DNA of 64,000 nt, taken from Natronomonas salina (lineage in GTDB: Archaea; Halobacteriota; Halobacteria; Halobacteriales; Haloarculaceae). Position numbers and translations under genes: made by a program. A model generated the notes under the pieces. The model saw only the letters and a list, made by a program, of their open reading frames with translations. It ran no database searches and was not told the DNA's origin. Every line of letters begins with the position of its first letter. The stretch's first letter is position 1. The stretch spans positions 3,410,001 to 3,474,000 of the forward strand of contig NZ_CP058335.1 in assembly GCF_013391105.1 (NCBI RefSeq), given 5' to 3'. Below, piece after piece: positions 1-64,000 of the stretch.

Positions 1-90
1 GTCGATGGCCGTGACATCGTGACCGAGGTCTGCAAGACAGGCCGCGAGCGTGGTGCCGACGTACCCGCTCCCGACGACGCTGACGTTCAT
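1..90 (-). CDS. Nucleotide-sugar dehydrogenase, N-terminal fragment (UDP-glucose 6-dehydrogenase family)
   Basis: Only the first 30 codons lie in the window. The reading frame starts at an ATG at 90 and runs off the left edge. It encodes a Rossmann nucleotide-binding start with the glycine pattern [20 protein letters not shown], typical of UDP-glucose/UDP-ManNAc dehydrogenases, which oxidise C6 of the sugar nucleotide to a uronic acid with NAD. In haloarchaeal glycosylation loci the equivalent enzyme (AglM) makes UDP-glucuronate. That fits the AglG-like hexuronosyltransferase further right in this locus. The catalytic half is not visible, so substrate is inference. Confidence 0.8.
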
Positions 91-198
91 AGCGACTCAT
101 TTCGGCCGGGAGGATTTGAGACTTCGGCTCTGCTGCAGTCGTAGTAGAAGTGTAGAAATCCGGTGTTGAGACACCAGAACGAAGAGACCCGAGAAGTC

Positions 199-327
199 TT
201 ATTCGGACGCTCGCTGGTCGGAGAGGTGTTCCCAGACTTCGGCGCACCCACAGCCGTCCTCCACGTCCTTCAGGTGCTCGTCGTCTCGGTCGTCCGCGTC
301 GTCAGAGGATCGATAGTTGCTGGCCAT
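199..327 (-). CDS. Small acidic Cys-containing protein (42 aa), hypothetical
   Basis: A 42-residue reading frame starting at the ATG at 327. A longer in-frame start at 402 exists, but the part before 327 looks unlike haloarchaeal protein. The product is very acidic in the middle (a D/E-rich run at residues 6-27) and has a GCGCAE motif near residue 30, with two Cys that could bind a metal or form a disulfide. It is transcribed away from the epimerase operon at 490. A motif just upstream of its start recurs at the start of that operon, so the two may be co-regulated. I do not recognise the family. Confidence 0.5.
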   Translation of the reverse strand: MASNYRSSDDADDRDDEHLKDVEDGCGCAEVWEHLSDQRASE

Positions 328-339
328 TCTCTCAATCTG

Positions 340-491
340 TGAGTAACTGTTACTACATACTGATACAAAACTCTTCGGTTGCCACAGACTGCGATTTGTC
401 ACTCCCCCAGAAACCTTGCATTGAACCCGTAGGTGGAGGTTGAGTCATGGGAAGGTTTTTACTTCCGCTTACTCATTACCTGAGTAACTGT
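340..491. promoter_or_regulatory. Divergent promoter region with a repeated 11-bp motif and a palindrome
   Basis: The 11-mer TGAGTAACTGT occurs at 340-350 (13-23 bases upstream of the small minus-strand gene) and again at 481-491 (on the start codon of the epimerase gene). The first copy lies in a GTAAC-T-GTTAC inverted repeat (343-353). The second is half of a perfect 7-bp inverted repeat with a 5-base spacer, TTACTCATTACCTGAGTAA (469-487). A T-rich TATA-like stretch at 455-461 lies about 30 bases before the GTG start. The layout suggests an operator over the promoter/start. The TrmB-family regulator encoded in the same operon (3627-4469) is the obvious candidate ligand-responsive protein, but that is inference. 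Confidence 0.5.
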
Positions 492-1665
492 GTCAATCGT
501 AGTTACCGGTGCCGACGGGTACCTCGGATGGCCGACCGCACTTCGCATCGCCGACGGGACCGACGAGCGCGTCGTCCTCGTCGACAACTTCGCGCGCCGA
601 GAGTGGGTCGAATCAGTCGGCTCGACGAGCGCCGTCCCGATCGGCAGCATCGACGAGCGAATCGAAGCCGCCGAGGAGGTCCACGACCTCTCGAACCTCT
701 CGTTCGTCGAAGCCGACCTCACCGAGCGTGCGGCCGTCGACGAGCTCCTGTCCGTCCACGAACCTTCGGTCGTCGTCCACACGGCGGCCCAGCCCTCGGC
801 GCCGTACTCCCAGATCAACGGCGAGCGCGCGAACTATACCCAGCACAACAACCTCCAGGCGACGCGGAACCTGCTGTGGGGGCTCCACGAACACGACCTC
901 TCGGACACCCACTTCATCGAGACGACCACCACGGGTGTCTACGGCGCTCCCGAGTTCCCCATCCCGGAAGGCGGTGCGACCATGGAGAACCAGGGCGAGC
1001 GCGACGAGGTCCCGTTCCCGGCGATGGCTGGCAGCTGGTATCACCTCACCAAAAGCCACGACGCGGCGAACATGCGGCTCGCACACAAGCAGTTCGACCT
1101 CCCGATCTCCGACGTCCGGACCGCCATCATCTACGGGACCGAGACCGAGGAGACTTCTGCCGACGATCGACTGGCGACGCGCTTCGACTTCGACTACTAC
1201 TTCGGCGTCGTCGCCCACCGCTTCTGCGCGCAGGCCATCGCCGGCTACCCGATGACGGTCTACGGGAAGGGCGAGCAGCGCAAGCCGTTCATCGCGCTCG
1301 AGGACGCCGTCGAGGGCCTCGCACAGCTCGCGCTCTCGGAGACCGACTCCCGTCCCGACGACCACGTCGTCTACAACCAGGTCACGCGCGCGATTAGCAT
1401 CGTCGAGGTCGCCGAGACCATCGCGGACGTCTCCGACGAGTACGACCTCGACGTCGAGGTCGAACACTTCGAGAACCCCCGCGAAGAGGACGAGACCCAC
1501 AAGATGGAGATGGAGCACGACCGCTACGATGATCTCATCGGCGGGCAGTCCACGACGTTCGAGGAGGGTGTCCGGAGCATCCTCGGGACCCTCGTCGACC
1601 ACGAGGACCGAATCACCGCCCGCGAGGATCGCTTCCTCCCGGGCGTCCTGACCGATGATGAGTGA
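490..1665 (+). CDS. UDP-sulfoquinovose synthase-like NAD-dependent epimerase (SQD1/Agl3 family)
   Basis: 391 residues from a GTG start at 490. The N-terminal Rossmann motif is VTGADGYLGWPTALRI. A Thr-rich catalytic strand (ETTTTGVYG) is followed by a YxxxK dyad in SWYHLTKSHD. Motifs FDYYFGVVAHRFCAQAIAG and MTVYGKGEQRKPFI match the SQD1 pattern rather than GalE. SQD1 and archaeal Agl3 make UDP-sulfoquinovose from UDP-glucose and sulfite, the donor for a sulfonated sugar in lipids or N-glycans. First gene of a tight operon; its end overlaps the next epimerase by 11 bases. Function is inferred from family; haloarchaeal members may make a related sugar. Confidence 0.75.
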   Translation: MSIVVTGADGYLGWPTALRIADGTDERVVLVDNFARREWVESVGSTSAVPIGSIDERIEAAEEVHDLSNLSFVEADLTERAAVDELLSVHEPSVVVHTAAQPSAPYSQINGERANYTQHNNLQATRNLLWGLHEHDLSDTHFIETTTTGVYGAPEFPIPEGGATMENQGERDEVPFPAMAGSWYHLTKSHDAANMRLAHKQFDLPISDVRTAIIYGTETEETSADDRLATRFDFDYYFGVVAHRFCAQAIAGYPMTVYGKGEQRKPFIALEDAVEGLAQLALSETDSRPDDHVVYNQVTRAISIVEVAETIADVSDEYDLDVEVEHFENPREEDETHKMEMEHDRYDDLIGGQSTTFEEGVRSILGTLVDHEDRITAREDRFLPGVLTDDE

Positions 1666-2626
1666 CGACGGGCTTCGCGTTCTGGTCACAGGTGGCTGCG
1701 GGTACATCGGCAGTGCGCTGATTCCCCAGCTTCTCGACGACGACCAGGTCGGCGAGGTCGTCGTCGTCGACTCGTTGATTGATGGTTCCCCCCGGAACCT
1801 CGCGGGCTGTCTCGGCGACGACCTCCGGTTCCGTCGCGGCGACGTCCGGGTGTACGGTGACGTCGAGAGTGCGACGCGGAACATCGACCGCATCGTCCAC
1901 CTCGCGGCGATCACCGGCGCCGATTCAACACACGACCGACGAGGAGAGACGTTCGCCGTCAACCAGGACGGCACGGAGAACGTTCTCACGGCCGCCCGGA
2001 AGTTCGACGTCGAGACGATCGTCTTCGCTTCCTCGTGTAACAACTACGGGCGGGCGGCCAGCACGGATATCGACGAGGAGACCGAACAGAACCCGCTGAA
2101 CCCCTACGCGGAGTCGAAGGTCGAATCCGAGGAGTTGCTTCAGGAGGCTGTCGACGAACACGGCATTGACGCTACTGCACTCCGGATGAGCACGGTCTAT
2201 GGGTGGTCACCAGGGATTCGATTCAACCTCGTGGTGAACCACTTTGTGTTCCGGGCGCTGACCGACCGACCGCTGACCGTTTACGGTGACGGGAGCAACT
2301 GGCGACCGTTCATCCACGTACAGGACGCCGCTCGGGCGTACGCGAGTGCCGTCCTGGAACCCGATGAGTGGCCTGAGTTCGTCTATAACGTCGGTTCGAA
2401 CGAGGGGAACTACCGCATCTCAGAGATTGCTGAGATTGTCCGCGAGGAACTCGACTATGAGCTTGACATTACCTACCTCGAGGACGAGCATCCAGGGCCG
2501 TCCTATCACGTGAACTTCGATCGGCTCTCGGAGACCGGCTTCGAGACGGAATGGACGCTTCGTGAGGGAATCCAGGACGTGGCCGAACAGATGGCTCGGA
2601 AAAATAGAGAGATGATCGAAACATGA
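1655..2626 (+). CDS. NAD-dependent epimerase/dehydratase (extended SDR)
   Basis: 323 residues beginning ATG ATG at 1655, inside the end of the preceding gene. The NAD site is VTGGCGYIGSALIPQL. The catalytic Ser/Thr region is IVFASSCNNYG, and the Tyr-Lys dyad is in NPLNPYAESKVESEE. The PLTVYGDGSNWRPFIHVQDAARAY segment is typical of sugar-nucleotide epimerases such as the GalE-like and GDP/UDP-hexose group. It acts in the cytoplasm on a nucleotide sugar; which one cannot be told from sequence. Ends in ATGA overlap with the next gene, showing translational coupling. Confidence 0.8.
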   Translation: MMSDDGLRVLVTGGCGYIGSALIPQLLDDDQVGEVVVVDSLIDGSPRNLAGCLGDDLRFRRGDVRVYGDVESATRNIDRIVHLAAITGADSTHDRRGETFAVNQDGTENVLTAARKFDVETIVFASSCNNYGRAASTDIDEETEQNPLNPYAESKVESEELLQEAVDEHGIDATALRMSTVYGWSPGIRFNLVVNHFVFRALTDRPLTVYGDGSNWRPFIHVQDAARAYASAVLEPDEWPEFVYNVGSNEGNYRISEIAEIVREELDYELDITYLEDEHPGPSYHVNFDRLSETGFETEWTLREGIQDVAEQMARKNREMIET

Positions 2627-3624
2627 CGGACACAGCAACCGAACGTTACGACGGGAGTGGTACACCAAAAATCGCGGTAACGGGAGCCGCTGGCTACATC
2701 GGCAGCCGGGTAGTGGATCGCCTGCAGGCGACGCATCCCGATTGGGAGATAACCGCTCTGGACAACTTCTATCTCGGCAAGGTCGACTCAATTGGTGACG
2801 TCAACATCCAGCACGTCGACATCCGCAACAGACACCGCCTGGAAGAAGCGATTGAAGGTGCGGACGTCGTCCTTCACCTGGCCGCGGTGAGTGGGGTCGA
2901 CGACTGTGAGGAGCACGCTGATCTCGCCTACGAGGTGAACGTCACCGGGACAAACAACGTGGCCTGGTTCTGTCGTCGGACGGGCGCGGCGCTGACGTTC
3001 CCGTTCAGCATGGCCGTTTTGGGTGACCCCGAGTCGTTCCCTATCACTGTCGACCTGCCACGGCAGCCGATGAACTGGTATGGGCGAACGAAGTACATCA
3101 GCGAACGGTCCATCGAGACGTTCGCTAAGGGATCGTTCCCCGCCCACCAGCTGATGAAGTCGAATCTCTACGGCGAACACGAGATCAATGGGACGGCCGT
3201 CTCGAAGTCGACGGTGATCAACTTCTTCGTCAGCCGTGTGGAAGCCGGAGAGCCCCTGACGGTATACGAACCAGGGTCGCAGTCGCGGAACTTCATCCAT
3301 GTCAAGGACGTTGCCCGGTCGTACGTCCGGAGTGCAGAGCGTCTGCTCGACCAGCTTGAGGCCGGCGAGACGGGGTCGGCGGCATACGAAATTGCCGGTA
3401 CGGAAGATCCATCGGTGATGGAGGTCGCCCAGAAGGTCCAGCGCATCGCTGGTGAGGAACTCGGTGAAGAACCGGAGGTGAAGCTCGTCGAGAATCCCCG
3501 GGCTGCTGAGACGAACGTCGAGGACTTCACCGTCGACATCTCGAAGGCGAAGTCGGAACTCGGGTGGGAGCCGACCCACACGGTCGAGGAGTCCATCCGA
3601 GACCTGCTTCAGCGGCGGGCCTGA
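2623..3624 (+). CDS. NAD-dependent epimerase/dehydratase (extended SDR)
   Basis: 333 residues, start overlapping the previous stop by four bases (ATGA). An N-terminal tail of about 15 residues precedes the Rossmann motif VTGAAGYIGSRVVDRL. The catalytic region shows FPFSMAVLGD where an SSxxVYG strand is usual, then the dyad MNWYGRTKYISE. FINVK-type loop NFIHVKDVARSY is present. It is the third SDR in a row, suggesting a multi-step remodelling of one sugar nucleotide. Three bases separate its stop from the regulator gene. Substrate unknown. Confidence 0.78.
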   Translation: MTDTATERYDGSGTPKIAVTGAAGYIGSRVVDRLQATHPDWEITALDNFYLGKVDSIGDVNIQHVDIRNRHRLEEAIEGADVVLHLAAVSGVDDCEEHADLAYEVNVTGTNNVAWFCRRTGAALTFPFSMAVLGDPESFPITVDLPRQPMNWYGRTKYISERSIETFAKGSFPAHQLMKSNLYGEHEINGTAVSKSTVINFFVSRVEAGEPLTVYEPGSQSRNFIHVKDVARSYVRSAERLLDQLEAGETGSAAYEIAGTEDPSVMEVAQKVQRIAGEELGEEPEVKLVENPRAAETNVEDFTVDISKAKSELGWEPTHTVEESIRDLLQRRA

Positions 3625-3626
3625 CA

Positions 3627-4469
3627 ATGGATCCGAATCGCGAACCGACCGACCTTTTGCAGGAACTCGACCTCAAGGAGTATGAGGCGAAGGCCCTGGC
3701 TCGGTTGTTGCGCTCCGGGCGAACCACGGCGCCCGATATCGCCGAGGCAACCGGTATCCCGAATGCCCGCATCTACGGCGTGCTCGATTCGCTGGCCGAC
3801 CGCGGCTTCATCGAGGTCATCCCCGGGCGGCCGAAGCACTATCAGCCGAAGGCACCCGGGGAGATCCTCGACCGGGCGAAGGAGAACCGCCGCCAGCAGT
3901 TCGAGGATTTCCGCGGCGAGGTCGACGAGATGCGTCCAGGCTTCCTTGAGGTGTTCGAGCCGATGTACGAGCAGGCCGAGGAGGCCGTCTCCCCGATCTC
4001 CGAGCTGTTCCACGTCGTCGACGTCGGCGAGCCCAGCGAGACCGAGACGCGACGTCTCTATCGCATCGCCGACGACAGTGTCTACGTCATCACCAACAGC
4101 TTCGCGTACTTCGATGATGTAGAGCCTGCCGTCGCGAACGCGCTGGAGGAGGGTATCGACGTCTCGGTGCTCTTTTTGAATCCCGAGCTACTACCAGAGG
4201 AGAACGTACCTCACCAGGAGGCCATCGTCGAGCGGATCGAATCGGAGTATCCGGCTATCGACTTCCGGTTCAGCGAGGAGGTGCTGCCGTGGCGCGGGAC
4301 GTTCGTCGACCCGAGTATGGACTACGGCTCCGGACAAGCGATCTTCCTCGTCGAAGAGACCGACGTTCCCGATTACAAGCGCCAGGCCGCGATCACGGAG
4401 AACGGGTCGTTCGTCGCGGGGATGAAACGCTACTTCGATCTGATCTGGGAGTACGAGAGCTTCGAGTAG
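3627..4469 (+). CDS. TrmB-family transcriptional regulator
   Basis: 280 residues from the ATG at 3627, two bases after the epimerase stop. A longer in-frame start at 3564 would lie inside that gene and is rejected. Residues about 10-75 form the winged-helix TrmB domain (LKEYEAKALARLLRSG, then IAEATGIPNARIYGVLDSLADRGFIEV and the wing RPKHYQPK). A coiled segment follows and then a C-terminal effector domain of the kind that binds sugars in TrmB of Thermococcales. Encoded within the sugar-epimerase operon, it probably senses a sugar or sugar nucleotide and controls the locus, perhaps through the palindrome at 469-487. Confidence 0.85.
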   Translation: MDPNREPTDLLQELDLKEYEAKALARLLRSGRTTAPDIAEATGIPNARIYGVLDSLADRGFIEVIPGRPKHYQPKAPGEILDRAKENRRQQFEDFRGEVDEMRPGFLEVFEPMYEQAEEAVSPISELFHVVDVGEPSETETRRLYRIADDSVYVITNSFAYFDDVEPAVANALEEGIDVSVLFLNPELLPEENVPHQEAIVERIESEYPAIDFRFSEEVLPWRGTFVDPSMDYGSGQAIFLVEETDVPDYKRQAAITENGSFVAGMKRYFDLIWEYESFE

Positions 4470-4560
4470 CCCGCCAACTTGAGGCAGAAGTGTCCTCTCT
4501 GTAGACTGCGGGAATAGGATACAAAAAAGCCCATATCCCTCATCGTTGTAACAGTCGCCA

Positions 4561-5490
4561 ATGCGAGTTTCGGTGGTGCTCTGTGAGCATTCGATGGAGC
4601 GGTACGACGATTTCACCGAAGCTGCGAATGCTGTTCTCTCGCAAACGTACGACGACGTCGAACTCGTGGTCGTCATCGACGGCAACGAGACCGTCTACGA
4701 GCGGGCTCTCGAGGACTTCGACGACCGGAATGACGTCATCGTCGAGTGTAACGATGAGAACGTGGGGTTGCTGACGAGCCGCAACCGCGGGGCAGAGTTA
4801 GCAACTGGCGACGTGGTGGCTTTCATCGACGACGATGCGGTCCCGGCCGGCGACTGGATTGAACTGCTCGTCGAAGGCTACGAGCAACGGGACGCTCTCG
4901 CCGTCGGCGGGAAGATGACGCCCCGCTGGGTGGCTGGGAAGCCGTCGTATCTCCCTGCTGAATTCTACTGGTTGGTCGGCGTCACCCAGCGCGGCTTCGC
5001 GGACGGGCCGTGTGAGGTCCGGAACACCTTCGGGTCCAACATCTCGTTTCGTCGTGACGTCTTCCTCGAGTTGGGTGGTTTCGAGAGCGACGTAGGCGGT
5101 CGGCAAGGTGATGCCAACCTCCAGGGTGGTGAGACGGAACTCTGTGCCCGATTACAGGCCGAGTACGGCGAGGGCGTCTGGTACATCCCGGACGCGGAGG
5201 TCGAACACAAGGTCTTCGCGTACCGCACGGAGGTGGGGTGGCTCCTCAATCGAGCCTTCTGGCAGGGGTACTCCAAACGTGGGATGGAAGTGTTCGTCGA
5301 TGAGTCGACCGATGAGGAGTTCGACTTCCTCGGCCAGTTGGTGACCGAGTTCGTCCCAGCCCGGACGAAGGAGCTGGTGGACGCACCCTCCATCGAGAAG
5401 GCACTGCAGTTCGTGATGATGTTCGTCTTCACCGCGCTGGTCGGCTTCGGGTACCTCTATGGGCTCGTCAAGTGGCGTGGCCAACCATGA
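4561..5490 (+). CDS. aglG: AglG-like family 2 glycosyltransferase (dolichyl-phosphate hexuronosyltransferase type)
   Basis: 309 residues. GT-A fold with VSVVLCEHSMERYDDF at the start, VVVIDGN, and the metal-binding DXD as AFIDDDAVP near residue 93. The stretch EFYWLVGVTQRGF, then NTFGSNISFRRDVFLELGGFE, then ETELCARL is the arrangement seen in haloarchaeal AglG. One hydrophobic helix at the C-terminus (about residues 283-303) anchors it to the membrane. AglG adds a hexuronic acid to dolichyl-phosphate-linked sugar on the cytoplasmic face during N-glycan assembly. A 91-base gap upstream has a TATA-like run and a partial GTAACAGT motif at 4549-4556. The symbol is by family resemblance, not proven orthology. 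Confidence 0.7.
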   Translation: MRVSVVLCEHSMERYDDFTEAANAVLSQTYDDVELVVVIDGNETVYERALEDFDDRNDVIVECNDENVGLLTSRNRGAELATGDVVAFIDDDAVPAGDWIELLVEGYEQRDALAVGGKMTPRWVAGKPSYLPAEFYWLVGVTQRGFADGPCEVRNTFGSNISFRRDVFLELGGFESDVGGRQGDANLQGGETELCARLQAEYGEGVWYIPDAEVEHKVFAYRTEVGWLLNRAFWQGYSKRGMEVFVDESTDEEFDFLGQLVTEFVPARTKELVDAPSIEKALQFVMMFVFTALVGFGYLYGLVKWRGQP

Positions 5491-6464
5491 CGCGGGTTCT
5501 CTGGCTCACGCCGAACAAACCCGGGAACATCAGCGTCGGCCGAGAACGAATCACCTCGCATCTCGAGGACAACGGCATCGATGTCACGCTCCGGGCCGGT
5601 GACAGAGCGACGCTGCGGGAGCAGGTGACGAGCGACGAGCACTACGATGTCGTCATCGGGACGACCCGTGCTGGTGCTATCGTCGGGACAGCTGTCTCGA
5701 TCGCGAAGGGCATCCCGCTGGTCGTCGATCACGTCGATCCCATCCGTCAGTTCTACGAGACGGAGTCGGGACCGCTGCCGCACATCGTCGAGCGCCTCGA
5801 GAACCTTGCGTTCCGACGTGCAGCGCATGTCCTCTATGTCTATCCCGAGGAGGAATCCCGGCTTCGAACGCGTGCGGACTCGTACTCGATGACCGACCTC
5901 GGCGTCGACTATCAGCGGTTCGCCGAACCGTCAGAGGATGCCATTGCAACCGCCCGTGACCGGATCGGCGATATTGAAGACAACGTGGCCGTGTACGTCG
6001 GTGGGCTCGAACCGATCTATCGTATCGAGGCGATGCTCGAGGCCGTCGAGCATCTTGATAATTGGACGTTGCTCGTCGCCGGGACGGGATCGCTGGAGTC
6101 GGAGGTCGAGACTGCAGCCGACCAGTCGGCGTCGATCCGGTATCTCGGGACGGTTCCCCACGAGGACGTCCCGGGATATCTCTCGCTGTCGGACGTGGGA
6201 ATCGCGCTGGTCGACGACCCGCACACACTGAAGGTGTTGGAGTATGGCGCGGCCGGACTGCCGGTCGTCCAGTTGGCTGGCCGGGCCGAGTCGCGGTTCG
6301 GTGGCCTGGTGACCTACACGGATCCGGGCCCGGAGGCGATTCCCGAGGCGATTCGAGAAGCGGGTCGGTCAGAGACTGGCGAAGCTCTGCGAACGTACGT
6401 CCGACACTTCGACTGGGGTCGCATCGCCGAGCAGTACGCTCGAGCTATCACAACCGTGAAATAG
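5487..6464 (+). CDS. GT4-like glycosyltransferase
   Basis: 325 residues from the ATG at 5487, which overlaps the aglG-like stop (ATGA); the earlier in-frame ATG at 5472 lies inside that gene. GT-B fold: an N-terminal acceptor domain, then the donor domain beginning AVYVGGLEPIYRIEAMLEAV near residue 175. LLVAGTGSLESEV and YLGTVPHEDVPGYLSLSDVGIAL follow, and a shortened VLEYGAAGLPVV stands where GT4 proteins have ExxxxGxP. The segment is short for GT4 and lacks the usual EAFGIVxLEAM acidic motif in full, so donor choice is open. Predicted cytoplasmic or membrane-peripheral, acting in the same glycan pathway. Confidence 0.7.
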   Translation: MTRVLWLTPNKPGNISVGRERITSHLEDNGIDVTLRAGDRATLREQVTSDEHYDVVIGTTRAGAIVGTAVSIAKGIPLVVDHVDPIRQFYETESGPLPHIVERLENLAFRRAAHVLYVYPEEESRLRTRADSYSMTDLGVDYQRFAEPSEDAIATARDRIGDIEDNVAVYVGGLEPIYRIEAMLEAVEHLDNWTLLVAGTGSLESEVETAADQSASIRYLGTVPHEDVPGYLSLSDVGIALVDDPHTLKVLEYGAAGLPVVQLAGRAESRFGGLVTYTDPGPEAIPEAIREAGRSETGEALRTYVRHFDWGRIAEQYARAITTVK

Positions 6465-6486
6465 CGGCCGCAGGCATACTTCGCTT

Positions 6487-7842
6487 ATGAGGGATGTCCT
6501 GCTGGTCACGATCGATTCGCTCCGTGCAGATCACCTCCACTGCATGGGCTACGACCGGGAGACGACCCCGGAGATAGACGCGCTGGCCGATGACGGACAC
6601 CTGTTCGAGGAGACGTACGCACACGCCTGCAGTACCCGCCCGTCGTTCCCGTCGATCCTCTCTTCCTCGCACGCGCTCAACCACGGTGGGTTCGAGCGGA
6701 TGACCGAGGGCCGAACGATGCTCGCCGAAGTCTTCGATGACGCCGGGTACGATACCGCCGGCTTCCACTCGAACCTCTATCTCAGTGCGGACTTCGATTA
6801 CGACCGCGGGTTCGACACGTTTTACGACTCGAAGACGGACCCCTCGGCGACTGCGCGACTCCGCCAGTTCGTCAAGGACAATCTCGACCAGAATGGCGCC
6901 ATCTATCAGTTCCTCGCGTCGGCGTTCGATACCGCCGAGCGACAGGCTGGCGTGAACATCGGCTCCGCCTACGAGTCGGCTGACGATACCACCGACCGTG
7001 CGCTGGAATGGGTCGAGGAGACCGAGGACGCCGAGTCGCGGTTCCTCTGGGTTCATTACATGGACGTTCACCACCCATACGTCCCGCCCGAGCGATACCA
7101 ACGGGAGTTCCGGGACGACCCCATCTCTGAGACCGAGTCGATCAAGCTTCGCCGGAAGATGATCGAGGAGCCGGAGAACGTGACCGAGGCGGAGCGGCAG
7201 GACATCATCGATCTGTACGACGCGGAGATCCGGTTCAACGACGCCGAGATCGGCCGTCTCGTCAGTGGAATCCGAGGCGCGTGGGGTGATGATCCACTCA
7301 TCGCAGTCACGGCTGACCACGGCGAGGAGTTCCAGGACCACGGCCGGTTCAGCCACTACGCCACGTTCTACGACGAGGTACTGCACGTCCCGCTCGTCCT
7401 CGCGGGCGTCGATGGGTCGGGCCGCCATGACGACCTCGTCGGCCTGCAGGACGTTCCAGCGACGCTCGTCGACTACGCGGGTCTCGAGCAGCCAGAGGCC
7501 TTCGATGGCTACTCACTACGGTCGTTGCTTGAGGACGACGACTGGCCACGTACCCACATCGTCGCTGACTGGGGGAACCGCGAGGACGAACAGCGGTTTG
7601 CCTACCGGGATCACGAGTGGAAGCTCATCCAGCGCAACTCCGGTGACGAACTCTACCACCTCACCGACGACCCTGAGGAACGGCAGAACGTCTTCGACGA
7701 GCATCCCGAGGTCGTCGAACGGTTGAGCGAGGTGCTCGACGAACACAAACAGGCGGTCCGAGCGAACTCTGAGTCGATGGTCGAGGCCGACATGGACGAG
7801 GACGTCAAAGAGCGGCTCCGGGATCTCGGCTACGCGGAGTAA
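6487..7842 (+). CDS. Alkaline-phosphatase-superfamily hydrolase ('sulfatase' fold) with Thr at the nucleophile position
   Basis: 451 residues. Metal-binding Asp is in LLVTIDSLRADHL (D10), the nucleophile segment is CSTRPSFPSIL (48-58), and the C-terminal metal ligands are in AVTADHGEEFQDHGRF. Sulfatases need C-x-P-x-R for formylglycine. Aligning the P-S and I-L positions puts Thr50 where that Cys would be and Phe54 where the Arg would be. This resembles phospho- or phosphoglycerol-transferase relatives that use Thr. It follows the glycosyltransferase by 22 bases and precedes the next by 1. Likely removes or transfers a sulfate or phosphate group on the glycan. No signal peptide is visible, so it may act in the cytoplasm. 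Confidence 0.75.
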   Translation: MRDVLLVTIDSLRADHLHCMGYDRETTPEIDALADDGHLFEETYAHACSTRPSFPSILSSSHALNHGGFERMTEGRTMLAEVFDDAGYDTAGFHSNLYLSADFDYDRGFDTFYDSKTDPSATARLRQFVKDNLDQNGAIYQFLASAFDTAERQAGVNIGSAYESADDTTDRALEWVEETEDAESRFLWVHYMDVHHPYVPPERYQREFRDDPISETESIKLRRKMIEEPENVTEAERQDIIDLYDAEIRFNDAEIGRLVSGIRGAWGDDPLIAVTADHGEEFQDHGRFSHYATFYDEVLHVPLVLAGVDGSGRHDDLVGLQDVPATLVDYAGLEQPEAFDGYSLRSLLEDDDWPRTHIVADWGNREDEQRFAYRDHEWKLIQRNSGDELYHLTDDPEERQNVFDEHPEVVERLSEVLDEHKQAVRANSESMVEADMDEDVKERLRDLGYAE

Positions 7843-7843
7843 G

Positions 7844-8796
7844 ATGGCCGATACGGACGCCCCACTCGTCAGCGTCGTCATCCCGACCTACGGCCGACCG
7901 GAGCTGGTGACCGGCGCCGTCGAGACGGTTCGAGAGCAGACCTACGAGTCCATCGAGCTCGTCCTCGTCGACGACTGCTCACCGGAGCCGATCGAACCTC
8001 GAATCCGCGAGATGGACCTGGATACGTTCGAGGACGTGCGTGTCCTTCGCCACGACGACAACCAGGGGGCAGCTGCAGCCAGAGCCACGGGTATCGAAGC
8101 CGCCACGGGCGAGTTCATCGCGTTCCTCGATGACGATGATCGCTGGGCACCGGAGAAACTACGGACGCAGGTCGAAGCCATCCGGGTATGGGGCGAGAAC
8201 GCCGGTGTCGCATACACCGGAATGCGGTACGTCGATGCGGACGGCGAGACGAAACGTGAGCACGTCCCGACCGAATCCGGCGATCTCACGAAGACGTTGC
8301 TCTGTCGGAACGTCGTCGGTTCGTACTCGACGGTGCTCGTGAGGGCCGAGGCCATCGAGGAGGTCGGCCTCCCGGATTCACGCTTCCCGAGCTGGCAGGA
8401 CATGGAGTGGTACGTCCGTCTCTCTCCCAGAACTGGGCGTTCGTCGCCGTCGACGAATCGCTGACGGTCATCCAGCAGGCCGACCACGAACAGATCAGCG
8501 ACGATTTCTCGACGATTCGCGACGAAGCGTATCCACTGTTTCTCGAGAAATATCGCCCACTCGCTGCTGAATACGGTCGCGTATTCGAACGCAAGATGCT
8601 GGCGTGGGCGGCCTTCAGAGTCGGCGCATACAACGCGCTGCGGACGGGGCATTTTGCGGACGCGCGTCGCTTCCTGTTTCGCGCGGTTCGGCTCTATCCG
8701 TTCGAATTCACGTTCTGGCTGTATCTTGGTGTCGCCCTCGGTGGAAAGCCACTGTACACGGCTGGAAGACGGGTCAAGCGAGCGCTACTTGATTGA
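7844..8796 (+). pseudogene. Family 2 glycosyltransferase, frameshifted at a TC repeat
   Basis: The first frame (7844-8464) carries a normal GT2 start VSVVIPTYGRPELV, VDDCSPEP, and the DXD motif AFLDDDDRW, up to WQDMEWYVRLS. It then goes out of frame and stops at 8464. The downstream part of the protein (NWAFVAVDESLTVIQQADHEQIS and a C-terminal membrane helix) continues in another frame to the stop at 8796. The shift is at (TC)4, positions 8419-8426. Removing one TC unit restores a continuous 316-residue GT2. This could be a true pseudogene, a phase-variable tract or a sequencing error. Confidence 0.8.
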
Positions 8797-8891
8797 TCGT
8801 GGCAGACGATCCGTGAGCCCCGAAAAGATGAGAGGGACTAAATAACGCCGCATCGCACTGCCACACACTCTCTCTGAGCGGTCCCCTAGTT

Positions 8892-10304
8892 ATGAGGCTT
8901 GGACAGATATCGTTCGTCAACTTCGTCTCGAAGATCGTCACCTCCGTTGGCGGCTTCGTTGCGACCGTCGTCATCACCCAGCTGTTGGGCTCGGGTGTCT
9001 TCGGGACGTACGCACTCATCATCGCGGTTGTCATCTGGCTGAAGACGATCGCCGTGATGGGGGTTCGCTCCGCGGTCATCAAACGGGCGAGTGAAACCGG
9101 CGAAACGAGCGAATACGTCGTCGCTGGCGCTGGCATCCTCGTTGCAATTCTCCTGTTCCTCTCCGCAGTGTTGGTCACTGCGCAGGGCTACGTCGACTCA
9201 TACATCGGGACGACTGCGACGTACAGCATCATCGCGCTGACGTGGTCGGTCTCGCTGCTGTCGCTCGCGACCGGCGTCCTTCACGGACAGCATCTCGTCC
9301 ACTACGCAGCTCTCTTGCGGCCGGTGGATATCGGTATTCGAAGCGTCGTCCAGATTGCGGCTGTCGTCTTGGGATTCAGCCTCGGCGGCATCCTCTTCGG
9401 CTATGGGCTGGGCGCGATCATCGCAGCGTTCATCGGCCTGGTCTATATCGTCGATCTCACACCGAAACGCCCCGACCGGGAGCATTTTGACGACCTGTTC
9501 GGCTACGCCAAATTCGCATGGCTGGGGACGCTCAGCTCACGAACCTTCACCAGCATGGACACGATCGTCCTGGGACTCTTCGTCTCCGTCAATCTCATCG
9601 GCATCTACGAGGTCTCGTGGAACCTGGCGTCGCTACTCGCCGTCTTCGGCGCCGTGCTTGGTCAGACGCTCTTTCCCGAGTTCAGCAAGCTCTCGAGTGC
9701 AGGCAACGCCGAGGAGGTGCGGTCACTCCTCGAGAAGAGTATCGCGTTCTCCGGACTGTTCCTGATCCCTGGCCTCGTGGGTGCCGTCATCATCGGTGAT
9801 CTGGTCCTGTACGTCTACGGCAACGAGTTCCCCAGAGGCCACTACATCTTGGTGTTGCTCGTCCTCTCGCGACTCGTCTACAACTACGCCGACCAGTTGC
9901 TCACCGTCCTGAACGGCATCGATCGCCCGGACCTGGCGTTCCGGGCGAACGCTGCATTCGTCGTCGTGAACCTGTCGCTCAACCTCGTGTTGGTGTACCT
10001 CTACGGATGGTACGGCGCCGCTGTCGCGACCGTTGTCTCAGCCGTGGCTGCGCTGGTGATCTCGTATCGACACGTGCGAGCGATTATCGACGGTGTCCCC
10101 ATCCCGGGTGGCGAACTCGCCCGGCAGGCCGTTGCAGCGGGCATGATGAGTGTCGTGGTGTATATCCCGCGGCAGTTCCTCCCGGATATCTTCGCTGTCG
10201 GTGTCGCACTCACCGTCTTGGGGGCAACGGTATACTTCGTCTCGTTGTTCGGCCTCTCGAGTGGATTCCGGACGACCGTGGCCGATAATCTCCCCGTCCT
10301 CTGA
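8892..10304 (+). CDS. Flippase / polysaccharide biosynthesis protein (Wzx/AglR-like, MOP superfamily)
   Basis: 470 residues, almost entirely hydrophobic, with about twelve to fourteen membrane helices. The N-terminus (LGQISFVNFVSKIVTSVGGFVATVVITQLLGSG as spaced motifs) is the usual first-helix signature of MOP flippases. The second half opens with FTSMDTIVLGLFVSVNLIGIYEV, again typical. Members move lipid-linked oligosaccharides across the cytoplasmic membrane; AglR has this role in Haloferax. The gene sits after the glycosyltransferases and is preceded by a 95-base gap, so it may have its own promoter. Substrate is inferred from context. Confidence 0.85.
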   Translation: MRLGQISFVNFVSKIVTSVGGFVATVVITQLLGSGVFGTYALIIAVVIWLKTIAVMGVRSAVIKRASETGETSEYVVAGAGILVAILLFLSAVLVTAQGYVDSYIGTTATYSIIALTWSVSLLSLATGVLHGQHLVHYAALLRPVDIGIRSVVQIAAVVLGFSLGGILFGYGLGAIIAAFIGLVYIVDLTPKRPDREHFDDLFGYAKFAWLGTLSSRTFTSMDTIVLGLFVSVNLIGIYEVSWNLASLLAVFGAVLGQTLFPEFSKLSSAGNAEEVRSLLEKSIAFSGLFLIPGLVGAVIIGDLVLYVYGNEFPRGHYILVLLVLSRLVYNYADQLLTVLNGIDRPDLAFRANAAFVVVNLSLNLVLVYLYGWYGAAVATVVSAVAALVISYRHVRAIIDGVPIPGGELARQAVAAGMMSVVVYIPRQFLPDIFAVGVALTVLGATVYFVSLFGLSSGFRTTVADNLPVL

Positions 10305-10321
10305 AACAGGATCGTCGTCGC

Positions 10322-11422
10322 CTACCAGCCGTCGACTTCGTGGAAGTACTGTTCGGCTCCGTCGTGGATGAACGTGACCACGTTGGCGTCGTCGTCTTCC
10401 TGCGTGATGGCTTGGGCGACCTCCATCGCGGCACCCGAACTCGGTCCCATCAACATTCCGTTGTCGGCTGCCTCGTGCTTCGCTCGTGAGACCGCGATCG
10501 AGTCCGAGACCGACCGGATGTCGTCCATCACGTCGAGATTCGCGGACGCCGAGACACGCCACTGCCCGAGGCCTTCGACATCAACGTTGTAGTCGCCCAG
10601 TTCTTCGTCGTGGAATTCTCGAGAGATGTTCGAGTCCTCGCCGTCGACGCCGACGATCTGGATGTGCGGTGCGACCTCCTTGAAGTATTCAGCCACGCCC
10701 GTCAGGAGACCGCACGTTCCCATCGCGCCGACGATGTGGGTGACGTCGTCGTTCTTGATCTGTTGGTACAACTCGGGGCCCGTCCACTCGTAGTGGATGT
10801 GGCGATTCAGGGGGCGTCCGTACTGGTTGAGATACACCGCGTCGTGCTCTTGGGCGTAGCGCTCGGCCACTGTCTGGTAGTAGTAGTCGTGTTCGTGGCC
10901 GACGTCCGGCGTCGTCACGATCTCGGCGCCGAGGGCTTTCACGAACCCGACCTTCACCGGTGAGGTCGTCTCGCGCATGACGATGGTACAGGGGTGGTCG
11001 AGCCGATTCGCTGCGAGTGCGACCGCGCCGGCCGTGTTGCCAGAGCTCGCCTCAACGATACGTTGTCCGGGTTCGAGCTCGCCCATCTGGCGGAGTCCGA
11101 GGATCATCCCGGGACCGATGCGGTCCTTATGTGAGAGCGTCGGGTTCTCCCGCTCTACCTTGGCGACGATCTGTTCGTTCTCCGGGTGTGCCACCAGTGG
11201 CGTGTTCCCGATCTCTCGGAGAATCGGGTCCTCTTGGATTTCGTCGAATGGAATCCCCTCCTTCTCCTCAAGGGTTACGAACGTTTGGCTGAGATCGTCT
11301 TCTGGATTTCGGGTTGCTTTCGAGCCCTCTTCTCCATATTCCGTCGTGTACTCTACAGCTTTAGAACTATCAATATCGACAGGGGAGTTTTCAAATGCCT
11401 CATCATTCGTATCGTCTGTCAT
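10322..11422 (-). CDS. PLP-dependent enzyme of the cysteine synthase / CBS fold-type II family
   Basis: 366 residues. An acidic N-terminal extension of about 65 residues precedes the catalytic core, which starts ILREIGNTPLVAH. The PLP lysine is K99 in LSHKDRIGPGM. The substrate loop is EASSGNTAGAVALAAN. The phosphate-binding loop reads GAMGTCGLLTG rather than the common GTGGT. MGPSSGAAMEVA near the C-terminus contacts PLP. Family members replace the beta-substituent of O-acyl- or O-phosphoserine with sulfide or another nucleophile. Transcribed opposite to the flippase inside a glycan locus, beside a TupA-like ATP-grasp gene, so it may make an unusual amino acid for glycan decoration rather than housekeeping cysteine. 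Confidence 0.8.
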   Translation of the reverse strand: MTDDTNDEAFENSPVDIDSSKAVEYTTEYGEEGSKATRNPEDDLSQTFVTLEEKEGIPFDEIQEDPILREIGNTPLVAHPENEQIVAKVERENPTLSHKDRIGPGMILGLRQMGELEPGQRIVEASSGNTAGAVALAANRLDHPCTIVMRETTSPVKVGFVKALGAEIVTTPDVGHEHDYYYQTVAERYAQEHDAVYLNQYGRPLNRHIHYEWTGPELYQQIKNDDVTHIVGAMGTCGLLTGVAEYFKEVAPHIQIVGVDGEDSNISREFHDEELGDYNVDVEGLGQWRVSASANLDVMDDIRSVSDSIAVSRAKHEAADNGMLMGPSSGAAMEVAQAITQEDDDANVVTFIHDGAEQYFHEVDGW

Positions 11423-11613
11423 TACCCTGGAGTAGTCGTCCGAACTGTAAATAGGTACTCCCGATTCCAGATGGATTCAGGCGCTGAAATGCTATAGAGA
11501 CCGTTGAGAGCGGGTGTACAGGGACCAAAGGAGGAGCCGACCTAATTTCAACGACTTTCTCTATTTCAATCGGGGATAGGATTGTCCGGAGACTACAGCG
11601 GCTTCGTAGATGG

Positions 11614-12603
11614 TTACCAGAGTTCCCCGAAGTGGTGATCGATTTCTTCAGGTTCGAAGTCACCGACGCCTGAACCTGGCCCGACAGTCATCTCGCCGAA
11701 GGCGATTCGTTCGCCATCGATGTCGTAGAGGTCTATGCGGATGAAGTCGAGATCTTCGCCCAGCGTCTCGGCTATCTCGACCATATCGTCGAACGTGTCT
11801 GGTTTCTCTGTCACCGGGGCCAGAGGATAGCCTCTTTTGAACTCCTGGGGGTTCCAGTCTCTATCGTAGAACCGTCGTTTGTGATCGGAATACCGGTCCA
11901 GGTCTACCTGTACGTACTCGACCTCTCCGTGGAAAACGAAGAACTTGTAATCAGGTGGAACGTCGTCGTCCTCGTTCTGAAGGTACTCTTCGAACAGGAT
12001 GCGGGGTTCGATATCCCAGTACCAGGACTCTTCTTTCATCACGTTATGCGTCGTCTCGAGCCACTCCCGACCTTTCGCCTTGATCTCCTCTCTGGGGACT
12101 GTGTCCCCTTCTTCGACGAAGATGATCGGCCCCGCCATGTGGTTCGGCTTCACGACGAACGACTCGGGTAGTTCATCGAACGGAATGTCTTCGGGGTCGT
12201 CAGTGACGTGGTAGAGTTCTGGCAGGAAGTCTTCCCCGACCTTCTCGGCGACGTAGTCTCTGACCTGCCACTTGTCCTCGACGGTCGAGAATAGCTCGTT
12301 GTCCTCGTAGAGTTTGCGATGAGCAACCTTCTCGTTGAAGGTGCGTGGATTCTTGATCTGTGGCCAGTAGCCCAGCCGCAGATACATGAAGAGCTTCAGA
12401 TGGAGTTCCTTTCCCAGAGCGGCCTTCAGATAGGGGCTGGCAGGGTTATGGATCAGGATGTGGTTCGCGATCCGTTTCAGGGCAGCGAGCGGCCCTTCCT
12501 GCAGCAGGGAGTCTTTCAGGATGGCAGCCTTTCGCTGGAGCACGGCTACTCCTACAGGAAGTCCACCAATAAGCATTGATACGTGGTGATTCCCGACGAA
12601 CAC
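11614..12603 (-). CDS. TupA-like ATP-grasp protein
   Basis: 329 residues from 12603; an ATG at 12576 is an alternative that gives a hydrophobic N-terminus. The conserved N-terminal block is YWPQIKNPRTFNEKVAHRKL, then DKWQVRDYVAEKVGE. ATP-grasp elements follow: SFVVKPNHMAGPIIFVEEG for nucleotide binding, ILFEEYL, DYKFFVFHGEVEYVQVD, and metal ligands in FIRIDLYDIDGERIAFGEMT. TupA family proteins are linked to teichuronopeptide in Bacillus, where amino acids join a glycan. A carboxylate-amine ligation on a uronic acid sugar is therefore plausible. It is divergent from the FkbM gene and co-directional with the PLP enzyme, 191 bases apart. Confidence 0.75.
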   Translation of the reverse strand: MFVGNHHVSMLIGGLPVGVAVLQRKAAILKDSLLQEGPLAALKRIANHILIHNPASPYLKAALGKELHLKLFMYLRLGYWPQIKNPRTFNEKVAHRKLYEDNELFSTVEDKWQVRDYVAEKVGEDFLPELYHVTDDPEDIPFDELPESFVVKPNHMAGPIIFVEEGDTVPREEIKAKGREWLETTHNVMKEESWYWDIEPRILFEEYLQNEDDDVPPDYKFFVFHGEVEYVQVDLDRYSDHKRRFYDRDWNPQEFKRGYPLAPVTEKPDTFDDMVEIAETLGEDLDFIRIDLYDIDGERIAFGEMTVGPGSGVGDFEPEEIDHHFGELW

Positions 12604-12818
12604 CTTCTTCCACGTGAACTGACGTGTCGAAGACCGTCAACCATCCCCTCTCCTGTAGACCTTGGAGATATCTTCGAATCGCGGGCGACCGATGCTCGGT
12701 TTCAGTCGTGAAACCGGTGCTATACGGACGTTAATTGACTCCTGTCTGGAGTAGGTACGGTTGAAGCTGTGAACCGAGTTACGGGTTAAATACGGACGCC
12801 AAGAACTTCCCGCGTACG

Positions 12819-13574
12819 ATGTCAATTCGTCCTGTCGAACTCTACTCGGAAGGCGGTCTCTCGGAAGTCCAACGCGGTGTTACCGATTGGTACCTCTACA
12901 AGATTAAACGGCCCGTCTTCACCCAGATCAAGGACACGAGCCAGATCAAAGTAGATGACGTCGAGATTGAGTGGACGATCGCGAATCAGGAGTCGGCGTC
13001 GCGTGCAATCGGCATCAGCGAGACGGTCGTCATGGAGGACTTCGTGAAGAATGTGGATGAAGGCAAGGTATTCTGGGATGTGGGTGCAAACCAGGGCATT
13101 TACTCGATGCTGGCAGCTGAACAGGACCTGGACGTCCACGCCTTCGAACCCGGTGAGAAGGCCCGCTCGATTCTGCGGGAGAATGAAGCCCTGAACGACG
13201 TAGATGTGAACGTGCACTCGTTCGCGCTGAGTGACGAAGATGGCGAGAAGACCCTCGCGAAGACGGGGAATACCGGGACTCGGAGTCTCGTCTCGGATGG
13301 TGAACAGGACGGCGATACAGTGCAGATTAAGCGCGGAGAGTCAGTTGACGCACCAACCCCGGATGTCATGAAGATCGACGTCGAAGGCCACGAACTGAAG
13401 GTCCTCGATGGGCTGGGGGAGTGCCTGGATGCGTGCCAGCTCTGTTACGTTGAGGTCCACGACGATGCAGAACTCGACGAGGTCGAAACCATCCTCATCA
13501 ACCACGACTTCGATGATATCAACCACCTTCCGGACCCGAATACGATTGTCAAGGGAGTTACCCCCAGTACATAG
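12819..13574 (+). CDS. FkbM-family SAM-dependent methyltransferase
   Basis: 251 residues. SAM-binding motif I is KVFWDVGANQGIYSMLA near residue 87, with AFEPGEKARSIL as motif II. The FkbM signature VMKIDVEGHELKVLDGL is near residue 186. FkbM-type enzymes O-methylate sugars or natural products; in glycosylation loci they usually methylate a hexose or uronic acid on the lipid-linked glycan. A TATA-like GTTAAATAC at about 12785 lies some 33 bases before the ATG, consistent with an almost leaderless transcript. The gene stands alone on the plus strand between divergent genes and a pseudogene. Confidence 0.85.
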   Translation: MSIRPVELYSEGGLSEVQRGVTDWYLYKIKRPVFTQIKDTSQIKVDDVEIEWTIANQESASRAIGISETVVMEDFVKNVDEGKVFWDVGANQGIYSMLAAEQDLDVHAFEPGEKARSILRENEALNDVDVNVHSFALSDEDGEKTLAKTGNTGTRSLVSDGEQDGDTVQIKRGESVDAPTPDVMKIDVEGHELKVLDGLGECLDACQLCYVEVHDDAELDEVETILINHDFDDINHLPDPNTIVKGVTPST

Positions 13575-13778
13575 TGGTCCGTTTCGACTCAGGTCGTTTC
13601 AGTTGATTCGAGTGCAATCTGTTTGGCTGTTTTGAGTGGTGTGAACTCAGCTCGCCCTTTAATCCAGGATTTTGCTCTACTTTCGGTTTTATTACAGATC
13701 CGAATTGTTCTACTCGATGGGCGACTATTGGTGCATTTCTTCCAATCGATTTTCACGGCTTCTGCCGATTGCAGGAGT

Positions 13779-14737
13779 ATGTACGTTCTCGACGTGGATG
13801 GGGCTGGCTCCATCGGTGGATCCCATCCGGAGACAATCCTCTCAAATGGCTACGACGTGACTGTCATCGAGGCGATGGACCTGTTCAACGATCTTTGGAT
13901 CAAGGAACATACCATCGAGATCAACCATGAGACGGCAGCAGAGATGGGTAGCGACTATGAGTTCGTCAATGGGAATATTTGCGACGCTGATCTGATTGAG
14001 GAACACGTTGAGGAGGTTGCCTACATACATCATCAGGCCGCGAAGGCAGGGATACGGCCGAATGTCGAGGCGCCGCGAGAGTAAAATGAGATGAAGGACA
14101 ATGAGACGCTCAACCTTCTTGACGCAGCTCTCGAGTGCTTTGTGATAACCTCTTCGTCGTCGGTCTACGGCGGCCGCGAGGAGTACCCCCCCGTTTTTGA
14201 AGACTGGCCCGACGATGCTCGTCTCGCCGCGCGGCGCCTCGAAGCTCGCTGCCGAGTGCTGCGCCTGCGCCTAACACGAGGTGTACGACATCCAGCGGTC
14301 GCGCTGCAGTACTTCATCGTCTACGGGCTGTGGGTCCACCCAATCATGGCCATATTGAACTTTGTCTCGCGGTGTCTGAACGGCCAGTCACTGGTCGTAT
14401 ACGGTGATGGGACTCAGACGAGAGACTCACATCCATTGACGACGTTCTAAAGGTCCACAGGACGCTGCTCGAGTCTGACGCCGGCGATGGTGGGGCTATG
14501 AACATCAGTTCGACGAATAACATCCAGATTCGGACGCTCGTCAACGAAATCCGCAATCAGCTGGCGCCCGACCTGGAGTCCGCCCAACGCTACGACACCG
14601 ACTACACCTCCAATGACACCACGAAGGATTAGGAGCTGCTCAACTACAGCCCGAGCACCTCATGGGGGAGGCCAACACGAAGTTAGCTGGAAGGTACCGG
14701 GAAAATCGCGAGTGGTACGAGCCGTCGAAGACGCGCG
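13779..14737 (+). pseudogene. Decayed NAD-dependent epimerase (UDP-glucuronate 4-epimerase type)
   Basis: Fragments of one SDR gene lie in order in different frames. They are VLDVDGAGSIGGSHPETIL (a damaged Rossmann glycine motif) to HHQAAKAGIRPNVEAPRE followed by a stop at 14083, then NLLDAALECFVITSSSSVYGG, then QSLVVYGDGTQTRDS. Downstream come ISSTNNIQIRTLVNEI and YTSNDTTKD with an in-frame stop at 14630, and RYRENREWYEP near 14695-14725. The expected YxxxK dyad region is scrambled. Several frameshifts and stops rule out function. It is flanked by gaps of about 200 and 160 bases with no gene. Confidence 0.85.
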
Positions 14738-14895
14738 CTTGTCAGACTGATGTGCTTAGTATTTAATCGGAGAGAAATGTTCATCGGGTTGGCATTCTAG
14801 TTCATAATTTACCCTCGGAGAGATATTTCAAGGGAACGTCAGGGACTGACTCCAGCGCAGCGTTTATTCGGTCAGGATACAGTTAACTGCTAAGG

Positions 14896-16353
14896 ATGCG
14901 AACAGGGTGGCCCTATCGAGTTGGGAGCATAGTGGGGGTCGCGGGACTCTCCATGTTGGCCGTAGTCGTAGCCAATCAGCCGGTGATGCAGTCGGTATTC
15001 ACGACGTATGTCCCGGTCTTCTGGCGGCTCGATCCTGTGACGCTCTCATATGGGCCGCTGACAACGGTATTGTGGGTGGCGGCGACGGTATTCGTCGTCT
15101 GTTTCCTCCCGCTATACAAGCCGCGACCGAGACGCGTCCTCGACACCGTCACGCTGGCAGACAAGCGGACCGTCGTCGCGGGCTGTATTCTCGCGACGCT
15201 CGGGTACTTCAATTGGTCACACCGGTTGCCTCGGTCAACGCTTGTGATAACCTGCGGGATTCTGTTCGTCGTGCTGCCCACCTGGTTTGTGCTGATTCGA
15301 CGAAGGCCGAACGGCGAGAACAGCCGAGTGATCATCATCGGTGACGATACAGAGGCGATGGAGGCCGTCCTGGCGGCTGCGGAGAGCCCCGTCATCGGCT
15401 ACGTCTCGCCGCTGTCGCACTCGACAATCAGCTCAGACGAGTACTCGCAGGCCTATGTGACTGACGGAGGTTCCGTAATGGAGGAGCTGGTAGACGAGGC
15501 TGACGCCAGGCCACGGCTCCGCGAACTTGACCGGTTGGGGGGGCTCTCGCGGCTCGACGAGGCACTGGTTGAATACGATGTCGACACCGCGTTCCTGGCG
15601 TTCTCTCGAGCGGACCGGGCCGAGTTCTTCGGGACGCTCGACGCGTGTTACGAGCACGGTGTAACGGTGAAGGTCCACCGCGAGCACGCGGACTCGGTGT
15701 TGACGAACGGGTTTGGGAGCGGAGAGCTGGTGGACGTGGACCTCGAGCCCTGGGACACGGTGGACCACCTGTTGAAGCGGACCTTCGACGTAGTTTTCTC
15801 GATTTTTGGATTGATTGCTACGGTGCCAGTGATGCTGGTTATTGCTTTGGCTATCAAACTAGACGACGGCGGGCCTGTATTGTATCAACAGGCCCGAACT
15901 GCAGCCTTCGGAGATATGTTCAGTGTGTACAAATTTCGGAGTATGGTGGAGGACGCAGAATCGATAAGTGGAGCAAAGATCAGCGACGAAGATAACGGCA
16001 ACTTTGACCCACGAGTCACCCGGATTGGCCGGTTCTTGCGTCGAACTCATTTTGACGAAATCCCACAGCTTTGGTCGATTCTGATTGGTGATATGAGTGT
16101 GGTCGGTCCACGACCCGAGCGACCCGAATTGGAGACGAATATGGAATCGGATGCTGTAGCATGGCGCCGGCGGTGGTTCGTGAAACCCGGTTTGACTGGA
16201 CTGGCACAGATTAATGGCGTCACCGGGTTTCAACCGAAGGAGAAACTTCGACTCGACATAGAGTACATCAGACGACAATCATTGTGGTTCGATTTGAAGA
16301 TTATTGCCCAACAATTTTGGGAGGTACTACCAAGTGGACCCAATATACAGTAA
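14896..16353 (+). CDS. Initiating sugar-phosphate transferase (polyprenyl glycosylphosphotransferase, WbaP/EPS type)
   Basis: 485 residues. Four or five membrane helices in the first 140 residues are followed by a nucleotide-binding-like domain (RVIIIGDDTEAMEAVLAA). The C-terminal catalytic domain has LLKRTFDVVFSIFGLIATVP as its membrane entry, GGPVLYQQARTAAFGDMFSVYKFRSM, DPRVTRIGRFLRRTHFDEIPQLWSIL, and MSVVGPRPERPE. The enzyme moves a sugar-1-phosphate from a nucleotide donor to a polyprenyl phosphate, starting glycan synthesis at the inner membrane face. A TATA-like GTTTATTC about 35 bases upstream suggests its own promoter. The later half becomes AT-richer, marking the start of a foreign-looking segment. 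Confidence 0.88.
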   Translation: MRTGWPYRVGSIVGVAGLSMLAVVVANQPVMQSVFTTYVPVFWRLDPVTLSYGPLTTVLWVAATVFVVCFLPLYKPRPRRVLDTVTLADKRTVVAGCILATLGYFNWSHRLPRSTLVITCGILFVVLPTWFVLIRRRPNGENSRVIIIGDDTEAMEAVLAAAESPVIGYVSPLSHSTISSDEYSQAYVTDGGSVMEELVDEADARPRLRELDRLGGLSRLDEALVEYDVDTAFLAFSRADRAEFFGTLDACYEHGVTVKVHREHADSVLTNGFGSGELVDVDLEPWDTVDHLLKRTFDVVFSIFGLIATVPVMLVIALAIKLDDGGPVLYQQARTAAFGDMFSVYKFRSMVEDAESISGAKISDEDNGNFDPRVTRIGRFLRRTHFDEIPQLWSILIGDMSVVGPRPERPELETNMESDAVAWRRRWFVKPGLTGLAQINGVTGFQPKEKLRLDIEYIRRQSLWFDLKIIAQQFWEVLPSGPNIQ

Positions 16354-16467
16354 ATAATATGAAACCAAATATTCTGGTTTTAGGTACACTGTTTAGACCG
16401 ACGCTATTTTACGCTCATGGATCACTGAGGGACGTAAGGGAAGCCCTCCGGTGATCCTTCTGTACTA

Positions 16468-18270
16468 ATGAACGACACAGATAATCTCGATATTTCGTGG
16501 AGGGAAAAGGGGCGCGCGCTATATCAGGTTGCGAAGTTTCAACCGGGATTCTCCGCCGCCATTCTTGTTTTAGGCGTATTTGCAGCAGTCCTCGAGGGCT
16601 TCGGATTGAGTTTCATCATGCCTATCGTTGAGCTATCTCAGTCGTCTGGGGGTATTGCAGAAGCTGACGGATTACTTAGTGTGTTTATGGGTCTCTATGA
16701 ATTCTTGGGCATTCCATTTACGCTGGGTTATCTGATCATTGGGGTCGCGAGCGTGATGACTACACGTTATACGATGACGTTCTTAGTCCGTTGGTTCCGA
16801 GCGGCTTTAGAGACCCGATACGTACGGTACTTACAGGAGGCGTCATTCAATAGTGCGCTAGATGCTGATGTGGCATACTTCGATGAGCAAGGCTCCGACG
16901 AGATATTGAATGCCATTGTAACGCAGGCGGAGTATGCAGGATTCGTAATCAGATACACGCTACAAGCGTTTGAGCAGGGCTTGCTGGCGCTGATATACAT
17001 CGCACTAGCGCTCTACCTCTCGCCACTATTGACGATTATTACAGGGATTTTTCTTGGCGGCGTAACGTTTCTCTTCAGAAATGTCCTTGACACAGGATAT
17101 TCTCTTGGTGACGAGGTGGCCGACGCTAAGGAGGGTATTCAGTCCCGAGCCCAAGCCGGAACACAAGGTGTACGCGCGGTAAAACTGTTCGGGATCGGTG
17201 ATGAACTTCGCGAGGGTTTCTCGGAGGCAGCTGACAAGTTTGAACGGTATCGCATTAAGTTACAGCGCAATGAGGAGGCGATGAGCAGCTTCTACAACCT
17301 AACGGTGGCGGTAACGGTTTTTGTACTCATCTACTTCGCCCTAACTTTCTCGGCGATGAATGTCGGTGAACTCGGTGTATTCCTCTTCGCTATGTATCAG
17401 CTAGGTCCACGGGTCAGTAACGTGAATAAACATATTTACCGGATGGAAAGCGAGTTACCTCATCTCGTACGGACGCAACGGTTCCTTGACAAGCTAGAAT
17501 CGAACCGAGAGGTGGAAGGCGGTTCGCAGTCTGTACAGGCACCCGTCGACCGAGTCGAATTCCATAAGGTATGGTTTACCTACGACTCTGCCGACGAACC
17601 GGTCCTTAGGGAGGTCTCCTTCGATGTGGAGCGCGGTGATTTCATCGCATTTGTCGGGCCGTCTGGCGCTGGGAAGTCGACTATTGCTTCACTATTGGCC
17701 CGGATGTACGAACCGAACTCGGGGAAAATTACGGCTGATGGCATCCCGCTAGCGGAATTCGACATTGACGAATGGCGCTCCCACGTCTCCATCGTCCGGC
17801 AGAACCCCCACATCTTCAACGACACGCTCAGAAGGAACATTACCGTTGGACACCGCGCCGCGACGCAGAAGGAAATCCAAGAAGTTTGCGAGATCGCGCG
17901 AGTAACCGAGTTTTTGGATGAACTTCCGGACGGGTACGATACAACGCTAGGTGACCAAGGGGTTCGATTATCGGGCGGACAAAGGCAACGTGTAGCCATC
18001 GCACGGGCGCTATTGAAGGACGCGGACCTCCTAATTCTTGACGAAGCGACCAGTGATTTGGACACTTCTCTTGAGAAAGAGGTACATGATGGCATCGAGG
18101 CGATGGAACGCGACTATGCTATGCTGGTGATTGCTCACCGACTATCGACCATTACGGACGCTGATTGTATCTATGCAATGGAGAATGGCAGGATCGTCGA
18201 ATCGGGTGATCATGGATCCCTCATATCGCAAGATGGGGCGTACTCACAACTATACTCTCTGCAGTCTTGA
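16468..18270 (+). CDS. ABC exporter, fused permease-ATPase (MsbA/PglK-like)
   Basis: 600 residues. Six membrane helices in the first 330 residues precede an ATPase domain with Walker A FVGPSGAGKST near residue 396, signature LSGGQRQRVAIARAL, Walker B LLILDEATSDLD, and the H-loop VIAHRLSTI. This half-transporter would act as a homodimer. In glycan loci such proteins flip lipid-linked oligosaccharides or glycolipids, as PglK does. The locus therefore has two candidate translocases, this one and the MOP flippase at 8892. Codon use is AT-richer than the left part of the window, suggesting transfer. Confidence 0.85.
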   Translation: MNDTDNLDISWREKGRALYQVAKFQPGFSAAILVLGVFAAVLEGFGLSFIMPIVELSQSSGGIAEADGLLSVFMGLYEFLGIPFTLGYLIIGVASVMTTRYTMTFLVRWFRAALETRYVRYLQEASFNSALDADVAYFDEQGSDEILNAIVTQAEYAGFVIRYTLQAFEQGLLALIYIALALYLSPLLTIITGIFLGGVTFLFRNVLDTGYSLGDEVADAKEGIQSRAQAGTQGVRAVKLFGIGDELREGFSEAADKFERYRIKLQRNEEAMSSFYNLTVAVTVFVLIYFALTFSAMNVGELGVFLFAMYQLGPRVSNVNKHIYRMESELPHLVRTQRFLDKLESNREVEGGSQSVQAPVDRVEFHKVWFTYDSADEPVLREVSFDVERGDFIAFVGPSGAGKSTIASLLARMYEPNSGKITADGIPLAEFDIDEWRSHVSIVRQNPHIFNDTLRRNITVGHRAATQKEIQEVCEIARVTEFLDELPDGYDTTLGDQGVRLSGGQRQRVAIARALLKDADLLILDEATSDLDTSLEKEVHDGIEAMERDYAMLVIAHRLSTITDADCIYAMENGRIVESGDHGSLISQDGAYSQLYSLQS

Positions 18271-18276
18271 ACCGAA

Positions 18277-19389
18277 TCAGTTGCCAAACACGTCGCAGTA
18301 GATTTGCTCTACCTTTGACGTAGCTACTTCGTGCGTGAAGTGCCTCTGGACTCGCCGCCGGCCATTTCTACCGAGTTCACGACGACGATCTGGGTTCGAA
18401 AGCAGTTCATTGATTGCTTTCGATAAGGCGGACGAATCGCGAGGAGGGACGGTCAGACCGGTCTCTCCATCCTTGCTGACCCATGGGACGCCTGTGGGAA
18501 GTGAGGTATTGATGACTGGCGTCTCGTGGGCCATCGCTTCGAGCTGAACAATGCCAAATGCCTCGCTCGGTTCAACTGAAGGGAGGACGAAGACGTCGGC
18601 CTGTTCATAGAGCTGGTGTAATCGATCGTCAGTGATTCTGCCTAGGAATCTCACGCGATTGGCTACGCCTTCATTTTTTGCTTGTTTAACCAATGCAGCT
18701 CGACGGGGCCCAGAACCAGCTACAAGGAGCGTCGCGTCGACATTTTTCATTGCATCAATCAGGTGCTCAAGGCCCTTGTAGTAGACGAGTCGCCCAACGA
18801 ATAGTATAACCGCGCCTCTATCCACCAATATTTCATCGGAAGAAAGTGCATCTAAGCGGTCTATCGCGTCCAAGTCCACCGTGGGTGGAACAATCTCGCA
18901 CTTGTCCCGATAGGGCGCAAGGACTTTGGAGTGTTCCAGAAGGGACGGTGAGGTCACAATTATGCGATCGGTGCGCGCAAGGAAGCTATCAAGAAGAGGG
19001 CGATAGAACTTCGCCGCGGAACGTTGTTTTACAATGTCACTGTGATACGTGGCTATGAGTTTGGAAGAACTAGGGTCGGCAATAGTCTGTGAGACGACAC
19101 TGAGCGGATTGGGTAAATGGAGGTGGACAATGTCAGCCCAATCTGTGTGTTGATAGATCCGAAGTGGGAAGGCCGGCGCAATAGGGACTGACATGAGTTC
19201 ACCTAGGCTGCTTGTACGATAGACCGAAATATCATTGACATCGTTAGAATAGCCGATACCGAATTCTCTGGATGTGAGAACACGGACAGTCCATTGACTT
19301 TGAGAGAGTCCCTCCGCTATCGTTTGGACGACGTCTTCAACGCCACCAATTGTCGGATAGTAGTATTTGCTGACTTGGAGTATGTTCAT
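18277..19389 (-). CDS. GT4 family glycosyltransferase
   Basis: 370 residues with the glycogen-synthase-like GT-B fold. The N-terminal donor-side loop is YYPTIGGVEDVVQTIAEGLS. Residues about 200-330 hold VILFVGRLVYYKGLEHLIDAM, LLVAGSGPRRAALV, VRFLGRITDDRLHQLYEQADVFVLPSVEPSEAFGIVQLEAMA, and GLTVPPRDSSALSKAI. The EAFGIVQLEAM motif provides the donor-contacting glutamates of retaining GT4 enzymes. Convergent with the ABC exporter, whose stop is 7 bases away. Sugar specificity unknown. Confidence 0.85.
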   Translation of the reverse strand: MNILQVSKYYYPTIGGVEDVVQTIAEGLSQSQWTVRVLTSREFGIGYSNDVNDISVYRTSSLGELMSVPIAPAFPLRIYQHTDWADIVHLHLPNPLSVVSQTIADPSSSKLIATYHSDIVKQRSAAKFYRPLLDSFLARTDRIIVTSPSLLEHSKVLAPYRDKCEIVPPTVDLDAIDRLDALSSDEILVDRGAVILFVGRLVYYKGLEHLIDAMKNVDATLLVAGSGPRRAALVKQAKNEGVANRVRFLGRITDDRLHQLYEQADVFVLPSVEPSEAFGIVQLEAMAHETPVINTSLPTGVPWVSKDGETGLTVPPRDSSALSKAINELLSNPDRRRELGRNGRRRVQRHFTHEVATSKVEQIYCDVFGN

Positions 19390-19614
19390 AGCGGGAGTAC
19401 TATCAATATCCGGGGTTCTATATTGTACAAGATTCGGTTTACAGTGACTTTTTATTCACCACCACTAATCGATCTGTATATTAGATTGAATTCTCCAGAT
19501 AGGATGGTAACGAACAATCGTTATTTGCTCAGACATTTCTGAGAATGTGATTTACGTTGCCTAGTCTACAGAGAATCCACATCTATATTAACCCTTAAGG
19601 ATGACAGAGTCGGT

Positions 19615-20799
19615 ATGAATCGGGGGGCAGCTGTGGTTGTTACGTTATTATCTCTCTCAGCATTGTCTCAAACTCAATTTGATATATTTCAATCTATAGG
19701 GAGACAGGTAATGATAGTAGGGTATATCCTTACATTCACGTGGCTTCTATATCGGGGTGATTGGGTGCTACGAGGACAATATTGGGCTACCATAGGAGTC
19801 TTTAGTTTAATAGCATTATTTTCGATAGCGTTGGTTATTACTCCTGAGCTGCCTTCATCCTTATTGGTATTTCCGGTATATGTTGGAGTAATACTCATTG
19901 TGAACATCTTCCTTATTCAGCAAATATGTAGCTGGTTTCAATTTTGCCAAATTATCGGGAGGTTAGGTGCGATAATTAGTAGCATAGGCGTTATACTGAT
20001 TCTAAGTGGCGGTATTGACCTGACAATTCTCAAACTCACACCATGGCGACCCCATATAATGAGGTCGGTATTTAATAATCCAAATACACTTGGTATTGTG
20101 ACGATGGTATCTATAATGGCATCATTTAATGAGTATAAAGAAACGAAGGATTGGCAGCCATTGTTGATTGTTTTTATTTCTTCAATAGGCCTGTACTTCA
20201 GTCGTTCTCGAACAGCCCTATTAGCTCTCCTTCTGGCGCTAGGTGTCATTGCAGCAGATCAAGTCATTAGTCGGCGAATGGCCTCAATTGGCGTTTCTCT
20301 TTACTTCGGATTACTAATAGTCATTCTGTTCGTTTTCATGAGTATCTTTCCCCAGCCATCAATTCTATCGTCGGTTCAGTTTAGTGGACGTCTGATAATT
20401 TGGGATTCAACAAGAATAGTTTTGTCCAGAATGTCTATGGTTGATCTCATCCTGGGGAAAGGTTTCGTACATCCCCCAATCCTGCTAGAACCTCATATAA
20501 GAGATTCACGGTTTGTGGGTAAAGGAATTCACAACGCATATTATCACGCAATAATGAGATTTGGCCTAATTGGATTACTAATGAATCTATATTTCTATTA
20601 TTATCCGATACTTAAATCTATGCGCGATCCGCAGAGCAACATTTTCCCTGCCGCAATTGCAGTTGGATTTTTGGGATACATGTTATTCGAAAGTACGCTC
20701 TTTTTCGGAGTCGGGGTTACCTCCTCTATGCAGGCAATTGTCCTCGGATATATGCTGAAACCTAGAGATAGGGAGTGTAAATATAAAAGTCTAACATGA
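19615..20799 (+). CDS. Wzy-like O-antigen polymerase/ligase membrane protein
   Basis: 394 residues with roughly ten to twelve membrane helices. A large external loop between residues about 285 and 320 contains LGKGFVHPPILLEPHIRDSRF and then GIHNAYYHAIMRFGLIGLLM. The HN followed by an aromatic/hydrophobic pattern is typical of the O-antigen ligase/polymerase family, which joins glycan repeat units or transfers them to a final acceptor outside the membrane. AT-rich codons and a divergent position from the neighbouring GT4 gene (225-base AT-rich gap) support foreign origin. Confidence 0.75.
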   Translation: MNRGAAVVVTLLSLSALSQTQFDIFQSIGRQVMIVGYILTFTWLLYRGDWVLRGQYWATIGVFSLIALFSIALVITPELPSSLLVFPVYVGVILIVNIFLIQQICSWFQFCQIIGRLGAIISSIGVILILSGGIDLTILKLTPWRPHIMRSVFNNPNTLGIVTMVSIMASFNEYKETKDWQPLLIVFISSIGLYFSRSRTALLALLLALGVIAADQVISRRMASIGVSLYFGLLIVILFVFMSIFPQPSILSSVQFSGRLIIWDSTRIVLSRMSMVDLILGKGFVHPPILLEPHIRDSRFVGKGIHNAYYHAIMRFGLIGLLMNLYFYYYPILKSMRDPQSNIFPAAIAVGFLGYMLFESTLFFGVGVTSSMQAIVLGYMLKPRDRECKYKSLT

Positions 20800-20978
20800 C
20801 TGGTCAGGAGATTAATGCCAAATACGAGAAAGAGTGGACCGTGTAACGACCATTGAGCGGGTGCAATTGGTTCGATTAAAGGGCTATCACCGCGGCGACC
20901 CATTCAACGGACTTAAATGATATGTCTGGAGTTGCTTATGATGTAATATTTACCTCTTGAAGTTATAGAACTTCACCA

Positions 20979-21971
20979 ATGAGTCCCCCGCGAGTATTCT
21001 ATCCCAGACGTTTGGATTTACCAAATCCGGTACAATCAGTCCATCGGGAGGTCTCGAAACATCTTGATGGCTACGAATTAATAGCGTTTGTCAACAGCAG
21101 TCAAAACAGTCTTCAAGAAACGATTTCCAATGTATATATAATCCCAGCTGACGCGACAATCATTTGGAAAGCCGTACAATTTTTACGGGCTTATACTGGG
21201 AGATATGATATTATCCACACTGGGCCAGCATCCCGGGACAGGTTTGGAAAACTTACTGCGCACCGTGGAGCGGCGTGGGTCCATACGCTTCATGCAGCTC
21301 CAACATCCCCACAACAAATTGCTTTGAACAAAACTCTTTGCAAGAATGCAGATCAGGTGACTGCCGTCAGCCCCTATGTGAAAAGTTGGGCTGAGGACAC
21401 TATCGATGCAACTGTCAATAAGGTTATTCCCAACGGTGTTGATCTTGGAAAATTCACCCCTCAAGCATCTCCAACCCATGAAGACCAGGTTCTGTTTGTT
21501 GGCCGGCTTTGCGATCAAAAACATCCAGAAATGATGATTGCAATCGCTCGTGAATTCTCAGACCTCTCTTTCAATATAGCAGGGACTGGCCCTCTTCAGG
21601 CTGAACTAGAGAAAGACGCGCCGGAGAATGTAGATTTCTTAGGACATGTCCCCTGGGAGGAGCTTAGAGGGTTATATGCCAAAGCGGCCGTGACCGTATG
21701 TCCTGGAGAGAACGAAGGGTTTGGAATGGTCGTTTTAGAGTCGATAGCTTCAGGGACTCCCGTGCTTGCTCTGGATGGGGGTAATCATTCAAACCTAATT
21801 GGCCAAGATGGAGGGATCCTCTGCCAAACCCTGAAAAAAGAGGAATGGATAAACAATCTGAACCGAATCCTTTTTGAAGACCATGATTTGAACCCTCGAA
21901 GAGTAGCAGAAATGTATTCTTGGCAGAAGATTGCTAGTCAATACAAAAGGCTCTACGAGCTGCTATTATAG
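20979..21971 (+). CDS. GT4 family glycosyltransferase
   Basis: 330 residues, GT-B fold. The acceptor domain contains RGAAWVHTLHAAPTSPQQ. The donor domain contains VIPNGVDLGKFTP, VLFVGRLCDQKHPEMMIAIA, FNIAGTGPLQAELE, VDFLGHVPWEELRGLYAKAAVTVCPGENEGFGMVVLESIASGTPVLA, and GGILCQTLKKEEWI. The EGFGMVVLESI motif carries the catalytic-site glutamates. A 179-base AT-rich gap precedes it, with a probable promoter just upstream. Strongly AT-rich compared with the window edges. Confidence 0.83.
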   Translation: MSPPRVFYPRRLDLPNPVQSVHREVSKHLDGYELIAFVNSSQNSLQETISNVYIIPADATIIWKAVQFLRAYTGRYDIIHTGPASRDRFGKLTAHRGAAWVHTLHAAPTSPQQIALNKTLCKNADQVTAVSPYVKSWAEDTIDATVNKVIPNGVDLGKFTPQASPTHEDQVLFVGRLCDQKHPEMMIAIAREFSDLSFNIAGTGPLQAELEKDAPENVDFLGHVPWEELRGLYAKAAVTVCPGENEGFGMVVLESIASGTPVLALDGGNHSNLIGQDGGILCQTLKKEEWINNLNRILFEDHDLNPRRVAEMYSWQKIASQYKRLYELLL

Positions 21972-22360
21972 GCGCCCAATAAATACGAAAATATTAAAGA
22001 AATTTTATAAAAATATTTTTACCACTATAAATAAATTATATAATAATGGGTAATATGGTTGTTAATGCTGGTGTTTCGAGTTAGTTTGTCCATGCCAATC
22101 TCCTTGTCCATCCATTACGAATCGAAGGTTTACGGGATGTCATTCTGAAGGCAATAGCCAATGACACGTCAGTCCTGACTCGTCTGGTCGGCGAATTCTC
22201 AAAGATATTCGAATATCTCCTCCTTGATGCCACGAATCTAATCCGTCAATCTACCAAGGTACTTAGCTCGTTAGCGATGTAAGGGAATGTATTGAAGGGC
22301 TACATATTGGCATTTATCCGGGTGTCAGAGTGAGAGTATTGTAAATGGAGGGACTTGGGG
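21972..22360. other. AT-rich intergenic stretch with a possible 65-codon gene remnant
   Basis: The first 80 bases are extremely A/T-rich. An open frame on the plus strand from 22085 to a TAA at 22282 (starting just after a TAG, with no start codon) reads like coding sequence. It contains HANLLVHPLRIEGLRDVILK and EFSKIFEYLLLDATNLIRQS. I do not recognise the family; it could be the C-terminus of a decayed gene. No intact gene, tRNA or repeat array was seen here. Confidence 0.35.
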
Positions 22361-23512
22361 TTATCCCCGCGACTGAATCAGATCTCGGTAAACGGCTTCA
22401 ACCTGCTCGACACCACGTTCAAACGCGAACCTTTCTGCGACTCGCTCGCGCCCCGCTATACCCATCCGTTGCCGTCGGTCAGGATCTTTCGCGAGATTAG
22501 AGATGGCAGAGGCGAACGCATCGGAATTCTTCGGTGGAACCAGGATTCCGGTCCGATCATCATTGATGGCTTCGCCGATTCCCCCTACATCCGAGGCCAC
22601 TACCGGGATAGATGACGCCATTGCCTCGAGGACGACTCGCGGGAATGCTTCTGACAATGACGGAGTTACGGCAATGTCAGTTTGGGCGTAAATCTCTGGG
22701 ACATCTTCGCGGAATCCAAGAAAGTGCACTTCATCCGAGATGCCAAGATTTCGGACCAACGATTCGAGATACGATTTAAGGGGTCCTGTTCCGACGATGT
22801 AGAGAACGAATTCTAAATCCAATCCTGAAAGAGCATGGAGCAACGTCTCGTGTCCTTTGATTGGAATCAGCGCTCCGACCGAGGTGAGTACGAGACGTTC
22901 GTCCGGATTGGGTAATGGTTCAGTAGGCTCTCCAACGTTCTCAAACCGATCGAGTTCGATACCTGGGTATATCGTCTGAATGTTGGCGGGACGGTTGTCG
23001 TCCCCGAATGCATCCCCTACCTCATCAGATACCGCTATGAGACGGTCGAACGAGCGGACATATAGTCGGCGCATGAGTGCGTCGATGTACGACGAATCCC
23101 ACTCTCCATCGATGTGCATAACACAGGGAACGTCCATCCCGACAGTGGCGGCAACGGTAAGTACACGCGAGAGGTTCTCGTTAGGATGAATGATGTCTGG
23201 ATCGATTTCTCGAATGATTTGTCGAAGTCGAATCGTTGCTTTCGCAAGGGATAAACTCGATAAGATTGCGAGGTGCGGACTCGCCTGAAGTTCTGATCTG
23301 GTGAATCGATTCTGCGACTCAGTGATGTTCTTTACCAGTACGCTGATTCCTCGTTTTCTTGCTTCTTCGGCGAGCACGCCGTTCTCTGATGTAAGAAGAA
23401 TGGGGTTGAAGTCCTTACTCAATCGTTCCATGAGTGAGAGCCGAGAAAGTTGTCCTCCCCCAAGCTCAGTTTTCCCCTGAGCACCTTCGTCATAGAGCAG
23501 TATTGTGTACAT
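22361..23512 (-). CDS. GT4 family glycosyltransferase
   Basis: 383 residues from the ATG at 23512. A longer in-frame start at 23635 would add a basic 41-residue lead that does not look like the family, so I chose the inner start. N-terminal motif MYTILLYDEGAQGKTELGGG, then the donor domain with TIYPGIELDRF, LVLTSVGALIPIKGHETLLHAL, LYIVGTGPLKSYLESL, VHFLGFREDVPEIYAQTDIAVTPSLSEAFPRVVLEAMASSIPVVA, and GIGEAINDDRTGILVP. SEAFPRVVLEAM is the donor-site motif. It stands alone between AT-rich gaps. Confidence 0.82.
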   Translation of the reverse strand: MYTILLYDEGAQGKTELGGGQLSRLSLMERLSKDFNPILLTSENGVLAEEARKRGISVLVKNITESQNRFTRSELQASPHLAILSSLSLAKATIRLRQIIREIDPDIIHPNENLSRVLTVAATVGMDVPCVMHIDGEWDSSYIDALMRRLYVRSFDRLIAVSDEVGDAFGDDNRPANIQTIYPGIELDRFENVGEPTEPLPNPDERLVLTSVGALIPIKGHETLLHALSGLDLEFVLYIVGTGPLKSYLESLVRNLGISDEVHFLGFREDVPEIYAQTDIAVTPSLSEAFPRVVLEAMASSIPVVASDVGGIGEAINDDRTGILVPPKNSDAFASAISNLAKDPDRRQRMGIAGRERVAERFAFERGVEQVEAVYRDLIQSRG

Positions 23513-23953
23513 AGAACGGGTTTCGTGAGATGTATCGCTGTCGTCGCCTTTACCTGTTCTGAAACCTAACCTCATGAGGGATAAGGCCTTTTCCGCGGGG
23601 TTAAAATATGTACGTCTAGTGATGACGAAACTCATTTCAAATGGTCTTGGCGCGGCAGATTCGGAACTTCTGGGCCCGTTGATTAGAAATAGAGTACTTT
23701 CGAAATTGGGACATGTAGTTCAACAATGTTCTTGACTAAACGGATTCCATATTTGGTTCTCTTGGTAGTCCCAACGGTAGCAATACCGCGACTGCCTTTC
23801 CCTCTATAACTATCTGACAGCTGGTCATAACTAGGGTGTCTTTTCTCGGGTAAATAAGCCCATAAAATTCTTCAGTCAGATTAAAAAAACCACCGTGTAT
23901 GAGGATTTGTTACTGGAAGCAAGAGGATGTTATTATGTAGTTGTGGTCTTATT
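23513..23953. other. AT-rich intergenic region between two GT4 genes
   Basis: About 440 bases with no supported gene. The part directly upstream of the minus-strand GT4 start (23513-23640) is open in the GT4 frame but not family-like. The rest contains short A/T runs and stops in all frames. Promoter elements for the 22361-23512 gene should lie at its left end. I see no RNA gene or repeat. Confidence 0.4.
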
Positions 23954-25045
23954 TCAATATTTATCAGCCGTATTAGTTATCATTTTTGTCAACCTTCGCC
24001 GTTGTTCGGGTTTTTCAAATAGCTTTTTATTCTTCCAGGTATTTGTATAGTTTTCATTGGCAATTGCAGATGCGAGCTCGTTTGGAGAGTGTATGATGTT
24101 GCTTGTCACAAAAGGAATGTCACCGGCACTACGAGCTAGAATTGGTGTGCCACAAGCTAATGCTTCAAGAATCACGAGTGGAATACCTTCATATTCTGAG
24201 GGGTGTAGATAGCAATCTGCAGCTTTGTAATACTGATCGATCTCTTCATAAGGAACTCGCCCCAACGCACGTACATGATTATTATCGAATTCACGATTAA
24301 TCACCGATTCATACGGACCCGTTCCAACCAATAAGAACATATACTGGTCCAGTGATGATAATTCGTTTATAGCTTCACAAAGAAATGCCAATCCTTTGTG
24401 GTAACTCATTCGTCCAACATAGAGGAATATTTTCTTATGATGGGGTAAATTAAGCTTATCCCGGTATTCAGAGGTGGAATATTGAGAATTAAACCGGTTG
24501 TCGGATGGCTTTGGTGGTGGAAGAATAACCACATCAGTCTTTGAAACCCCTCTCTTGATAATTTGAGATTCACCGTAAGGTCCAAGGGCGATTATTTTAT
24601 CAAAAAGATGTAGTGGGAAACGAGCACTGACATTATTTAGTCCGAAGATCCCAATGCGTTTGGGATATGATATTCCCCGATATTCATTAAACGTGTCTCC
24701 AGTAAATCGGCCAATTGCTGGGACGCCGCATCTTCTTCCGGCGAGTGCAACGCCTGGTGCATGAGTTGCATATTTCCAGACCTGCATAACCGCGTCTGGT
24801 TTGTGATCTCGGATGTAATCCCGAGTATATTGATACCCTCGTATTATCTTGTGTGGTAGCTGATCCGATCGACGTTCTTGTTTTATATAATTGTATTTGG
24901 ATTCTAAAGATTTTGGAACTGAGGCGCCTCCATATAACTCAACTTCTATTGAGGTGTTTTTTAATATATCCGACCATCCGTTAAGAACAGGGGCTATATT
25001 GCTCACGGGGTCTGAATGTGTCCCAATATACAGTCCCAACTTCAT
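23954..25045 (-). CDS. GT4 family glycosyltransferase
   Basis: 363 residues. The N-terminus is GLYIGTHSDPVSNIAPVLNGW. The donor half carries KKIFLYVGRMSYHKGLAFLCEAI, MFLLVGTGPYESVI, VRALGRVPYEEIDQYYKAADCYLHPSEYEGIPLVILEALACGTPILA. EYEGIPLVILEAL is the GT4 donor motif with one change (Ile for Phe after Gly-preceding Glu). The C-terminus is short and basic (KLFEKPEQRRRLTKM). Codon use is the most AT-rich of the locus, implying import from a low-GC relative. Last recognisable glycan gene before accessory DNA. Confidence 0.82.
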   Translation of the reverse strand: MKLGLYIGTHSDPVSNIAPVLNGWSDILKNTSIEVELYGGASVPKSLESKYNYIKQERRSDQLPHKIIRGYQYTRDYIRDHKPDAVMQVWKYATHAPGVALAGRRCGVPAIGRFTGDTFNEYRGISYPKRIGIFGLNNVSARFPLHLFDKIIALGPYGESQIIKRGVSKTDVVILPPPKPSDNRFNSQYSTSEYRDKLNLPHHKKIFLYVGRMSYHKGLAFLCEAINELSSLDQYMFLLVGTGPYESVINREFDNNHVRALGRVPYEEIDQYYKAADCYLHPSEYEGIPLVILEALACGTPILARSAGDIPFVTSNIIHSPNELASAIANENYTNTWKNKKLFEKPEQRRRLTKMITNTADKY

Positions 25046-25759
25046 TGGTTCTTGTAAAACGATTTATTCCCTTCTTTTCGTCCAGGGGTCATGAGGACTT
25101 AGCTTGTTCATACATCAAATTAATACTTCCCCTTTCCTTTCTGTCCAACTAAATGGGCAAGATAATCTTCAATAGGGCAGATTAGTCGTTGCCAATCCAT
25201 ACTGGGACACACTGGCCACCCTTGAAGGTCACCACGGGGCAGCCGCGATAGTGGGCTCAATATTGGCACTCAGATCGAGGACAGCTACATCCAGTTGACT
25301 CCACAAGAACTGTTGGTGGAATCGCCGGAAGAAATCATCGAGAATGGTGTGTATAGAATTGAGGACTGGTCCATGTCGATGTCGCGCACCCAGCCAATTG
25401 AAATACAGGGACGATATTCCGGAAGAAAGGCTCCCCCAGGTGATGGACTATCTACCAGAACACCACTGCTGTACTCCAGTAGTGACCAGAACTATCGATG
25501 ATCAGAATCGGCTGTTTCAGGGGAGTATACGACTGTTCTCGATGGGGGGTTCCAACCCATCCGTGAGCTGATGTGACCTGGTACAGCTAGAAAACTCACA
25601 GAGGGCGTTGCTCTGTAGTAGCTAGGACCCGGTGGATAGACGACCGACTTTTCGCTATCTGAATTGGATAGTGCTCACCATGAAATCTCTGATTCTGCTG
25701 GTATTGAACGATACCAGCCGTCAGCGACCGACTTCCGTCACATATCTTGGGTCTAAGGT
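25046..25759. other. Non-coding or decayed stretch left of the accessory module
   Basis: No intact gene. A frame near 25344-25571 holds a coding-like string (LKYRDDIPEERLPQVMDYLP, then RTIDDQNRLFQG) whose family I do not recognise; it probably is a relic. A single CTGTAGT motif lies at 25613-25619, the same heptamer that is clustered at 35.8-36.6 kb on the other side of the conjugation-like module. Composition shifts from AT-rich to GC-rich across this stretch. Confidence 0.35.
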
Positions 25760-26016
25760 CAGGTGAGAAGGTTCGGGACTGGGATAGTCGAGAATGTGTC
25801 GCCTGCGGACTCAGCGAGACCGCTCATAAGGAAGACTTTGATCGGCAACTCGATGTCCACCTTATCTGTGGAGCATGCACGTCGTCGAATCCGGATGTAT
25901 TCAATGCTCCCCGAAATCTAATCACCCTCTATATCAGTTGCTACTTTGATGCAGCACCGTATACACCAGGCCTGCCACCGTTTGTCAAACAGCCAGTGAA
26001 CAGTAACGGGCATTAG
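25760..26016 (+). pseudogene. HNH endonuclease, C-terminal remnant
   Basis: The frame reads EKVRDWDSRECVACGLSETA, then EFDRQLDVHLICGACTSS, then VFNAPRNLITLYISCYFDA. This is the HNH-nuclease pattern of CxxC, a His pair and a late Asn-His/Cys block. The usual DVHHI pair is DVHLI here, so a catalytic His is missing, and LCxxC is LYISC, so a zinc ligand is lost. No N-terminal domain is present upstream. Three bases separate it from the VirB4-like gene's stop (convergent). It is a decayed accessory nuclease. Confidence 0.7.
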
Positions 26017-26018
26017 GT

Positions 26019-28130
26019 TTAGTCGTCTCCCGCTAACGGACCTTTTCCTCCGCGGCGAATCCCCTCGAGTGGCAAATTATCCTCGACACCCTGCTTCGAA
26101 CGCGGTTCATAGTCAATGACAGCCTTTTCAGTCGGTAATGCTCGAACCTCCATGCCGCGCCACTCCCCGTCGATTCCGAGCAACGCCTGTGAATACCCCT
26201 TCTCATCACTCCCTGGGACCGCGTCCTGAACGAATCGCATCTGCGCGTAGTTCAAGCCGAACTCGTCGGCCCACTGTTCGTCCATGCCGTCGAGCTTGTG
26301 GAACTGCTTGATGGCGCACTGATCGAGAATCATCTCCGCCTCGGGTTGTTGGAAGAACTCGTCGACGGTCTGGGTCACGAGGCGTATCGAGAGGTCGTGA
26401 TGGCGATGATGTCGGAAGATCGTCTCCAGATGCTCCAAGGTGGCCGTATCGGAGAGTATGTATCGCGCCTCGTCGACGACGAGAACGACCTCTTTGTCCG
26501 TGGCTTTGGCGCGCTCGTAGACGAGCGTGATGAGCAACTCCATCAGGAGACTCGTGTGACCGCCGATCGAACCGCCTTGCTGCTGGAGATCGAGGTAGAC
26601 GAGATCCTCATTCCGGATATCGAACTCGCTGTGCCGTCCCAGGTTCTCTAACTGCCCGTTCTCGTCGAAGGGCCGCAACTGGTCGAGCAACCACAAGACG
26701 TCAGTCTCGATCTTCTCACTTTCCGCTTCGACGCGGACGACGTACTCTTCAGGTTTCTCGCTCATCTCCTCTAGGATGTCGAGGACGTCTCGAACGGTCG
26801 GGCTCTCCCGGTCGTGCGTCGTCACGTCTTCGGTGATGCCCTTCCGCTGGTACGCCTCGTCAATCGCGAGTTCCAGCGTCGTTCTGCGGTCGCCCAATTC
26901 GATATCACGGTGGGCGAAGAAGTTCTCGAAGAAACTCACAGCCCGGTTCCGACGCTCCTTCAGGGGACTCGCATCATTGCCACGCGCCTGCAGGACGTGC
27001 TCTGGCGTGGGCTTGATCTCCAGTGGGTTCAACCCGAGCGTGCCACCGACCGTGATGCGTTGGCCACCGAGCGCCTCTGCGACACCGGCCCAGTTGTTGA
27101 GCGGCTCGAGGATGACGCCGATGCGGTCGGGGTCCTGTTCGATCGTCCGGATGAAGTTCTGTTTCGAACCGAAGGACTTCCCCGACCCTGGATCGCCCAC
27201 GGTGAACATCGCATAGCCGTCCTCGCGGGCGAACGGGTCGATGACGAGCGGACTGCGCGTGTCCTTGTGAACGCCGAACTCGACGCCACCCTCCTCAAGA
27301 ATCGTGGCGTCCTGTGGCGAGGCCAGCAAGGCACCGACAGCGCCACCCAATGCGACAGCGTTCCTTTCCAACTTGCTCGGCCCGATCGGTGCCGCCGATT
27401 GCACGGCAAGATCCTGCGTACAGATAGCCGTCTTCGGCTCCAGTTGCGCTGGCTCTTCGCGAAGCGCGGCTCGGACCTGCTTCACCGACTGGCGAAGCTC
27501 GTCTCTCGTGTTTCCACGGACGGTGACGACGAGTTCCTGGTCGAAGACTTTCTGCCCGTTCTCGACCGCGGTGTACGTCTGTCTCGCCGCGTTCGCACGC
27601 TCCTGGAGGTACGAACTCCGCACGGTCCGCTCGAGGTCGGCCTCGGCCTGGAGGTCGTCGGCGACCCGCTGGAGTTCGTCCCGGGCTCGCGCCTGGTTCC
27701 TCGGGTCGACACGCGCCGTGATATCAAACTCGACGTCGGTCAGCTCGAACAGGTCGCTGAGATAGCCGTCGTTCGGCGCGTCCGGATACTCGGCGACGTA
27801 CAGCGTCGAGGTCCACTGCTCGCCGACCCGGGCAGTCCGTGTGTCCCACTCGATGGCCGCTGGCGCCATCACGTCCTGCTGGCGTTCGGCCAGTTCGTCG
27901 AGGACGCGATACTCCACCTCGGCCGCCTCCAGCGTCTCCTCGTCGAGCAGGTCGTCCAGCACGGGGTCGTCACGTTTGCGTTCGCGGTACCACGAGAGCA
28001 GGTTCGCCACGGCGATCAGCAGGACGACGCTGCCGAGGCCGTAGACGAACAGGCCCTCCGTCGAGACGAGTGGCGGCAGCGAGTCGAGCAGCTGCTGTGC
28101 CTGGATCTGAAACACAAATGAGCCCGTCAT
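26019..28130 (-). CDS. VirB4-family conjugation/secretion ATPase
   Basis: 703 residues. One membrane helix (about 27-46) precedes a long N-terminal region. The ATPase core has Walker A GDPGSGKSFGSKQ at residues 312-324, Walker B EVVLVVDEARYIL at about 547-559, and the glutamine-rich later motif RLVTQTVDEFF. VirB4/TrbE proteins energise type IV secretion channels at the inner membrane face. Here the helix suggests membrane tethering. Start overlaps the preceding gene's stop by four bases. It is the last gene of a minus-strand operon beginning near 33348. No VirD4-type coupling ATPase or relaxase is in the window. Confidence 0.88.
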   Translation of the reverse strand: MTGSFVFQIQAQQLLDSLPPLVSTEGLFVYGLGSVVLLIAVANLLSWYRERKRDDPVLDDLLDEETLEAAEVEYRVLDELAERQQDVMAPAAIEWDTRTARVGEQWTSTLYVAEYPDAPNDGYLSDLFELTDVEFDITARVDPRNQARARDELQRVADDLQAEADLERTVRSSYLQERANAARQTYTAVENGQKVFDQELVVTVRGNTRDELRQSVKQVRAALREEPAQLEPKTAICTQDLAVQSAAPIGPSKLERNAVALGGAVGALLASPQDATILEEGGVEFGVHKDTRSPLVIDPFAREDGYAMFTVGDPGSGKSFGSKQNFIRTIEQDPDRIGVILEPLNNWAGVAEALGGQRITVGGTLGLNPLEIKPTPEHVLQARGNDASPLKERRNRAVSFFENFFAHRDIELGDRRTTLELAIDEAYQRKGITEDVTTHDRESPTVRDVLDILEEMSEKPEEYVVRVEAESEKIETDVLWLLDQLRPFDENGQLENLGRHSEFDIRNEDLVYLDLQQQGGSIGGHTSLLMELLITLVYERAKATDKEVVLVVDEARYILSDTATLEHLETIFRHHRHHDLSIRLVTQTVDEFFQQPEAEMILDQCAIKQFHKLDGMDEQWADEFGLNYAQMRFVQDAVPGSDEKGYSQALLGIDGEWRGMEVRALPTEKAVIDYEPRSKQGVEDNLPLEGIRRGGKGPLAGDD

Positions 28131-29233
28131 CCATCCACCTCCGCATCGACGCGCTCGGAGTTGTCGAGCACCGGCTGTTCGCGGACGAGCCGCTCTGCCG
28201 CGTCCTCACAGTACTCTTCGCCGTTCCAGAACTCGGCGTTCAGCACGAACAGTTCGACGGAATCCAATCGCCGCGCAGACCACCCGGGGACCTTCTCGAC
28301 GAACTCGGTGCGCACGGTCCGGATGCGGTCATCGAGCTTCTCGAACATCGCCGCCCGGAGCTCGGCCTCCGAGTAGTCCTCCCGTCGAGTGACGAATGGG
28401 TTGAACAGCGGCCCGATCACGGGGAACCGCACGAGCTGCTCGCCTGGCGTGAGTTCCTCCTCGTAGCGATGATAGACCGCCATCCGGTCGACCTCGACGC
28501 CGAGATAGAAGTGGAACTGCCGAGCGCCAGCGAGATCGGCCGGTCGCTGCTCGAGGTACTCCCCGAGCAGTTCACGGAACACGGGGTTGGATTCGACGTC
28601 CGGGTCGTCGAACCGGCTGTCGAGTTGTGCGACCAATCGCTCGACCGGGAACGCCTGCGTCGTCGCGTAGAACGTGAGCGGGAAGTCGAGTTCGTTGTTC
28701 GCGAACTCCTCGGCTTGCTCCTGGACGGTCTGCCAGTCCTCGGCCATCGCGAAGTCCATGTTCGCTGGCTCCAGTTCGACGAACGCCTCCATCGTCCCGT
28801 CCGTCCGCTCGATCGCACCAGCCCCGGGCCAGGCCCGCTCGACGTTGGTGAGTTCCTGGGTCGATTCGTCGACGCTGAACGGCGTGTACTCGACCCAGCC
28901 ACCCTCCGTCGATGGATTCGCGTCGTCGGCCCGATAGCTGTGCGTGACTCGCGGCCGCTTGAACACATAGCGGCCGACGATGCGGAGCCACTCCCAGGCC
29001 GTCAGGTGCGGTGGCGACGCATAGACGGTGGCCACGCCGAGCCCGAACCCGACGAACAGGAGGGTGATGGCGAGGGCGCCGAAGCCGGTGCTGGCGCCGA
29101 TGAACAGGCCCGCGACCGGGAATCCGAGGAGGACGCCGACGTCACCCTCGCGGATGTTCACGATGGGGAGGCGCGTATCCTCCCCGAGGCGATTCATGAT
29201 GCGTCGTGCTGCTGCGCTGTGTTCGTCTGCCAT
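28127..29233 (-). CDS. PrgI/VirB3-like membrane component with VirB4-type N-domain
   Basis: 368 residues. Two adjacent membrane helices (about residues 28-70) follow a short cytoplasmic N-terminus. This is the PrgI/VirB3 layout. The soluble remainder (about 90-368) contains VERAWPGAGAIERTDGTMEAFVELEPANMDFAM and QFHFYLGVEVDR. It has no Walker motifs and looks like the N-terminal, non-catalytic part of VirB4 systems. The reading frame overlaps VirB4 (ATGA) downstream and the VirB6-like gene (TAATG) upstream, so these three proteins are made together. Role: inner-membrane scaffold for the ATPase. Family assignment rests on topology and position. Confidence 0.6.
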   Translation of the reverse strand: MADEHSAAARRIMNRLGEDTRLPIVNIREGDVGVLLGFPVAGLFIGASTGFGALAITLLFVGFGLGVATVYASPPHLTAWEWLRIVGRYVFKRPRVTHSYRADDANPSTEGGWVEYTPFSVDESTQELTNVERAWPGAGAIERTDGTMEAFVELEPANMDFAMAEDWQTVQEQAEEFANNELDFPLTFYATTQAFPVERLVAQLDSRFDDPDVESNPVFRELLGEYLEQRPADLAGARQFHFYLGVEVDRMAVYHRYEEELTPGEQLVRFPVIGPLFNPFVTRREDYSEAELRAAMFEKLDDRIRTVRTEFVEKVPGWSARRLDSVELFVLNAEFWNGEEYCEDAAERLVREQPVLDNSERVDAEVDG

Positions 29234-30363
29234 TAGTAGTATCCAGGATCGTTCTCTGAGCGCCGATACTCGGGGATGCCACCACTGCCACCGCCACCGC
29301 TGCCGTCACCGTCATCGCCTGGTCCCGCTGCCTGGGCCTGCCCTTCCGAACTGTTCGACTGCGACTGCCGGGAGGCGAGTGCCGACCCCGCTGCCGCGGT
29401 CGGTCCCCACCGTGCGCCAGCTGCGGCTGCCGTCGGCCCGGCCAGATACCCAGCCGTCGCGACCGTTCCCGCGAGGACCGCACCACGTCCCGTGCCACTG
29501 ATTGCGCGAGACGCCATCGGCGCGGCGAACTTGAACGTCTTCCAGGTGACGTACAGGGTGATGATCGGCAGCGAGATCACCACGAGGTACTGGGCGAACT
29601 GTCCGCCGAGTTCGAGCTGGTGGTCGCCAGCGAACAGCAGTTCGTAGCCACGGAAGAGGATGGCTGCCGGCAGGGGCAACGCGGCCAGTGGAATGAACTG
29701 GGCGATCAATCGCCGGGCGATGTTCGAGAGGACCGGCAGGTTGCCGTACGCGATGGCGATGCCGAACGGCATGCCGTACAGATAGACGTACAGAAGCAAC
29801 TCCCGGATGATGAACAACGCCTTCAGCGCGACCATCGCGAGCCCTCCTAAACTGGCCATCACGAGGGTCAGCCCCGGTGTGCCGGCCGCCTGGGGGAGGA
29901 TATCGGCGACTACTCCACCGACTTTGCCGATATCTGGCAGTAAACCTACGGTCAATCCTTGAACGAAATAGAGAGCGAGTACCCCCAACCAGTACCATGT
30001 GATTATGAGGAATGCCCCTACCCAAGATGAACGACGAGCTTTGCGAGCTTCGTAGGCACTCCCGTAATTGAATATCCGGATGAAGTGATGTCCTTGGACA
30101 CAGAGGAAGAGAATCAATAGAGCGAAGAACGTCGTCTCACCCGCAACCGTCGATTCGTAGATGCTCTGCCAAAGACCGTCAGACCCTCTCGGTGGAGAAA
30201 AGATCAAATCAATGCCTTCGCCCTCTGGAAGTGGTGTATCGAATAGTGAGATAGAAGCTTCATGCAGCCCAGTAACCAACTCTTCAACGAACCACTCAGT
30301 AATCTGGTCGACAATATCCTCAAACCACTTAATCCCGAAGTCGGAAAACGGTATCTCGGCCAA
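29233..30363 (-). CDS. VirB6/TrbL-like polytopic membrane protein (TTG start)
   Basis: 376 residues with about seven or eight membrane helices between residues 65 and 300, and a Gly/Ser/Ala-rich cytoplasmic or external tail. An amphipathic N-terminal segment (IKWFEDIVDQITEWFVEEL) precedes the helices, as in haloarchaeal and Gram-positive VirB6 relatives that form the channel. The first codon appears to be TTG at 30363, directly abutting the TAG stop of the upstream lipoprotein gene. I find no ATG or GTG in the first 40 codons. Coupled to the next gene by TAATG. Confidence 0.72.
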   Translation of the reverse strand: MAEIPFSDFGIKWFEDIVDQITEWFVEELVTGLHEASISLFDTPLPEGEGIDLIFSPPRGSDGLWQSIYESTVAGETTFFALLILFLCVQGHHFIRIFNYGSAYEARKARRSSWVGAFLIITWYWLGVLALYFVQGLTVGLLPDIGKVGGVVADILPQAAGTPGLTLVMASLGGLAMVALKALFIIRELLLYVYLYGMPFGIAIAYGNLPVLSNIARRLIAQFIPLAALPLPAAILFRGYELLFAGDHQLELGGQFAQYLVVISLPIITLYVTWKTFKFAAPMASRAISGTGRGAVLAGTVATAGYLAGPTAAAAGARWGPTAAAGSALASRQSQSNSSEGQAQAAGPGDDGDGSGGGGSGGIPEYRRSENDPGYY

Positions 30364-31149
30364 CTACGACACCTCCTTTAGGGAGATCTCGCAACCATCG
30401 TAGGTGTCTGAAGCTGAATACTCGACGTTATATTGTACAGATGATGTTCCACTTACCCCACCACGGATTTTGACCGTCAATGTACCCTCTTGCTGAGTCG
30501 AAGTGCATCGGATGCCATCCCCCTCGAAGAAGAATGGAAATGTACTGCTGAAGAAAGTTCTTCGTTCTCCACCGTTCACTATTAATGGGTCATACCTTCG
30601 ACCGCCCGATTCCGGATCCCATACCCCAGTTCGATCACCTTCTACTTGCTTCGGATTGGGCACGTCCCCTAGGAAGTGCATCTTCTGCATTGCCTCGGGA
30701 CCATTCCCTGTATTCTCCACCACTACTACCGCCTGACTACCTTTCGTTGTCCCAAGCGATTCAGGCATCTCGTCGAGTCGGTTCGCGCCGACGCCGACGT
30801 CAACGATCTCCAACTCGGGCCGAATTACCTGCGTCGTCTCGGCGAGCGTCTCGTCATCAGCAGCGGCGACGAGACGGTACTCACCGGGCGTGTATGGCAT
30901 CGAGATGTCGAACGTAACGCGAGATGCCCCTGTGGCCACGGACGTCTCAGCGAACGACTCACCGGCCGGGTCGATCACGGAGATGGTCTCCGCCTCGAGT
31001 GACTCCTCGAACTCGACGACGAGTTGCTGGTCTTCGACTGCGATCTCGGTGAAGCCACTTGAACTGGTTGAACTACTCTCCGAGCAGCCTGCCAACACTG
31101 TGGCTGCTCCGACGGTACCGAGTACGTCGCGTCGTGTAAGCTTCGTCAT
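30364..31149 (-). CDS. Tat-exported lipoprotein of the conjugation-like module
   Basis: 261 residues from the ATG at 31149, which shares one base with the upstream stop (TGATG). A longer start at 31281 lies inside the upstream gene. The N-terminus TKLTRRDVLGTVGAATVLAGC has the twin arginine, hydrophobic stretch and lipobox Cys expected of haloarchaeal Tat lipoproteins. The mature part starts with a Ser-rich linker and holds two beta-rich domains (VISPAG-like segment and VVENTGNGPEAMQKM). It would sit on the outer face of the membrane next to the channel. The codons at the 3' end are less GC-rich than in the neighbours. No known enzyme motif. Confidence 0.75.
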   Translation of the reverse strand: MTKLTRRDVLGTVGAATVLAGCSESSSTSSSGFTEIAVEDQQLVVEFEESLEAETISVIDPAGESFAETSVATGASRVTFDISMPYTPGEYRLVAAADDETLAETTQVIRPELEIVDVGVGANRLDEMPESLGTTKGSQAVVVVENTGNGPEAMQKMHFLGDVPNPKQVEGDRTGVWDPESGGRRYDPLIVNGGERRTFFSSTFPFFFEGDGIRCTSTQQEGTLTVKIRGGVSGTSSVQYNVEYSASDTYDGCEISLKEVS

Positions 31150-32876
31150 CAGTATCGCCTCCATTCGAACATCGAACCGAGCTGCCGCCCGGCATACCAC
31201 ACCACCAAAAACGGAGCCAGCAAGAGCCCCGTCCGGACGAACAGCTCCAGCCACCCATCGATCGACCCCAGTGCGTGCCACCGCACCATCGCCGAGTCAC
31301 CGGCGTACACGGGATAGCTATCCAGCCACGACGCGGGTTCGTACCGCGCCGTGTAGACACCCTGTTCGGTGAGGTGGACGACCGCCTCGCCGGTCGCGTT
31401 GGTCTTCACTCGCTGCCCGTCGATCTCGACGTACCCCTCGCGTTCGAGGTCCGCGATCGGTGCAATGCGGTCGTCGTCGGCGAGGACGATTGGGTCACCC
31501 GACTCGGCCTCCCGGAGCGTCACCAGGACCGTGATGCCGCTCTCGTTCTCGTCGACGATCTCCGTCGTGAGGTCGCTCTCGCGTATCTCGCGGTCCTCGA
31601 GCGGGCCGAGGAGCTTGGCTTTGGTCCCGTGGACAATGCCGTGGACGGTCAGGTTCTCCGTATCCACGGCCCGGGACTCGATGGCCAGCCCGTAGGTCGG
31701 CTCGTACGATTCGTTGACGACGTCGACGGTCACGTTCTCCGGCAACGCTCCCGCGGGCGAACGGCGCTGTTCGCCCCACGTCCGGATGATCGTCGGCCCC
31801 GCGTGCTCCGGCTTCGCCCGCGGCCCCAGCTTCGACGGATAGGCGTGGACGAAGACCGGCAGGACGTCCGAGTCGACCTGTCGCGAGTCGGTGCTATTGG
31901 ACTCGACCAGCTGGTCCCACTCGGGGTTGCGAGCGGTGAAGAACCGCCAGACGCCTCGGACTCTCTCGTCGCCCGACTCGTCGAGCGTGTACCCCTGCCA
32001 GGGCTCGGTCTGGTGGATCGACACGCCGGTCTCCCCGCTCGGATACTCAGCGTAGTGGACCGACGCCCGCAGGTCGTAGAGGTCGACCGCGATGGTATCG
32101 CGGACCGTGACCGTCTCCGTGAGGACGTCGGTGCCCGTCTCGTTGGCGGGAATCGTCCCGTTCGCAACGGTCGCGTCTCCGCCAGACGCGGGGACGATCG
32201 TCACCGTGATCTCCGCCTCCAGGGTCAGATTCGACGCACTGTCGGTCGCGTACTTGAGGGCCGGCCGGTGACTGCCCGACCCGTTGGCGATCGCTTCGCC
32301 GTCGGCGTACAGCCGCGTCTCCGAGACCTCGTGGCCGGCGACCTGCATCGAGTCGGAGAGCCGCAGCGGATCTCCACCGCCCGAGCCAGCGAGCCGATAG
32401 TCCACGAGGCCCAGCACCTCGCCCTCCGTCGGGACGTAGAACCGTTCGTCGCCAGGCGCCACGTGGGCCCGCGTCGACGGCGAGACGGCGAAGATCGTCG
32501 CGTGGGCGTCCTTGATGTAGGTGCCGTTGGTCGTGTTCGCCGTCGGCGGGTACCGCGAGGTGCTCGCGTCGCCCGGCTCGAACTCGCCGTGAGCGAAGCG
32601 CGTCCAGCGGCTGGCCGTCGACGGCGGCTCGGTGAACGTCAGGTCCGTCCCGTTGGCGACCTGGTGGATCGTCGTCCGGTTCTCGCCGAACGATTCCTGA
32701 TACGCGTCGTTCGAGACGTACGCCTCGGTGGGCTGGCGTGCCCACAGCGTCGCCTCCTCGCTCTCGGACAGCGAGCTGTTGGTCGTCCCCGGCCTGGGTG
32801 GGTCACCACCGACCACGGCCGTCGCAGAGGCGACGAACAGGAGCGCGACACTCAGTGCGATGCCGACCTGCCGCAT
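31149..32876 (-). CDS. Large secreted, C-terminally anchored protein of the conjugation-like module
   Basis: 575 residues from the ATG at 32876, placed one base after the preceding stop; an earlier in-frame start at 32900 overlaps that gene. A Sec-type signal (VGIALSVALLFVASATAVVGG) starts the protein and one helix (LELFVRTGLLLAPFLVVWYAG) ends it. The middle is rich in beta-strands and N-glycosylation sequons (NRT, NGT, NTT, NLT, NST). The C-terminal half includes VTVLREAESGDP and EIDGQRVKTNATGEAVVHL, resembling Ig-like carboxypeptidase-regulatory repeats. Likely a surface adhesin or pore partner for mating contact; I do not recognise a named family. Confidence 0.65.
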   Translation of the reverse strand: MRQVGIALSVALLFVASATAVVGGDPPRPGTTNSSLSESEEATLWARQPTEAYVSNDAYQESFGENRTTIHQVANGTDLTFTEPPSTASRWTRFAHGEFEPGDASTSRYPPTANTTNGTYIKDAHATIFAVSPSTRAHVAPGDERFYVPTEGEVLGLVDYRLAGSGGGDPLRLSDSMQVAGHEVSETRLYADGEAIANGSGSHRPALKYATDSASNLTLEAEITVTIVPASGGDATVANGTIPANETGTDVLTETVTVRDTIAVDLYDLRASVHYAEYPSGETGVSIHQTEPWQGYTLDESGDERVRGVWRFFTARNPEWDQLVESNSTDSRQVDSDVLPVFVHAYPSKLGPRAKPEHAGPTIIRTWGEQRRSPAGALPENVTVDVVNESYEPTYGLAIESRAVDTENLTVHGIVHGTKAKLLGPLEDREIRESDLTTEIVDENESGITVLVTLREAESGDPIVLADDDRIAPIADLEREGYVEIDGQRVKTNATGEAVVHLTEQGVYTARYEPASWLDSYPVYAGDSAMVRWHALGSIDGWLELFVRTGLLLAPFLVVWYAGRQLGSMFEWRRY

Positions 32877-32877
32877 C

Positions 32878-33348
32878 CTAGAACGGGACGAGGTCGACAC
32901 ACTGGGCGACGGGCAACTGCATCAACTGCCCGGCGATGGTGAAGGTCGGACCGAGCAGGACCAACACGGCCGCGGACTTCGCCGCTTGATACTTGTGTCG
33001 CTTGAGGGATTCCACCCGATCGGCCGGCACCGTGAACATCTGGGCGAGCTCGTCGATCTGCCAGACGACGAGCAGGCCCATCAGCCCCAGTGTCGTCGTC
33101 AACTGGACGATCCCCTCGATCATGTTCGGCAGTACCCCTGACTCGCCCGAACAGACGGGATTGTCGGCCTGTGCAGCCACCGGCTGCGCAGTGAAGATTC
33201 CGACCAGCAGCCCGACGACAAGCAGCCCGACGCAGAGACGAGCGAGACTGACGAGACGCGTCGAATCGACGGACACGTTCCGGATAGCACATGTAGGAAG
33301 ACCGCTCCTACAGACACGAGACAACCTCGTTGCGACAGCTTCCGTCAT
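32878..33348 (-). CDS. Small two-helix membrane protein, first gene of the conjugation-like operon
   Basis: 156 residues if it starts at the ATG at 33348; a GTG at 33276 would give 132 residues beginning at the signal peptide. The signal-like segment LARLCVGLLVVGLLVGIFTAQPVAAQA is followed by a Cys-containing turn. Two more helices (GIVQLTTTLGLMGLLVVW and SAAVLVLLGPTFTIAG) flank a basic loop. A TTAATG TATA-like element lies about 30 bases before 33348, supporting the longer form. Topology matches small VirB2/TrbC-like pilin or channel subunits, but similarity is only in layout. Confidence 0.6.
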   Translation of the reverse strand: MTEAVATRLSRVCRSGLPTCAIRNVSVDSTRLVSLARLCVGLLVVGLLVGIFTAQPVAAQADNPVCSGESGVLPNMIEGIVQLTTTLGLMGLLVVWQIDELAQMFTVPADRVESLKRHKYQAAKSAAVLVLLGPTFTIAGQLMQLPVAQCVDLVPF

Positions 33349-33534
33349 ACTTCATCGACGTCATTGAAGCAAGGAAGCATTAACCGGACTAGATATCACA
33401 CAAACTATGTCTCAAACGACATTGTTATATCAGAAATTTATCATCTGATTTAGTGTGATTTAGCTTGCTAAAACTGCACGCAAATCCTGCGAGAACGTGA
33501 CATTGAGGGAGAACGTTTCTCCAGAGAGGATTGC

Positions 33535-33768
33535 TCAGCGCCGCGCGACCGGACAGCAGTCCTCGAGGTCCTGTCGGCGCATCGCCTCCGAGCCACACAC
33601 CGTACAGCGATAGTACACGGCGCCAGTCGGCCGGCCGTGCCTGTCGACCTCCTGGAGCGGGCCATCGACGCGCCGTCTGTCCTCATCGTCGAGGTCGATA
33701 TCTGTCCCGGCCCCTGCACCGCCATTCAACCGTGGGAGGAAGCGCGTACGCTTGGTGATGCAACCCAC
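33535..33768 (-). CDS. Small zinc-binding protein with uncertain N-terminus
   Basis: 77 residues from a GTG at 33768. The C-terminal half (GAVYYRCTVCGSEAMRRQDLEDCCP) has a CxxC and a CC pair that fit a zinc knuckle. An acidic segment DIDLDDEDRRRVDG precedes it. The first codons overlap a relic of an IS200/IS605 right end (33750-33864), so the true N-terminus may have been replaced or may lie farther in, around residue 20. Such small zinc proteins are common in haloarchaeal plasmids and conjugative elements, possibly as DNA-binding accessory factors. Confidence 0.5.
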   Translation of the reverse strand: MGCITKRTRFLPRLNGGAGAGTDIDLDDEDRRRVDGPLQEVDRHGRPTGAVYYRCTVCGSEAMRRQDLEDCCPVARR

Positions 33769-33864
33769 CGACGACCTTCGGGGAGGAAGTTGCCTTCGGG
33801 GGCTGATGGACCGGCCCGATGTCCTACGAAGGAATCCTCGCGCTTCAGCGCGGGGAGGATGTCA
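33750..33864 (+). mobile_element. Solo right end and tnpB 3' relic of an IS1341-type (IS200/IS605) element
   Basis: The plus strand reads, in one frame, GDATHRRPSGRKLPSG and then CPTKESSRFSAGRMS, which is the kind of translated tail found at the 3' end of haloarchaeal tnpB genes. The DNA ends with a hairpin GAATCCTCGCGC-TTCA-GCGCGGGGAGGAT (33832-33860) followed by GTCA, the terminal signature of this element class. No RuvC or zinc-ribbon part of tnpB remains. The terminal TCA (33862-33864) is, on the other strand, the TGA stop codon of the winged-helix gene next door. Confidence 0.65.
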
Positions 33865-34290
33865 CTGACCGTGCTTGACCGACTCGGGACCCAGGCCGGG
33901 ATACGCGACGACCTTGCGGCGGTCCTTCCGGTAGCGGGTGATTTGCCCGTCGGCCTCCATCTCGGTGAGGAGTCTGCTGACGGTCGCCGCCGAGTAGTCC
34001 GTGTTGTCGACGACGTCCTGTTGGAACATCCGGCCACCACGCTCGTCCAGGAGCGCTTGGACGGTCGCTTCGGGAGACTGCGACGACGCGACTGGTGGCG
34101 TGTCGTGGTCCCTCGTCGGGGTGCTGTCGCTGGGAGACGCCGGCGTTTCCGGCTCGTCGTCGGCTGACGTGGTAACGGCGTTGACGAGGTCCCCTAACAT
34201 GTGTTGGGACACCCAGCGCGCTTCGGCGTCATGGACTCCAGGACGGACCTCGGTTCGCTGGTCGAGCTCCCGGTAGCGCGCCGTCCCCAT
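33862..34290 (-). CDS. Winged-helix (MarR/TrmB-like) regulator, 3' end abutting an IS relic
   Basis: 142 residues. The first 70 are polar and disordered, rich in T/S/P/D. Residues about 75-135 hold a winged helix with ATVQALLDERGGRMFQQDVVDNTD, the recognition helix YSAATVSRLLTEMEADGQI, and a basic wing RYRKDRRKVVAYPG. This resembles haloarchaeal MarR/TrmB-type domains at the C-terminus of membrane or regulator proteins. The stop codon is in the last three bases of the IS right-end relic, so the C-terminus was probably cut short or altered by insertion. Likely regulator of the accessory module, next to TFIIB. Confidence 0.7.
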   Translation of the reverse strand: MGTARYRELDQRTEVRPGVHDAEARWVSQHMLGDLVNAVTTSADDEPETPASPSDSTPTRDHDTPPVASSQSPEATVQALLDERGGRMFQQDVVDNTDYSAATVSRLLTEMEADGQITRYRKDRRKVVAYPGLGPESVKHGQ

Positions 34291-34628
34291 CGACGGTGAC
34301 CTGACATTCCATTGGCATCCATAGCTATCTGACGGGTGCGTGGATGCAACCGAGATTCTATTCCCGCGATTAACCGGGAGTTTATACAGGGGTGAACGAC
34401 AGTACCCCTCGATCCATCCGACTATGACCCCATCTGGAGGGAGCGCTCGGACGAGTTCTCCTCCGTTTTGTGCCCTCTTGCACCTCCGATCCGGCTTTGC
34501 GGCATCCGGCCTGCGGCACCTCTCGAGCCGTCCGTGTCGCCGTACTGTCGCGGACCTGGACTCTCTAAGCGTTCAGTGGAGCGATCAGCCGGCAGCTTCC
34601 ATTGAGCCACCCCCGTCGCTACGAGCGT
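34291..34628. other. Intergenic region downstream of TFIIB, with a possible plus-strand TATA box
   Basis: About 340 bases between the convergently oriented end of TFIIB and the start of the winged-helix gene. Upstream of 34290 on the minus strand is the promoter space for the winged-helix gene. A plus-strand AGTTTATACAGG at about 34378-34389 resembles a TATA element, but no convincing gene follows it. A plus-strand open frame across 34340-35017 is the GC-rich antisense shadow of TFIIB. Confidence 0.4.
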
Positions 34629-35561
34629 TCAAGCACACGGGACGTCTTCCAGGTCGCGATACCGCTCTCGGACGGTCACCGTCGAGACGCCCGCCGCGTC
34701 CGCGACCGAGTCCTGATCGAAGTACTCGCCCGTCGTCCGCCCAGCGAGGTACAGTGCGCCCGCCGCGGCCCCCATCGGCTTCTTCCCGTTCGCGACGCGC
34801 CGGTCGTCCGCTCGTTCGAGTAACTCCCGGGCTCGCCGCTCCGTCTCGCTGTGAGCGTCGAGTTCCGAGGCGATCTGCGGGAGGTAGTGTGTGGGCCCAG
34901 CCAGCGGCACCGGAAGGTCGAGCTCGCGATTCAGCACGCCGTAGCAATGACGTATTCGCTCCGCACCGAGCTTCGAGACGGTGGCGATGTCGTCAAATGT
35001 CCGCGGTTGCTCGTTGAGTCGACACACCGCGTAGACACAGGCCGACGCCATCGCCTCGATGGAGCGCCCGCAGAGCAGCCCCTCGTCCTGTGCCGTCCGG
35101 AACAGCTGACACGCTTGGTCGCGGACGCTTCGACTCAACCCCAGCGCACTTATGATGCGTCGGATGTCGACGAACCCTGCGATTCGATTGTTGTCGGCCT
35201 TCGAGCCGACCTTCGCCCGCCGGTGCTCCCGTCGCAGTCTGGAGAGCCGACGCCGCGTGCTGTAGTCCAGTTGCCGCCCGTTGCTATCCCGGTCCCAGCC
35301 GATCTCGGTGCCGATGCCCCGGTCGTGCCGTGCGACCGTGTTCGGCGACCCCGTTCGTCGTTTGCCCGTCCGGTCGTCGTCGAACTCTCGCCACTCCGGT
35401 CCGTGGTCGATCTGCTCGTCGTCGATGACCAGCCCACAGTCCTCACAGACCGTCTCGTGGACGTTGGTCGTCACGCGACCGCTGCACTCCGGACACGTGT
35501 TCTGGTCGGTCTGCTGTCCGTCTTCGTCGAACGTCTGCTCGTAGATCTCTCTCGACGCCAT
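34629..35561 (-). CDS. tfb: Transcription initiation factor IIB (TFB paralogue)
   Basis: 310 residues. Zinc ribbon with Cys at 23, 26, 39 and 42 (CPEC...CEDC). Next come the B-reader/B-linker segment around GPEWREFDDDRTGKRRTGSPNTVARHDRGIGTEIGWD (as separate motifs), then two cyclin repeats with the C-terminal helix-turn-helix DQDSVADAAGVSTVTVRERY. TFB recruits RNA polymerase and recognises the BRE. Haloarchaea carry several TFBs that set promoter choice; this one lies beside a winged-helix regulator and a conjugation-like module, not in a housekeeping context. It probably serves the accessory element or a stress programme. All zinc ligands and HTH are intact. Confidence 0.92.
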   Translation of the reverse strand: MASREIYEQTFDEDGQQTDQNTCPECSGRVTTNVHETVCEDCGLVIDDEQIDHGPEWREFDDDRTGKRRTGSPNTVARHDRGIGTEIGWDRDSNGRQLDYSTRRRLSRLRREHRRAKVGSKADNNRIAGFVDIRRIISALGLSRSVRDQACQLFRTAQDEGLLCGRSIEAMASACVYAVCRLNEQPRTFDDIATVSKLGAERIRHCYGVLNRELDLPVPLAGPTHYLPQIASELDAHSETERRARELLERADDRRVANGKKPMGAAAGALYLAGRTTGEYFDQDSVADAAGVSTVTVRERYRDLEDVPCA

Positions 35562-36831
35562 CTCACGTCACGAAGGACGCCTCACTACGACCCTCGCCCG
35601 TCAGGGACAGACAAACACGTCGCGGGCACCGCCGCTAACGGGTGTCCTGAAGCCACTGCTCCGTCCCGCAACCCGTGTCGCGTGAATATGTGCTCCGAGG
35701 ACGTCGCCATCGCCACCCCCGGACTCACCGACAGTTCTCCCTACCCGGCCCCCCGTGAGGACCTCGGCGATCCATAGTCGAAAACTTGATACGTTCGATC
35801 ACAACGTCGAGTGTGAACCGACGTTCTATCTCCCATGTTGGAACTACAGCGAGTGATTCCCCGGAAGACGTGTTCTACTGTGGGTTCTGTAGTACGGGGG
35901 TGGGGATGCCCCGGGCTGTGCAATCTGGTGTCTCGGACGGCCGTTTCAGAATCGGTGGTGAGCGGCCCCAGCGCGATGGGTCTGAACCACGGTTCCCGAA
36001 CCTATCGTATCTCATATGGGAATCGATACAGAGACGAAACCGCATGACTGCGAGTCCCTGTAGTTGGTATCGGCTCCCTGGAATTCGCCATTACTATCTG
36101 CTATCTGGCACTTTCCTCGACGGTCGTCATAGCCCCTCTTCGCTCGATATGCCTGGCTAGCAGCCTGCTATCTGTCGATATCGACTCTCCTGGAACGAGT
36201 TCACCCCACCGGTTCCGCGCACCCAAAACCCCCGGACGGCGAGTCCCTGTAGTACGATCGCCCCCTCGATCGAACACACCGCCGACTCTCCCCGCTCCGC
36301 GGCGTCCCCCCATCACCGATCGCGCTATCGACCTTCCCCGCCGAATATCACGGATAGCTATCGTCTACCCAGGGATCGCTTGCCTCCTGTTCACCTTCGC
36401 TCGTCAGCCCATCGCGGCGACCTCCCCCTCGGCACCGCCCCTCCGCTGGGAGCAACTACAGCGCGCTACCACACGTATTCTTGCGGGAGACCGCCTCTCT
36501 GTACAACCGGCCAGCCGAAAAGCAAGGAAATCCCGGGTGAATCCCGGGCTATCCACTATTCAGTAGCGGTGGGTCCAGAATACGCCGGGCACAGGGTTTC
36601 TATCCGGCGTTTTCTCCCTGTAGTTCAGTGGGCAACGAGGGGGTGCCGTCTCTCCCTCACACGCCTCGGGGTTCTGATACGAACGGTCAGTGCGACCCGG
36701 GTCTACAGGCGGGGCAAGGCGAGTACCTCGGGGCGTGTCTCTGCGGTACTTCACGGTTCACTGGCCACTCCTGTATGGCTCGAGTTTCCAGCAACGCCGA
36801 TGGTATACGTCGGGCGACCGAACGGTCGGCA
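35562..36831. repeat. Gene-free 1.27 kb stretch with six dispersed CTGTAGT motifs
   Basis: No coding frame with haloarchaeal character was found. The heptamer CTGTAGT occurs at 35887-35893, 36058-36064, 36247-36253 and 36618-36624, and as its complement at 35843-35849 and 36455-36461. Two copies share the 15-mer GCGAGTCCCTGTAGT (36050-36064 and 36239-36253). Spacing after the first pair is about 170-210 bases. The stretch lies upstream of the TFIIB gene and ends at the interrupted flavin-reductase gene. Operator, origin-like or recombination sites are all possible. The left end must hold the TFIIB promoter. Confidence 0.6.
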
Positions 36832-36982
36832 ATGCCCGAATTTGCTGTTGCGGAGTTGACGGATCGAGAGAACGCGCGGCTGGTGAAGAGCACTGTCACG
36901 CCCCGCCCGATCGCGTGGGTGAGCACGGTCGGCGAGGATGGGGTGGACAACCTCGCCCCGTTCAGCACTTTCGAGGTGGAGC

Positions 36983-37025
36983 CTCCGGCCTCAAGGAGCG
37001 AACGCAGTGAGCGAGTAGGCCGGAG
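36983..37025. repeat. Left-end hairpin of the TnpB element
   Basis: A perfect 9-bp inverted repeat, CTCCGGCCT (36983-36991) and AGGCCGGAG (37017-37025), encloses a 25-base loop. The loop contains GAGCGAACGCAGTGAGCGAG, a string I associate with haloarchaeal repeats. Subterminal hairpins of this kind are the TnpA recognition structures of IS200/IS605 elements on single-stranded DNA. Confidence 0.7.
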
Positions 37026-37112
37026 AGGAAACCGACATGGTGCGATACAACCGGCATACTACGACCGCCCGACTCCCAGGTCTTTAACAACCGTGAACTA
37101 CTAATCTGAAAT

Positions 37113-38369
37113 ATGGAGGTCCGGCGTACCGCACCTGTCAAACTCGTCGTTCCCGACGAGCACCGCGACGACCTCCACGAATCCGCCCGGCAGTTTCTTC
37201 AGTGTGCCAACCGTGCTGCTGAGTTCTGTTGGTCCGATCACTCCTACAACGAATGCGTCACGGCCAACACAACCGCACGAAACGCTCTGTACGACGAGCT
37301 CCGTGAGGAAACTGAACTTACCGCGAACCTCGTCCAAGAAGCCATCCGCCGCGCTGTCCAAGCCGTCACCGGATGTGTCGAACGGTGGAAACAGGGGAAG
37401 CGAGTGAGTCAACCGGAGTTCACATCGTGGAGTATGCTCTACGACAAACGAAGCGCCACATTCTACCGGAACAAAGTCTCGCTCTCGACTATCAACGGGC
37501 GTGTCGAGTGCGACTTTGAACTTCCCTCAGACAGCCCTACGCCATATGAGCGGTACGTGCTATCCGAGGAATTTGAGTTCCGAGCGAGTACGCTCCAGTA
37601 CGACGCAGTGGATGACGAGTTCTACTTTCACATCACCACTCGGAAGTATGACTCTGATCGAGACGGCGATTCATCCGAGGTTTCGGAAGATACCGAGCAC
37701 CAAACAGTCCTTGGTATCGACCTCGGCGTCAATAGCCTCGCCGTTTCCTCCACGGGGCGGTTCTGGCAGGGAGACGACTACGACCACTGGTGCCGCGAGT
37801 TCGAGAAACGACGGGGAGAGATGCAAGAGCGTGGGACGCAACCCGCGCACAATGCTCTCCTTCGCCTCGGGAAGCGTGAAGAAGCGTGGCGCAAACAGTA
37901 CATCCACACCGTCGCAAACGAACTCGTCACGGAAGCTGTCGAACACGACTGCGACATTATCGTGTTCGAGGACCTGACCGATATACGCGAGCGGTTTCCG
38001 CAGGCAGAGTGGCACCACGTTTGGGCGTTCCGACGCCTCTACGAGTACGTCTCCTACAAGGCACCTAAGCGCGACATCTCCGTGGAACAGGTCGAGCCGA
38101 ACCACACGTCACAACGCTGTTCTCGAACGGACTGTGGGTTCACACACGACGACAACCGCCACGGAGAACGCTTCTGTTGCCAGAAGTGCGGGTACGAAGC
38201 GAACGCGGACTACAACGGCGCAAAGAACATCGGGATGCGGTACGCTCGGAAGCGAACACATAGACTCCGGTCCTCGCCCAAGTCGGGGAGCGGAGACGCA
38301 CCAGTAGACGTGCGTGTGAATGGTGGGACGTTGAACGGCAAGAGTCACCAGCCTATTGCTGGAGACTGA
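37113..38369 (+). CDS. tnpB: TnpB RNA-guided endonuclease
   Basis: 418 residues. The N-terminal helical/WED part (APVKLVVPDEHRDDLHESARQFLQCANRAAEFCW as broken motifs) is followed by a RuvC domain. Its three catalytic acids are in GIDLGVNSLAV, FEDLTDIRER, and ADYNGAKNIG. A zinc finger lies between the second and third, with CSRTDCG and CQKCG. All are intact, so nuclease activity is plausible. TnpB uses the omega RNA from its own right end to cut DNA at a target next to a short motif (TAM), favouring element retention. A TATA-like TCTTTAACAAC at about 37080 lies some 30 bases before the ATG. It is the ancestor-type of Cas12. Confidence 0.92.
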   Translation: MEVRRTAPVKLVVPDEHRDDLHESARQFLQCANRAAEFCWSDHSYNECVTANTTARNALYDELREETELTANLVQEAIRRAVQAVTGCVERWKQGKRVSQPEFTSWSMLYDKRSATFYRNKVSLSTINGRVECDFELPSDSPTPYERYVLSEEFEFRASTLQYDAVDDEFYFHITTRKYDSDRDGDSSEVSEDTEHQTVLGIDLGVNSLAVSSTGRFWQGDDYDHWCREFEKRRGEMQERGTQPAHNALLRLGKREEAWRKQYIHTVANELVTEAVEHDCDIIVFEDLTDIRERFPQAEWHHVWAFRRLYEYVSYKAPKRDISVEQVEPNHTSQRCSRTDCGFTHDDNRHGERFCCQKCGYEANADYNGAKNIGMRYARKRTHRLRSSPKSGSGDAPVDVRVNGGTLNGKSHQPIAGD

Positions 38370-38476
38370 TTGCCGGGAGTCCACATCAAAACCCCACCCT
38401 CACGGACCGAGGCGCGTATGCGCCGAGGGAGTAGGGTGGGGTAGTTTACTTCGTACACATACGTCGGGTCGAGCGA
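38265..38476 (+). ncRNA. Predicted omega RNA (TnpB guide scaffold plus flanking guide)
   Basis: The end of tnpB and the element's right end hold a chain of stems. CTCCG (38265-38269) pairs with CGGAG (38291-38295), and ACGCAC (38296-38301) with GTGCGT (38310-38315). CCAGC (38348-38352) pairs with GCTGG (38358-38362). The longest stem is CCCCACCCT (38392-38400) with AGGGTGGGG (38433-38441), with an inner GGCGC/GCGCC (38411-38415, 38420-38424). This is the location of the guide RNA of TnpB and of the 'sense overlapping transcripts' known for haloarchaeal IS1341-type genes. The guide would be about 16 bases beyond the right end, in flavin-reductase sequence. Ends are approximate. Confidence 0.65.
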
Positions 38477-39011
38477 ACCCCTCCTCCAGTTCAACGCGTC
38501 GCAGGCTTCCGACGGCGGGCCGAAGGACACGGTCCGGAACGCACTCGACACCGAGGCGTTCGCGGTGAACGTGGTCACCGAACCGCTGATCGAGGCGATG
38601 GATCACACCTCGAAGAGCGTCCCAGCGGACGAAAGCGAGTTCGACGTCGCCGGCGTCGAGCGAGCAGCGTGTCGAACCATCGACCCGCCGCGCGTCGCCG
38701 ACGCCGTCGTCACCATGGAGTGTACCCTCTTCGAGACGTTCGACGTCCGCGACCGGACCATGGTCCTCGGCGAGGTCCAGCACGTCCACGTCGACGAGAC
38801 GATCCTAACGGACGGCGAGATCGATATGCAGAAGATCCCCACTGTCGGCCGTCTCGGCGGGCCGTACTACACTGTCTCGGAGCCAGTCGACTTCGAACGG
38901 CAGTTCTAACCGTTGGCGTACGGTCAGCGGTGGCGACCGGCACCGGGTTGTCTCCTCGCCGCCGGACACCCCTGAGGAGTACCGAAAGGCTTGGACAACC
39001 AGAACGCCAGC

Positions 39012-40679
39012 TCAGCTGGTGCCGTCGCGCATCCACTCGCTCGCTTGCGGTTCTTCGGGGTCCGTCGGCACCTCGATGAGCGCCGGGTCGTCGTGGGCGA
39101 GTGCGTCCGCGACGGCAGTCTCGATCCCGGACAGTGTCTCTGCGCGAGTCGCACGGACGCCCATGCCCTCGGCGATGGCGGTGAAGTCGATCGCTGCATC
39201 GTCCCAGCCGTAGGCCATCGGGGCCAGCCCGTAACTCCGCTCGGCCTCCTCGCTGATGATGGCGTAATCCTGATTCGAGAAGACCACGACCACCACGTCC
39301 AGGCCCTCCGCAGCGAGGGTGTGGAGTTCGTGGATGCACATCAGTAGTCCTCCGTCGCCCGTCAGCGCGAGTACGTCGTCGTCGGGATTCGCGAGCTTCG
39401 CACCGATCGCGGAAGGAAGTCCGGTCCCCATGGTCGCCCAGGAGCCGGGATTGACGTAGGAGCGCGGGCCGTACGCGGGAAACGACACCAGCGTCCAGAT
39501 ACGGAAGCCGCCAGCGTCGGCCGCCACGGTCACATCCCGTGGGAGCGCCGCTCGCACCGCGGCGAGGGCAGACGGCGAGGTGAGCGGCGGTTCGTCGTCG
39601 TCGCGGAGGTCGTCGATGCGGGCCGCGTCAGCCTCGCGGACACCGGTGGCTCGGTCGGCACCGTTTCGATCGTCCGATTCCGTCTCGCCCGTCGCGTCGC
39701 TCGGAGGAAGTTGCTCGGCGAGTTCGGCGAGCGTCCGGCCGGCGTCGGCGACGATGGCTGTCGACGGCTCGTAGCCGGTCCCCACGTCCTCCGGGTCCAG
39801 CGTCACGTGGATCAGGTCCGCAGGGAGGTCGAACCGCCACTGGCCGGTCCAGACGGCGTCGAAATCGGTTCCGACCGTGAGCGCCGCGTCGGACTCCGCA
39901 ACCAGCGCCGCGAGATCGGGGCTGGTCCCGCCACAGAGGACGCCGGCCGAAAGCGAGTGATCCTCCGGAATCGTCCCCTTCCCCTTGTAGGTCGTGACGA
40001 CGGGTGCGTCCAGCCGTTCGGCGACCGCGACGAGCTCGTCGGTCGCGCCCGATGCACGGACGCCGCCACCCGCGATGACGACCGGCAGGTCGGACGCCTC
40101 GAGCGTCTCGACGGCCTCCGCGACGCCGCTCGGCCCTGGCTTCGACGACTCAGTTGGTCCGTCGGCACTCGGCACCGCCAGAGGGACCGTCATTCCGAGG
40201 AAGTCCTTTGGGATACCGACCCGGACCGGGCCCTTCGGGTCGGTCGTCGCGGTGCGGAACGCCTGGGTGACCTCCGCTGCGGCGGCCTGCGGCCGTTCGA
40301 CGGTGACGTTCTCCTTGACCACGTTGTCGTAGGTGTCCGGCGGCGTCTCGTGGATGCCATCGCCGCCCCGTACGTCCGGTTCGGTCTCGACGGCGACGTG
40401 GACGAGCGGCGTGCAGTCGTTGCGCGCGTTCTTCAGCCCGTTCATGGCGTTCATGTCGCCGGGGCCGGGGATGACGACCGTGGCGGCCGGGCGTCCCGAT
40501 GTCTCCGCGTAGCCCCATGCTTGGTGGCTGACCGCGGTCTCGTGGCGCGCGACGACGTACCGGACGCCGTGGTCGGCCATCGCCTCGTTCAGCGGCAGCG
40601 TCTGCTTGCCGGGGATGCCGAACACGGTATCGATGCCGGCCTCGGCCAGCGCCGCCACGACCTCGTCACCGACGGTCAC
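39012..40679 (-). CDS. ThDP-dependent enzyme, acetolactate synthase-like, divergent
   Basis: 555 residues from a GTG at 40679. Three domains: the N-terminal pyrimidine-binding domain starts DTVFGIPGKQTLPLNEAM and has the conserved Glu in ARHETAVSHQAWGYAE. A middle domain includes VVIAGGGVRASGATDEL. The C-terminal ThDP domain has GDGGLLMCIHELHTLAAEGLDVVVVVFSNQDY (read as GDG...N). A long acidic linker (around residues 330-365) splits the last two. The N-terminal loop PGPGDMNAMNGLKNARNDCTP differs from the GPGATN pattern of true acetolactate synthases, so another 2-oxo-acid substrate is likely. Its start codon overlaps a 15-codon leader ORF. Confidence 0.78.
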   Translation of the reverse strand: MTVGDEVVAALAEAGIDTVFGIPGKQTLPLNEAMADHGVRYVVARHETAVSHQAWGYAETSGRPAATVVIPGPGDMNAMNGLKNARNDCTPLVHVAVETEPDVRGGDGIHETPPDTYDNVVKENVTVERPQAAAAEVTQAFRTATTDPKGPVRVGIPKDFLGMTVPLAVPSADGPTESSKPGPSGVAEAVETLEASDLPVVIAGGGVRASGATDELVAVAERLDAPVVTTYKGKGTIPEDHSLSAGVLCGGTSPDLAALVAESDAALTVGTDFDAVWTGQWRFDLPADLIHVTLDPEDVGTGYEPSTAIVADAGRTLAELAEQLPPSDATGETESDDRNGADRATGVREADAARIDDLRDDDEPPLTSPSALAAVRAALPRDVTVAADAGGFRIWTLVSFPAYGPRSYVNPGSWATMGTGLPSAIGAKLANPDDDVLALTGDGGLLMCIHELHTLAAEGLDVVVVVFSNQDYAIISEEAERSYGLAPMAYGWDDAAIDFTAIAEGMGVRATRAETLSGIETAVADALAHDDPALIEVPTDPEEPQASEWMRDGTS

Positions 40680-40723
40680 GCGGCCGACCCTCCGATGTGC
40701 GGTGGCAGACTATGTGCATCCAT
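40676..40723 (-). CDS. Putative 15-codon leader ORF overlapping the ThDP enzyme start
   Basis: ATG at 40723 opens MDAHSLPPHIGGSAA and ends in TGA at 40678-40676, which overlaps the GTG start of the ThDP gene (GTGA). A TATA-like CTTATTATCCG on the minus strand (about 40743-40753) is centred 25-30 bases before the ATG, so the mRNA would start at or near this ATG (leaderless). Ribosomes would then begin on the leader and reach the GTG only by coupling. The ORF is too short to be sure it is translated. Confidence 0.35.
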   Translation of the reverse strand: MDAHSLPPHIGGSAA

Positions 40724-41014
40724 GGCGCGGACTAATCGGATTCGGATAATAAGCGTTCCCTCCTCCAAGGTTTATGGATGCGGAATTGGCCGACGTAGTG
40801 TCCTCTATTATCATCTGAACTCGAGAGGAGCTTCTCGATGTCGGTTCCGGTATCACACCGGTTGAGGCTCGTCAGGGGGATTGATATTGGGTACCACGTC
40901 ATCGTGACGTGAACGAATCCCGCTTTGGACAATGCGATGCACCACCCGACGAGTCCCTCTCGAGACTCGATCACTGCTACATTCGATGTGCTCTCCCCGG
41001 GCGCCGGCCACCAC
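40724..41014. other. Intergenic region upstream of the ThDP gene
   Basis: About 290 bases. The TATA-like element of the ThDP gene lies at its left edge (about 40743-40753). The remainder is downstream of the membrane protein gene ending at 41015. I see no gene with haloarchaeal coding character, RNA gene or repeat. Confidence 0.45.
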
Positions 41015-42952
41015 TCAGAAGATGGGGAAGGCGAGTCCACCGACGAACGCGAAGTGCCACAGGGCGGCCAAGAGGAGGAAGACCGTCCCCGCGGCCGCGG
41101 CCAATCCAAGCGCGATCGCCCCGAGTCGATCGTTCCGAGAGCCGCTCGCATCGACGACCGCCCAGCCCGCGACCAGTGCCGCGACCGCGAGGCCGACGAG
41201 AGCGTGTGCCTGCATCGCCTCGCCCCGCGCGGCGTCGATCGACCACAGATAGACGACCAGAAGCTGGCCACCGATGCAGACACCGCCCAGATACGTTAGT
41301 GCACACGTCACGCTCTGTTCGTCGATGACGCGGCGGACGGCGGGCAGTCGAAGCAGGCCGTACAGTGCGATTGGGAACAACGGCAGCAGGTACCGCACCG
41401 TGATCGTGGCGTGCAGCGGGAGTCGAGGGAGGTACACGAGCGTCAGCCCGAGCGCGTAGACGACCGCGAAGGCGTCGACCGTCCCGAGGGCGGAGAGGCA
41501 TTGTCTGTCGCCCAGCGCCGTCAGTCGCGCCCGGACATCGCTCCGTGCAACGACGACCGGCACGGCGATGAGGACGGCCGCCAGCGGCATCGCTTCCAGG
41601 AACGACAGCCGGATCGCCTCGCCGGCGTCCCGGCTGGCCACGGTCGAGATGTAGCCGCCACGGACGAACACCGGATACAGCTGGCCGACATCCATCGTCG
41701 CGGTATCGAATCCCCGACCGACGAGTTCGAACGCGAGATCGAACCCGCCGACGAGTGTGTCCACCAGCTGGTCGAGCGACCCCAGGAGTCCGCTGTCATC
41801 GCCAGCTCCCGAGCTGCCCGTGGAGCCCGATCCTGATCCGGAGCCCGTCCCTGATCCGGAGGCGGTGTCTCCACCACCCCCGTTCCCGCCGGTCGCCTCG
41901 CTGCCGCGTTCGGCGAGGGACCCGCCCCCACCGCCGTAGGTGAGCGCCCGCGGCGGCTCGGCGGGATTCCCGGTCACGAACAGGTTGGTGACGAACATGG
42001 GCGTGACCGCCAAAACGCACGTGACACCTGCCGTACTGAGCGACCGGATGCTCCGGCCGCCGGTCGGGACGTCGATGGCCAGCAACGCCAACAGGAGGAC
42101 GATCCCTTCGGCGGCGCTGACCCAGGCCGCGATGCCGACGGGGACGTACGCCGCGGCACGATACTGGGTGTCGACGCCGTCGCCCTCGCGACTCCGATAG
42201 AGGAGGGCCATCGTGGTGACGACACAGAGGGCGACGAGGACGTGGCGTTTCGGGAACTGTGCCCAGAACCCGATCGGTGTCGCGAGACTCGCGGCCAGGC
42301 CACCGCCCAGCCCGACACGGCGACCGTACGCCCACGTGAAGAACCGATAGCAGACGACGCCCACCAGCGCCGCTGCGACCATCGTCTGCAGCTGCAGCGC
42401 CATGAGATAATGCTGGCTGGCGTCGATACTGGTCGCCCCGGTCACCACGCTCGCGAAGACCAGCAGCGCGAGCGCACACCCGACGTACGTCCCGGCCGTC
42501 GACCGCTCGAGTTCCGCGCCGACGAGACGGCTCACGCCCAACAACAGGCCCGCCCAGAGGGCGGCGAGTGCGACGCGGAGGTCGGCGACCGCCGCGACGG
42601 CCTCGAGCAGCCACAGGAACGGCAGCGCGAGGAAGACCTGCCCGTAGTTCCGCCCGTACGCTAGCCCATCCCGTGTGCCCATCCCGGGTGTGTCCAGGCC
42701 GGGGCCGTAGACGGCACGCTCGACGTGGAGGTGGCCCTCCGAGACGGCGACCAGCGTGTTCGCGACGGTGTAGGTGTCCGTGATGACCATCCCGATGCGC
42801 CAGTAGCTCAGATACACCGCGAGCGCGGCCAGGAAGACGATGGTACCGAGGCGATCGCCGAAGATCGCCCGCTGCAGATCACCGACCGAGACGTCGCGGC
42901 CCCCCGCACGGAGTCGCCGCAGGACTCGTCTCAGCTGTGGCGGATGTGTCAT
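41015..42952 (-). CDS. Polytopic membrane protein of unknown function, possibly GT-C-like
   Basis: 645 residues with about twelve or more membrane helices spread over the whole length. A Gly/Ser-rich linker (around residues 350-385, repeats of GSGSGSG) splits the protein in two membrane halves. The first external loop has ITDTYTVANTLVAVSEGHLHVERAVYGPG, an acidic-histidine loop in the position used by GT-C glycosyltransferases. The match is suggestive only. Overlaps the downstream gene by four bases (ATGA), so the pair is made together. Candidate roles are glycan or lipid transfer in the envelope. Confidence 0.55.
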   Translation of the reverse strand: MTHPPQLRRVLRRLRAGGRDVSVGDLQRAIFGDRLGTIVFLAALAVYLSYWRIGMVITDTYTVANTLVAVSEGHLHVERAVYGPGLDTPGMGTRDGLAYGRNYGQVFLALPFLWLLEAVAAVADLRVALAALWAGLLLGVSRLVGAELERSTAGTYVGCALALLVFASVVTGATSIDASQHYLMALQLQTMVAAALVGVVCYRFFTWAYGRRVGLGGGLAASLATPIGFWAQFPKRHVLVALCVVTTMALLYRSREGDGVDTQYRAAAYVPVGIAAWVSAAEGIVLLLALLAIDVPTGGRSIRSLSTAGVTCVLAVTPMFVTNLFVTGNPAEPPRALTYGGGGGSLAERGSEATGGNGGGGDTASGSGTGSGSGSGSTGSSGAGDDSGLLGSLDQLVDTLVGGFDLAFELVGRGFDTATMDVGQLYPVFVRGGYISTVASRDAGEAIRLSFLEAMPLAAVLIAVPVVVARSDVRARLTALGDRQCLSALGTVDAFAVVYALGLTLVYLPRLPLHATITVRYLLPLFPIALYGLLRLPAVRRVIDEQSVTCALTYLGGVCIGGQLLVVYLWSIDAARGEAMQAHALVGLAVAALVAGWAVVDASGSRNDRLGAIALGLAAAAGTVFLLLAALWHFAFVGGLAFPIF

Positions 42953-43431
42953 TCGACCACCTCGACGGTCACGTTCCGTTCGACGAGGACCCGCTCGCCG
43001 TCGCCGTCGTTGGCGATCACGCGCAAGACGCCCGAGTAGGCCTCGGCGTCGACGCGGTCGGCCTCCAGCGTCGAGGCGTCGAACTCGAGGCTGGCGGTCC
43101 CCGCGGCATCGCCGTCGAGGAACGTGATGCTGGATGCGGTATGGCCCAGCTCGGTCACGAGCAGTTCGTACGTGAGCGACGGCTGGCCGGACGCCTCCTC
43201 GATCTCGACCTCGATGGGAGCCGCACGGAGATAGTAGACGCCGGCCCCGTGGGAACCACGCTCGAGTGTCGCCGTCTCTGGCGCCGCCGTGACGGACGCC
43301 TCGATCGTTCCGGAGCCGGGATCGAAGGCCTCCGACGTGGTGAGGGAGACGCCGACGAGCGGGCCGGAAACGATGGTGACGCCGAGGAGAATGGTCACCG
43401 TCGCGACGAGGACGGCCCGTTCGCAGTTCAT
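42949..43431 (-). CDS. Exported protein with N-terminal anchor, unknown function
   Basis: 160 residues. One hydrophobic segment (AVLVATVTILLGVTIVSGPLVGVSL) follows a short N-terminus with Cys and Arg, then an all-beta domain with GSGTIEASVTAAPETATLERG and GTASLEFDASTLEADRVDAEAYSGVLRV. Upstream on the minus strand of the polytopic membrane protein and coupled to it by ATGA. It likely forms an external partner of that protein. I do not recognise a family; pilin-like signals are not clear. Confidence 0.6.
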   Translation of the reverse strand: MNCERAVLVATVTILLGVTIVSGPLVGVSLTTSEAFDPGSGTIEASVTAAPETATLERGSHGAGVYYLRAAPIEVEIEEASGQPSLTYELLVTELGHTASSITFLDGDAAGTASLEFDASTLEADRVDAEAYSGVLRVIANDGDGERVLVERNVTVEVVE

Positions 43432-43625
43432 CGTTCGTTCTCTCCGCGGTCAGGGGTTAAAATCCCTGTGTGGCCCATCGTTGCTGAAACGCCCACAAAC
43501 GACGGCGGAAACGACGACACCGCCCGTTCGACGCCACCGGCGAGTACGAGGCCACTCGGGCTGGCCAGAATCGAGCGCCGACCGAACCACGTCGGTTTTC
43601 TACCCCCGGACCCCCTCCACGGATA

Positions 43626-44447
43626 GTGACCCGCGCGGATCTCGTCTTCGCCCTGCTGGTCGGCATCCTCCAGGGCCTCCTCGAGTGGCTCCCCATCTCC
43701 AGTCAGGGCAACGTCTCGCTGTTCACGACGCTCGTCACCAACGTCGATCCCACCGTGGCGGTCGACCTCGCGCTATTCGTCCAGCTAGGCACCATCACCT
43801 CCGCGGCCGCCTACTACCGCGAGGACATCGCAGACGCACTCCGAAACGCACCGGGGTGGCGCCCACAGAGCGCCTTCGAACCTGAGAACGCCGATACGAC
43901 CTTTCTCGTCCTCGCCAGCGTCGCGACCGGCCTCGTCGGCATCCCACTGTATTTCACGCTCCGGGAGGCCGCAGCCGGCCTCGCTGGCGGGCTGTTCATC
44001 GCGCTCATCGGCGCGTTGCTGGTCGCCACCGGCCTGCTCCAGCGGGCCTCCGAGGCCATCGACGTCGTGGGCAAGGAGACGCCAACGTTCCGCGATACGC
44101 TCCTCGTCGGCGCCCTCCAGGGCTTCGCGATCCTGCCGGGTATCTCCCGCTCCGGGACGACCGTCTCGGTGATGCTCCTCCGTGGCTACGAGGGCCCCAC
44201 CGCGCTGCGGCTCTCGTTTCTGCTCTCCATCCCGGCAAGCGTCGGCGCGGCCCTGCTGGTCCTGCTGTCCAACGGCGGGCTCCCGGGCATCTCGCCACTC
44301 GCGGCGCTCGTCGCGCTGGCCTCCAGTGCCGTCGTCGGTTACCTCACCATCGACGCGCTGATGCGGTTCGTCGCCCGCGTCCCCTTCTGGGCGGTCTGTG
44401 TCGCCCTCGGATCGCTGGCCGTCCTCGGCGGGCTGGCAGTCGCGTAG
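43626..44447 (+). CDS. uppP: Undecaprenyl/polyprenyl-diphosphate phosphatase
   Basis: 273 residues from a GTG at 43626. The catalytic motifs are present: GILQGLLEWLPISSQGN near residue 12 (the Glu-Gln-rich helix) and ILPGISRSGTTVSVMLLRGYE near residue 165 (the PGxSRSG motif). About eight membrane helices. UppP/BacA removes the terminal phosphate of polyprenyl diphosphate so the carrier can be reused for glycan assembly. In archaea the substrate would be dolichyl or related diphosphate. Preceded by a 190-base gap and divergent from the membrane protein pair. Confidence 0.92.
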   Translation: MTRADLVFALLVGILQGLLEWLPISSQGNVSLFTTLVTNVDPTVAVDLALFVQLGTITSAAAYYREDIADALRNAPGWRPQSAFEPENADTTFLVLASVATGLVGIPLYFTLREAAAGLAGGLFIALIGALLVATGLLQRASEAIDVVGKETPTFRDTLLVGALQGFAILPGISRSGTTVSVMLLRGYEGPTALRLSFLLSIPASVGAALLVLLSNGGLPGISPLAALVALASSAVVGYLTIDALMRFVARVPFWAVCVALGSLAVLGGLAVA

Positions 44448-44490
44448 GGCGAACGAAACTGGTTTGTGAGTCGCCGAACACTCCCGCCCA

Positions 44491-45231
44491 ATGGAGGTCC
44501 TCGACGAGGAAGGCCGGCTCTTCGGTCGTGTGAACATCGTCGACGCGCTGGTCGTGCTCTTCGCGGTCGCCGTCATCGTCGCCGGGGCGGCACTGGTGGT
44601 CGGCGACAGCCCAGCAACAACGCCGGAGCCCGGGCCCGATTCGGACTCCGAGCCCGAGGAACGGACGCTCCACGTGACGCTGCTGGCGACTGGTGACGCG
44701 GCCACGGCGCTCGATACCGAGGAAGTCCACCTCGACGGCACGTCGGCGAACATCACCGACGTCCACCGAACGCCCGGCCCGCGCTCGTATCTCCGCGTCG
44801 CGCTCAACGGCACCGAATCCGAGGGGCGATTCCGGTTCGCCGACAGCCACGTCAGAGTCGGTGACACGTACACGGTCACGAACAACGTGACTCGCACTGG
44901 CTCACGCGTCGTCGAACGCGACGTCGCCCCCGAGTTCGACGGCCAGACGACGACGGTCACCGTCGAGACGACCGTCCGGACGCCCCTGGCTGAGGCCGTC
45001 TCCGAGGGCGACGAACAGCAGGTGGGCAACGGGACCGTCCTGGAGATCACGAACACCGAGACGACGCAGGTCAACGACACCCACACAGACCTGCAGGCGA
45101 CGCTCGACCTCGAGACGCGAGCCGTCGACGACACGCCCTACTACGGCGGGCGCCCGGTCCGACTCGGCCGCGAGCTCACGGTCGCGACCGACGAGTACGA
45201 GTTCGACGGCGAGATCATCGCGAGACCATGA
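44491..45231 (+). CDS. DUF4330-type membrane-anchored protein
   Basis: 246 residues. The start MEVLDEEGRLFGRVNIVDALVVLF followed by a membrane helix (VLFAVAVIVAGAALVV) is the DUF4330 hallmark. A Pro/Glu/Asp-rich linker leads to a beta-rich external domain (RTLHVTLLATGDAATALDTEEVHLDGT, then SRVVERDVAPEFDGQTTTVTVE and YYGGRPVRLGRELTV). Function of the family is unknown. Overlaps the next gene by four bases (ATGA) and follows uppP by 43 bases, so the three may be one operon for the envelope. Confidence 0.72.
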   Translation: MEVLDEEGRLFGRVNIVDALVVLFAVAVIVAGAALVVGDSPATTPEPGPDSDSEPEERTLHVTLLATGDAATALDTEEVHLDGTSANITDVHRTPGPRSYLRVALNGTESEGRFRFADSHVRVGDTYTVTNNVTRTGSRVVERDVAPEFDGQTTTVTVETTVRTPLAEAVSEGDEQQVGNGTVLEITNTETTQVNDTHTDLQATLDLETRAVDDTPYYGGRPVRLGRELTVATDEYEFDGEIIARP

Positions 45232-45761
45232 CCGATGGCTCCTCGCGGTTCGACGCCACCCGTAGCCGACTCCAACGGGCCATCGACAACTCGCTGTTGG
45301 TCCGGGCCACGCGTGGCATCGAGTCGACGCTCGGGCGGTGGGGCCGGGGCTCGCGACTCGTCCAGTGGTTCCTCGCCGAACCCGACCCCGAGGTCATCGT
45401 CATCGACCTCCGGGAGACCTACACGGTCGGGCCCGTGCTCAGGGTTCTGGATCGGGTCGTCGCCGTCGCCGGTAGAATCGACGACCGGACCGGAATCTCC
45501 GACGGACTCTCCCGACTCGCTGCGATCGTCACGTCGGCGCCACTGTTCGTCCTCGGCGTCCTCCTCGGCCTGGTCGCACTCGGCGGCATCGTGACGACCC
45601 TCGCATCGGACGGCGCTGTCGGCGGCTGGCTGATTCTCCTCGGACTCGCGCTGCTGGCAACTCGGGAGACTCGGTCAGCAGCGGCATTAGCAAGGACCCG
45701 CGTGGGTAAGGCAGCGATCGCCGCGTTCGAACCACCCCAGCCCCCAGAACGACGGGAGTAG
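45228..45761 (+). CDS. Small membrane protein coupled to the DUF4330 gene
   Basis: 177 residues. A soluble N-terminal region (about 1-95) contains SLLVRATRGIESTLGRWGRGSRLVQWFLAEPDPEVIVIDLRETYTVGPV as separate segments. Two membrane helices follow (APLFVLGVLLGLVALGGIVTTLA and GGWLILLGLALLATRETR). The pairing with DUF4330 is tight (ATGA overlap). I know no function. Convergent with the beta-helix protein, whose stop is 2 bases away. Confidence 0.65.
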   Translation: MTDGSSRFDATRSRLQRAIDNSLLVRATRGIESTLGRWGRGSRLVQWFLAEPDPEVIVIDLRETYTVGPVLRVLDRVVAVAGRIDDRTGISDGLSRLAAIVTSAPLFVLGVLLGLVALGGIVTTLASDGAVGGWLILLGLALLATRETRSAAALARTRVGKAAIAAFEPPQPPERRE

Positions 45762-45763
45762 CC

Positions 45764-47521
45764 TCACTCGCGCCGTCGAGCGAGTACCGCACTCACCAGC
45801 AGCGCGCCGATAGCGACCAGCGGCCCGAACCCGGGCCCGTCGTTCTCCGTATCGTCGGCTGGCTCCGGGGACGTCGCGCCGTTCGTAGTATCCTCATCGT
45901 CGGTCGAGGTCGCGGTCCCCTCCGTGGAATCTGTGCCCCCATCTTCGGTCGCCGTATCAGTTCCACCTACCACGGCGGTCTCCACGGGCGCGTCCGTGGC
46001 AGCCGGCGTCGCCGTATCGACGCCAGCCGTCCCCGTCGTGATTGGCGTCGGGTTCGGGTTCGACGGCGCCGCCTCGGTCGCCGTCGGCGTCGAATCCGTA
46101 TCACCGTTTCCGTCACTCGAGGGCCCTGGGCCCGACCCGGGCGTCTCGGTCGCTGCGGGCGCCGGCCCTGAGTCGGTCGCAGTCGATGTCGTCGTCGGCG
46201 AGGCTGTCTGGGTCGGCGTCGCCGTCTCCTCGCCTGCAGTCGTCCCTGGCGCGTACGTGCCGGCGTTCCCGACGGACACCACGATGCTGCCGTCGGAGAC
46301 CGGGATGTCCGTGTCGACGGTCGACCACTCGGAGCCGTCGTGGCGCCACAAGTCGACGGTATCATCGCCCGTCGTCACGCCGAGTTCGAGGTCGACCGAC
46401 CCGACGTCACCCTCGACGGCCATCCCATCGCCGGCGGCATCGCCGTCGGCCCGGTCCGGGAGCGAGTCCTGCTCGACCGGTTCGAGTGCGACAGACTCGT
46501 TCGAGAATGCTGCGGCCGCGCTATCGCCGATGGTGAGCCCGGACGCGGAGGCGTTTCCGTCCCGTGCATCCAACTCCCGGCCATCGTTGCCCGCGACGAG
46601 CGTGTTCTCGATGTCGGTGGTCCCCGAGAGCGCCAGGCCGCGTTCGCCGTTGTTCTGAATATCGGCGTCCGTGATCTGGGCGTCGAACGCGACGCCGATG
46701 CCGGTCCCGCCGTTGTCGCTGACGGTCGCACCATCGATGGTGATGCGCTCGCCGTCCGCGAACGCGCCGATCCCGTGGTTCTCGTTGCCCGTCACCGTGA
46801 TGTCGCTGAACGTGAACGTGCCCGCCCGGCCGCCCACCATGATTCCCGCCCCAGCGTTGTCACTGAAGGTCGACGACTCGATCTCGACGTCGCGGCTCTC
46901 GGTCGTCGAGAACCCGGACCCATTGTTGTTCTGGACGGTGACCTCGGAGAGGGTGACGCCAGTGGGCGATGAGCCCATGAACCCGACACCGTTGTCCTCG
47001 ATGACGGTATCCGTGATGGTGGTCTGGTCGGCGTAGGAGGCGCTGACACCGACCCCGTTGTCCCTGATCTCGGATGACTCGACGGTGACCGGGCCAGTGA
47101 CGTAATCAGTGAAGAGGGCGTGGTCCCAGCCCTCGATGTTGACGTTCTGGACCGTCAGGTCCGTCCCCGTCGTGCTCTGGTTCACCACGATCCCCGAATT
47201 CGGGGGATCGCGATCGCCGGTCGCGCCCGGTCCCACGATGGCGTTGCCGTTGCCGTCGATGGTCGCTTCGACACCGCGGACCTCGATGCACTCGGTCGGG
47301 GAGTCCGCGGTGATATCGTTGGCGAGCTGGTAGTCGCCGGGTTCGTCGATTACGGTACACGACGTGATCTGGTTCTGGTTGTCCTGTGCGAGTGCGGTCG
47401 AGCTGAACCCGACGGGCGCCAGGACGCTCCCGGCGACCAGGAAGGCGATCGAAACGACGAGGAAGCGACGCCACGCGCCAGTGAGCGATGCAGGTCCGAA
47501 TCGAAGGTGTAGTCCGTTCAT
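45764..47521 (-). CDS. PGF-CTERM surface protein with right-handed beta-helix domain
   Basis: 585 residues from the ATG at 47521; an upstream in-frame start at 47563 lengthens an already complete signal. Signal peptide RFLVVSIAFLVAGSVLAPVGFSSTALA, then a NosD/parallel beta-helix region (about 40-340) with ladder-like repeats such as TTITDTVIEDNGVGF and RDVEIESSTFSDNAGAGI. A long Thr/Pro/Ser-rich stalk follows (about 410-560). The end is DGPGFGPLVAIGALLVSAVL and then RRRE, the PGF-CTERM signal processed by archaeosortase ArtA. The mature protein would be lipid-anchored on the cell surface. Possibly carbohydrate-binding or -cleaving; no active-site residues identified. Confidence 0.85.
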   Translation of the reverse strand: MNGLHLRFGPASLTGAWRRFLVVSIAFLVAGSVLAPVGFSSTALAQDNQNQITSCTVIDEPGDYQLANDITADSPTECIEVRGVEATIDGNGNAIVGPGATGDRDPPNSGIVVNQSTTGTDLTVQNVNIEGWDHALFTDYVTGPVTVESSEIRDNGVGVSASYADQTTITDTVIEDNGVGFMGSSPTGVTLSEVTVQNNNGSGFSTTESRDVEIESSTFSDNAGAGIMVGGRAGTFTFSDITVTGNENHGIGAFADGERITIDGATVSDNGGTGIGVAFDAQITDADIQNNGERGLALSGTTDIENTLVAGNDGRELDARDGNASASGLTIGDSAAAAFSNESVALEPVEQDSLPDRADGDAAGDGMAVEGDVGSVDLELGVTTGDDTVDLWRHDGSEWSTVDTDIPVSDGSIVVSVGNAGTYAPGTTAGEETATPTQTASPTTTSTATDSGPAPAATETPGSGPGPSSDGNGDTDSTPTATEAAPSNPNPTPITTGTAGVDTATPAATDAPVETAVVGGTDTATEDGGTDSTEGTATSTDDEDTTNGATSPEPADDTENDGPGFGPLVAIGALLVSAVLARRRE

Positions 47522-47787
47522 ATTGGGATCTCGTGAGGAACCGGAGGGCCGTCTGACTGCCATCGCTTGACCCAGACCGTAATTAAACCCGTCAGATTGT
47601 TGAGGTGGATGTCAAATGGTAAGTACACAATACAGCAGGTATGCAATCGGTAAATCGACGCTGTCCGTATGTCACGGCAGTTATCCGACGCCTATCACCG
47701 ACTCAACCACTAGCCATCAGCTGTCTGGCCACTCGGCAATTACTGAACGAGCATATAGGGGAGACCAGACGTTCGCGAAATCGCCTT

Positions 47788-49263
47788 TCAGGCCGAGGTG
47801 CGCGAGGGTCTGTCCGCGCCGGCGAAGACGAGGAAGCCGAAGACGAGCACCGCGAGGACGGTGCCGCTGGCCCAGTTGAACAGCGTGTAGGCCTCGAACT
47901 GCTGGTGGGCAGTGAATCCGACCGCGAGCGCGAGCATGGCCACGCCGGCGGCCACGTCGACGTCCCGGTCCCAGAGGATGCCGTGCAGGAGACTCGAGAG
48001 CATCACGAGCACGTACGCAATGCCGCCGAGGAGACCGGCGCGGATCCCCATCGTCAGATAGGAGTTGTGCGGGCTCCCCGAGGAGCCTGTCGGGTGGTAC
48101 TCGGCGATGACCTGGCCGGGGTCGACGAGTCCCGCACCCAGCAGCGACGGCTGGTCCAGTATCGCAGCTACCGATGGATACCAGCGTTCCGCCCGCGTGG
48201 GCGTGCCCTCCGGGAGCGGGATGATACCGTTGTGGACGGCGGCGATACCCGTCACCAGGTACGCGAAGCCACCGACGACGGCGAACGGAACCGCCCTACG
48301 TCCGAAGGCGACGTACGCGAGATAGACGCCGACGGCCATCGGCGTGATGACCCACAGCGCCCGCCCGTAGGCGATTGCCAGGCCGACGCCGTTGATCGCC
48401 AGCAGCGCAGCCGGGACGACCACCGTCCAGGTCGGCGTCTCTCGAATGTACGACCGGTGGACCTCGGAGACGGCCGCGACGAGGCCCGTGAACACCACCA
48501 CCGCGAAGGCGTTGCGGTTGACGAACAGCGAGCGTGTCGCCTGCACCTCGTGATCGACCACTGGGATCGTGTACGCACCGTGGAAGGTGAACGACAGGCC
48601 GAACAGCGTGTATTCACCGATGACGTACACTGGGACCGTGAGCAGAACCAGGACGGCAGCGAGGCGGTTGACTGCCCACAGGAACTGCTCTCTGGAGAGG
48701 TATTGCGGCAGGACGATCAGCCCGACGGCCATGATGAATCCCGCCCAGACCGGGTGGCGCGACCGGAAGCTGACCTCGGCGATCGAGACGCTGTGATAGA
48801 AGAAGATGCCGACGACGGTCGCCACGCAGCCGATCACCAGCCACTGGACGGCCGAGTACCGACGCGGGTCGCGAGCCAGCACGCAGAACGCGACCAGCCC
48901 CAGGAAGATGATCGTAGCCTCGATCGCGCGATCGATGCCGAGGCCGAACCCTGGCGACTGACTCTGATAGGTGATTCCCAGCAACCCGACGAGCAACACG
49001 AGCTGCGCGCCGAAGCGGTACGGTTGGAGGTCCGACCGGAACTCCGTCGGCTCCGAGCGGAGGAACTGGGCGACGATCAGCACCCCCGTCAACAGCAGGA
49101 CCGAGGCCGTGACGTGCCAGGCGACGAGCCATTCGGGGCCGCCCGCAGCGTTGCCGAGGATCGCCACCCCCACGATCGCGAACAGCCCGAGGCCGCCGAG
49201 TCGCTCGACGAGCCCGGACGTGTCGAATCGCCACCTCGTAGAATCGACTTCTGGATGCGCCAT
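47788..49263 (-). CDS. O-antigen ligase/polymerase-like membrane protein
   Basis: 491 residues with about twelve membrane helices. The large external loop near residues 385-410 has ERWYPSVAAILDQPSLLGAGLVDPG and SGSPHNSYLTMGIRAGLLGG. The PHNSYL block is the typical O-antigen ligase family motif. Would join glycan units or attach them to an acceptor outside the membrane. Encoded far from the main glycan locus, next to a beta-helix surface protein, so it may serve a second surface polymer. Ends are supported by an ATG at 49263 and convergence with an empty 220-base gap. Confidence 0.78.
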   Translation of the reverse strand: MAHPEVDSTRWRFDTSGLVERLGGLGLFAIVGVAILGNAAGGPEWLVAWHVTASVLLLTGVLIVAQFLRSEPTEFRSDLQPYRFGAQLVLLVGLLGITYQSQSPGFGLGIDRAIEATIIFLGLVAFCVLARDPRRYSAVQWLVIGCVATVVGIFFYHSVSIAEVSFRSRHPVWAGFIMAVGLIVLPQYLSREQFLWAVNRLAAVLVLLTVPVYVIGEYTLFGLSFTFHGAYTIPVVDHEVQATRSLFVNRNAFAVVVFTGLVAAVSEVHRSYIRETPTWTVVVPAALLAINGVGLAIAYGRALWVITPMAVGVYLAYVAFGRRAVPFAVVGGFAYLVTGIAAVHNGIIPLPEGTPTRAERWYPSVAAILDQPSLLGAGLVDPGQVIAEYHPTGSSGSPHNSYLTMGIRAGLLGGIAYVLVMLSSLLHGILWDRDVDVAAGVAMLALAVGFTAHQQFEAYTLFNWASGTVLAVLVFGFLVFAGADRPSRTSA

Positions 49264-49386
49264 TAGCGCAGCAGTTCGACGGGACCGGCTTTGTTATCAC
49301 TTGGTTAAGTCCCTGGGTTCTTGGGGCTACTTCCGGTATGGGGCCCTTGGCATAGAGTAACAAGACCGTGGGACGTATTCGACCTG

Positions 49387-49962
49387 TCAGCAGTCGTAGG
49401 TGCGCGAATCTCCCTGGACGACGACGTTGTCGGTCGCGGTGGCCACCCGTCCCCGCTCGTCGTGAACCGTCACATGCAGCGTTACCGTATCGCCGACGGC
49501 GAGCGTCTCGTCGTCGTCGATCAGCCAGAAGACGTCGCTGTGCACCGTTCCCGTTCCGGTCTCGGTCTGGGCGGTTGTCTCCGACATTTCGGTGAGGTTC
49601 ACCGTGACGCGCAGCTGTCGCTCGGAGGACCGCCCTCGACCATCGCTCTCGGGAACGTCGAGGATCACGTCGCCCAGCACGCTCACGGAGTCGCCCGGCG
49701 TGCCGCTCGCGAAACATGTCTGGACCGTCCCGTTGGCTCCCTCCGGGTAGCTCGCTTCGTCGTTCAGGCTGACTGCGAGGTCGATATCCTCGACAGTGAC
49801 GTTCTCGCTGGCGGGGTCGTCGGCCACCCCGCCCATCATCGCGATGGTACCGACGCTGAGTGCCGACACGAGGAGGAAGACGGCGACCTGCGCCCGCGTG
49901 GGCGGCCAATCGAGCAGCCAGGGCAGCAGACTCACTGCCCGGTATCTCGAAGCGGGCCTCAC
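49387..49962 (-). CDS. Membrane-anchored secreted protein, unknown function
   Basis: 191 residues from a GTG at 49962; the open frame extends further up to 50109 but that part looks non-coding. One hydrophobic segment (VAVFLLVSALSVGTIAMMGGV) is followed by an external beta-rich domain with ENVTVEDIDLAVSLNDEASYPEG, one free Cys in QTCFASG, and TLHVTVHDERGRVATATDNVVVQGDSRTYDC. The terminal Cys could pair with the earlier one. It precedes the O-antigen ligase-like gene by 123 bases on the same strand. I do not recognise a family. Confidence 0.55.
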   Translation of the reverse strand: MRPASRYRAVSLLPWLLDWPPTRAQVAVFLLVSALSVGTIAMMGGVADDPASENVTVEDIDLAVSLNDEASYPEGANGTVQTCFASGTPGDSVSVLGDVILDVPESDGRGRSSERQLRVTVNLTEMSETTAQTETGTGTVHSDVFWLIDDDETLAVGDTVTLHVTVHDERGRVATATDNVVVQGDSRTYDC

Positions 49963-50158
49963 AACTGTTGTGGACAGATTAGAACGCGATTCACGACCGG
50001 CTGGAACTATCTCAGCGGCCTGTGTGAGAACACCCAGGTCGGGTGGAATGACACGAGAGCGGCTCCAAATCCGCTGGCTGTGTTTCCGGTCTCCGACTTG
50101 CTCACACAATATATCCTAAAGTAAGCTTATACCGTCCTGGTAGTGACATGGCGCAACC

Positions 50159-51001
50159 ATGAACCGACGAGCCTTCCTCGGCGTCGCGGGCGCCACGCTG
50201 GCCATCGGGGGCTGTAACAGCCTCGATAGCGGTGGCGACGACGGCGACGCCTCGGGGGTCGCGTCGGCGAAAGGGGAGTACGGCGACCCTCACGCCGACC
50301 ACGACTGGCCGGTCGAACCGGACCCGGAGTCGGCCCCCGAGTTCGACGGCGAGTGGCCGCCCGGCGTCGACGCCGGCGGGATGCCCGACCCGAAGGCCTT
50401 CCTCCGCTTCCACGACGTGCAGGTGAGTAAGTCCACCTACGTCTCGGCGACGCTTACGGACACCCGCGTCGAACATCGGCCGGATGGCAGCACGGACGAG
50501 ACGACAACCACCGAGCGCGTGGCCGCGGACGTCGAAGCAGGACACTACTACATCGAGACAGCTCGGGGAGCCGAACGCTACGGTGCCGACGGCGTCCATC
50601 ACTTCCGGGACGCCGACGGCGTCGTCCACCGCTCGGCCGACCGCGCCCACGTGACGCGACGGGCGGTCGGCGGCTCCATCCCCTACTTCTACGTCACGTT
50701 CCGCTGGACCGACGCAACCAGGAACGCCGATGGCGCGTTCGCGCTCTCGAGCAACCGACCCGCAGGCGACGGTCTCCCCGAGGTCTTCTGGGAGGGCTGG
50801 CGCGGCGTCCCGCAGACGGGCGACCTCTCTCTGGATGCCGAGGGCCGCATCGACGGCTGGACGCTGGCATCAAAGCAGCAGTTCCAGCGGAACGGCGACC
50901 AGTACACCGTCGACTGGACGTCCGAGAACGCGGTCACCTACACCGAGGACGCGCCGGATCTCCTGCCGGCCACCGAGCCGGAGTGGGTTACCGACGGCTG
51001 A
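50159..51001 (+). CDS. Tat lipoprotein, hypothetical
   Basis: 280 residues. N-terminus NRRAFLGVAGATLAIGGC has the twin-arginine, hydrophobic core and lipobox Cys, so the protein is exported folded and lipid-anchored. After a D/G-rich linker comes a soluble domain with KAFLRFHDVQVSKSTYVSATLTDTRVEHRPDG and ERYGADGVHHFRDADGVVHRSADRAHVTRRAVGG, then WEGWRGVPQTGDLSLDAEGRIDGWTL near the end. No enzyme motif is recognised. The start sits 50 bases downstream of a TATA-poor gap; the ATG is unambiguous by the signal. Confidence 0.75.
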   Translation: MNRRAFLGVAGATLAIGGCNSLDSGGDDGDASGVASAKGEYGDPHADHDWPVEPDPESAPEFDGEWPPGVDAGGMPDPKAFLRFHDVQVSKSTYVSATLTDTRVEHRPDGSTDETTTTERVAADVEAGHYYIETARGAERYGADGVHHFRDADGVVHRSADRAHVTRRAVGGSIPYFYVTFRWTDATRNADGAFALSSNRPAGDGLPEVFWEGWRGVPQTGDLSLDAEGRIDGWTLASKQQFQRNGDQYTVDWTSENAVTYTEDAPDLLPATEPEWVTDG

Positions 51002-51107
51002 GTGAGGTCAGCGGCGGCGAAAAAATCGTGTGGGTCGATTGCAGTCGATACCGCGTGGATACGTCGAACGCCGAGCTCCCAGTCGGCGTCTCTCGGCTCG
51101 GTCGTTG

Positions 51108-51233
51108 TTATCGCAGCTTGCGGACGCACTCCACGTGGTACGGTTCCCCATCGTAGCCGGTCGTCGCGTCGACGACCGGTCGCTGGCAGGCGTTACAGAT
51201 CGCGGTCGGCCGTTGCTCCCCTTTGAGGCTCAT
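51108..51233 (-). CDS. 41-residue zinc-finger protein
   Basis: ATG at 51233, TAA at 51110-51108. The product reads MSLKGEQRPTAICNACQRPV, then ATTGYDGEPYHVECVRKLR. A CxxC pair and a later HxxC pair form a compact LIM- or treble-clef-like zinc site. Composition and codon use are haloarchaeal, and it fits exactly between the Tat lipoprotein gene and the ABC operon on the opposite strand. Tiny zinc-finger proteins are abundant and often functional in Haloferax. Role unknown; too short for most gene-callers. Confidence 0.72.
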   Translation of the reverse strand: MSLKGEQRPTAICNACQRPVVDATTGYDGEPYHVECVRKLR

Positions 51234-51476
51234 TCACATCCACAAACGGACATACCCTTATTGAAAGTACCGCCGGTCTCGGGAACTGATGGTCCCTGTC
51301 TGGCTTTCCTGCAACCCGGTCGGGGTGACCGAAACGGGCTTCTATCGGGCCGGCGTCAGGGCGGATGCACCAGGCGTCGCTCCCGATCGGCCCACCGATC
51401 GGCGATACTGACGACCCCGCCCGACTACGCCGCCCTCCACTCCCGCTCCGTGGCGGCGACTCACCCCACGAGAGAC

Positions 51477-52232
<756 letters not shown>

Positions 52233-52257
52233 CGATGCGTCAGGAGGCCCGGTCGCG

Positions 52258-53868
52258 ATGACCGAGTGGCAGCACGTCTCGACGATCGGCCGCACCGAGC
52301 TTCGGCGCCGATGGCGCGTCGTCCGGGGGAACCCGGCACAGCTCGTCGCGATCGCGTTCATGGCGCTGTTCGCGATTCCCATGGTCGCGCTCGTCGCGTT
52401 CGGCGGATTCCTGTTCGGCCGCAGCATCGGCGACGGCGCGGCCACGACGACGGTGACCCTCGCCCGGACCGGCCTCGTCTACGTGTGGCTGCTGGCCGTC
52501 GGCTTCGGCGGGCTGCGAGCGTACTCCACGGCGCTCCGACCGGACCACCTCGACGGGTTGTTGACGACCGTCTCCCATCGAGAGCTGATCGGGGGGCTCC
52601 TCTTCACCGAGGCAGTGATAGTGGGGGTTCCGACGCTCCTGCTGGCCGGGATCGGCGCCCTGAGTTTCGCTGTCGGCGCGGGCTCACCGGTCGCCGCGCC
52701 GCTCACCGTCGCGACCGTCCTGTGTGTGCTGGCGACGGCATTGCTCGTCGGCTTCCTGCTGGCCCTCGTCGTCCGGAACATGGGCGTCCGGTCGAAGCTC
52801 CTCACGCGACTCCGGACGCTCCTATTCGTTCTCCTCGGAGTCGTGTACTTCTGGGTGATCTTCACCGAATCGTTCGACACCGTCCTGGCACCGCTCTACC
52901 GGCTGCTCGAGCCGACGCCGGTCGCCTGGTTCGGCGACCTCCTGCTCGTCGGAACGGCGCCAGCCGCGTCACTCGGTCGGAGCGTCGGCGCGGTCCTCGC
53001 GAGCGGCGGCCTTCTCCTGGTCGGTATTGCAGCGATCACCCAGCTCGCGGCGTTGTTGTGGTACGCCGACGGGGTTCACATCGAACACGAGGCGGCGCCG
53101 ACGGAGGGCTCGACGCTTGACACTCGACTAGGTGCTCTGCTCCCGCAACCGATTGCTGGCGTCGTCGCGGTGGACTACCGGCGGGCGCGCCGCGCACCCG
53201 TTTCGCTGTCGTTCGTCCTCTACCCGCTCTTCCTGCTCGTCAACCCGATCATGACGACCGTCCAGACCGGGTCGGTCGACGGCGCGCTCCCACTGTGGAT
53301 CGTCCTCTGTGGGGCCTGGGTCACGGGCGCCGTCTTCCCGCTCAACGTCGTCGGCAACGAGGGCGCCGTGCTCCCGGCGACGCTGTTGGGCCGCGATCCC
53401 GGCCGCGCCCTGGTCGGCGGCCACGTCATCGCCGCCGCTCTCGTCGGCGTCCCCGTGACGGTGCTGGCGACCGCAGGGCTCGCCGTCGCCAGTCCCCGAC
53501 CGCTCTCGGCGGTCGCGACGCTATCGGCGAGCGCGCTCGTCCTGGCGATGGCCGCCGGCCCGATCGCGAGCGGTATCGGCGCCGCGTTCCCGCGATTCCA
53601 GGCCGTCCGGCTCTCCCGGAGTACCCGCGCCATCGTCCCGAGCATGGTCGCGTTTGCGATCTTCTCGACGGTGATCGTGATCGTCGCTCTGCCCGCGCTC
53701 GTCGGCCACAGCGGGCTCGTCGGCCACGCCCTCGAATCCTGGTTCGGCATCCCACGACCGACCGTCAGACTCGCGGGAACGCTCCTGACGACCGTCCTCG
53801 CCCTTCCGACGGGCGCGCTCTCGGCGTTGTATGCGGTCCGAACCGTCGACGCCTTCCGCTTCGACTGA
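52258..53868 (+). CDS. ABC-2 type permease
   Basis: 536 residues with about twelve membrane helices, enough for a complete fused permease. Starts TEWQHVSTIGRTELRRRWRVVRGNPAQLVAIAFMALFAIP, an N-terminal cytoplasmic helix common to ABC-2 permeases. A soluble segment around residues 270-310 connects the two halves. With the ATPase upstream it forms an exporter. A 25-base gap after the ATPase stop contains a GGAGG run (about 52244-52248) that could serve as ribosome-binding site. Confidence 0.82.
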   Translation: MTEWQHVSTIGRTELRRRWRVVRGNPAQLVAIAFMALFAIPMVALVAFGGFLFGRSIGDGAATTTVTLARTGLVYVWLLAVGFGGLRAYSTALRPDHLDGLLTTVSHRELIGGLLFTEAVIVGVPTLLLAGIGALSFAVGAGSPVAAPLTVATVLCVLATALLVGFLLALVVRNMGVRSKLLTRLRTLLFVLLGVVYFWVIFTESFDTVLAPLYRLLEPTPVAWFGDLLLVGTAPAASLGRSVGAVLASGGLLLVGIAAITQLAALLWYADGVHIEHEAAPTEGSTLDTRLGALLPQPIAGVVAVDYRRARRAPVSLSFVLYPLFLLVNPIMTTVQTGSVDGALPLWIVLCGAWVTGAVFPLNVVGNEGAVLPATLLGRDPGRALVGGHVIAAALVGVPVTVLATAGLAVASPRPLSAVATLSASALVLAMAAGPIASGIGAAFPRFQAVRLSRSTRAIVPSMVAFAIFSTVIVIVALPALVGHSGLVGHALESWFGIPRPTVRLAGTLLTTVLALPTGALSALYAVRTVDAFRFD

Positions 53869-53971
53869 CGCTGCTCTCGGCTACTCGCTCCTTCGTACTT
53901 GCTCGAAGAAAGTGAGAATCAGTTCCGCTATGTCAGCCAGCTGCTCCCCAAGACGGGGAAGACCGTCCGAC

Positions 53972-55768
53972 TTACTCCACGGTGACGCTCTTCGCGAGGT
54001 TCCGCGGCTTGTCGATCGACCGCCCGAGCTTCGCCGCCGTGTAGTACGACACCAGCTGCAGTTGCACGTTCGCCAGGATGGCCGCGGTTCGGGGGTGGGT
54101 GTCAGGGACCTCGAGAACGTGGTCGGCGTAGCGCTTGACGTCCGAGACGCCGTCGGTGACGGCGACGACCGGCGCGTCCCGCGCCTCGACCTCCTTGACG
54201 TTCCCGATGGTCTTCCGTGCCAGCTCGCCGTCGCCGACGACGGTCGCGAACACCGGCGTGTTCCCGGTCACGAGCGCCAGCGGCCCGTGTTTCAGCTCGC
54301 CGGCGGCGAACCCCTCGGCGTGCTTGTAGGTGATCTCCTTCATCTTCAGGGCGCCCTCCAGGGCGACCGGGTAGTTCAGCGCCCGGCCGATGAAGAAGTA
54401 CGCGTCGCTGTCCAGCAGTTCCTCGGCGACCGTCTCGGCGTTGGACTCGTCGAGGATCTCCTGGGTGTCGCTCGGCAGCTCCCGCAGCGCCTCGATGACG
54501 TCGCGGTCGGAGGGCCCGGGCGTCGCCACCTGCGTCAGCAGGTTGAGCGCGGTCTGCTGGCCGGCGAAGGTCTTCGTCGCCGCGACGCCGATCTCCGGCC
54601 CCGAGCGGATGTAGCAGACGTGGTCGCACTCCCGGGCCATCGTCGACCCGACGGTGTTGGTGAGCGCGAGCGTCTCGGCGCCGTGGCGACGCGCCGTCCG
54701 CGTCGCCGACAGCGTGTCGGCCGTCTCCCCGCTCTGGGAGACGCCCACGACGAGCGCGTCGGTGTCCGGCGGTGGCGAGGAGGCGTACTCGTGGGCGAAG
54801 AACGCCTGGGCGGGCACGCCGTCGGCCTGGAGGAGCTGCGAGCCGTACACCGCGGCGTGATAGCTCGTCCCCGCGGCGACCAGATGAATCCGGTCGGGCT
54901 CGAGGTCGCCGAGTTCCTCCAGTGTGACCGTCCCGCCGAGCTCGTCGACGCGGCCCTGCAGGCACTGCCGGAGGGCGCGCGGCTGCTCGTGGATCTCCTT
55001 CAGCATGAAGTGGTCGTAGCCGCTCTTGCCGGTGTCTTCGGCGTCCCACTCGACGGTCTCGACGGACTTCTCGATGGTCTCGCCCTTGACGTCCGAGACG
55101 CGCCAGCCGTCGGCGTCGAGGCGCGCGAACTCGCCGTCGTCGAGGTAGACGACGCGGTCGGTGAACTCCCGGAACGCCGGGACGTCGCTGGCGAGGTACG
55201 TCGCGCCGTCGTCGATCCCCAGCACGAGCGGGGAGTCGTTGCGGGCGACGAGGACGGCGTCGCTGCCGGCGACGACGCAGGCCAGCGCGAACGCGCCGTC
55301 CAGCCGCGAGACGGCCTCGCGGAACGCCGCCTCGGCGTCCAGGCCGTCCTCCAGGCCCTCCTCGACGAGGTGCGGGACGACCTCCGTGTCCGTGTCGCTC
55401 TCGAAGGTGTGGCCCGCGGACTCGAGTTCGTCGCGCAGCGACTGGTAGTTCTCGATGATGCCGTTGTGGACGACGCCGACGTCGCCCGTGCAGTCCTGGT
55501 GGGGGTGGGCGTTCTCGTCGGTCGGCGGGCCGTGCGTGCTCCAGCGGGTGTGCCCGACGCCGAGGGTCCCCGAGACGCCCTCCAGGGCGTCCAGTTCGCC
55601 GCGCAGCGAGTCCAGCTCGCCGGCCTTCTTGACGACCTGCAGCCCGTCGTCGCCGACGAGCGCCACGCCCGCGGAGTCGTAGCCACGGTACTCCAGCTTC
55701 GAGAGGCCGTGGACGAGCGTCGTCAGGGTCTGGTCGCCGCAGCCGACGCAGCCGATGATGCCGCACAT
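53972..55768 (-). CDS. glmS: Glutamine-fructose-6-phosphate aminotransferase (isomerising)
   Basis: 598 residues. The catalytic Cys2 starts the class II glutaminase domain (MCGIIGCVG), with GHTRWSTHGPPTDENAHPHQD and GVVHNGIIENY as glutamine-binding loops. Two SIS domains follow: VAAGTSYHAAVYGSQLLQ and VGVSQSGETADTLSATRTAR in the first, DAYFFIGRALNYPVALEGALKMKE in the second. It ends in KPRNLAKSVTVE, the family terminus. The enzyme makes glucosamine-6-phosphate, the first step to UDP-GlcNAc for glycans. Coupled to the nucleotidyltransferase gene upstream by a TGATG overlap. Confidence 0.95.
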   Translation of the reverse strand: MCGIIGCVGCGDQTLTTLVHGLSKLEYRGYDSAGVALVGDDGLQVVKKAGELDSLRGELDALEGVSGTLGVGHTRWSTHGPPTDENAHPHQDCTGDVGVVHNGIIENYQSLRDELESAGHTFESDTDTEVVPHLVEEGLEDGLDAEAAFREAVSRLDGAFALACVVAGSDAVLVARNDSPLVLGIDDGATYLASDVPAFREFTDRVVYLDDGEFARLDADGWRVSDVKGETIEKSVETVEWDAEDTGKSGYDHFMLKEIHEQPRALRQCLQGRVDELGGTVTLEELGDLEPDRIHLVAAGTSYHAAVYGSQLLQADGVPAQAFFAHEYASSPPPDTDALVVGVSQSGETADTLSATRTARRHGAETLALTNTVGSTMARECDHVCYIRSGPEIGVAATKTFAGQQTALNLLTQVATPGPSDRDVIEALRELPSDTQEILDESNAETVAEELLDSDAYFFIGRALNYPVALEGALKMKEITYKHAEGFAAGELKHGPLALVTGNTPVFATVVGDGELARKTIGNVKEVEARDAPVVAVTDGVSDVKRYADHVLEVPDTHPRTAAILANVQLQLVSYYTAAKLGRSIDKPRNLAKSVTVE

Positions 55769-56952
55769 CAGCGGACCACCTCCGCGTCCTCGTCGACAGC
55801 CCCTCTCACCTGCGCGCCCGTCTCGACGTTCGCGTTCGCCCCGACCATCGCGCCCGGGTGGAACGAGACGTTGCCGCCGACCTCAACCCGGTCGGCCAGC
55901 ACCGCGCCGATGTTCTGGTCCTCGAAGACCCGGTCCCCGACCCGGACGTCGCTCGGGCCGCCCGGGACGGTCGAGCCCGCACCGATCGTCACGTCGGCGC
56001 CGGCGACGCAGTCGACGATCGTCGAGCCCGCGGCGACGCGGCAGTCGGCGTCAAGCAGCACGTTCTCGAGGGTGGCGTTCGCGCCGATCGTCCCGTTGCG
56101 ACCGATGGCGACGTCGGGGCCGATGACGGCGCCGGCGGCGACCTCGGTGTCGGGGCCGACGACGGCGGGTCCCTGGATCGTCGCGTCGCGGTGGACGCGC
56201 GCGCTATCCGCGACCCAGACCTTCCCCTCGCGGGCCGGCTGGGAGACGCGCCCCCGGGCGAGCAGCTCCCGCTTCAGGAACAGCAGGTCCCAGGGGTACG
56301 TCGCGTCCACCCAGAGGCCGTCGGTCTGGACGGCCCGCACCTCGCCGTCGTCGAGCAGCGTCTCGATGACGTCGGGCAGCGGGAGTTCGCCGCTGCGCCG
56401 GGGCGTCCGCTGGATGGCGTCGAAGACCGACTCGTCGAAGGCGTAGACGCCGGCGTTGATGAGCCGATAGGTGTCGGCCTCTGGCCGCTCTTCGAGTTCG
56501 GTCAGCCGGCCGTTCGAGACCTTGACCGCGCCGTAGTTCGACGGCGTCGAGTGCTCCATCACGGCGAGCGTCGGCGTGCCGTCGAACCCGACGGTGACCT
56601 CCGAGACGATCCGCTCGTCGATGACGCGGTCGCCGTTGAGGACGAGCATCGGGCCCTCGACCTCGTTCTTCGCCTGCAGCAGGGCGTGGGCGCTCCCGAG
56701 CTGCTTGCGCTGGTGGACGTAGGTGATCGGAACGTCGCGGTATGCGTGGCCGAAGTGCTCCTGGACGCGCTCGTGGTGGTAGCCGACGACGACGCAGAGC
56801 TGGTCGATGCCGCACTCGACGAGGACGTCGAGTACGTGTTCCAGAATGGGGCGATCCGCAGCGGGGAGCATCGTCTTCGGGCGGTTGTGGGTCAGCGGCC
56901 TGAGCCGCGTCCCCTCGCCCGCCGCGAGGACGATGCCGGTGGAGACGTCCAT
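55768..56952 (-). CDS. GlmU-like bifunctional sugar-1-phosphate nucleotidyltransferase/acetyltransferase
   Basis: 394 residues. The N-terminal nucleotidyltransferase starts GIVLAAGEGTRLRPLTHNRPKTMLP with the expected G-rich loop and Lys. Metal Asp occurs in MLVLNGDRVIDE. From about residue 240 comes a left-handed beta-helix of hexapeptide repeats (ARVHRDATIQGPAVVGPDTEVAAGAVIGPDV) with HPGAMVGANANVETGAQV near the end. Operon partner glmS suggests it acetylates glucosamine-1-phosphate and forms UDP-GlcNAc. First gene of the operon. Exact nucleotide choice (UTP or TTP) is not visible. Confidence 0.85.
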   Translation of the reverse strand: MDVSTGIVLAAGEGTRLRPLTHNRPKTMLPAADRPILEHVLDVLVECGIDQLCVVVGYHHERVQEHFGHAYRDVPITYVHQRKQLGSAHALLQAKNEVEGPMLVLNGDRVIDERIVSEVTVGFDGTPTLAVMEHSTPSNYGAVKVSNGRLTELEERPEADTYRLINAGVYAFDESVFDAIQRTPRRSGELPLPDVIETLLDDGEVRAVQTDGLWVDATYPWDLLFLKRELLARGRVSQPAREGKVWVADSARVHRDATIQGPAVVGPDTEVAAGAVIGPDVAIGRNGTIGANATLENVLLDADCRVAAGSTIVDCVAGADVTIGAGSTVPGGPSDVRVGDRVFEDQNIGAVLADRVEVGGNVSFHPGAMVGANANVETGAQVRGAVDEDAEVVR

Positions 56953-57067
56953 AGCGACCAGAGACCCCCGCGAGGAATGAAAGTACCGGCAGCGGACAGC
57001 GGAGTGTACGTGCGTCCGGAATCGCCGGCCCGGACGTCCGGGGGTCTCCAGCGGTTCGACCGGTCCC

Positions 57068-58636
57068 TCAGCCGCTCGCCGTCGTCCCGTTCGTCTGCTC
57101 GATGACGTACCGCTGGCCGACCATCGGGTCGAGCAGCGAGTCGACGGGCGCGTAGTCGTCGCGGAGCACCGGCGCGTCGCCGACGTCCTCGTCGCGCCGG
57201 TAGCTGTCGATCTCCCTGGAGAGGTCGATGCCGATGTCGCGGCGCTCGTTGCGCTCGCGGAGCGTCTCCTCGGTGACGACGGTGTCGTTCTTCGTCGCCA
57301 CCAGTTCGATGTTCTGGACGACGTTGGCGTTCGAGGTCGGGAACGAGTAGACGTTGGGGAAGACGCGGTCCATCGTCCGGTACTCCGCGCGGTAGAACTG
57401 CGAGGCCGGCCCGGAGGGCGCCGAGATGAGGTTCGCCATGAGCATGCCGTCCTCGGAGAGGCGGTCGCTAGAGAGTTCCATGAACTCCTCGGTGGTCAGG
57501 TGGAACGGGACCTTGTCCTTCTTGTAGGCGTCAAGGACGATGAGGTCGTACTCCGTCTCGGTGTCCCGGAGGTACTGCCGGCCGTCGCCCTGGTGGATGT
57601 TGAGCTGCTCGGACTCCTCGACGCGGAAGTACCCCTTCGCGACGCTGATGACCTCCGGGTCGATCTCGACGACGTCGACGGTCGCGTTGTACTCCTCGGC
57701 GAACCGCTTGGGCCCCGTGAACCCGCCGCCGCCGACGAACAGCACCCGGTCGATCTGGTCGGGGTCGGACGCGAACAGGTACGGCATGTGGAAGTAGCGG
57801 GTGTACTCGAAGACGTGGCGGTTCGGCGCGCTCTTGTCCATCGCGCTGTGCCGCTGGCCGTCGAGGTACAGCGTCCGGGTGTCGCCCATGTCGGCGACCC
57901 GCAGCTCCTGGTACTGGGTCTGGGTCTCGTAGACGACCCGGCCGTCGACGGAGACGCCCGCGTAGCCTGTGCTGAAGGCCGCGACCAGCAGCACGAGCGC
58001 GAATGCGACCGCGACGATCGACGACCGCGACGGCGACGGCAGCGTCAGCAGCGCCGCCGTCCCGACGAGGAGGACGCCGAAGAGGAAGGCGATGGCGTCG
58101 ATACCGAACGTCGGGACGAGCAGGTAGGTCGTCCCGAAGGCGCCGAAGATGCTGCCGATGGTGCCGACGGCGTAGACGTGGCCCGACGCCTCGCCGATGC
58201 CGCGCTTCTCGGAGAGCTCGGCGGCGTAAGGGCTGATGAACCCCAGCAGGTACGTCGGCGGCCCGAACAGCAACACGACGGCGGGCAGCGACGCCGCACG
58301 GCTCGGCAGCGGCAAGGCGACCGTCGACCGGACGAGCAACTCGCCGGCGAAGACGACGATCGCCACGTAGCCCGCGGTCCCGAGCAGCAACCGGACGAGC
58401 CGGCGGTCGTTCGCGCGGCCCGCGAGCTTCCCGCCGCGGTAGTAGCCCGCGCTCAGCGCCGCCAGGAACACGCCGATGATCGTCCCCCAGGTGTAGATGC
58501 TGCTGCCGAACTGCGGCGCGATGACCCTGCCGGCGAGGATCTCCAGACCCATGCTGGCGACGCCGGAGACGAACACCGCCAGCTCCGGCTTCGTGACCGA
58601 CGCGTCGACGCGGTCGACGACCGACGCTGCACTCAC
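57068..58636 (-). CDS. Spermidine synthase-like methyltransferase-fold protein fused to a membrane domain
   Basis: 522 residues from a GTG at 58636. Six or seven membrane helices in residues about 20-235 (ELAVFVSGVASMGLEILAGRVIAPQFGSSIYTWG at the start) precede a soluble spermidine-synthase-like domain. That domain has RVLFVGGGGFTGPKRFAEEY, VDVVEIDPEVISVAKGYF, HQGDGRQYLRDTETEYDLIVLDAYKKDKVPFHLTTEEFMEL. The DAY aspartate of aminopropyl transferases is kept. This fused form is widespread but its substrate is unproven. The GTG overlaps the TGA of a possible 31-codon ORF upstream (GTGA). Confidence 0.82.
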   Translation of the reverse strand: MSAASVVDRVDASVTKPELAVFVSGVASMGLEILAGRVIAPQFGSSIYTWGTIIGVFLAALSAGYYRGGKLAGRANDRRLVRLLLGTAGYVAIVVFAGELLVRSTVALPLPSRAASLPAVVLLFGPPTYLLGFISPYAAELSEKRGIGEASGHVYAVGTIGSIFGAFGTTYLLVPTFGIDAIAFLFGVLLVGTAALLTLPSPSRSSIVAVAFALVLLVAAFSTGYAGVSVDGRVVYETQTQYQELRVADMGDTRTLYLDGQRHSAMDKSAPNRHVFEYTRYFHMPYLFASDPDQIDRVLFVGGGGFTGPKRFAEEYNATVDVVEIDPEVISVAKGYFRVEESEQLNIHQGDGRQYLRDTETEYDLIVLDAYKKDKVPFHLTTEEFMELSSDRLSEDGMLMANLISAPSGPASQFYRAEYRTMDRVFPNVYSFPTSNANVVQNIELVATKNDTVVTEETLRERNERRDIGIDLSREIDSYRRDEDVGDAPVLRDDYAPVDSLLDPMVGQRYVIEQTNGTTASG

Positions 58637-58728
58637 GGTCGGTCGCCCCGTCCCGCGTCGCTGTCTCCCTGCCCGGTGCCGGTTCGCGCCCCGAGGGCGC
58701 TCCCGACGCCGGTGGACTCCCGAGTCAT
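58633..58728 (-). CDS. Possible 31-residue ORF coupled to the spermidine-synthase-like gene
   Basis: ATG at 58728 and TGA at 58635-58633; the stop overlaps the downstream GTG start (GTGA). The product is Gly/Thr/Arg/Asp-rich (TRESTGVGSALGARTGTGQG) with no recognised domain. The coupling geometry resembles the 15-codon leader before the ThDP enzyme at 40676-40723. It could be a real small protein, a translational leader, or chance. No clear TATA box was seen before it. Confidence 0.3.
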   Translation of the reverse strand: MTRESTGVGSALGARTGTGQGDSDAGRGDRP

Positions 58729-58862
58729 GCTATCGTCGTTAGCGGGCCTCGTAGTTGAATCTCGGGGCGACGGCAGAGTTGGTCGCCGACCGCTCGGGTT
58801 CGCCGCCCGACCGGGATAGCAAGATAGCAAGCGTGTTACCGTCGGCCGCCCGACCGTGGCGT

Positions 58863-60110
58863 ATGGATCCGGACCTCATCGACGGCGCCCGCGCGCTCCT
58901 GGCGACGGGGCAGCTCTGCGACTCCTGTCTCGGCCGCCCCGTCGCCGACCGCAGCTTCGGGCTCACCAACGCCGAACGGGGGCGGGCGCTCCGCACCACC
59001 GTCGCCCTCGCCCAGGACGAGCCCTTCGAGGCTCCCGACGCCGAGTGCTGGGTCTGCGAGGGCACCTGCGAGCGGTTCGACGAGCTGGCCGACCGGGTCG
59101 TCGAAGCGCTCGGCGACACGGAGCTGTACACCTACCAGATCGGGACGCGCGTCCCACCCCTGCTCGAGGAGAACGACCGCCTGCTCAGACTCGACGCCGG
59201 CTTCGACGAGGACGCCGGCGAGCAGCTGAAGACCGAGGTCAACCGCGAGGTGGGGCGCCGCGTCGGCCGGAAACTCGGCGCCGACGTCGACTTCGAGCGC
59301 CCCGACGTCCAGTTCCTGCTCGACCTCGAGGACGACCGCGTCGAGGTCCAGCGCAACTCCATCGCGATCTACGGCCGCTACCGGAAGCTCGAGCGGGACA
59401 TCCCCCAGACGGAGTGGGAGAAGTTCGACGAGAGCGTCGAGGAGCTCGTCGCGCCGCCGTTCCTCAGCGCGTTCCGCGGGACAGAGGCGGTCTTCCACGG
59501 CGCCGGCCGCGAGGACGTCGACGCGCTGATGCTCGGCCCTGGCCGGCCGTTCGTCCTCGAGGTCAAACAGCCCCGACGCCGCGACGCCGACCTCGACGAA
59601 CTGCAGGCCGAGGTCGAAGCGCAGGCCGACGGCAAAGCCGAGGTCGAGGACCTCGCGTTCGCCTCCCACGAGATGGTCGAGCGCGTCAAGGAGCACGACG
59701 CCTCGAAGACCTACCGCGCGTCCGTCCGCTTCGACGAGGACGTGTCAGAAGCCGACTTCGAGGACGCCCTCGCGGAACTGGACGGCGTCACCGTCGAGCA
59801 GCGGACCCCACACCGCGTCGACCACCGCCGCGCCGACCTCGTCCGCGAGCGACAGGTCCTCTCCATCGAGGGCGACCTCGAGGACGCACGCACGGCGACC
59901 GTCGACGTCCACGGGGAGGGCGGCCTCTACATCAAGGAACTCGTCAGCGGCGACGAGGGCCGGACCGAGCCAAGCCTCGCCGGGCTACTGGGCGTCGCGG
60001 CGACCGTGAGCGCACTCGACGTCGTCGACGTCCAGGGCGTCGACGAACCGTTCCTGACCGACGAGTACCGGCTGGAACGCGAGGGCGACCCCGTCGCCGG
60101 CCACGCCTAG
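58863..60110 (+). CDS. pus10: tRNA pseudouridine synthase Pus10 (positions 54/55)
   Basis: 415 residues from the ATG at 58863; an open frame extends upstream to 58755 but lacks family features. The N-terminal THUMP-like/zinc part has Cys19, Cys22, Cys62 and Cys65 (CDSC and CWVC, then C69). The catalytic Asp is D220 in GAGREDVDALMLGPGRPFVLEVK. VEQRTPHRVDHRRADLVRERQVL and GLYIKELVSGDEGRTEPSLAGLL are further family blocks. Pus10 converts U54 and U55 of archaeal tRNAs, replacing bacterial TruB and the T54 methylation. Cytoplasmic housekeeping gene. Confidence 0.95.
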   Translation: MDPDLIDGARALLATGQLCDSCLGRPVADRSFGLTNAERGRALRTTVALAQDEPFEAPDAECWVCEGTCERFDELADRVVEALGDTELYTYQIGTRVPPLLEENDRLLRLDAGFDEDAGEQLKTEVNREVGRRVGRKLGADVDFERPDVQFLLDLEDDRVEVQRNSIAIYGRYRKLERDIPQTEWEKFDESVEELVAPPFLSAFRGTEAVFHGAGREDVDALMLGPGRPFVLEVKQPRRRDADLDELQAEVEAQADGKAEVEDLAFASHEMVERVKEHDASKTYRASVRFDEDVSEADFEDALAELDGVTVEQRTPHRVDHRRADLVRERQVLSIEGDLEDARTATVDVHGEGGLYIKELVSGDEGRTEPSLAGLLGVAATVSALDVVDVQGVDEPFLTDEYRLEREGDPVAGHA

Positions 60111-60221
60111 TCGCCGCCTACCGGCCGGCTATCGGGGCGCGCGGTCACGTGCTGGATTCATCCAGAGATTTATTACCGTCCATTGCGGTGCATAAACCAC
60201 GAACGCCGTTCGCATCCTTCC

Positions 60222-60779
60222 ATGAGCAAAGACGTCATTCTCGTCGTCGAGGACGAGCCAGAACTCGCGGACCTGTACAGCGGCTGGCTGGAGCAGAACT
60301 ACCCAGTACGGGTCGCACACGACGGGTCGGAGGCCCTCGAGAAGTTCGACGAGGACGTCGAGATCGTCCTGCTGGACCGGCAGCTCCCCGGGATGGACGG
60401 CGACGCCGTCCTCCCGCTCCTCCGGGACCGCAAGCCCGACGTGCAGGTCGCGATGGTCACCGCCGTCGAGCCCGACGTCGACGTCGTCGACATGGGCTTC
60501 GACGCCTACATCACGAAGCCCATCCGCGAGGACGACATCTACGAGCTCGTCGACCACCTCCTGCACCGGCGCGTCTACGACGAGAACGTCCGCGAGCTGT
60601 TCGCGGCCATCTCCAAACAGATCGCCCTCGAGAACCAGCACGACCGCGAGGAGCTCGAGGACGACCCGCAGTACCAGTACCTGCTGGCCCAGATTGACAA
60701 GCTTCGCGACGAGACCGCGGATCTCGCCGAGCAGTTCGACGACGACGAGTTCAAGACCGCACTTTCGGCGCTGCACTGA
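60222..60779 (+). CDS. HalX-type response regulator
   Basis: 185 residues from the ATG at 60222. The receiver domain has acidic pocket E10/D11 (VVEDEPE), phospho-acceptor D52 (LLDRQLPGMDGD), T80 (AMVTAV) and K99 (YITKPI). A C-terminal helical segment (about 115-185) matches the HalX domain common in haloarchaea, often in two-component systems with unknown output. No histidine kinase gene is adjacent, so it is an orphan here. A TATA-like TTTATTACC about 50 bases upstream could drive it. Confidence 0.9.
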   Translation: MSKDVILVVEDEPELADLYSGWLEQNYPVRVAHDGSEALEKFDEDVEIVLLDRQLPGMDGDAVLPLLRDRKPDVQVAMVTAVEPDVDVVDMGFDAYITKPIREDDIYELVDHLLHRRVYDENVRELFAAISKQIALENQHDREELEDDPQYQYLLAQIDKLRDETADLAEQFDDDEFKTALSALH

Positions 60780-60899
60780 GCGGCCCAACTGACATCCCTC
60801 GATCCGCTCTCCTTCTCCCACACTGGTTTCGCAGTCCCTAGCCAATCGAACCGAATTCGAAATAAGGCACTACTACGGTGTCACGAAAGGTGGGCCATC

Positions 60900-62114
60900 A
60901 TGCGATGGCCCCTCCTCGCGCTCGTCTGCGTGCTCCTGTTGGCCGGTTGTGGCGACGTCGACTCGACGGCGACGCCCACCCCGACTGTCGAATCCAACGC
61001 GACCGAGGCACCGACTCCCTCGGCGACAGCCGACCCCAACGCGACGACCAATACTACCGGAGCAACGACGCCAGCAGCAGCAGGCGACCAGACGCCAATG
61101 CAGACGCAGACTGCGACCACAGAATCACCTGAGACAGGAACTCCAGCGGTGGCTCCTGCTGCGACAGCGACGCCGTCCAGTACCGCGACGGCGACTCCAA
61201 CCTCGTCACCAACGCCGACCGCGACGCCCACGCCCACGCCGACCGCGACGGCCCAACCGGAACAGCAGTCGTCGTGGACCGTCGACGTAATCCAGGTGAT
61301 CGACGGCGACACGATGGAGGTCCGGATGCCGGACGGCAGTCAGGACACGATCCGGCTGCTCGGCGTCGATACCCCCGAGACGAGCGCCTCGGAGACGAGC
61401 CCCGACGAGTGGGAGGGCATCCCCGATAATTCGGACGGCCGAGCGTGGCTCACGTCGTGGGGTAACGATGCAACCGCCTACGCGGAGGACCACCTCGCCG
61501 GCGAGGAGATCTACATCGAGACGGACTCCGAGTCCGACCGTCGCGGCACCTACGATCGGCTGCTCGTCTACGCCTCGCAGTCGGAATCCGCGGACACATC
61601 GTTCAACCTGCGGCTGATCGAGGACGGCTACGCGCGGATGTACGACACGCAGTTCACGCAGCGCTCGACGTATGAGGCCGCCGAATCGCAGGCGCAGAAC
61701 GGCGACGTCGGCGTCTGGAACTACGATGCCACGGACACGTCGACGCCGACCGCGGCACCGGACGGCGGCCAGCAGTCCGGGTCGCTGACCGTCTCGGGCG
61801 TCCACGCCGACGCGGACGGCAACGACCACGAGAACCTCAACGACGAGTACGTCGAGTTCACCAACGACGGCGAGAGCGCGATCGACATGAGCGGCTGGAC
61901 CCTATCGGACCAGGCCGACCACACCTACCAGTTCCCGTCCGGGTTCACGCTCGGGGCGGGCGATTCGGTGACCATCTACACCGGGAGCGGCTCGGATACC
62001 GAGGACGATCTCTACTGGGGGTCGGGCCGGGCCGTCTGGAACAACGGCGGAGACACCATCTACGTCACCGACGACGCCGGCGAGACGGTGATCGAACACG
62101 TGTACGACGGCTGA
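60900..62114 (+). CDS. Lipoprotein with staphylococcal-nuclease-like and lamin-tail domains
   Basis: 404 residues. Lipoprotein signal WPLLALVCVLLLAGCGD, then a Thr/Pro/Ala-rich stalk (about 20-120). The thermonuclease domain (about 122-280) has DGDTMEVRM, IRLLGVDTPET (metal Asp, Arg) and ESDRRGTYDRLLVYA, so the catalytic Asp, Arg and Glu positions look intact. A lamin-tail domain (about 300-404) has NDEYVEFTNDGESAIDMSGWTLSD and YQFPSGFTLGAGDSVTIYTGSG. The protein would be anchored outside the cell and could cut extracellular DNA, for nutrient or DNA-uptake purposes. Confidence 0.85.
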   Translation: MRWPLLALVCVLLLAGCGDVDSTATPTPTVESNATEAPTPSATADPNATTNTTGATTPAAAGDQTPMQTQTATTESPETGTPAVAPAATATPSSTATATPTSSPTPTATPTPTPTATAQPEQQSSWTVDVIQVIDGDTMEVRMPDGSQDTIRLLGVDTPETSASETSPDEWEGIPDNSDGRAWLTSWGNDATAYAEDHLAGEEIYIETDSESDRRGTYDRLLVYASQSESADTSFNLRLIEDGYARMYDTQFTQRSTYEAAESQAQNGDVGVWNYDATDTSTPTAAPDGGQQSGSLTVSGVHADADGNDHENLNDEYVEFTNDGESAIDMSGWTLSDQADHTYQFPSGFTLGAGDSVTIYTGSGSDTEDDLYWGSGRAVWNNGGDTIYVTDDAGETVIEHVYDG

Positions 62115-62198
62115 TCGGCAGTTTCGACCCATATCGAACGCCGGCCCGGGCGCACGTCACCGAACGGTTCAAGAGCGTACCGGACGATCCGTTCCTTC

Positions 62199-62831
62199 GT
62201 GAAGTTCGGCGTCGACGAAGCCGGCAAGGGCCCCGTCCTGGGGTCGATGTTCGCCGCGGCCGTCAGGGCGCCCCTCGAGGCCCTCCCGGACGGCATCGAC
62301 GACTCCAAGCGGCTCACCGACGCGACCCGCGAGGACCTCGCTGACCGGCTCCGCGCGGACGACCGCGTCGCCGTCGGCCTCGCGGAGATCACCCCCACCC
62401 GCATCGACGACGGGAACATGAACGACCTCACGGTCGCCGCGCACGCGGAGGCGCTCTCGGCGGTCGTCGAGGTTGGCGACGCGGGCCTCTGTGACGCGGG
62501 CGACGTCGACGCCGACCGGTTCGCCGCTCGCGTCGCCGAACGGGTGGACGCCGACGTGAATGTCGCCGCGGAACACGGTGCCGACGGTGCGGACGAACTC
62601 GTCGGCGCCGCGAGCATCGTCGCCAAGAGCGCCCGGGAGCGACACGTCGTCGCGCTCAGCGAGGAGTTCGGCGACGTCGGCAGCGGCTACCCCAGCGACC
62701 CGACGACCCGCGAGTTCCTCCGCGACCACGTCGAAAGGACGGGCGAACTCCCGGATTGCGCGCGGACCTCGTGGTCGACCTGCGACGACGTCCTCGCAGC
62801 GGCAGAACAGTCCGCGCTCGGCGACTTCTGA
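62199..62831 (+). CDS. rnhB: Ribonuclease HII
   Basis: 210 residues from a GTG at 62199. Catalytic Asp-Glu are in FGVDEAGKGPVLGSM, with IDDSKRLTDATREDLADRL and VGAASIVAKSARERHV as the later conserved blocks. RNase HII cleaves RNA in RNA-DNA hybrids and removes single ribonucleotides misinserted in DNA. Archaeal type-2 length. Located head-to-tail after the nuclease lipoprotein and convergent with the D-glutamate genes, 23 bases away. Confidence 0.95.
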   Translation: MKFGVDEAGKGPVLGSMFAAAVRAPLEALPDGIDDSKRLTDATREDLADRLRADDRVAVGLAEITPTRIDDGNMNDLTVAAHAEALSAVVEVGDAGLCDAGDVDADRFAARVAERVDADVNVAAEHGADGADELVGAASIVAKSARERHVVALSEEFGDVGSGYPSDPTTREFLRDHVERTGELPDCARTSWSTCDDVLAAAEQSALGDF

Positions 62832-62854
62832 CGCGGTCGACCGGGAATCCTCGC

Positions 62855-63889
62855 CTACCGTGGTGTGGCGCCGGTCCCATGCTGGACGCTCTGTAGATCG
62901 AACTGTCCTTCGGTCACCTCGATGCCGCCAAAGGAATCTGACTCGAGCAGCAGCGACCCGTCGAGGTCGGCGTAGTCGAGCAGCGGGAGCAGGTGGGCGG
63001 CACCGGCGATGGCGGCGTTCGTCTCGATCATGCAGCCGCACATCACCTCCAGCCCGTGAGCTCGCCCGGCGTGGATCAACTCCAGGGCCGGCGTGAGCCC
63101 GCCGGTCTTCATCAGCTTCAGGTTCGCGACGTCGCAGCGGTCGGCGACGGCCGGGACGTCGTCGGCGGTGAGGCAGGATTCGTCGGCGGCGATTGGCAGC
63201 GGCGAGCGCTCGTGGACGTGCCGGAGCCCCGACGGATTCTCGGCGGGCACCGGCTGCTCGACGAACTCGACGCCGTACTCGGCCAGCGCCTCGCACTTCC
63301 GGACGGCCTCCGTCGGCGTCCAGGCCTCGTTGGCGTCGACGCGCAGCGTCACGTCTGGGGCGACGGCGCGGATGGCCTCGACGATCCGCAGGTCGCGGTC
63401 GGTCCCGAGTTTCACCTTCAGAATCGGGTAGCCGGCGTCGGCGGCCTGGCGGGCCCGGCGGGTCATCGCCCGCGTGTCGTCGAGACCGACGGTGAACGAG
63501 GTCGGTGGACAGCCATCGGAATCGGCTGAGAGCCCGAGCAACCGGTAGACCGGCTGGTCGAGGAGCTTCCCGGCGAGGTCCCAGAGTGCGACGTCGACGG
63601 CGGCCTTCGCGGCCGGATTCTCCCTAGCTACCTCGTCCATCCGGTCGTGGATTTCGCGACGCGCGTGCGGGTCGCTGACGGACGCGACGACCTCGAGGAG
63701 CTCTGGCAGCAGCGCCTCGACCGTCGCCGCCGTCTCCCCGTAGTGCCGCGATGGCGCCGCCGCGCCGTAGCCGGTCTCCCCCTCGTGTTCGATCTCGACG
63801 ACGACGTTCTCGGTCGTAGTCGTCGTCCCGCGGGCGATGGTGAAGGGGACGTCCAGGGCCAGCTCGACCGTCTCGAAGCTCGGGTTCAT
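62855..63889 (-). CDS. dgcA: Enolase-superfamily epimerase (DgcA-type, D-glutamate catabolism)
   Basis: 344 residues. Enolase-superfamily catalytic residues are visible: KxK in ILKVKLG, metal ligands Asp in LRVDANEAW, Glu in VEQPVP and Asp in IAADESC, and the second Lys in LKLMKTGG. The N-terminus PFTIARGTTTTTENVVV is typical of the dipeptide epimerase (Ala-Glu) branch. Its start overlaps the stop of a DUF1611/DgcN gene (ATGA). In the DgcN-DgcA pathway known from marine Proteobacteria and haloarchaea, D-glutamate is N-acetylated and then converted to N-acetyl-L-glutamate. That context favours DgcA over a peptidoglycan dipeptide epimerase, which would have no use in an archaeon. Confidence 0.82.
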   Translation of the reverse strand: MNPSFETVELALDVPFTIARGTTTTTENVVVEIEHEGETGYGAAAPSRHYGETAATVEALLPELLEVVASVSDPHARREIHDRMDEVARENPAAKAAVDVALWDLAGKLLDQPVYRLLGLSADSDGCPPTSFTVGLDDTRAMTRRARQAADAGYPILKVKLGTDRDLRIVEAIRAVAPDVTLRVDANEAWTPTEAVRKCEALAEYGVEFVEQPVPAENPSGLRHVHERSPLPIAADESCLTADDVPAVADRCDVANLKLMKTGGLTPALELIHAGRAHGLEVMCGCMIETNAAIAGAAHLLPLLDYADLDGSLLLESDSFGGIEVTEGQFDLQSVQHGTGATPR

Positions 63890-64000
63890 AGTTGCTCGAT
63901 AAGCTCCTCGGCGCCGTCCCGGACCGGGTCGACCGCGGGGACGCCGATGGACTCCTCGTATGCCTCGATGGCCGCGTCGGCCTCGTCGTCGTCGAGTTCG
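63886..64000 (-). CDS. dgcN: DUF1611/DgcN-type N-acyltransferase, C-terminal fragment
   Basis: Only the last 37 codons are in the window; the gene runs off the right edge. The end reads ELDDDEADAAIEAYEESIGV, then DPVRDGAEELIEQL. This is like the C-terminus of DUF1611 proteins (P-loop, formerly annotated as hypothetical). DgcN N-acetylates D-glutamate and works with DgcA. It is translationally coupled to dgcA by ATGA. The identification relies on a short segment plus the neighbour. Confidence 0.65.
   Translation of the reverse strand, partial: ELDDDEADAAIEAYEESIGVPAVDPVRDGAEELIEQL

Follow-up and report, generated by a model that had tools for sequence, protein, structure and literature searches.

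A PLP enzyme and a TupA-type ATP-grasp ligase, encoded side by side in a haloarchaeal glycan locus, may together form a module that decorates a surface glycan with an amino acid. The amino acid would be non-standard and amide-linked, probably to a hexuronate of the N-glycan, and we give this reading a probability of roughly 0.4. The genes lie within a 64,000-nucleotide stretch of Natronomonas salina DNA (contig NZ_CP058335.1), here called the window, from a genome that consists of one haloarchaeal contig of 3.75 Mb. Judged from sequence, the PLP enzyme probably makes the amino acid, which TupA probably links to a sugar acid. Archaeal N-glycans are chemically very varied, and the decoration with amino acids that we found documented is in methanogens. 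The recurring pairing of this PLP family with a ligase in haloarchaeal glycan loci provides a concrete gene set for such decoration, with cultured carriers such as Halorubrum tebenquichense (L065), and in the window the ligase has seemingly been exchanged for an unrelated one.

Table 1. Positions of the features of the window that are discussed in the text.
Feature	Positions	Strand	Basis or remark
UDP-sugar 6-dehydrogenase, start part, crossing the left edge	1-90	minus	L157:5795-7090(-); ~90 bases in the window
Sugar-nucleotide epimerase/dehydratases (three)	490-3624	plus	PF01370 in all three
AglG, glucosyl-dolichyl phosphate glucuronosyltransferase	4561-5490	plus	NF041394, 511 bits vs cut-off 440 (NCBIfam)
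GT4-type glycosyltransferase	5472-6464	plus	PF13692, 5.8e-12
Sulfatase-superfamily protein	6487-7842	plus	PF00884, 1e-42; 64-66% identity to counterparts in L039, L046 and L048
GT2 glycosyltransferase, frameshift-split near 8425	7844-8796	plus	tblastn of the L039 homolog continues in another frame
Polysaccharide flippase	8892-10304	plus	PF13440, 1.9e-18; 50-53% identity to flippases of L039 and L046
PLP enzyme	10322-11422	minus	CysK fold; 366 aa; ATG start; PALP PF00291, 1.2e-58 (Pfam)
Phosphate loop GTCG, residues 235-238 of the PLP enzyme (usual: GTGG)	10709-10720	minus	Alignment and count of fixed differences
TupA-type ATP-grasp ligase	11614-12603	minus	329 aa; GTG start; PF14305 ATPgrasp_TupA, 2.9e-46
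FkbM-type methyltransferase	12819-13574	plus	TIGR01444, 86 bits vs cut-off 37.7

The earlier note on this DNA had described two co-directional genes of these kinds in a glycan locus, and both open reading frames were recovered exactly where it had placed them. The TupA gene is upstream of the PLP gene on the same strand, separated from it by 191 bp, and the two run against their neighbors on both sides. To the left are the genes of an agl-like module, together with a TrmB regulator, and to the right are the FkbM methyltransferase gene and then a module of lower GC, so that the pair stands at the junction between DNA of 61-64% GC and an exopolysaccharide-like region of 40-57% GC. The uronosyltransferase that the earlier note had called AglG-like scored as an AglG equivalog, and the UDP-sugar dehydrogenase that it had seen at the left edge was confirmed as a gene crossing that edge, its product being 57% identical to the dehydrogenase of L056. 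With respect to the marks of an Agl N-glycosylation locus, the AglG equivalog was present in the window and AglB was not, the AglB homolog of the genome being found outside the locus at ~315 kb on the chromosome. The lower-GC module (14896-25045 of the window) encodes a polyprenyl glycosylphosphotransferase, an ABC exporter, a Wzy_C ligase-like protein and GT4 enzymes, and was likely acquired horizontally. Further to the right, the open reading frame at 37113-38369 resembled a TnpB-type transposon protein when judged by eye.

The module reading is supported by the places where the PLP family is found. Twelve of its 18 other homologs were located in glycan loci, eight of them with both AglB and AglG, and in 11 of these 12 loci an AsnB-like or other PP-loop protein was encoded ~0.1-1.2 kb from the PLP gene. 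The twelfth locus (L036) stops at a contig edge and had no ligase in the stretch read; L035, where the PLP gene lies outside a glycan locus, had no ligase in its stretch either. Reverse searches were performed with the AsnB-like subfamilies c18, c19 and c20 as queries, the homolog counts including the query. Four strong homologs were found for c18 (48-100% identity; next best, 32%), three for c19 (69-100% identity; next best, 41%) and one for c20, for which the sample searched was half-size; all of these adjoined a PLP gene, as did the relatives of c20 in L042 and L044 (41-42% identity). The profiles of c18 and c20 matched c19 at ~96% in hhalign, and the nine AsnB-like proteins that were aligned all lacked the N-terminal glutaminase cysteine while keeping the (S/T)GGxDSR loop. 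The partner in L047 gave a weak PP-loop match to NAD_synthase, under the cut-off for that family. The solved relatives of c19 were a trichostatin-type hydroxyamidotransferase and beta-lactam synthetase, an enzyme likewise without glutaminase activity; unlike these, the haloarchaeal proteins stand in glycan loci, and the window holds an unrelated ATP-grasp protein in their place. An Asp/Glu racemase was encoded near the PLP gene in L036, L040, L042 and L044, and a search of the window's own genome for such a racemase gave no match. The ligase partners without the glutaminase cysteine, the solved relatives of c19 and the racemase together suggest amino-acid chemistry.

The window appeared to be a variant of three of these loci. 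AglG, the sulfatase, a c13-type glycosyltransferase and the flippase are common to the window and to L039, L046 and L048, and the GT4 enzyme is also found in L039. The PLP gene is followed by c19 in all three, and FkbM comes next in L039 and L048. The window has a similar gene set, rearranged, with the flippase gene moved and the PLP gene in inverted orientation; it lacks c19, and TupA lies between PLP and FkbM. Furthermore, the PLP genes that c20 accompanies fall on two separate branches (L040 versus L042 and L044), so the PLP enzyme seems to have been re-paired with another ligase on an earlier occasion. Given c19 in this place in three similar loci and this apparent earlier re-pairing, TupA appears to have taken over from another ligase, a reading drawn from gene content after the loci had been seen. 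The split GT2 gene of the window is homologous to L039:8368-9315, and the frameshift reflects either decay of the gene or an error in sequencing.

Enzymes of the CysK fold use serine derivatives for beta-replacement, and those of the ATP-grasp and AsnB-like kinds couple a carboxylate to an amine. We propose that the PLP enzyme would start from serine, free or activated, and through elimination plus beta-replacement give a non-proteinogenic or beta-substituted amino acid. TupA would then use ATP to form the acyl phosphate of a carboxylate and couple this to an amine; the carboxylate would most likely be that of a hexuronate supplied by the UDP-sugar dehydrogenase and AglG, and the amine that of the new amino acid. 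The methyltransferase, the flippase and the oligosaccharyltransferase would complete and export the glycan. The hexuronate amide is the likeliest product in the window because the dehydrogenase and AglG are present and no NeuA, NeuB or NeuC match was obtained. The proposal in the earlier note that an unusual amino acid is joined by an amide to a uronic acid thus stood in part: the PLP family is found beside ligases in glycan loci, genes for uronic acid are present and TupA retains its family-invariant residues, but the usual partner elsewhere is AsnB-like rather than TupA. The module is also supported by the separation of the PLP family from the CysK genes of the genome and by the finding of the AsnB-like partners solely beside PLP genes; weighing against it are the single genome with the pair, the location of AglB and the six of 18 PLP homologs found outside glycan loci. 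A broader proposal appears unlikely: that this halophile-specific family of PLP beta-synthases supplies surface glycans with a new non-proteinogenic amino acid of their own, and that two or more unrelated types of ligase (adenylating enzymes of the AsnB-like type and ATP-grasp enzymes that form an acyl phosphate) were recruited in turn for its attachment, amino acid and ligase thus evolving as exchangeable parts of archaeal glycosylation.

The two genes might instead be fortuitous neighbors, the PLP gene belonging to the agl module on the left and TupA to the exopolysaccharide-like module on the right, where it would place an ordinary amino acid on a uronate with no common pathway. The survey of haloarchaeal genomes bears on this. 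In one set of 392 genomes, the PLP family (E <= 1e-60) was present in 19 and TupA homologs (E <= 1e-20) in 10, and the two occurred together in one, that of the window. The co-occurrence in other genomes by which the earlier note had proposed to judge the pair was thus not observed, and a conserved PLP-TupA pair was rejected. Since ~0.5 genomes would be expected under independence, there was no sign of a general association between the families, and a family-wide search added no PLP carrier. TupA homologs were also found without this PLP family in L056 and in an E. coli O167-type locus, and the gap of 191 bp fits unconnected genes as well. Fortuitous adjacency stays alive because the GC of TupA and FkbM (0.55-0.56) is below that of the agl genes (0.61-0.64), a lower GC that they share with the genes to the right, and because two close relatives of the PLP enzyme have no ligase nearby. 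Against this, the pair shares one strand opposite to both flanks, and in nearly all other glycan loci the PLP gene is accompanied by a ligase, a role for which TupA is the sole candidate in the window. On balance, we regard chance adjacency as somewhat unlikely.

The properties of the PLP enzyme itself were compared with those of characterized families. An AlphaFold2 model built with 24 sequences was confident from ~residue 60 on and had the CysK/CBS fold (Z, ~40), and the positions of the Schiff-base Lys, the SGNT loop and the PLP-N1 Ser, whose roles were assigned by homology, were retained. The nearest solved structure by sequence was CapA1 of Capnocytophaga (9k2p), which has the same fold as CysK and the window enzyme. 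The window enzyme nevertheless fell far under both family cut-offs (TIGR01136 for cysteine synthase, 195.8 bits versus 344; NF053679 for CapA, 177 bits versus 600) and belonged to a separate clade. Assignment as a CapA cysteate synthase was unsupported, given that score and the genome of Longimonas, which carries a member of the PLP family plus a separate and better CapA match of 431 bits. In a tree of 106 rows, the halophile PLP family formed one clade of 22 rows on a long stem (support, 100/100), and the two CysK-like genes of the host genome fell outside it. The clade contains haloarchaea and three Bacteroidota/Rhodothermota of salty habitats (L066, L069 and L070), whose sequences lie inside the haloarchaeal clade, and exchange of the gene between halophilic bacteria and archaea is probable. 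A scan of named genomes with a single PLP sequence as query gave zero matches; matches were obtained with the alignment as query.

The nonstandard phosphate loop reported in the earlier note was confirmed as G235-T236-C237-G238. Since two homologs of other genomes (L035 and L036; 68-73% identity) also carry C237, GTCG is not a sequencing error. The window copy and these two homologs formed a 100/100 subclade on its own long stem, separated from the remaining 16 sequences by C237 and nine other fixed differences. On this alignment, GTCG is genuine and distinguishes a divergent PLP subfamily, and the subclade with the altered loop may have a specificity of its own.

These data also bear on the idea of the PLP enzyme as a general enzyme of amino-acid metabolism, sulfhydrylase or dehydratase/racemase-like, merely located near glycan genes, with the ligase taking common amino acids. 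The CysK-like catalytic positions that it retains would fit this, as would its distribution, since six of the 18 members and, among the matches listed, those of Longimonas and two other halophilic bacteria lie outside glycan loci. We consider the idea unlikely, given that the family stands apart as a clade with a long stem, that the AsnB-like partners were found only beside its genes and that the genome holds two further CysK-clade genes, which also rejects the case raised in the earlier note of a sole cysteine synthase of the cell. The PLP gene of Longimonas adjoins trp genes. Outside the glycan loci, a DUF1611 protein (L045:8346-9482) and a DAO-family oxidase (L050:11562-12902) were encoded near PLP genes, and these neighbors may hint at the substrates of the family.

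It is very unlikely that the window ligase instead forms an N-aminoacyl sugar by coupling an amino sugar to the carboxyl of the amino acid: such a product would suit L040, L042, L044 and L047, where PLP and ligase genes are near NeuB-like genes, but tblastn gave zero matches to NeuA, NeuB and NeuC within the window, none of its annotated glycan genes was recognized as an amino-sugar gene, and it has the UDP-sugar dehydrogenase and AglG. NeuA- and NeuC-like genes accompany the racemase in L040, L042 and L044, so that all three Neu functions are encoded near PLP there and not in the window. Those three loci and L047 possibly direct the synthesis of an amino-acid-modified nonulosonic acid, and acylation of an amino sugar is also possible in nonulosonic-acid loci.

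The hexuronate amide that we favor has a precedent in Methanococcus, where the N-glycan carries threonine on C6 of a mannuronate (beta-ManpNAcA6Thr); the enzyme responsible for the attachment had not been identified when the subject was reviewed in 2010 (PMC2952790). This matches the proposed module in that a uronic acid of an archaeal N-glycan bears an amino acid at C6, and differs in that the organisms are methanogens rather than haloarchaea and threonine is proteinogenic, so that no dedicated gene for making the amino acid is needed. The statement in the earlier note that no such haloarchaeal system has been described agreed with our search as far as haloarchaea are concerned, although the Methanococcus amide narrows its scope. 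No report of an agl cluster with PLP or ligase enzymes of the asparagine or cysteine synthase type was found in open papers, which is weak evidence of absence, and no relevant report was found in the open literature for TupA with glycans or for aglU. Among bacteria, both teichuronopeptides and O-antigens have been associated with ATP-grasp ligases (PMC4431377), and TupA has been tied to teichuronopeptide in Bacillus (PMC8153356). The TupA of Bacillus halodurans belongs to the same Pfam family as the window protein, and its system, as proposed for the window, has uronic and amino acid in one polymer (PMC8153356), whereas that polymer is part of a bacterial cell wall and consists of polyglutamate and polyglucuronate, with no PLP partner described.

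The PF14305 domain of the window TupA is nearly complete (158 bits versus a gathering cut-off of 25; profile positions 1-239 of 241), and K152, E205, D291 and E304 were invariant across nine homologs. Its real start may be slightly further in than the annotated codon. The structure model had a pLDDT of 37, and no convincing relative was obtained when the TupA profile was compared with solved structures. In the viral contigs searched, one TupA fragment was found, and the CysK-like matches were distant only. A second TupA homolog of the same genome, with 43% identity, is encoded at L053:9454-10413 (G000:C1:1286017-1286910) and adjoins genes for a sulfatase-like protein and an epimerase.
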